This document shows, in pieces, positions 1 through 23,832 of a stretch of 23,832 nt of DNA. The position numbers were made by a program, and so were the translations under genes. The stretch covers positions 1 through 23,832 of the forward strand of contig JAJZKY010000006.1 of the NCBI GenBank assembly GCA_021803885.1, given 5' to 3'. This DNA is from Planctomycetota bacterium (lineage in GTDB: Bacteria > Planctomycetota > Phycisphaerae > WQYP01 > JAJZKY01). A model generated the notes under the pieces. That model worked only from the letters and a program-made list of their open reading frames with translations, was not told the DNA's origin and did not search any database. How positions within the stretch are numbered: position 1 is the first letter of the stretch; each line of letters starts with the position of its first letter.

Positions 1-1
1 G

Positions 2-358
2 ATAACAACGTACGCGGCCCACGGCGGGCGGGTGCTGAAAAAGGCATCGCAATTGTCCGCCTACGCACCGGCGTATGTGACTTTTACTCCGGCTGCGACA
101 GAGCTGGAAGTGGTACCTACGGTAGATGTGGCAGAGCATTCGGCGTGGCTAACTGTAAGTCCATGGCGTTTGGCATCAGACTATAAGGGCGTGGTTACAA
201 TTCATGTCAAGGCGTTGGGACTGCCGGCGGGAAAATACCGCATTATTAACGCGGCCACCGGCAAGCCCATAACCGGTATGGTTAAAGGAAACGCTTTGCG
301 TGTGCCACTGAAGATTGCACCGGGAACCCTGATGGTCTGGCACATTGTGCCTGAATAG
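2..358 (+). CDS. C-terminal end of an unidentified protein (5' end outside window)
   Basis: The reading frame is open from the left edge to a TAG at 356-358, so this is the last ~118 codons of a longer gene. The visible part is rich in alternating hydrophobic and polar residues with short turns (for example VVTIHVKALGLPAGKYRI), which suggests a terminal beta-sandwich. It ends in GTLMVWHIVPE. Such modules are common at the C-termini of secreted carbohydrate-active enzymes, and the next gene downstream is a beta-helix enzyme of that kind, but I do not recognise the family. A GTG at 32 could be mistaken for a start, but the frame continues upstream of it without a stop, so I treat the gene as truncated by the window edge. 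Confidence 0.6.
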   Translation: MTTYAAHGGRVLKKASQLSAYAPAYVTFTPAATELEVVPTVDVAEHSAWLTVSPWRLASDYKGVVTIHVKALGLPAGKYRIINAATGKPITGMVKGNALRVPLKIAPGTLMVWHIVPE

Positions 359-413
359 TGTGGTATTATGGCCACGGATTGAAATTGTTATTACATGATA
401 TGGAGAATCTCTC

Positions 414-1805
414 ATGTCCGAAATACAATTGGATTCCAAAAAGCAGGCGTATGGGCCTGGATTACCAACTGAAAAATCAGGACGGAACTTTGGTCGGAGG
501 CGTTTTCTTGGTGGTATGGCGCTGGCGAGCTTGACGGCACCGTTTCTGGGCACCACCGCTGCGGCCATGGCGGCGCCAGAGGGCAGAAACTTGGGGGATT
601 CCCGTGAAAAGTATCTGAATGTCTATAGATTTGGCGCCCGCGGCAATGGTCGGGCCGATGATACTGCCGCTATTCAAAAAGCGCTGGACACCGCCGGAAA
701 ACAAGGCGGAAATGTGGTCTTGCTGCCGCGTGGCGAATATCTGGTACGGGGATCGCTCCACGTGCCGGATGATGTTACGTTGCAAGGGGTATTTCGTGCT
801 CCCAATCGCGGTAATACCGGCCAAAATAAAGGAAGTTTGCTGCTGGCCACAGGTGGAAAGGGGAAACCGGATGGCACACCGTTTATTACTCTGGGAGAAA
901 ATGGAACATTATATGGATTGACTGTCTTTTATCCGGAACAGACGTGTCCAAATCCGCCGGTGGAATATCCGTGGACGGTGCGTCAGTTGTCGGACAATGG
1001 ATCACTGGTGAACGTAACATTGCTTAATCCATGGCAGGGGGTGGATTGCGGCACCGTTACCGGCGGGCGACACTATATTCACGGCCTATATGGCCAACCG
1101 CTTAAAACCGGCCTGTTTATTGATAAGTGCGAGGATGTCGGCCGCGTGGAAGATGTTCATTTCTGGCCATTTTGGAAGGCTGATGCGCCAACCATGGCCT
1201 TTACTTCCCAAGAAGCCACCGCCTTCCGCATTGGTCGCACCGATTGGGAATACATGTTTAACTGCTTCGCAATTTGTCACAAAATCGGGTATCACTTTGT
1301 GCGCACACCCAGCGGTGAACCCAATGTGGTGCTTACCCAATGCGGTTCGGATGAAGGGGCTCCGAACACGAAGTCCGTTTCCGTGCAAGTGGATGGTAAT
1401 CAGGCCCACGCCGGTATTTCTTTTGTAAATGGTCAGTTCATGGGAGCGCCATCCATTGCCATTGGGAAAACAAACGCCGGCCCGGTGAAGTTTACCAATT
1501 GTGGTTTCTGGGGCGGTCCGTTGACGGACACCATGGCCATCTTGGAAGGTTCGGGTCAGACCTCTTTTACCGGTTGTCATTTTATTTCCTGGGCACAACA
1601 GCACAATCAATCTCCAGCCATCAGGCTGCGGCGTGGTGGACTGACCGTGAACGGGTGTGAATTTATGGATACCGGTTCACGACAAGTTGGCATTGAAAAG
1701 CTTGCCGCTTCCGCTGTAATTGTAGGTAATCGTATGCGTGGCCCGGTACGAATCAACAACCAGATTGGTACCAAAGCCCAAATTGGCCTCAATGCCGCCG
1801 GTTAA
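414..1805 (+). CDS. Tat-exported right-handed beta-helix protein, pectate lyase superfamily
   Basis: 463 residues. The start ATG at 414 follows GGAG with an 8-nt spacer. The N-terminus carries a twin-arginine signal: RRRFLGG at residues 28-34, a hydrophobic stretch MALASLTAPFLG, and an AxA-type cleavage region at about 48-54, so the protein should be exported folded. After it, residues ~67-130 show the hallmark opening of the pectate-lyase-3/rhamnogalacturonase-type beta helix: VYRFGARGNGRADDTAAIQ, then GGNVVLLPRGEYLV and VPDDVTLQG. The remainder is short beta-strand rungs with many Gly and Asn, consistent with a solenoid. Members of the superfamily bind or cleave acidic or complex polysaccharides; I cannot assign catalytic residues or substrate. 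It lies 55 bp after the preceding partial gene on the same strand and may be co-transcribed with it. Confidence 0.85.
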   Translation: MSEIQLDSKKQAYGPGLPTEKSGRNFGRRRFLGGMALASLTAPFLGTTAAAMAAPEGRNLGDSREKYLNVYRFGARGNGRADDTAAIQKALDTAGKQGGNVVLLPRGEYLVRGSLHVPDDVTLQGVFRAPNRGNTGQNKGSLLLATGGKGKPDGTPFITLGENGTLYGLTVFYPEQTCPNPPVEYPWTVRQLSDNGSLVNVTLLNPWQGVDCGTVTGGRHYIHGLYGQPLKTGLFIDKCEDVGRVEDVHFWPFWKADAPTMAFTSQEATAFRIGRTDWEYMFNCFAICHKIGYHFVRTPSGEPNVVLTQCGSDEGAPNTKSVSVQVDGNQAHAGISFVNGQFMGAPSIAIGKTNAGPVKFTNCGFWGGPLTDTMAILEGSGQTSFTGCHFISWAQQHNQSPAIRLRRGGLTVNGCEFMDTGSRQVGIEKLAASAVIVGNRMRGPVRINNQIGTKAQIGLNAAG

Positions 1806-1810
1806 GGAAC

Positions 1811-1952
1811 TTAACGCACAATAACTTCCAAATCGTCGTTGCGTCGGTTGGTGCGTAGATTCCGGAGCACCATCCGTCATATAGCCACCGGCTTTGACGG
1901 TGGTGGAGTATTCAATGGTAATGCCAATCGGGAAGTTATTACGGTCCCGTTC
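1811..1952 (-). pseudogene. Coding-like relic, broken frame
   Basis: Reading the minus strand from 1952, one frame gives ERDRNNFPIGITIEY and then STTVKAGGYMTDG. The neighbouring frame then gives VLRNLRTNRRNDDLEVIVR followed at once by a TAA at 1811-1813. Joined by a single-base shift near 1866-1876 these read like the natural C-terminus of a protein, whereas neither frame alone makes a gene. Directly upstream, in the first frame, is a TAG at 1953-1955. The most likely reading is the decayed tail of a gene whose 5' part has been replaced by the adjacent repeat copy. The family is not recognised, and chance remains possible for a piece this short. Confidence 0.3.
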
Positions 1953-1968
1953 CTAAGTTGAGCCACTG

Positions 1969-2126
1969 GTAACCGTTCATGTAACCGTTCACGGGGCCAT
2001 AGCTGTGAATAATAAACAATAAAGAATGAGTAATGAGTAATGAATATAATGCAGGAGTAGCATTTAGCATTTAGTATTTAGGAGAAAAGACGGGGAAAAT
2101 GCGAGCCGGTGGGTTTATCCCACCGG
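1969..2126 (-). repeat. Dispersed intergenic repeat, copy 1
   Basis: One of three copies in this window of a composite ~150-bp repeat. Read on the minus strand it consists of: a perfect 8-bp-stem, 5-nt-loop hairpin (arms CCGGTGGG and CCCACCGG, at 2106-2126); the word CTCGCAT; an AT-rich block with TAAATGCTAAATGCTACTCC; tandem CATTACT heptamers (about 2024-2043); and a terminal block TATGGCCCCGTGAACGGTTAC at about 1982-2003. The last part, GAACGGTTAC, is duplicated once at the outer end (1969-1980). This copy has the best-preserved hairpin. It lies between the beta-helix gene and the TPR gene. No coding sequence spans it. Confidence 0.8.
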
Positions 2127-2278
2127 AAAAAGTTAGCTAGCACATTTATGTGCCGCTGTGGGATAACGAGCAACGAATAACGCGCAGAAAACCATTGCGA
2201 CTCCAGTACTTTTAAGTGTAGCGCAGCGTAACGTCTCATTAAGGCCGCAAGGCCGTCTCATGACTCATTATTCATTAA
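2127..2278. other. Gap between repeat copy 1 and the palindrome, nothing recognised
   Basis: AT-rich, no supportable gene. It contains a short duplicated word, AAGGCCGCAAGGCC at 2241-2254, and ATTATTCATT near 2267-2276, which resembles the AT-rich part of the dispersed repeat but is too short to count as a copy. Confidence 0.5.
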
Positions 2279-2442
2279 GGGGCCGCGCAAAAATAACTTC
2301 GCACTTTCCGGCTGGTTCTTTTGGCCGCGGGCTTCGTTGTTCGCTCCTTACAGACCCGCGGGCGGGCTATGCGCGTCGCTCACGCCTCGCCGGCGGCCAA
2401 AACTCCCGCGCCGTAAAATATGAATTTATTTTGCGCGGCCCC
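2279..2442. repeat. 164-bp fold-back palindrome (MITE-like or structured element)
   Basis: The two ends are near-perfect inverted repeats: GGGGCCGCGCAAAAATAA at 2279-2296 against TTATTTTGCGCGGCCCC at 2426-2442, differing by one A. A second strong pair lies inside: TTTTGGCCG at 2319-2327 against CGGCCAAAA at 2394-2402. Aligning the left half with the reverse complement of the right half gives recognisable similarity all the way to the centre near 2360, so the whole unit is one imperfect palindrome that could fold into a long hairpin. It starts right after an AT-rich block and ends in TACGCATT; I see no clear target-site duplication. The open frame running through it on the plus strand has no gene-like content. 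It may be a non-autonomous mobile element or a structured RNA. Confidence 0.65.
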
Positions 2443-2604
2443 TACGCATTATGGCGCAGCCAAAAGCGGGCGATGTAGGTGGTCGGGCTGTGTACTATTA
2501 CACCTGAAGTTCCTGCGTATCGGGGGGCGATAATCTGATGTTGCTTGGATTCGTCGGTACAATTTGTTAGCATAGCAGATGTAGTATATGGAGCGACATG
2601 CGGC

Positions 2605-3984
2605 ATGAGCGACTGGCAGGAAGCAGAGCAATGCGTTGAGCATGCTCATGAACTTTATGAGCGTGGGAGATGGGAGGAAGCGTTATCTGAATTGCGCCGT
2701 GCCATTGCCATAAATCCCGACAACGGGGCTTGGTATTTCAATCTGGGCCTTACGCTGGACATGATGGATCGCTATGATGAAGCTCTGACCGCCTATCAGC
2801 GGGCGGCAGTGCTTGATCCGCAGGATATTGAATCGCTGATTGCCGCCGGTACGGATTGCACGCGGGTAGGCAAATATCAGAAGGCCATCGAATATTTTGA
2901 ACGTGTGGAACGCATCGACGCGTCCGTGGAGGCGTGTTATTGCAATCGCATTGCCGCGTACAGTGAACTTGGTGATTTTGACCGGGCGGAAGAGATGTTT
3001 TATCTGGCGCGGCAATACCGGGAAAAGTGTCCGCTGTGCTATTATAACATGGGATTGGCGTTATTCGGCCGGGGGCGTTATGACCGGGCGCTGTGGTGCT
3101 GGCAGCAGGTGCTGGAAATGGAGGCTGATTATCCGCAGGTTCACGCCCGCATGGCCGATGTATTCTGGGCCAAAGGCCGACTTCCGGAAGCCCGGACACA
3201 TCTGATTGAAGAGTTGCGCTCGGATCCAGGCAACCTTGATACGCTCCTGGATCTGGGTGAACTTCTGATGGAAATGGGGCAGGAGACAGCCGCGGGAGAA
3301 AAATTCCGGCAGGTATTGGACTTGGATCCAAATGAGTGCACCGCTCACTATCAGCTCGGCGTGCTGGCGAAAAAGGCCGGGGACTGGGGATTGGCCTTGG
3401 AGCGTTTCAAATTTGTTCTGCGGCAGGACCGCCACTTTATCGGCGCGCATCTGCAAATTGCCCAGGTGCATTATCAGCGGAACAACATCCCGGAATCGCT
3501 GTACCACGCCAACTGTGAGCTTGCGCAGCCGGAACTTGACGATACTACGCTGTTGGAATTAGGCAATCTTTTTCTGGATATGAGCCAGTTTGAATCCGCG
3601 CAGGCGGCTATGCGTCGTCTGGTGGAGCAGGCTCCACATAACGCGGATGCACGTCACGGTCTGGCGGTGGCCATGTTGCTGGCGAATCGGCTGGAGGAAG
3701 GTATTGGACAGTGCAAATTGGCGCTTAAAATTCAGCCCAAGCATAGCTCCGCCATGTTTAATCTGACATTGGCCTATATGGCTAAGCATGATTTTGTGCG
3801 TGCCCGGTACTGGCTTCAGGAAGCTCTGGATATAGCCCCCGATGATGCCCAGCTGCACCAGGTTAAGCATCGCCTTTGGCTGGCGTCCCATTGGCATCAA
3901 CTCCGTCAATGGCCAAAATTATTCGCGAGAGCCGTTGGGCGATTACGGCGGAGAATTCATAAGTTACATACTCCCCCGAACTGA
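2605..3984 (+). CDS. Tetratricopeptide-repeat (TPR) protein
   Basis: 459 residues from the ATG at 2605. A TTG 60 nt upstream in the same frame is possible but has no ribosome-binding site, while GGAG at 2590-2593 precedes this ATG. Nearly the whole chain is tandem 34-residue TPR units, about 11 to 12 of them, with the signature pattern of small residues at helix contacts and Pro or Asp at the repeat boundary (for example GAWYFNLGLTLDMMDRYDEA, then VLDPQD; and LDPNECTAHYQLGVLAKKAG). There is no signal peptide or membrane segment, so it should be a cytosolic scaffold; its partner is not visible from sequence. The last ~40 residues are basic (ARAVGRLRRRIHK). It ends 42 bp from a convergent nuclease gene and is preceded by a 600-bp repeat-rich gap, so it is probably transcribed alone. 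Confidence 0.9.
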   Translation: MSDWQEAEQCVEHAHELYERGRWEEALSELRRAIAINPDNGAWYFNLGLTLDMMDRYDEALTAYQRAAVLDPQDIESLIAAGTDCTRVGKYQKAIEYFERVERIDASVEACYCNRIAAYSELGDFDRAEEMFYLARQYREKCPLCYYNMGLALFGRGRYDRALWCWQQVLEMEADYPQVHARMADVFWAKGRLPEARTHLIEELRSDPGNLDTLLDLGELLMEMGQETAAGEKFRQVLDLDPNECTAHYQLGVLAKKAGDWGLALERFKFVLRQDRHFIGAHLQIAQVHYQRNNIPESLYHANCELAQPELDDTTLLELGNLFLDMSQFESAQAAMRRLVEQAPHNADARHGLAVAMLLANRLEEGIGQCKLALKIQPKHSSAMFNLTLAYMAKHDFVRARYWLQEALDIAPDDAQLHQVKHRLWLASHWHQLRQWPKLFARAVGRLRRRIHKLHTPPN

Positions 3985-4026
3985 ACGCAATAATCTGGCG
4001 GCCATGCCGGTCCCAGTACGGTTTAT

Positions 4027-4617
4027 TTATCGCGCCGGCGGCGGACGTCGTCGCAAAATATCTTCCATGTTGAGGTCTTCGATATTCACTTCGCCAAAGG
4101 CATCCGGATGTGCGCCTGGGCGTTGTTGCTCTTTATGTGTACAGGCAATGGAATCGAAGCCGAATTCGTGCAACCAATAGTCCGTTTCCCGTTTCAGGCC
4201 GGAGGCTTTTCGTTCTGGCTCGGCGGTTTTCCAACGCATTCGCCGAGCCGCCCGACGCCGCAGCATGTTGTTCAAATAGGTTTCGCAGGACATGATTTTA
4301 GCCCCGCCCCGGTGCGCTCCGGCTTTAACAGCCCGGTCATTGCTTACCACGGTAATATCCCGTGCGCCAGTGCTGCTTTTGACCATGTTAATAATTACTG
4401 AATCCGCCGAGACTCCGCGTCCGGAGTACACCAGCGTAACATCGGGAAATTCAGCTGCTGTGGGTTCATCCGGTTTCGGCGATCCGTCCATCACCAGCAC
4501 TATTTTCTTATCCAGCCTGGTTATTAACCGGCATAATTCGCGTAAAGAAAAACCATGCCACGGTCCGGGTATTGAACTTCCGGCATGAAGACAATTGTAG
4601 GCATCAATAATAATCAT
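4027..4617 (-). CDS. YacP/Rae1-like NYN-domain ribonuclease
   Basis: 196 residues from an ATG at 4617 giving MIIIDAYN, the usual opening of this PIN-like fold; an in-frame ATG 48 nt further upstream (4665) is the alternative. Acidic residues expected to bind metal are present: D5 with N8, D44 in LVMDGS, D72 in SADSVI, and D94 in VVSNDRAV. The family (NYN_YacP) includes Bacillus Rae1, a ribosome-associated endoribonuclease that cuts mRNA in the A site; whether this protein has that role is inference. The C-terminal ~80 residues are Arg/Lys-rich (NNMLRRRAARRMRWK) and end in an acidic then basic segment (EDLNMEDILRRRPPPAR), plausible for RNA or ribosome binding. It lies downstream of dnaE on the same strand with a 122-bp gap. 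Confidence 0.8.
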   Translation of the reverse strand: MIIIDAYNCLHAGSSIPGPWHGFSLRELCRLITRLDKKIVLVMDGSPKPDEPTAAEFPDVTLVYSGRGVSADSVIINMVKSSTGARDITVVSNDRAVKAGAHRGGAKIMSCETYLNNMLRRRAARRMRWKTAEPERKASGLKRETDYWLHEFGFDSIACTHKEQQRPGAHPDAFGEVNIEDLNMEDILRRRPPPAR

Positions 4618-4739
4618 GGACGGTATCTCATACGTCTGATATTCACCGGGCGGATTGCCCGGCATGCCAGCCAGGCAACCCCGGTATTCTCTCCGACTGA
4701 TCTGCCCAGGCCGGGCAATTCTTCGCGCGGACGTCTGGT

Positions 4740-7700
4740 TTACGACGGTTGTAAGTGCGCCGTATCAGCAGCAGATGTTGTACGCACGGCATTCACGTAG
4801 GTGCCGGGGCCCAGCAGTCGAACTTTCGCATCCTGCATGGCGGAAGCAAAATGCCGCAGCGCTTCGGCCGATGAGCTAACGGTTTTGCCCAGCGTCAGCG
4901 TGGCCTTGAATGGCCTATCGGAATCCGGCGCGGTCAGCTGGATTTTGGCGGGTAGTCGGCCGGGATATTGCTGCAACGCCTCACGCAGGCGTGCAATGGA
5001 TTCCGCCTCCACCGCCTGAGCGTCAACACAGATCAGTACTTCTCGGGCCAGTTTCTGCACTGCCTGCTCCGGAGTTAAAACTTCATACACCCGGAATCCC
5101 GGCTCTTCACGGCTGCGATCCACTTTGCCGCGGAATAGCAGGACGGCATCCGCTTTAATCAACTCCCCATACTTTTGAAATTCAGCGGCAAACATGGTCA
5201 CTTTTACATTGCTGGATAAATCTTCGAGGATAATCGTGGCCCATTTTTGGCCTGCATTGGGACCGGAGCGGACCAGGCGCGATTCCACTTTGGAAATCAG
5301 GCCGCCCAGGATTCCCTCTTTTCCATCATGGGCGGTTTTGAGGCTCTGGGTGTTAATGGTGGTAAAATCATGAAGCAGGGCTTCATAGTCACGCAGCGGG
5401 TGACTGGTAACGTAAAAACCCAGCACCGCTTTTTCATTGGCCATTTTTTGCCCCTGCGGCCATTCAGGCACTGCCGGTAATTTGTACTCCCCAGCCGCCA
5501 TGGCGATTGCACCGCCGCCGCCAAACAGGCTTTCCTGGCCGGCGCGTCTGGCGTTCTGGGCGGAATTGCCGGACTGCATGGCGGCTTCAATCGCGGCCGT
5601 GGCCGCGGCGCGGTTGTGATGCAGGGCGTCAAAGGCTCCACATTTAATCAGCGATTCAATAACCGATTTATTGACCGTGCGCAAGTCCACGCGCTCACAA
5701 AAATCAAAGAGACTTGTAAAAGGCCGGGACGCCCCATCGGCGCCATTTTCACGCGCCGCCATGATGGATTCCACGGCCTTCTGGCCTACACCCTTAACGC
5801 CCGCAAGGCCGAAACGGATGGTGCCGTCCACCACACCAAAATCCGCCACGCTCTGGTTAATATCCGGCGGCAGAATAGGAATGCCCACGCGGCCGTCCGG
5901 GCGTATCAAAAACCGGCAATCTTCAATGTATTCGGTGGTTTTGGTCTGATCGATCATTTCGTAGGTCAGCAGCGCGGCCATATATTCCAGGGGGAAATAC
6001 GTTTTTAAATACGCGGTCTGATAAGCGACAATGGCGTAGCGTGTGGAATGACTTTTATTGAAACCGTATTTTCCAAACTCTTCAATCAGTGCAAAAATCT
6101 CCGCTGCCTGCTCCTGCTTAATGCCGTTCTTTTCCGCACCCTCCAGAAAATGCTGTTTTTCCGCTGCAATCACGGCGATCTGTTTTTTGCTGATGGCTTT
6201 GATGATCTTGTAGGCCTTGGCCAGAGGAATGCCCCCCAACTGGTTGAATATCCGCATCACCTGTTCCTGGTACACCATGATGCCGTAGGTTTCCGCCAGA
6301 ATTTTATCCATGATTGGATGCACGGATGGTACGGGCTTGAGCCGATGTTTGCGCGCGCAATAATCCGGGATCAGGTCCATGGGGCCGGGACGGAACAACG
6401 CATTGGCGGCGATGAGGTCCTCAATGCGGTCCGGCTTCATTTTGATCAGCAGCTCCCGCATGCCCGGCGATTCGAACTGGAATACGCCTTTGGTTTGACC
6501 ACGCTGGAATATCTGCTTATAAACGCATTGATCCGTGAGATCAATTTTTTCAATATCCAATCTTCCCGGACGGGGGCCTGCGGGATGCGCGGATATGAGT
6601 TCCGCACCATCCGCAGCAATGGATTTTAGAGCCGGAAGACCCTGGGGATAATCCGCTTCAATCAAGGCCAGCGCCCGCTCTACAATCGTCAGCGTGCGCA
6701 ATCCCAGAAAGTCCATTTTCAGCAGACCGGCTTTTTCGCAGGTCGGACCGTCCCACTGGGTCATGATATCCTCGCCGCTTTTATACAACGGCACCACTTC
6801 GTCCAGTGGTTTATCGCAGACGATTACTCCCGCCGCGTGCATACCGGCGTTACGGCACAGACCCTCAAGCCGACGGGCAATGTCAAACAGCCGCATGACA
6901 TTGGGGTCTTCCTTATACAACTTTTTCAGATCGGCGACCTGTAGAGCGCTATCCAGAGTTACTCCCACACCACCGGGTATCAGTTTGGTAATTTTATCCA
7001 CCTCCGCCAGCGGCATGGCCAGTACCCGGCCCACATCTTTAATCGCGGCTTTGGCTCCCAGCGTGGAGAAGGTGATGATCTGGGATACATTGCCATATTT
7101 TTTGCGGACATATTCTATGACTTTGCCCCGGCCTTCCTGGCATATATCAATATCAATATCGGGCATTTCCGATCGGCTGGGATCCATGAACCGTTCAAAG
7201 AGCAGGTCATAACGGATGGGGTCCACATTACACAATCCCAGGGCGTAACCTACCAGCGTACCGACACCGGAGCCTCTGGCCCCTACGGGAATGCCATGTT
7301 GCCGGGCATAATTGCAGAAATCCCAGACAATTAAAAAATAGCTGGAAAAGCCTTTGTTCTGAATAACTTTAAGTTCCTGTTCCAGGCGTTGCCGAAGTGT
7401 GTCATTAAATTCGCCATAGCGTTCGACAACACCCTGTTCGCAAAGCCGCCGCAGATAATCATCCGCCGATATCGCCTTTCCGGTAACCGGGTCCTGCGGC
7501 GGGGTATAAACCGGAGCGTGGCGTTTGGAAAAATCTAATTGCACCTCGCACATCTCGGCGATCTTCAGTGTGTTATCGCAGGCTTCTGGCAAGTCGCGGA
7601 ATATCGCCCGCATTTCCGCAGGACTTTTGAGGTATAGCTGGCGGGAATAATGCAGACGGTTTTGATCAGCCAGTGTTTTGCCCATGCTGATGCAACAGAG

Positions 7701-8372
7701 CACATCGTGCGCTTCATAATCATCTTTAAGCAGATAATGATGGTCGTTGGTGGCGACAACCGGGCAGCCTGATTTCTTCGCCACGTCCAGTAATTGCGGA
7801 ATGGCGGAAATCTGCGCCGGATCATCATGGTTCTGCAATTCCACGAAAAAGTTTTCACCGAAAATGGTTTTATACTGTCCCGCCACATCCACCGCCGCCG
7901 CTAAATCGCCGCGCTGCAGGCAGGCGGCAATTTCCGTGCCGAAGTGGCCGTTAATAACCACCAATCCTTCGGAATAACGGGCCAGGGTTTCTTTATCCAC
8001 GCGCGGGCGATAATAGAAACCTTCAGTATAGGCTAAACTGGCCAGCTTTAACATGTTTTTATAACCGGCCTGGTTTTTGGCCAATACCACCAGATGATAT
8101 GCCGCGTCACTGATGCCATGGGCATCTTTATCAAAACGCGATCCGGGAGCTACATAAAATTCGCAGCCCAGCAGGGGCTTAATGCCGGCTTTTTGGGCTT
8201 CCTGATAAAACTCCACCATGCCGAATAGATTGCCGTGATCGGTTAAACCCAGAGCTGGCATTCCCAATTCCGCGGCGCGGGCGCACAGACCGGGAACGGT
8301 GGCGCCGCCGTCCAGCAGTGAATAATGCGAATGACCATGCAGATGAACAAATGAATCCTGATGAATGGTCAT
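4740..8372 (-). CDS. dnaE: DNA polymerase III alpha subunit
   Basis: 1210 residues, normal length for a replicative DnaE. The ATG at 8372 follows GGAGG with an 8-nt spacer. The N-terminal PHP domain (~8-215) holds HLH (H10, H12), D21, TDHGNLFG (H46), E71, H93, H143, and D210 with H212, so its metal-binding set looks complete. The polymerase core carries PVGARGSGVGTLVGYAL at ~362-378, the two catalytic aspartates in PDIDID (D405, D407), and the third in LLKMDFLGLRT (D554), closely matching D401, D403 and D555 of E. coli. A helix-hairpin-helix segment (FGLAGVKGVGQKAVESI) and an OB fold (ILGGLISKVESR, then WATIILEDLS) follow. The enzyme extends DNA at the replication fork. It is preceded by a clear promoter and followed by the NYN nuclease gene. 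Confidence 0.98.
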   Translation of the reverse strand: MTIHQDSFVHLHGHSHYSLLDGGATVPGLCARAAELGMPALGLTDHGNLFGMVEFYQEAQKAGIKPLLGCEFYVAPGSRFDKDAHGISDAAYHLVVLAKNQAGYKNMLKLASLAYTEGFYYRPRVDKETLARYSEGLVVINGHFGTEIAACLQRGDLAAAVDVAGQYKTIFGENFFVELQNHDDPAQISAIPQLLDVAKKSGCPVVATNDHHYLLKDDYEAHDVLCCISMGKTLADQNRLHYSRQLYLKSPAEMRAIFRDLPEACDNTLKIAEMCEVQLDFSKRHAPVYTPPQDPVTGKAISADDYLRRLCEQGVVERYGEFNDTLRQRLEQELKVIQNKGFSSYFLIVWDFCNYARQHGIPVGARGSGVGTLVGYALGLCNVDPIRYDLLFERFMDPSRSEMPDIDIDICQEGRGKVIEYVRKKYGNVSQIITFSTLGAKAAIKDVGRVLAMPLAEVDKITKLIPGGVGVTLDSALQVADLKKLYKEDPNVMRLFDIARRLEGLCRNAGMHAAGVIVCDKPLDEVVPLYKSGEDIMTQWDGPTCEKAGLLKMDFLGLRTLTIVERALALIEADYPQGLPALKSIAADGAELISAHPAGPRPGRLDIEKIDLTDQCVYKQIFQRGQTKGVFQFESPGMRELLIKMKPDRIEDLIAANALFRPGPMDLIPDYCARKHRLKPVPSVHPIMDKILAETYGIMVYQEQVMRIFNQLGGIPLAKAYKIIKAISKKQIAVIAAEKQHFLEGAEKNGIKQEQAAEIFALIEEFGKYGFNKSHSTRYAIVAYQTAYLKTYFPLEYMAALLTYEMIDQTKTTEYIEDCRFLIRPDGRVGIPILPPDINQSVADFGVVDGTIRFGLAGVKGVGQKAVESIMAARENGADGASRPFTSLFDFCERVDLRTVNKSVIESLIKCGAFDALHHNRAAATAAIEAAMQSGNSAQNARRAGQESLFGGGGAIAMAAGEYKLPAVPEWPQGQKMANEKAVLGFYVTSHPLRDYEALLHDFTTINTQSLKTAHDGKEGILGGLISKVESRLVRSGPNAGQKWATIILEDLSSNVKVTMFAAEFQKYGELIKADAVLLFRGKVDRSREEPGFRVYEVLTPEQAVQKLAREVLICVDAQAVEAESIARLREALQQYPGRLPAKIQLTAPDSDRPFKATLTLGKTVSSSAEALRHFASAMQDAKVRLLGPGTYVNAVRTTSAADTAHLQPS

Positions 8373-8407
8373 GCGGTAAGCCTCCGTGCAGAATGTAACC
8401 GCTTTAG

Positions 8408-8437
8408 ATTATAGTGGACCTTGGCCGTTGATAACAA
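8408..8437 (-). promoter_or_regulatory. Candidate sigma-70-type promoter for dnaE
   Basis: On the minus strand: a -35 box TTGTTA (8432-8437), an 18-bp spacer and a perfect -10 box TATAAT (8408-8413). Transcription would begin near 8400, leaving a leader of about 28 nt before the dnaE ATG, with GGAGG inside it. Position, spacing and the perfect -10 box support the call. Confidence 0.6.
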
Positions 8438-8605
8438 TCCGTATGAACCTAATGGTATTGCCACGCGCTTTTGGACTCTGCGGACCCCAAAAGCCACTCA
8501 AAATCCTGATTTTCCGTAACTCTATCGAAAATGGTCCCGTCGCTCTGAAGTATTAATCTCGTCATATCGTTGTGAAGAAATGGTTCGTTGATTAATTATT
8601 CATTG
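8438..8605. other. Non-coding stretch upstream of dnaE, nothing recognised
   Basis: Between the dnaE promoter and repeat copy 2. It has no supportable gene and no strong hairpin; AT content rises toward the repeat. Both flanking genes point away from it. Confidence 0.5.
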
Positions 8606-8751
8606 TCGGTTGGATAAACCCACCGGCTCGCATTTTCCTCATCTCTTCTCCTAAATGCTAAATGCTACTCCTGCATTCTATTCATTACTCATTACTCATT
8701 ACTCATTGGTATTTTGTATTATCGCGGTTATGGTCCCGTGAATGGTTACGA
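8606..8751 (+). repeat. Dispersed intergenic repeat, copy 2
   Basis: Same order of parts as copy 1 but on the plus strand: a decayed hairpin (8606-8626, arms TCGGTTGG and CCCACCGG), CTCGCATTTTCC, TAAATGCTAAATGCTACTCC, tandem CATTACT heptamers (about 8683-8706), and TATGGTCCCGTGAATGGTTAC at 8730-8750. Over most of its length it can be aligned by eye with the reverse complement of 1969-2126. A possible upstream start (8742) for the lipoprotein gene lies inside this repeat and should not be used. Confidence 0.8.
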
Positions 8752-8828
8752 TGGGCTTGTACCCCTTAACAGGGTGGCAGACGGTATTGGCAGTTTCGCG
8801 TTGGCCCAACAGCGATTATGCTACTGAT

Positions 8829-9455
8829 ATGAAACACCGCAACGTCATGGTTTTGCTTCTCGTATTAATGGCACTTGAACTGACCGGATGTAAATCTTTT
8901 GGTCCTATGCGCATTAAGCCGGTAAGTACCACCACAGGTGCCACTTTATATCCGGGTTTTACCAGGGGTTATTACCGTATGAGCCGGGACTTGGTATTTC
9001 ATTTTATTCTCTTTTCCACGACGCGCACCGCCACCGGCGGCAGTGTGCAGCAAGTCATGATTTTGCGGGTATTTTGGAAGCCCATTCCTGGTGTCACCCC
9101 AATTCTGCACACCGCCATCAACACGACCATCCGGTATTTGATTTTTACGCCGGATGGTTGTGGCATGTACCAGGGAGCGGGTTTTGTCCGATTGCATAAT
9201 GGACGGCACGCACGGGTAATGCACGCGTCACTGGTGGATGGCGACCTGCGCCTGACTGGTGCCAGTGGTTATTTCATCGATGCGCTGGGACCAGCGCGAA
9301 TTACCGGTGATTTTACAGCTTTACGTTCCAAAGAAAAAAATCTTACGCTGACACTGCATATCAAGAGAAAGTTTTTTGCCACTACACTTGCCAACCGGCG
9401 CGAAACTGGGTTCTTGCAAACAGGCGGTACAGCTCCGGCCGTTCGACGGCATTAA
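8829..9455 (+). CDS. Predicted lipoprotein of unknown function
   Basis: 208 residues. I chose the ATG at 8829 because it gives a complete lipoprotein signal: MKHR, the hydrophobic run NVMVLLLVLMALE, and the lipobox LTGC with the lipidated cysteine at residue 21. Longer starts would put 29 residues encoded by repeat-derived DNA in front of the signal. No good ribosome-binding site is visible, which lowers certainty on the exact start. The mature part has beta-rich stretches (HFILFSTTRTATGGSVQQVM, then RLTGASGYFIDAL) and ends in a basic tail. I do not recognise the family. It should be anchored in a membrane facing the periplasm. The next gene starts 72 bp downstream behind a possible promoter, so co-expression with it is uncertain. 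Confidence 0.75.
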   Translation: MKHRNVMVLLLVLMALELTGCKSFGPMRIKPVSTTTGATLYPGFTRGYYRMSRDLVFHFILFSTTRTATGGSVQQVMILRVFWKPIPGVTPILHTAINTTIRYLIFTPDGCGMYQGAGFVRLHNGRHARVMHASLVDGDLRLTGASGYFIDALGPARITGDFTALRSKEKNLTLTLHIKRKFFATTLANRRETGFLQTGGTAPAVRRH

Positions 9456-9462
9456 GTGTCAT

Positions 9463-9490
9463 TCGACAAATTTTATCGATATGATAAGAT
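9463..9490 (+). promoter_or_regulatory. Candidate promoter for the AMIN-like/NfeD cluster
   Basis: TCGACA (9463-9468, five of six bases of the -35 consensus), a 16-bp spacer, and TAAGAT (9485-9490, four of six of the -10 consensus), in an AT-rich gap 37 bp before a start with a good GGAG site. Suggestive only. Confidence 0.35.
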
Positions 9491-9527
9491 TTTATAGTGT
9501 CTGATATGGATATCAGCGGAGTTCATT

Positions 9528-9944
9528 ATGCTCCCAGGGATTCCGGTCCAGACGTTCCCAGTGGCCATGGTTACAACAGGCGGCACGAATTCGCCTGGTG
9601 CCAGTTTCCGTAGGGTTCATTGTCTGGATTGTTTTTGTCCGTTTACCTGGGCAGCACCAAGCCCATTAAAGCCGGAAATCATCACCACTGCCGCAACTGA
9701 TAATGGTTTGGTGACAGTCACACTGAATGGGGTGCGGCCATATATTTTGGCAAAAGCCCCACCATCGTCTCTTGTTTGCATATTAGAGAACTATCCTGGA
9801 ATCGCGGTCTCGCCCTCTATTGCCATCCAAGGAGCCGTTGGTTCAGCATTACCCATGGATGCTCAGGAGACAGATATCGATTTGAATGCCACAATTTCTG
9901 GCCGCACCCCACTGAATGTGCGAACCAGTGCCCCGGTACTGTGA
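9528..9944 (+). CDS. AMIN-like exported protein, N-terminus possibly frameshifted
   Basis: 138 residues from the ATG at 9528, which has GGAG six bases upstream. Residues ~49-138 (LVTVTLNGVRPYILAKAPPS and LVCILENYPGIAV) have the strand pattern of an AMIN domain, a periplasmic module that localises amidases and secretins at the envelope; this resemblance is by eye. The first ~40 residues do not look like a protein N-terminus, yet the +1 frame at 9592-9642 encodes RLVPVSVGFIVWIVFVR, a convincing signal-peptide core. The annotated frame then resumes with TWAAPSPLK, a good signal-peptidase site. So the gene may carry two compensating indels, or sequencing errors. It precedes the nfeD-like gene by 33 bp and may share its transcript. 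Confidence 0.45.
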   Translation: MLPGIPVQTFPVAMVTTGGTNSPGASFRRVHCLDCFCPFTWAAPSPLKPEIITTAATDNGLVTVTLNGVRPYILAKAPPSSLVCILENYPGIAVSPSIAIQGAVGSALPMDAQETDIDLNATISGRTPLNVRTSAPVL

Positions 9945-9977
9945 TGAACGGTATAATTGGAACGTGAGGCGGTCATA

Positions 9978-11639
9978 ATGAGTCATCGTGGAAGCTATAA
10001 GCAACGAAGAAGCTATGCGAAGGGCCATACGGGCCACTTCCACCATTCAGATGTTGGTCTGTATCTACCGCTGTTGTCGGTTTGTAATTGGTTTCTTTGG
10101 ATGTTGCTTCTGGCGGGGGGGGTAACAGGCTTTACTTGTATTACAAAAGGTCAAAGTTTATTGTCGGGGTCAATAGCGGCCCGACCGGTTGAACCCGTCG
10201 CCCATCGTCACGCTGTGGTTATTACACTTACCGGTTCGATTGATCGTATATCCTGGGTTAGCGTACAGCGGCGTATGGCTACAGTGCGTAAAATGAAAAG
10301 TTCTTTGTTAATTTTCAAAATCAATTCGCGCGGTGGTCAATTGTACCCGGCGTTGCAAATCGCCGCACTGATACGCCATGCCGACCTGTCTACTGTCGCC
10401 TGGGTGGACCGGGCGGCCCTGGGACCGGCAGCGGTAATTGCCGCCGCCTGTCAAATGGTCATTATGTCTCGCAATTCCGCCTGGGGCGACGGACAAAACT
10501 TCGCGCTTTCCGGTGCTCATGCCGCGGCAGTGGCTTCGAATCCGATGGCCACAGTATCGTCCGCTGCGCTTAAATCTCTACAGCGGGATCAGGCCTTTCA
10601 TCCAATATTGATTCTCGTGGCCATGCTGGATCCGGCGGTTAAAATTGATGAAGTCCGTAATAAACTGACGGGTGCCACACGCTTTGTAACACCCGCACAA
10701 CGCGCCGCATTAGTGAAGATTCGCACCGTTACTGTACAAAATGAATCCACGCATCCATGGATATATATAAAACGGATAAAGAAAACCGGCAGGTTGCTGA
10801 CTTTAGGCGGGCGGGAGGCGGTACGCACGGGAGCTGCCGTGGTAGTGGTGAAAGATGCGGACAGCATACCGGCATTACTGAATATCATCGGCGGTAAGTT
10901 ACCGGTATTAAGACTGGACCTTCTCGAAAAAGCCTCGCGTTTCTTTTCCGATTTTGAGGTGCGATTTTTTCTATTCGTGATTATGTTGGTGTGCGGGTAC
11001 GTGGAATTCAGCCATCCGGGGCTGCTGATTCCGGCGCTGTTAGGTTTGGTCGCCTTAGGATTATTTCTGGGCGGCCCCATGCTGACTGGTCTGGCGAACT
11101 GGTGGGAGGTGGGCATTATATTTCTCGGTATTGTGATTATCGCTTTTGATTTTGTCCATTTTGGCGGCTTGGGACTGCTGGCGATACCCGGATTTATCCT
11201 GGCGATCATGGGCATGATTGCCTCCTTTGTGCCTATGGGTGTTTCGGCTATAGGCGCGGAACAAGCCTTTCAAACCGGTCTGGGGGTGGTAACTCTGGGC
11301 CTGATTACCGCGGGACTCATTATTGTATTGCTGGTAAAATATCTGCACATCACCCCGGGGTTCCGGAGGCTGCAATTAAAGCCGGCGATGGTGGCAGCGG
11401 CCGGCAGCGCCGGATATGAGGAATCGACGGAGCGGTTGTTTGTTGGTGCGGTGGGGCGGGCTGTTTCTGAACTACGTCCGGCGGGCAAGGCGCGTTTTGA
11501 CACGCAGTTGCTCACGGTGGTTTCGCGGGGAGATTTTATTGCGCCGGGCGTTCCCGTGCAGATTGTTGAAATACGGGAAAATCAGGTCATTGTGCAAAAA
11601 CTCGCGGATGATGTGGAACCGTCCGCTCCGCACCTATAG
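9978..11639 (+). CDS. nfeD: Long NfeD family membrane protein with degenerate ClpP-class protease domain
   Basis: 553 residues from an ATG at 9978 (GAGG upstream; a TTG at 9957 is the alternative). The order is: a basic N-terminus; a membrane segment at ~28-55; a ClpP/crotonase-like domain at ~78-250 with the GG turn in FKINSRGGQLYPALQI; a membrane bundle of four to five segments at ~318-455 (FFLFVIMLVCGYVEF, then GFILAIMGMIASFVPM); and a C-terminal NfeD OB fold at ~487-545 (GAVGRAVSELRPAGKARF). In active relatives the nucleophile lies in an A-x-S-A-G motif. Here the aligned sequence is AALGPAAVI with Gly149 in the Ser position, and I see no clear partner Lys. The protease is therefore probably inactive. 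It is followed 6 bp later by a short NfeD paralogue; the pair usually works in membrane quality control with SPFH/flotillin proteins. Confidence 0.9.
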   Translation: MSHRGSYKQRRSYAKGHTGHFHHSDVGLYLPLLSVCNWFLWMLLLAGGVTGFTCITKGQSLLSGSIAARPVEPVAHRHAVVITLTGSIDRISWVSVQRRMATVRKMKSSLLIFKINSRGGQLYPALQIAALIRHADLSTVAWVDRAALGPAAVIAAACQMVIMSRNSAWGDGQNFALSGAHAAAVASNPMATVSSAALKSLQRDQAFHPILILVAMLDPAVKIDEVRNKLTGATRFVTPAQRAALVKIRTVTVQNESTHPWIYIKRIKKTGRLLTLGGREAVRTGAAVVVVKDADSIPALLNIIGGKLPVLRLDLLEKASRFFSDFEVRFFLFVIMLVCGYVEFSHPGLLIPALLGLVALGLFLGGPMLTGLANWWEVGIIFLGIVIIAFDFVHFGGLGLLAIPGFILAIMGMIASFVPMGVSAIGAEQAFQTGLGVVTLGLITAGLIIVLLVKYLHITPGFRRLQLKPAMVAAAGSAGYEESTERLFVGAVGRAVSELRPAGKARFDTQLLTVVSRGDFIAPGVPVQIVEIRENQVIVQKLADDVEPSAPHL

Positions 11640-11645
11640 GATAGA

Positions 11646-12146
11646 ATGGCGATGAATCTGGATTTATTGGTTGCTACCCTTTTGCTTTTTGTCGGCGCCT
11701 TTATTTGTCTGATGGCGGAACTGGTGGTGCCTGCTCACGGATTCATGGCTGTATTATGCGCGGTATTCGCTCTGGCGGGCGTTATCTTAAGTTTTATGGT
11801 CGGTCCAGCATTTGGCATAATATGCCTGATTGGAGTGCTGGTGTTGACACCTTTTCTGATCACAGCTTTTGTGAAGCTGTATCCGCGCAGTCCAGTTGGA
11901 CGACGGGTTCTTTTACGCGGTCCTAATCCCGGAAATGTTGCCGCAGTTTCCAAACAGCAGCAGATCGAATTGACCTCGCTGATAGGGCAGCGGGGAGTGG
12001 CAATGACAACGTTGCGGCCAGCCGGAACGGGTTTGATTGCGGACCAGCGTATCAGTTGTATCAGTGAAGGACAAATTATCGAAAAAGGTGCGCCTATATG
12101 CGGTGTTGGTGTATCCGGTGGCCAACTGGTGGTGCGGGCGATGTAG
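11646..12146 (+). CDS. Short NfeD-like membrane protein
   Basis: 166 residues, beginning 6 bp after the long NfeD gene, with AGGAT just ahead of the ATG; a second in-frame ATG lies two codons later. Three hydrophobic segments at ~6-28, 31-52 and 56-80 are followed by a soluble domain whose core IGQRGVAMTTLRPAGTGLI and GVSGGQLVVRAM matches the OB-fold part of NfeD proteins. Short NfeD proteins normally accompany a flotillin-like SPFH protein in bacterial membrane microdomains; no SPFH gene follows here. It lacks the protease-like domain of its neighbour, so the tandem probably arose from family expansion and the two may form one membrane complex. Confidence 0.8.
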   Translation: MAMNLDLLVATLLLFVGAFICLMAELVVPAHGFMAVLCAVFALAGVILSFMVGPAFGIICLIGVLVLTPFLITAFVKLYPRSPVGRRVLLRGPNPGNVAAVSKQQQIELTSLIGQRGVAMTTLRPAGTGLIADQRISCISEGQIIEKGAPICGVGVSGGQLVVRAM

Positions 12147-12347
12147 CAGCAGATTGGAACTTAAGAATGCCACACAGATTCATAATTGGTATTATTCAAA
12201 GCATTGCCAACTTTGACGATTCATTACCCGTACCGACATACAATATCAGTCGCTCTGGTGGATACAAATTTACGCCGGCCTTCGGCCGCGACATACGCCG
12301 CGAATGCTTTTTGAGAATGAATTGAATACCATGTAGTTGGAGCTGAT
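12147..12347. other. Gap with a small hairpin, nothing else recognised
   Basis: A GC stem CGGCC-TTC-GGCCG lies at 12276-12288 without a following T run, so it is at best a weak or Rho-assisted terminator for the NfeD genes. No gene is supportable here. Confidence 0.4.
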
Positions 12348-12515
12348 ATGACACACCCGGAAATGCCTGGTAAACCAGTGGCCGGCAAGGTCGCCTGTGG
12401 GCTGATATTGTTTATTTTGCTGCTTTTGGCTTTAGGTGCTATCGGTGTAGTAAATTGGAAGGTTGGTCGGGGTGTTCCGGTACGACATACGCCCATCGTG
12501 GAACCATCTCAGTAG
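12348..12515 (+). CDS. 55-residue single-pass membrane peptide
   Basis: A short open frame with a good ribosome-binding site (GGAG, 7-nt spacer) before the ATG at 12348. The product has a 16-residue polar N-terminus (MTHPEMPGKPVAGKVA), one strongly hydrophobic segment at ~17-36 (CGLILFILLLLALGAIGVV), and a short tail with two arginines. The composition (clean hydrophobic core, flanking Lys and Arg) fits a real small membrane protein. Its last 7 bp overlap the end of the convergent nucleotidyltransferase gene. It lies 201 bp after the short NfeD gene on the same strand, so an association with the NfeD membrane complex is possible but unproven. No family is recognised. Confidence 0.6.
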   Translation: MTHPEMPGKPVAGKVACGLILFILLLLALGAIGVVNWKVGRGVPVRHTPIVEPSQ

Positions 12516-13768
12516 CGTTGCCGGATTAATTTTCTGGCGGCTTCCAGGGCGCTGGCGCGATCGGGAAATTCGTTTTCCAGTTGCCGATCATAAAGCTCTT
12601 CCAGCCAGGTTTTGAAAAGTACACCGGGTTGTGCGCCAAGTAAAATTAAATCATCGCCGGTGACAAAGCGATCTGGAGCCAGCGGCTGGGCTTTCAATTC
12701 ACGGAGACGCTGGGTTAATAAGGTCGCTTGTTCGTCGTCGGCGTGTCCTGTCGCATAAAGTACCAGAAGCTCATCCGACCAGGCGTGCGCCAGCAGGCGT
12801 TTAAAAGCGGCCAATCGCATATTCTGCCAATGTTCCAATAAGGGGAGATTGGTCAGAAGCCATTGTGTATATTGCGTTTCCAGACCGCTCAGCGCCAGAT
12901 TGTTTCGCAGCCGGGGGATGTGATCAATGCTTATCGTTGAATCCTCGTGTAAGGAGGGGGCCAGATCAAGTATCAGTGCGGCCAGCGCTACCGGAAAAGA
13001 GCTTGTTGCAGGTAGAGCAGTTAGCCGCTTTAAGGTATTTGCGGCAGAGTTGGGTTTCAGCGGCCCCGACCAAAAGGAGTTCAACAATCCACTGTCAATA
13101 AGTAAGTTTACTGCGGAATGACGTTGCGAATGAATAAGTATTTTGCGAAATTCCTGGCCGATGCGTTCACGGCTGATGTCCGACAGGTGTGCGGCATTGT
13201 CAGCAATTGCCGCCCACGTTGTGGGTTCAATGGTGAAGCCGAAGCGTGCGGCAAAACGAATCGCCCGCATCATTCGCAAATGATCTTCACGGAATCTCTG
13301 GGCTGGATCGCCGATGGCGCGGAGAATTTTGGCACCTATATCCGCCTGCCCGCCGACGTAATCAATAAGGACCTTCCGGATCGGATCAAAAAACAGGCCG
13401 TTGCAGGTAAAATCCCGCCTCTGGGCATCTTGTTCGGCGGTGGTGAACTCTACACTGTCCGGCCGACGGCCATCGGAATAAACGCCATCGGATCTGAAGG
13501 TGGCGACTTCCATGCTCCGGCCCCGCAGTTTAACCATGACCACGCCGAAGGCTGCTCCGACTTGCGCGCTGCGGGGAAAAAGGCGCAAAACCTGTTCCGG
13601 GCGGGCAGAGGTGGCAATGTCATAATCTTCAGGCGGACTACCCATGATCTGGTCCCGCACACAACCACCGGCAAAAAAAGCTTGAAAACCCGCCGCATGA
13701 AGTTTTTGAACTACTTCTATGGCCCTCTGCCGCGGATCAAATTTTTCTTGTGTTTTATGGTGAACCAT
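12509..13768 (-). CDS. cca: tRNA nucleotidyltransferase / poly(A) polymerase family protein
   Basis: 419 residues from the ATG at 13768 (MVHHKTQ). An in-frame ATG 36 nt upstream gives an unlikely N-terminus; neither has a strong ribosome-binding site. The class II nucleotidyltransferase head is clear: FFAGGCVRD (G34, G35), the catalytic pair D48 and D50 in EDYDIAT, a third carboxylate at E87 in MEVATFR, RRDFTCN at 117-123, and the nucleotide-selecting EDHLRMMRAIRFAARFGF at 161-178. A helical tRNA-binding body follows. These enzymes add or repair the CCA end of tRNA; close relatives make poly(A) tails instead, and the two cannot be separated reliably from sequence alone. The gene stands alone on this strand between the small membrane peptide and an insertion-element remnant. 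Confidence 0.92.
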   Translation of the reverse strand: MVHHKTQEKFDPRQRAIEVVQKLHAAGFQAFFAGGCVRDQIMGSPPEDYDIATSARPEQVLRLFPRSAQVGAAFGVVMVKLRGRSMEVATFRSDGVYSDGRRPDSVEFTTAEQDAQRRDFTCNGLFFDPIRKVLIDYVGGQADIGAKILRAIGDPAQRFREDHLRMMRAIRFAARFGFTIEPTTWAAIADNAAHLSDISRERIGQEFRKILIHSQRHSAVNLLIDSGLLNSFWSGPLKPNSAANTLKRLTALPATSSFPVALAALILDLAPSLHEDSTISIDHIPRLRNNLALSGLETQYTQWLLTNLPLLEHWQNMRLAAFKRLLAHAWSDELLVLYATGHADDEQATLLTQRLRELKAQPLAPDRFVTGDDLILLGAQPGVLFKTWLEELYDRQLENEFPDRASALEAARKLIRQRY

Positions 13769-13816
13769 TGAGATTATTATACTCGCGAAAGCCCGATAGG
13801 GCATCTGGATTCGGAA

Positions 13817-14267
13817 TTAACTTAACTTCCCCCTCGCTGTAATAAAAACCTTGATTTTCAGCCTTTTCACCGTCATATACTTGCTACATTTAGCCCAATG
13901 CCCAGGCCGCCAAAGCTCTGGGCTTCGGATAATTCCAGAGTCTCCAAGTCCACCAACTCCTTGCCCTGTAAGACTTGGGAAATAAGTTCGCGTATAGGAG
14001 GCGGCAGGTGTGTGACATTACAAATGGTGCGTGATCGCGGCCCCTGTGGGGTGCGGAAGGATTGTCGCACGGGAAAAGAGCAGTAGGTAGCCTTGCCGTG
14101 TTTACAGATGGTCTTCTGCATAAACATACGAGCTACATAATACACCACACATCATGTTAAATCAAGCATACCAATAAAATATTAAACCATAATAGTACTT
14201 GCTACATTTTACCTCAAAACCGCGCTTTTTCGGGCTTTTTTGCAAAACCAACGGGAAGTTAAGTTAA
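13817..14267 (-). mobile_element. 451-bp insertion-element remnant with 15-bp terminal inverted repeats
   Basis: The ends are perfect inverted repeats, TTAACTTAACTTCCC at 13817-13831 and GGGAAGTTAAGTTAA at 14253-14267. Inside, a 14-bp word TACTTGCTACATTT occurs twice in direct orientation, at 13878-13891 and 14196-14209, each about 45 bp from an end. Between the two lies a short transposase-like frame on the minus strand. The arrangement suggests an insertion sequence that lost most of its transposase gene, perhaps by recombination near the direct repeats. Repeat copy 3 starts 5 bp beyond the right end. No target-site duplication is obvious. Confidence 0.7.
13873..14148 (-). pseudogene. Truncated transposase N-terminus
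   Basis: About 91 codons. The segment MQKTICKHGKATYCSFPV, then RQSFRTPQGPRSRTICNV, resembles the start of transposases of the IS1634/IS4 type, which open with a short beta-rich region of the form ..YyrlveSyRt.rGprqr.v.. followed by a helical stretch (here IRELISQVLQGKELVDLETL). The catalytic DDE domain that should follow is absent: the frame runs into one of the 14-bp direct repeats and stops (GLNVASI, then TGA). Frame and length show a deletion product, not a functional gene. The family assignment is from pattern memory and is moderate. Confidence 0.5.
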
Positions 14268-14272
14268 CATAT

Positions 14273-14413
14273 CCGGTAGGATAAACTCACCGGCTCGCAT
14301 AACTTACTTTACAAACGGCCCGCAGGCTGGCCAGCTTATCATATAAATCCCGCATTCTACTCATTATTCACTTATATTTTGATTTTTGCGATTAATGGCC
14401 TGTGAACGGCTAC
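14273..14413 (+). repeat. Dispersed intergenic repeat, copy 3 (divergent)
   Basis: Plus-strand copy with a decayed hairpin at 14273-14293 (CCGGTAGG against CTCACCGG), CTCGCAT, then a replaced central block (14301-14350), CGCATTCTACTCATTATTCA, and the terminal GGCCTGTGAACGGCTAC at 14397-14413. Only the two ends and the AT-rich block are shared with copies 1 and 2; the middle differs. It ends 16 bp before the stop codon of the 586-residue gene. Confidence 0.65.
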
Positions 14414-14428
14414 CTTTCCGGCTCCCGG

Positions 14429-16189
14429 TTATCGCACCGTTTGAATTCTCACCACAAGGTCTTTGGCGACGAGCAAATTGATGCCGTTCCATTTCAGGTG
14501 ATAATAAAAGCTCCCCGTCGTATACGTCGTGGCTTCCATTTTGGTCCCGCTTTTCATCTTGAAGACGTAGCTCTTAATGGGGCCTGTCGGTCCCTTCTTC
14601 GCGGGCGAGAAATAATGTGGTGCACGGGCGCAATAAAGAATATGAACCGTATAGATGTTGTCTGGCGGTATTTGTTGTGATGGGATATCTACTGCAGGAA
14701 TATTAGCTAAATATATATATGGGGATGAGGGCGGTTGCAATGGATGGAAATAAACCTGTGATCTCAATTGCGTTCCAGATGGCAATGATAATTGTGGTGT
14801 GGCGCGAGCGATGCTTTGAGATGATATTCCCACCACAATGCCATAAACTGCCCCGCTTTTGGGATGCTGGACTTCCGCAGGCGAAACAATCTCACCATTG
14901 TTTTGTGGGCCACGGAACGCCAGGGCAACTATTCGCAAATCTTTTCTTTGATTACTGTATGCCGCTTTCGTAACCGAGGAGCATTCATCTTTCTCCGCAA
15001 ATAACAGATTTTGATTAACTTGCCATCCCATCGCATGTGGAGACTCGCTTTTCAAAATGTCCAGTTGATATTGGTACTCCGCTTTCCGTCGTAAGCGCGC
15101 TTCTTTGCGTATCAATTTGAAATGTTCGATGATCTGATTGCGGATGCCAAGTTCCAGCAGCCGCTCCTGCCGTAAAAGATTCATCGTCGCCGGAGGGCCA
15201 CCGGCAATATTAGTATTGCCGTTTTTCCCCATTTTCAGGAACGCCACCACACGTTTCCCTATTAATTTTCCGGGATCAGTACGATACCGCTCCAATTCAG
15301 CGGCCAATGATGGAACCGAATACGCCGCCACTGGTTTTTTCGCCATTCTTATAAGCTTCGGCCACTGATCGGTAGGAATTGCACCGCCAATGTTAGTCAT
15401 CGAATTTGCATTACCTGCAGGTACCGCCTGAGCCGCGCCTGGAGAAAATCCCGGCGACTGGTATGTTGGAACAGTTGAATTCAGAATTCCCGGATGTGGT
15501 ACAATATTCTGTGGCCACAATGCCGGCAGATGTGAATTGAGCCTTCCCGGAGCCGGCATCAAGCTCGGTGCCGCCATTGAATCTTGCTGCAATTGTTGCC
15601 GCAATTGCTTCATGGCTGACATATCCGTTACTACAGCCTGTGGGTTGCCCGCTTTCATTGCGGCTGCAATTTGCTGCTTCCACTGGGTAATTGCGGCCTG
15701 ATCTGCCGCCACCACTGCATCATGGCAGGTAAGCTGCGCCTTTTTAACTTGTGCCACGGCTGATACTACCGCTTTATTGCGGGCAAGTTCTATTTTCAAC
15801 ACTGGATTCTGTTGACCGGTGGTATTAGTTGCACTTTGAAAATTGGGTGGAAATGTCGTTAAAGCCTTTTCCTCGGCCAGGCGGGTTTTCACGGTTTTCA
15901 AAAGTTTCTGTGCCGCCACCACCGCATCTGCATTGCCCGCCTTCATTGCGGCAGTGGTGGCCGAATTGAGGGCTGCAATTTCCGCCTTATCCGCAGAGAT
16001 GACCTCTGACCAATCCGCAGTTTCCTGCTGTTGCAGTTTCGCCTGTGCCTTCTGAATGTTTTGGAGGCGGTCAGAGGCAATTTGTTCGGCAGCTGATCGG
16101 GCCAGCGATAGCCAACAGCATAACAAAAGGGTGCTGGAAACCGCGCCTATAAAAAGGGCAATTGTTCCGCTGCGTGATTGATTCGACAT
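14429..16189 (-). CDS. N-terminally anchored protein of unknown function with internal duplication
   Basis: 586 residues from the ATG at 16189 (AAGGA about 13 nt upstream). One hydrophobic segment at ~8-30 serves as a signal anchor; the rest is probably outside the cytoplasm. Residues ~65-104 and ~163-201 are two copies of a helical unit sharing AAMKAGN.x.AVV and ending in KTRL or RQQL, an internal duplication likely to form coiled coil. A Pro/Gly/Asn-rich linker (~204-280) follows, then a charged helix (~340-390, RKEARLRRKAEYQYQLDILK) and a beta-rich C-terminal half ending in FKMKSGTKMEATTYTT, then LLVAKDLVVRIQTV. I do not recognise a family. It lies 315 bp downstream of the GYF protein gene, with a candidate promoter in between, so it may be a separately expressed partner of the GTPase cluster. 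Confidence 0.8.
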   Translation of the reverse strand: MSNQSRSGTIALFIGAVSSTLLLCCWLSLARSAAEQIASDRLQNIQKAQAKLQQQETADWSEVISADKAEIAALNSATTAAMKAGNADAVVAAQKLLKTVKTRLAEEKALTTFPPNFQSATNTTGQQNPVLKIELARNKAVVSAVAQVKKAQLTCHDAVVAADQAAITQWKQQIAAAMKAGNPQAVVTDMSAMKQLRQQLQQDSMAAPSLMPAPGRLNSHLPALWPQNIVPHPGILNSTVPTYQSPGFSPGAAQAVPAGNANSMTNIGGAIPTDQWPKLIRMAKKPVAAYSVPSLAAELERYRTDPGKLIGKRVVAFLKMGKNGNTNIAGGPPATMNLLRQERLLELGIRNQIIEHFKLIRKEARLRRKAEYQYQLDILKSESPHAMGWQVNQNLLFAEKDECSSVTKAAYSNQRKDLRIVALAFRGPQNNGEIVSPAEVQHPKSGAVYGIVVGISSQSIARATPQLSLPSGTQLRSQVYFHPLQPPSSPYIYLANIPAVDIPSQQIPPDNIYTVHILYCARAPHYFSPAKKGPTGPIKSYVFKMKSGTKMEATTYTTGSFYYHLKWNGINLLVAKDLVVRIQTVR

Positions 16190-16504
16190 GCTGCCACTGC
16201 CTTTCCTTCGACACCGCCTCGCCTGTCCAACGGTTGCAAGTGGTTTTTCCCATGATCAAAGTGCGAAGCAGTCAGGATAAACGTACCTACGTCCCAGTTG
16301 GTTGTCAATTTTCCCGGCGATTTCCCAACGATGCTTACTGCCGCGGGCCGTTGATATGCTCACGCTATTGCACATCGCGTGCTGGAGCTGACTCGCGTTT
16401 GCCGGTTGTAGTGGATACTTTCCGGTTTGCGGGGGCGATTGCGGGTGGAGCGGGAAAACCCGCGGCGTGAGCTGTTGGCTATTCGCCCATGCAGGGATGC
16501 AATA
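16190..16504. other. 315-bp gap inside the GTPase-associated cluster
   Basis: No convincing gene. Near its right end GCGGGAAAACCCGC (about 16451-16464) can form a short GC hairpin just past the stop codon of the upstream gene, without a T run. The left half holds a candidate promoter for the 586-residue gene. The gap separates that gene from an otherwise tightly packed run. Confidence 0.4.
16280..16308 (-). promoter_or_regulatory. Candidate promoter for the 586-residue anchored protein
   Basis: Minus strand: a perfect -35 box TTGACA (16303-16308), a 17-bp spacer and TACGTT (16280-16285), a weak -10 box. It would give a leader of about 85 nt. The perfect -35 box and ideal spacing are the support; the poor -10 box is the weakness. 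Confidence 0.35.
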
Positions 16505-17422
16505 TCAGTGGGCAGCGTGCGCCGTCTTTGCCTTCGCCGCCACCTTGGCTGCCGCCGCCTTCGCCTTCGCCGCCTTTATGGCGGCAGCCTTCGCGGCAGC
16601 CGCGCTTGCCACCGCCGCCGCCTTTAACGCCGCCGCGACAAAAATAATCACCAGATAGACAAGCCACATTGCATATCCAGACAGCGAGATGATCCCCAAA
16701 ATCAGACCGGTAATTGCCAAACCGTTTCCGTCACGACTCCTCGCCTTGCGATTGCCACGGAGGGTCACCGACCCAAAGGCCGTTGCGGCAATGGCGCATG
16801 CCAGCCCTGCCAGGAGAATACCCCAGAAAACGACGGTCATGTCTGCTACCCGGATTGCTAAAAGCAGACACAGCGGACCGGCGGTAGGAATAATGATGCC
16901 CGCAATTCCGAGGATCAGGGACGCAACACCGCTGCCAAAATAGCCAGCCGATTGTGCCCCCTCCGGTGTGTATGACCGTGCCGGTGGTGCGCCCAGTACC
17001 AGTCGCTGGTAACAAGATGGGCAGATATACCGCCCCCTATCATTAAAAAGTTGCGCCGCCGGCAGAACACTTCCGCAGGATACGCACGCTATCATCGGGC
17101 CGTTACCCGCGGGCGGCGCAGGTGCCGATTCGTTACGGGCGGCTGCTGGAGGAGCGCTATTGCTCGGCGACTCAGCAACCTCATCAGCACCCGATGGAGT
17201 GTCGGCGAACTCATACTCCGATTGGCGCTGCGAGGTTCCACGCGACGATGCTTCTGGAATAATACCAGGAATGGTTGCCGCCAAGGCCCAGTTCACTTTA
17301 TCCGTCGATACCTCATGGACTCGGGACAACATTCCCATCTTGGCCAGCCGCTGCAGACCGTTCTGATCAAACGGCCCGGTAATTTTCCCCCGTGACCGTA
17401 CAAAGTATCTTTCACCAGCCAT
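16505..17422 (-). CDS. GYF_2 / zinc-ribbon / DUF4190-like membrane protein with Ala-Lys-rich tail
   Basis: 305 residues. The ATG at 17422 is chosen because AAGGAG lies 8 nt upstream; a TTG two codons earlier lacks that spacing. Residues ~5-50 (ERYFVRSRGKITGPFD, then LSRVHEVSTDKVNWALAA) form a GYF_2 domain, a small peptide-binding module common in planctomycete membrane proteins. After a Ser/Ala/Pro linker comes a zinc ribbon with C113-x2-C116 and C134-x2-C137. Two or three membrane segments follow at ~162-190 and ~195-220, then NGLAITGLILGIISLSGYAM at ~233-252, typical of DUF4190, with a further hydrophobic stretch to ~264. The last ~40 residues are almost only Ala and Lys. It starts 31 bp after the 969-residue gene and is very likely in the same operon; a role as a sensor or adaptor for its neighbours is inference. 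Confidence 0.85.
   Translation of the reverse strand: MAGERYFVRSRGKITGPFDQNGLQRLAKMGMLSRVHEVSTDKVNWALAATIPGIIPEASSRGTSQRQSEYEFADTPSGADEVAESPSNSAPPAAARNESAPAPPAGNGPMIACVSCGSVLPAAQLFNDRGRYICPSCYQRLVLGAPPARSYTPEGAQSAGYFGSGVASLILGIAGIIIPTAGPLCLLLAIRVADMTVVFWGILLAGLACAIAATAFGSVTLRGNRKARSRDGNGLAITGLILGIISLSGYAMWLVYLVIIFVAAALKAAAVASAAAAKAAAIKAAKAKAAAAKVAAKAKTAHAAH
16519..16640. repeat. GC-rich low-complexity tract encoding the Ala-Lys tail
   Basis: Imperfect short repeats built from GCCGCC, TTCGCC and GCGGCAGCC words. On the minus strand they encode the alternating Ala/Lys C-terminus of the GYF-domain protein. Such tracts expand and contract by slippage, so tail length is likely variable between strains. 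Confidence 0.6.
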
Positions 17423-17453
17423 CTGCAATTCTCCTTGTCTTTTTCTGCCTGTA

Positions 17454-20363
17454 CTATTTTTCGCCGGGAGTAATCAACACCAGCGTTCCTTCGACCATGG
17501 TGGAATCAGCTCCCGGTACCCAAACCCATTTTCCCGCGTGCCTCACACCAATTTTTTCAAGGTGGTACTTCGTTCCACCGGCAACAATCACCCAGGCTCG
17601 GTCGCCATTGGATGGAGGCATGGCGGCACAGTGAATGCTCATAGCCCCATTCACTTTGCGACATATTCCCAATGTGCTAATGCTGAAATTCACACTTTGT
17701 TTAAGAGCTTCATTGGCGCTGTGCGCCTGCGCTATATACTGCGTAAGATCAGGTAGCATTTTAAAGGCCCTGTCCACGCCATGGACAATATCACTCTGTA
17801 CCGGTTTAGCCGGATTGAGCCAATTGACATTTTCCAGATGCAGATGCTTCAGCCGCCGGGCCGAATTGGAAAAGGCGGCAGCTTGTTTTTTGGACATAAA
17901 CGGCTTATTAAGCACCAGTACATCCGACAACAAAAGGCCTTTAACCACGGGGCTGGCCGATGACGATTGCAAAAGGCGCATTTCCTCAAATCCAATGGTG
18001 TTCCACTGCCCAAACGACATACCACGCACCGCATCAAGCAACCGGCGCGACAACCTGGCCTGCGGACTGCGTACCGGCCTTTTAGTAGTCAACGATACAC
18101 CCACCGGCAAATCTATCACAGAACGTGCACTGGCGTCAGCGGAAGTTACAGCATTAAACGACAGCACCTGGTCATTGCCTATCGTATTTTGGGTAATTCT
18201 GGTTCCAGGCAGAACAAAATAGATTGTGCCGCCAGAGGTGGTAAATATATCAAGTCGGCGTAACAACCGGTTATGCAGCACGGTGGAAAACTGTCCCAGC
18301 CACGGCCCGGTAGCCGCGGTGGCTGTCAAAGCCTGGGCAAGATAATTTGAATATTGAAGGGCCACTTCCGCCAGCGGGGAGTTTGGATATGCCGCCAGGT
18401 ATTTAGTAATTGCCGCCAAATATACTTTGGCATTTTCCCGTGTGGGGTTAAGCAGACTTCCCGCCCAGCTGGTGCGAAGATCACTCCAGGCTTTTACCGC
18501 CCGGAGAGCTGGAATGGCAGCGCTTAACTCGGCAACCGTTTGCTTATAACGTCCATCCGGGTGGCCGTTTTTATAACTTTTTAGCGCGGAAATATAATCA
18601 CCGACGGTAAATGGTGGAGTTAAAATCCGGGCATAAGCGGCATTATCCGCAATAATATTGGTTAAGGCCGCGCTGCGGCGAGACAACACGGCCTGTATTG
18701 AGTCTATCTCCGCATCGTATAGTTTTTTTGTTATTCCTTGGGTTGTTTCAAGCCCTTTCAACTGCGCTTCCAGCAACTGTAATGTTTTTACGGCCATGGC
18801 AGGATTATGCCGAATATCGCCGGCGGTCAGTCGCAAATCAATGCGGTCCAGCAATTTTCTTGCAGCACGGTTAAACGCGCTGTCGCGTAGCGCCTGCTGC
18901 TGCTGATCGTAGGCATGATGTTTACGGAACCATTTTCTTATTGCAGCTTTTTCCGAGGGCCGCAGGGCCACCGCCCGCGCCGCTGACATCAACCGCAGGG
19001 CCTGCGCACTGCCCAATGGCAACGGTACCGCACGGGCGTATAGGGACTTAAAATGTTTCGCCCGGATTTGCTCCGCTGCCACTGCGGCCTGCAATTTTCC
19101 CGTATCCGCGATAATTTTCGGTGTGTCCCGCACCCCCGCCGGCTGTTTGGCCAAGAGTCCCAAAACTTTCTGTCCGTCGGCCAGATCCCCCATGCGCGTT
19201 ACTTCAGCCGTGGCCGCCCTGATTACCTGATCCCAACCCCTGACCTCATGGCTGCGAATGGTAAAAAATGCAAACAGTCCAATCGCCGCCAACAGCACCA
19301 CCGCCGCCGCAGCCACCGTGAAATAAATCATCTTCCGCTTGCGCAGAGCCTCCTGCTGGCGCCGAGCCATACATTGTTTGTAACGCGTTTCGAGTTCCGG
19401 TGCCAGCGGCAGGGAAAGTCGCGTGGTGGCCTTGTATGCCTGTTCGATAGTTTCTGTGGGTTTTCCCGTATCAATGGCCTGTTCTAACTGCACGCAGGCG
19501 GCATCAAAATCACGCTGCAGTTTGCGTGATTGCTCCAAACCATGCAGCCAGGTCTGCACAGCTTCCAGCCGCTCGCGAATATCCCCATTGGGGCTGCGTC
19601 CCTGCAACGCGACCCCACAATCTTCCAGCAAGGCCCGGCATCGATCTTCCTCCATGGCGGAATAAGCGGCATCCAGCTCCGGCAGCAATTTTTGCATGTC
19701 GCGTTGCGATTCTTCGTCCCGAAATTTCTCCACGCGGGCGTTGACATCGCGCGTCATATCCGCCGGAACAGGGACGCTCCACAAATTGGAATTTAATTCG
19801 CTTTGCAGGTTCTCCAGCAGTTGGGGATCAACGTGTGCTGATGTCAGGATTTTTCGTATCTCCCCGAGCCGCGCGACTTCAAACGTCCGTATATCATCCA
19901 CCCAGAATGACGCGGTGGTATCCAGCCTGGCAATTTCCCGCATCACCACCAACCGCAAGGGCAGCGGTGCCAGCGCCATGGCCAGCGTGCGATGTTTGGC
20001 CAGCAGCACGGCAATCGGTTGCACCGCGGTATAAGCGTCATTGATGGCTGCCGCCGAATCCATATCCAGTACCGGTGCTTCCGGCAGACCATATTGCACG
20101 CACAGTTGCCGCCAATCGTTGCGACCGGGAAAATCCAGGATAGTCAATTGGTCAAGAACATTGGGACTCGCTTCGGCCAAATGTACCGCTTCGGTGCGCA
20201 GATTTTGCCGCAGCAGTTGTGAACAGCGCCGAATACGATCATTAACCGTTCGACATAAGTCCGCATAGCCGACCGCCAGATCGCGCAGCTCCGGTGTTGC
20301 CGATTGATCTTGTGCCAAGAGCACGTCGCGTAACTTGTCCACTACCTCTTGTGCTTCAGCCAT
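17454..20363 (-). CDS. Large single-pass membrane protein of the GTPase-associated cluster
   Basis: 969 residues. The ATG at 20363 follows AAGGGA with a 7-nt spacer. Residues 1-343 are mostly predicted helix, charged, with heptad-like stretches (RDMQKLLPELDAAYSAMEED and LEQSRKLQRDFDAACVQLEQ), and end in a basic stop-transfer-like RRQQEALRKRK. A single membrane segment lies at ~345-370 (MIYFTVAAAAVVLLAAIGLFAFF). The remaining ~600 residues, helical to about 640 then beta-rich, end in KYHLEKIGVRHAGKWVWVPG and an acidic cap. By the positive-inside rule the N-terminal third is cytoplasmic and the rest lies outside. No family is recognised. The gene starts 18 bp after the GAP1-like gene and ends 31 bp before the GYF gene, a tight operon. 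A cytoplasm-to-envelope linker is a reasonable inference. Confidence 0.85.
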   Translation of the reverse strand: MAEAQEVVDKLRDVLLAQDQSATPELRDLAVGYADLCRTVNDRIRRCSQLLRQNLRTEAVHLAEASPNVLDQLTILDFPGRNDWRQLCVQYGLPEAPVLDMDSAAAINDAYTAVQPIAVLLAKHRTLAMALAPLPLRLVVMREIARLDTTASFWVDDIRTFEVARLGEIRKILTSAHVDPQLLENLQSELNSNLWSVPVPADMTRDVNARVEKFRDEESQRDMQKLLPELDAAYSAMEEDRCRALLEDCGVALQGRSPNGDIRERLEAVQTWLHGLEQSRKLQRDFDAACVQLEQAIDTGKPTETIEQAYKATTRLSLPLAPELETRYKQCMARRQQEALRKRKMIYFTVAAAAVVLLAAIGLFAFFTIRSHEVRGWDQVIRAATAEVTRMGDLADGQKVLGLLAKQPAGVRDTPKIIADTGKLQAAVAAEQIRAKHFKSLYARAVPLPLGSAQALRLMSAARAVALRPSEKAAIRKWFRKHHAYDQQQQALRDSAFNRAARKLLDRIDLRLTAGDIRHNPAMAVKTLQLLEAQLKGLETTQGITKKLYDAEIDSIQAVLSRRSAALTNIIADNAAYARILTPPFTVGDYISALKSYKNGHPDGRYKQTVAELSAAIPALRAVKAWSDLRTSWAGSLLNPTRENAKVYLAAITKYLAAYPNSPLAEVALQYSNYLAQALTATAATGPWLGQFSTVLHNRLLRRLDIFTTSGGTIYFVLPGTRITQNTIGNDQVLSFNAVTSADASARSVIDLPVGVSLTTKRPVRSPQARLSRRLLDAVRGMSFGQWNTIGFEEMRLLQSSSASPVVKGLLLSDVLVLNKPFMSKKQAAAFSNSARRLKHLHLENVNWLNPAKPVQSDIVHGVDRAFKMLPDLTQYIAQAHSANEALKQSVNFSISTLGICRKVNGAMSIHCAAMPPSNGDRAWVIVAGGTKYHLEKIGVRHAGKWVWVPGADSTMVEGTLVLITPGEK

Positions 20364-20381
20364 AAGAAATCCCTTTTAATT

Positions 20382-22994
20382 CTAAAATCCCGCCGCCGGA
20401 CCGTGTTGCTTCCCCACTGGTTGGGTTGTAATGGGCCGCGGCGTGCCCGGCTGCGTTGCCGCCCCCGGCCTTGTGTAGGTAACGGTTTCCAACACCGGCC
20501 CGCCGGGATAAAGCTCAACGCGAAATGTAGTACGCTGGACGGATTCCAGTTGTTTCATCCGTTGTCGCATCCTGCCCAGGCGGCTCCTGATTTCGCTGGC
20601 CAGTTTGGCCAGGTCCCCGTGCAGGTTCTGCTGGTGCACCAAGGGCGCGATGAGCATGGCGTTTTTTTTAGGGTGTTTTTGATATTTCTTCAGTTCCCAT
20701 TTCTGGTGATTCGTCAACGCTTGCCAATTATTCAAATTTTTCTTTACCCAGTTTTCATCTTTCCGACATTTTTTCACCCAACTATTCAGTCGTGTCGCCA
20801 GGGTCTGGTAATTGTTAGTGAGCATTCCAGTCCTCAACTCCACCGTCAGTGGCCCCAATGGCCGGAGCGTTAGCGGTTTGGAGGCCTTCTCGCCGGTAAG
20901 CTCCGCGCGAACCTTCCGCAATAACGTTTCCAATTCCTGGTGGCGATTAATCGGCTTCAAAGCCCTGGTATAGGCCCCTTTTGCTAATTTCCAGGCACCC
21001 GGATGGCTCGCCCCTTCGATTTTGAGATGGAGATCAGCCGAAATTTTATTGTCAGCGATGGAAAGTCGCTGCGGAATTTCAACAGGGAAGTTGGAGGTAA
21101 TGTTTCGGCTCAGTGCAACAGTGTGGTTCGCCGGCCCGGAGGGAAGGAACTGGATGCGTTCCCGTCGTCCGTTTTTCAGTCGCACATCGGCCACCATTTG
21201 TTCTGCGTAAAGCAATTTGGCGGTAGCTAAACCCCTGGCCGGCTTTAGCGTCAAGGTGTCGCGTTCGCATGAAACACTAACGCTGCACAGTGGAATATTT
21301 TGGCTATCCAGCATCAAAACCCCGGCGACGGAGGTCGAGCTCGGCACCCAGTCAACGGAATAATCCAGCGACACTTTACGTCTCCGCGACAGAATGCACG
21401 GCTTCGACATTTTCTGGGGGTCTTTAGAAACGACACCCTGCGATTTAACGAACATCTCGATTCTCCCGCTATGCGATGGTGGTGGAAGTCGCACTATAAA
21501 GCTCGAGATGTTTTTTACCTGCACGCTATGTGCCGTCGTGAGGGCTCTCATCTCCAAGTTTCCCGCCGCCGGACCGGCAAAAATCGGATGGTCCACCACT
21601 TTGAGGGGGCGATGAATGATTGCATGATTCGTTGTTGCGGGTGTTTGTTTTCCAGAGCGCGGCCGGCCGCCGCTTACATTTTTCGGATGCGTCGCGGGCG
21701 GTTTAGTTTTGCCCGATGTTTTTTTACCGTTGCCTGATTTTTTCGACGCGGAATATGTGTTATTGACGGCATGCGTGGCTTGTTTCTTCAATGTCACAGG
21801 CTTTTTCTCTGCCGGAACTGAACTGGCCACCAGTTTCTCATGGCGGGAAATACCCACGGCCACCATAGCCTGCTGCAATTGCCGCGCGGGCTCCAAATGC
21901 CGCAGCAGAAAGGCGGTGCCCACCATCGCGAGGATGACAAACGCCGCAACCCCGAATATCACCGGCAGAATCCAACGCCGTTTCCGCGGTGCGTGGCGGT
22001 CGGCAACGGCCTGATCCACATTGTGTGGACGGAAAAACCGCGTCGCCTTGCGTTCCGGCGCTAATGGCGCAAGTTCCAGAAGACCCGTCTCCGCGGGCCT
22101 GCCGCCGCCCGCCTTCCCGCCCGGCAATGCTGCCGGCGTGGCCAGCGTGATCGGTGCTTCCACATTAATAATTGATGAACGCAGCACGGAAAGATCAATT
22201 ATTGTGCCGTCACGCGCTGCAACATTGCACGGGCCATCCGGTGCCCGCCCCAGCGGGCGCGTTAGGTCAATAACTGACTTTGGATCTAGCGTTCCTGCCG
22301 CCGTGGCCGTGCCGGCGATGATGCCCCGCCAATGGCACTTGACCCCGGCCGCCGGGATACCCGTAAAATAAGTGCTGAACGCGATCTGCCAGCGCATTTC
22401 CGCCGGCAAAAGCGCCAGCGCCTCAGCGAATAATGCCAGCGTAGATGTGCCGGGATTGCAGATAATATGCACAGGAGCATCCGGCTTATCACAAAAGCGT
22501 TGCAGCAATTCGCCGGCCCAGCCCGCATCACCGGTTACGCGCTGCCAGACCGTACATGGCGCAGGTGTGGTATCGCCATTGGGAATAGCGGCTGGGTTTT
22601 CAATCCAGCGCGGTTCGCCCTGCCACATTTCCTGCATCAAACCAGGACGCTGCAGCAACCAGGCTGGCCCGGCCAAAGGAAGTTCCGCAGAGTCCAGCAC
22701 CATAAAATGCGCTAATTTATTCGTCCGACCGGTATAGTCCGTTGGTGCCGCTGAAATACGTGCAAGCACCCGGACCACGCGCCCGCGGTCAGCAAGGAGG
22801 TAATGACAAAAGTTTACCGGATTATTGGCATAGTTGCCGTTGCCGGCGGTGTATAAATGGCGATAGCCGCTTAGGGATTCCAGCGTTGCCGCCAGCGCAG
22901 GCGACATTTGTCGGGACATGGCCACGGTACAAAAGCCCACGCTTCCGGGCTTAAGCCCCTTTTTGGCCGAGGTGTAAATAAGCTCCAGTCCCAT
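20382..22994 (-). CDS. GAP1-N2-like GTPase-associated protein fused to a membrane anchor
   Basis: 870 residues. AGGGAA precedes the ATG at 22994. Residues 1-~270 resemble the GAP1-N2 domain of GTPase-associated proteins: it opens with LELIYTSAKKGLKPGSVGFC, has LSGYRHLY at 41-48, the conserved TNKLAHFMVLDS at 91-102, and later IAFSTYFTGI at 204-213. In GTPase/GAP1 conflict and signalling systems this protein is encoded next to the GTPase, as here. Residue ~341-364 is one membrane segment preceded by RKRR. It is followed by a Lys/Ser/Thr/Pro-rich linker (~385-460), a beta-rich block (~490-660), and a helical block to ~840 (HQELETLLRKVRAELTG). Relatives as I know them lack a membrane segment, so the C-terminal half is the unusual part. 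Lack of the usual GAP1 middle and C-terminal modules cannot be judged by eye. Confidence 0.8.
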   Translation of the reverse strand: MGLELIYTSAKKGLKPGSVGFCTVAMSRQMSPALAATLESLSGYRHLYTAGNGNYANNPVNFCHYLLADRGRVVRVLARISAAPTDYTGRTNKLAHFMVLDSAELPLAGPAWLLQRPGLMQEMWQGEPRWIENPAAIPNGDTTPAPCTVWQRVTGDAGWAGELLQRFCDKPDAPVHIICNPGTSTLALFAEALALLPAEMRWQIAFSTYFTGIPAAGVKCHWRGIIAGTATAAGTLDPKSVIDLTRPLGRAPDGPCNVAARDGTIIDLSVLRSSIINVEAPITLATPAALPGGKAGGGRPAETGLLELAPLAPERKATRFFRPHNVDQAVADRHAPRKRRWILPVIFGVAAFVILAMVGTAFLLRHLEPARQLQQAMVAVGISRHEKLVASSVPAEKKPVTLKKQATHAVNNTYSASKKSGNGKKTSGKTKPPATHPKNVSGGRPRSGKQTPATTNHAIIHRPLKVVDHPIFAGPAAGNLEMRALTTAHSVQVKNISSFIVRLPPPSHSGRIEMFVKSQGVVSKDPQKMSKPCILSRRRKVSLDYSVDWVPSSTSVAGVLMLDSQNIPLCSVSVSCERDTLTLKPARGLATAKLLYAEQMVADVRLKNGRRERIQFLPSGPANHTVALSRNITSNFPVEIPQRLSIADNKISADLHLKIEGASHPGAWKLAKGAYTRALKPINRHQELETLLRKVRAELTGEKASKPLTLRPLGPLTVELRTGMLTNNYQTLATRLNSWVKKCRKDENWVKKNLNNWQALTNHQKWELKKYQKHPKKNAMLIAPLVHQQNLHGDLAKLASEIRSRLGRMRQRMKQLESVQRTTFRVELYPGGPVLETVTYTRPGAATQPGTPRPITTQPVGKQHGPAAGF

Positions 22995-23144
22995 ACTTTT
23001 CCCTGTTCCAACATTCCACCCGGCCCCCGGCTATGCGTTTCAAATCAGGCATTCTGGCAAGCCGCGCTTGCAGATGCTGAAATACCGCAATTTCAACCCA
23101 TATAACAGATTACCGAAGCCCTGCCGGCAAACCCATGCTCAATA
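22995..23144. other. 150-bp gap between GTPase and GAP1-like gene
   Basis: Minus-strand spacer holding only the ribosome-binding site of the GAP1-like gene. No promoter or terminator was convincing, so read-through from the GTPase gene is likely. Confidence 0.4.
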
Positions 23145-23832
23145 CTAAACCAGCCCGCTGGAAGTCCACTGCGCCAGGGCATATAAAACCGGAACGGTAA
23201 CCCAGTGGGGCTGAATATCACGCGGACGGATGGCCAGTAAATTTGCATCACTTGGATGCGGCTCGGGCGCATGGCCCAGAGAACTGATTGGGATATACAC
23301 CACCGTCCTGGAAACCGCCTCCGCCATGGCTACAATTTCCGGCGTAGTGGTCAGCAGAAGCTGCCGCAGTTTGCCCGATACGTGATTAATGCGTTCCATG
23401 TCCACGCGAGATATGGTGGAATCGACCCGCGGCAAATACGGCTCCCGCATAATATCTTCATCCAGCAGGGGCGCCCAAATATCAGATTTACTTACGCAGA
23501 CAATCAATGGGCGATCTGTGCGCGCCTGTGGCCCCAGACCGCCGTAGCGCCGCATCCGGTTTGCCGCCTCATTAAGCAGCGATTCCTGCCGCAGCGTTTT
23601 TCGCCCCGCCTTGATTTGCGGATCATTGCTGAAGGCCCCGCATTTGGCCCGCATCCGCGGATCTTGGGTGGGATCGAACAGGAACAGAATCAGTTGTGCT
23701 TTGCCCAGATGCTGCGTTACGGGCCGCCCCGGCGTGTCTGCTCCGGGTAAATAGCTTTCACCCGCGTTGTCATACACGCACACCACGCGGGAGACTTCCG
23801 CGGAATATTTGAACCGCGGATGCTGCGGTGTG
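23145..23832 (-). CDS. GTPase, double-GTPase (DO-GTPase)-like, C-terminal part (5' end outside window)
   Basis: The frame is open to the right edge, so the N-terminus with the phosphate-binding P-loop is missing. What is visible is a GTPase core: the switch-II/G3 motif in VVCVYDNAGES (DNAGE at 23757-23771), a hydrophobic strand ILFLFDP, the guanine-specificity G4 motif as SKSD (23481-23492, in place of NKxD), and a G5-like ISS in VVYIPISSLGH. The yDnaGE plus lFDP spacing resembles the double-GTPase proteins paired with GAP1 in prokaryotic conflict systems. GTP binding should switch the complex encoded downstream. A GTG at 23786 could be taken for the start, but conserved sequence continues upstream of it. 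The ~45 residues after the G5 region are less typical. Confidence 0.8.
   Translation of the reverse strand, partial: TPQHPRFKYSAEVSRVVCVYDNAGESYLPGADTPGRPVTQHLGKAQLILFLFDPTQDPRMRAKCGAFSNDPQIKAGRKTLRQESLLNEAANRMRRYGGLGPQARTDRPLIVCVSKSDIWAPLLDEDIMREPYLPRVDSTISRVDMERINHVSGKLRQLLLTTTPEIVAMAEAVSRTVVYIPISSLGHAPEPHPSDANLLAIRPRDIQPHWVTVPVLYALAQWTSSGLV

Follow-up and report, generated by a model that had tools for sequence, protein, structure and literature searches.

The DO-GTPase-GAP1 systems were defined in 2020 from genome context by Kaur et al., who proposed for them a role in conflict and for whom GAP1 stands for "GTPase-associated protein 1" and does not by its name denote a GTPase-activating protein (PMC7159879). 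The part of that paper available to us describes GAP1-N2 proteins with C-terminal transmembrane (TM) segments as well as a planctomycete GYF domain fused to a TM-rich region, and for this planctomycete GYF branch it proposes no specific output beyond a near-membrane role (PMC7159879). The literature searched yielded no experimental work on DO-GTPase-GAP1 systems. Two better-known kinds of machine also bear on the locus considered here. Zorya systems are made up of ZorA/ZorB with ZorC/ZorD or ZorE. The switch of Myxococcus comprises MglB, a Roadblock protein, as well as the Ras-like MglA, and GltJ has a GYF/zinc-ribbon role. As set out in the part of the source available to us, the MglA-AglRQS-Glt machinery of Myxococcus xanthus combines this GTPase with a TolQ-type motor, two TolR-like partners, GltJ/AgmX and an FHA protein (PMC3169522).

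Here we identify a planctomycete locus as the GAP1-N2 system that Kaur et al. describe in the available part of PMC7159879. The first-pass annotation did not know of a description of this membrane-anchored version; the anchoring itself is already present in that paper, whereas three features go beyond what we found in print, namely the core partner p969, the genes for a MotA/TolQ-type protein and two ExbD-like proteins in relatives, and the exchangeable ectodomain of GAP1. The main text of PMC7159879 contains no occurrence of ExbB, MotA, TolQ, ExbD or "proton channel".

In the window, by which we mean the whole stretch of 23,832 nucleotides analysed, the minus strand from 23831 to 16505 carries open reading frames (ORFs) for a GTPase fragment, GAP1, the 969-residue p969 and a GYF/zinc-ribbon membrane protein; a gene for a 586-residue protein follows (Table 1). 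The ORFs bear out the five-gene order on one strand that had been read initially, with gaps of 150 bp between GTPase and GAP1, 18 bp between GAP1 and p969, 31 bp between p969 and the GYF gene, and 315 bp from there to the gene for the 586-residue protein. The proposed membrane anchors were likewise seen by hydropathy: one TM segment in GAP1 (residues 345-363), one in p969, four in the GYF protein and one, N-terminal, in the 586-residue protein.

Table 1. Features of the GTPase-GAP1 locus; positions are those of the window
Feature	Position	Strand	Remarks
GTPase assigned to DO-GTPase2, C-terminal part	23145..23831	-	Open at window edge; zinc ribbon and P-loop cut off
GTPase fragment motifs	DNAGE 23757-23771; SKSD 23481-23492	-	
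GAP1, 870 aa	20382..22994	-	Pfam and hydropathy
GAP1 domains	GAP1-N2 22614-22985; GAP1-M 22260-22544; TM ~21906-21962; ectodomain ~20385-21599	-	
p969, 969 aa	17454..20363	-	Homologues in GAP1 loci; AlphaFold model
p969 regions	TM ~19257-19313 (residues 351-369)	-	Predicted cytosolic helical domain, residues 1-345; predicted large periplasmic part
GYF/zinc-ribbon/four-TM protein	16505..17428	-	TTG start at 17428; first ATG at 17422
GYF protein motifs	GYF 17267-17407; CxxC...CxxC 16997-17089	-	
586-aa protein, N-terminal hydrophobic segment	14429..16189	-	Probably outside the system

Pfam placed GAP1-N2 (3.2e-27, 95.7 bits) and GAP1-M (8.6e-13, 48.8 bits) in the window GAP1 above their cut-offs of 24, and found GYF_2 (0.0041) and DUF4190 (2.7e-5) in the GYF protein, both below cut-off; p969, the 586-residue protein and the GTPase fragment gave nothing above cut-off. 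Over 212 aa, the fragment shares 51% identity with the GTPase region of a fusion protein (P0026) annotated with PF19993, PF20013 and PF20014; its identity with the GTPases of the four nearest-relative loci (L001-L004), which have P-loops, is 73-86%. Across 73 relatives, the P-loop is found in 73, the D-x-[AP]-GE motif in 72 and [SNT]KxD in 65, with PF19993 scores in six relatives falling on either side of the cut-off. Judged by these similarities, the window GTPase is a DO-GTPase2, and its pairing with a GAP1-N2/GAP1-M protein upholds the earlier recognition of a described GTPase-GAP1 system. The layout agrees with that of Kaur et al. in having a TRAFAC-type DO-GTPase upstream of and beside GAP1 (the P-loop being seen in relatives, outside the window), a GAP1-N2/GAP1-M protein with a TM segment, and a planctomycete GYF with a TM-rich region. 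For their FNIII component, Pfam found nothing among the scanned proteins of the window, which is cut at the GTPase.

The gene order is kept in Planctomycetota and also in Lentisphaerota. Among 80 fetched GAP1 loci, the GTPase was present in 76, a p969 homologue in 63 and a GYF protein in 51, the last count taking in some upstream or GTPase-fused GYF matches; the absence of co-location in relatives, named at the outset as grounds for rejection, was thus not what we found, and these counts speak against a chance association. p969 is therefore a core partner of the GTPase-GAP1 locus. Its AlphaFold model (mean pLDDT 87.3, below 50 only at residues 347-368; pTM 0.50) retrieved no match at E<=0.001 in a fold search against the PDB. 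The GYF protein adjoins p969 in most relatives that have one; GYF_2 is detected at E<=0.01 in 20 of 22 aligned family members, mostly as two GYF domains, and the window protein has a single GYF with a zinc ribbon. The 586-residue protein fared differently: a homologue occurs in 1 of the 80 loci, and the four nearest-relative genomes hold two homologues each, adjacent to the cassette or on its contig in one genome only, so that this protein, counted as a member by the first-pass annotation, is probably outside the system.

In GAP1 the cytosolic part is conserved and the ectodomain variable. In tandem copies from three genomes, the N/M portions are 95.1, 98.1 and 99.6% identical, while the ectodomains share 5-6% identity and look unrelated. 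Between two loci (L026 and L032) the GAP1 ectodomain is 27.5% identical, against 80-98% for seven other parts, and in P0014 the cytosolic part is 96% like that of P0012, while the ectodomain is closer to that of the window's GAP1 (40%, 250 bits) than to that of P0012 (28%, 80 bits). The ectodomain is thus exchangeable on a constant cytosolic domain, and it is likely for this reason to be the part that sees a ligand.

Relatives of the window locus also carry motor genes. A MotA homologue is found in 30 of the 80 GAP1 loci, and a MotA/TolQ/ExbB protein beside p969 in 29 of the 63 loci that have p969, exactly two ExbD-like ORFs accompanying it in 25 of these 29. The MotA-like proteins (~290 aa) matched Pfam MotA_ExbB in all 23 members aligned, and their best PDB profile matches, TolQ (0.027) and then ExbB (7.5), were both weak. 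The ExbD-like proteins have one-pass topology, with a TM aspartate in 89 of 89 ORFs, and an ambiguous fold match; no ExbD/TolR model stood among the Pfam matches listed for them. A second, independent set of 294 Planctomycetota genomes contained 23 with p969 (counted at E<1e-29); GAP1-N2 was matched in 21 of the 23, and the MotA subfamily lay within 3 kb of p969 in 17 of them; all 16 MotA matches at E<=1.4e-79 adjoined p969, although in one genome (G053) the p969 match was weak. Distances of GTPase, GAP1, p969 and MotA are correlated (r 0.74-0.94, 25 loci). The motor genes lie downstream of the cassette, divergent from it, upstream of it, or inserted before the GYF gene, and these several arrangements, in two phyla, indicate that they were linked anew after rearrangement. 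All four nearest relatives have them, divergent from the GTPase in L002-L004 and on another contig in the genome of L001. Of two cultured carriers, Rhodopirellula solitaria (L070) has motor genes next to GAP1 and Limnoglobus roseus (L061) has none at the locus. Because the window ends inside the GTPase, we can only infer that its own genome has motor genes beyond the right edge.

The reading that we favour, with confidence just above even, is that the locus encodes an envelope complex of receptor, GTPase and motor with an architecture like that of MglAB-Agl-Glt. GAP1 would be a one-pass receptor whose exchangeable ectodomain faces outside and whose constant GAP1-N2/M part couples inside to the DO-GTPase; the inner-membrane scaffold would be made up of the GYF/zinc-ribbon protein and of p969, which crosses once and has large helical domains on either side of the membrane; and the motor, in relatives, would combine a proton channel of MotA/TolQ type with two one-pass proteins that resemble ExbD/TolR and carry the invariant TM aspartate. 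Ligand binding outside may alter the nucleotide state of the GTPase; in its GTP-bound form the GTPase would either engage the scaffold or let it go, and would in this way act as a clutch on the proton-driven motor. Physical association, membrane orientation, proton conduction and the direction of signalling are all presumed in this scheme. The initial suggestion of a complex passing a cytoplasmic GTP switch across the envelope remains the best reading, strengthened by the proton-channel gene found in relatives, with the exception that the 586-residue protein is no consistent part of it.

The likeness to MglAB-Agl-Glt would lie in a GTPase switch combined at the inner membrane with a putative TolQ-type motor and two putative TolR-like partners (in relatives, outside the window), a candidate GltJ-like GYF protein and FHA. 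The best PDB match of the GYF family profile was 7z3c, "Adventurous gliding motility protein X" (1.1e-10), which is AgmX/GltJ according to a table in the part of PMC3169522 available to us; the match falls on the second GYF, which the window protein lacks, and P0002 alone as query retrieved nothing. However, the GTPase and GAP1 match DO-GTPase2 and GAP1-N2 rather than Ras-like MglA and Roadblock MglB, the ExbD-like proteins of relatives carry a coiled coil of ~100 aa, and we found no counterpart of p969. With TolQR/ExbBD stators the motor shares the MotA_ExbB domain and the TM aspartate, but the operon adds a GTPase switch and a variable receptor.

The main rival, which we consider unlikely, is a conflict system directed against phages or competitors, in which an invader would be sensed at the envelope by the variable GAP1 ectodomain, with the threshold set by the GTPase and the part of a ZorAB-like effector played by the membrane proteins together with the motor. 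GAP1-N2 is indeed patchy (34 of 294 Planctomycetota genomes), its ectodomain is fast-changing and exchanged, with alternative copies in tandem, and one relative's cassette (L012) includes a GYF-trypsin gene of a type found in the available part of PMC7159879. The Zorya comparison cuts both ways: a MotA-family channel has an Asp-bearing one-pass partner, and the best PADLOC matches of the MotA-like protein are ZorA models (4.6e-8), but these matches cover the channel region only, the short protein lacking the long C-terminal tail of ZorA, and two ExbD-like partners with GTPase, GAP1, p969 and GYF protein stand in place of Zor effectors. The same partners recur, rather than varied effectors, and PADLOC models at E<=0.01 matched neither p969 nor GAP1 nor the GYF protein, and the GTPase only weakly (4.4e-4). 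A PADLOC comparison of flanking ORFs, covering 99 of 125, gave 84 families; the 25 of these that are listed match three proteins each, in uncontrolled counts, and include no ZorC, ZorD or ZorE; one listed family is described as a kinase, most of the others we take to be kinases, and Pfam kinases occur in 7 of the 99 ORFs.

A distinctly improbable alternative is a modular platform instead of a motor, the GTPase-GAP1-p969 switch docking on a TolQR-like machine in Planctomycetota or, in Lentisphaerota, on a platform for pili or secretion that resembles PilM/PilO. A PilM homologue directly follows p969 in 7 of 9 short-GAP1 (Lentisphaerota) loci with room for it, Pfam PilM_2 was found in the two such loci tested, in two genomes (G320, G321) a PilM cassette (L065, L068) coexists with a distinct motor cassette (L101, L102), and Lentisphaerota-type loci have FHA domains on the GTPase; yet neither the PilO-like genes nor the 217-aa ones match any Pfam model at E<=0.01, the PilM profile matched no Planctomycetota-titled locus among L001-L080, and the proposal adds to the motor explanation more than it opposes it. 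That the motor genes are mere neighbours held by operon inertia is very improbable, since the link recurs in two phyla, in several arrangements and in those 17 of 23 genomes, even if p969 and MotA occur without detected GAP1-N2 in G229 and G053, and GAP1-p969 without a nearby motor in G126 and G039.

The proposed receptor-GTPase-motor complex suggests that these bacteria link envelope recognition to mechanical work through a GTP switch. Tentatively, and with more doubt than belief, we extend this to a new class of signalling machine in Planctomycetota and Lentisphaerota, in which a GAP1 receptor with strain-specific, recombining ectodomains would act through its dedicated GTPase on a proton-driven MotA/TolQ-ExbD motor, clutched via the new scaffold protein p969 and the GltJ-like GYF protein, turning recognition of a neighbour or invader at the envelope into force. 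Such a machine would have arisen convergently with MglAB-Agl-Glt and would have recognition of kin or of contact built in. A conserved proton-channel motor with a p969 scaffold would provide a testable output for the GYF branch of planctomycetes. It makes possible direct experiments on whether a GTP switch governs a Tol/Exb/Mot-type motor in planctomycetes, and on which of the candidate roles, self-recognition, surface behaviour or phage defence, such a machine may serve.

The right end of the window carries, in order of transcription, genes for a DO-GTPase2 (PF19993), for GAP1 (GTPase-associated protein 1, with a cytosolic GAP1-N2/GAP1-M part, one transmembrane segment and an ectodomain), for the 969-residue one-pass protein p969, for a GYF protein and, after 315 bp, for a 586-residue protein. 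Open reading frames, Pfam matches and recurrence in relatives bear out the GTPase, GAP1 and membrane-protein genes observed in the first-pass annotation, and its filing of them under the GTPase-GAP1 systems is upheld by the Pfam domains of GAP1 and the identity of the GTPase to P0026, a natural DO-GTPase2-GAP1 fusion. Its proposal that the membrane anchoring was an undescribed version must be withdrawn: Kaur et al. 2020 (PMC7159879) already describe C-terminally anchored GAP1-N2 proteins and, in planctomycetes, fusions of GYF to a TM-rich region, and the locus belongs to the kind that they define. Among papers retrieved on the system's terms, only that study, a 2021 companion and one on phage-shock proteins appear to concern it; the literature searches turned up neither the partnership with a motor, nor p969 among the core components, nor the exchange of ectodomains, and the Kaur supplements may list p969 or MotA neighbours. 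An NCBIfam scan of the window proteins gave no match over cut-off. The genes at 4740-13804 are probably unrelated neighbours of the cassette.

Features of the window and of fetched loci (L numbers)
Feature	Sequence	Coordinates	Strand	Remark
GTPase, cut by window edge	window	23831-23145	minus	51% identical to GTPase half of P0026
GAP1	window	22994-20382	minus	Pfam GAP1-N2 and GAP1-M well over cut-off
p969	window	20363-17454	minus	no Pfam match over cut-off
GYF/zinc-ribbon/four-TM protein	window	17428-16505	minus	GYF_2 and DUF4190 below Pfam cut-off
586-aa protein	window	16189-14429	minus	no Pfam match over cut-off
CCA-adding enzyme type	window	12509-13804		Pfam
NfeD-like gene(s)	window	9957-12146		translation judged by eye
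DnaE-like gene	window	4740-8372		translation judged by eye
Extra gene between GAP1 and p969	L001	4084-5322
Extra gene between GAP1 and p969	L002	12454-13689
Extra gene between GAP1 and p969	L003	10913-12349
Extra gene between GAP1 and p969	L004	12631-14067
Zinc-ribbon/TM protein with region related to GAP1 ectodomain	L002	6395-8215
Zinc-ribbon/TM protein with region related to GAP1 ectodomain	L004	6179-8116
GYF-trypsin protein between MotA and ExbD-like genes	L012	12132-13655
PilM locus	L065	14295-17715
GAP1 on each side of GTPase	L082	10519-17418
GAP1 on each side of GTPase	L083	4207-11008
GAP1 on each side of GTPase	L084	4016-10848

Profile searches of ORFs in 80 loci (the best 80 of 138 confirmed, retrieved by using 18 aligned GAP1 proteins as query, many on short contigs) recovered the GTPase in 76, p969 in 63, a GYF protein in 51 and the 586-residue protein in one. 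The last has two homologues in each of four near-relative genomes and is left out of the system because these share the cassette's contig in only one. Closed p969 ORFs number 52 of 65, at 940-1060 aa, and the GTPases longer than 380 aa retain the P-loop (73/73), DxxGE (72/73) and [SNT]KxD (65/73) motifs. The nearest relatives of the window, L001-L004, are Planctomycetota MAGs whose extra gene, absent from the window, specifies a protein akin to the GAP1 ectodomain that is either secreted or anchored. The GYF-trypsin protein of L012 is of a type described for planctomycetes by Kaur et al.

Linkage to a motor, composed of a MotA-subfamily protein and usually two ExbD-like one-pass proteins, was assessed in 294 Planctomycetota genomes not selected by GAP1. 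GAP1-N2 was matched in 34 of them, in 33 above cut-off; PF19993 exceeded its cut-off in 28, cassette GTPases often scoring below it. The p969 model matched 67 genomes at E<=1e-3, 23 of them at E<1e-29; GAP1-N2 was also matched in 21 of these 23 (in 20 above cut-off), in 19 within 5 kb on the same contig, and 17 have a MotA-subfamily gene within 3 kb. All 16 MotA matches of E<=1.4e-79 adjoin p969, the p969 match being weak in G053. The complete row GTPase-GAP1-p969-MotA-ExbD-ExbD occupies 11 of 20 mapped stretches, with GYF before MotA in seven; the others have cut contigs, overlapping frames hiding a gene, or missing parts. Against the linkage, six p969 genomes (G126, G039, G211, G188, G001, G071) have no motor near p969; in G211, G188 and G001 the frame is just 380-452 aa and matches only the cytosolic domain and transmembrane segment. 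Among 21 genomes without a motor at the locus, four (that of L001 and three Lentisphaerota) have the MotA subfamily elsewhere at E<=4e-94; the remainder gave either no match or ones no stronger than 4e-68. Motor genes are present in all four nearest relatives of the window, whose own sequence ends inside the GTPase.

Three genomes have p969-like genes without a GAP1-N2 match: G053 (L098; a weak 4.7e-12 match beside MotA), G229 (L096) and G071 (L099), the first two with MotA/ExbD-like genes; these may represent the core of a motor that lacks the GAP1 switch. A second MotA-like group, with frames of ~490-680 aa, lies away from p969 (e.g. G048, G064, G139, G184). Second, shorter GAP1-N2 proteins in the genomes of L015 and L031 (G011:C12, G012:C47; 452 and 499 aa), like similar ones adjoining DO-GTPase2 frames of ~300-325 aa in the phylum sample, are perhaps a different subtype without p969.

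Parts of the cassette resemble the Myxococcus gliding machine. GltJ has a role with MglA, and the best of five PDB matches to the GYF family profile is the AgmX/GltJ GYF structure (7z3c, 1.1e-10). That machine combines a GTPase switch, a motor built from one TolQ-like and two TolR-like proteins (AglR, AglQ, AglS) and the FHA protein GltG (PMC3169522). The cassette does not qualify as a member of it, since its GTPase is a DO-GTPase2 rather than MglA and the GTPase's partner is GAP1 rather than MglB. Zorya offers a second comparison: the best defence-library match of the MotA protein is ZorA (4.6e-8), but the ZorA tail is missing. In a 2025 stator-evolution study, TolQR, ExbBD and AglRS share a clade to which Zorya is only remotely related, and its main text lacks the word 'GTPase' (PMC12505986).

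In Lentisphaerota an FHA domain is part of the GTPase, in some cases together with a GYF domain, and GAP1 is ~310 aa without a transmembrane segment. A PilM homologue follows p969 in seven of nine Lentisphaerota-type loci with room, as Pfam confirms in the two scanned, and G320 and G321 have an additional motor cassette elsewhere (L101, L102). Because PilM cassettes and separate motor cassettes both occur in this phylum, it seems that inner-membrane machines of two kinds can serve as docking partners for the GTPase-GAP1-p969 core. In L065, L068, L036, L046, L064, L071 and L042 the PilM homologue lies directly after the core, in five of them with a PilO-like gene.

The GAP1 ectodomain appears exchangeable. 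Identity between window GAP1 and its nearest relative is 80-96% as far as roughly residue 400 but only 21-53% past residue 500; a p969 probably from the same contig as that relative stays 52-96% identical to window p969. Between L026 and L032, identity is 80-98% for the GTPase, cytosolic GAP1, p969, GYF, MotA and the two ExbD-like proteins, and 27.5% for the GAP1 ectodomain. The cytosolic part of P0014 is 96% like that of P0012, while its ectodomain resembles that of the window (40%, 250 bits) more closely than that of P0012 (28%, 80 bits), and in a database search with the window ectodomain only the record of the window itself ranked above P0014. Exceptions are L028/L035 and L027/L029, which keep 90% and 83% in the ectodomain. 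The most telling case for exchange is the tandem GAP1 pairs of three genomes, in which the cytosolic parts are 98.1, 95.1 and 99.6% identical and the ectodomains look unrelated (5-6% of residues in the best local match); in blocks, identity of their DNA is 83-100% within the first 720 bases but 32-57% past base 1300. Judged from these comparisons of sequence, GAP1 looks like a receptor, whose constant signalling half would be kept alike by recombination while its outer half diversifies.
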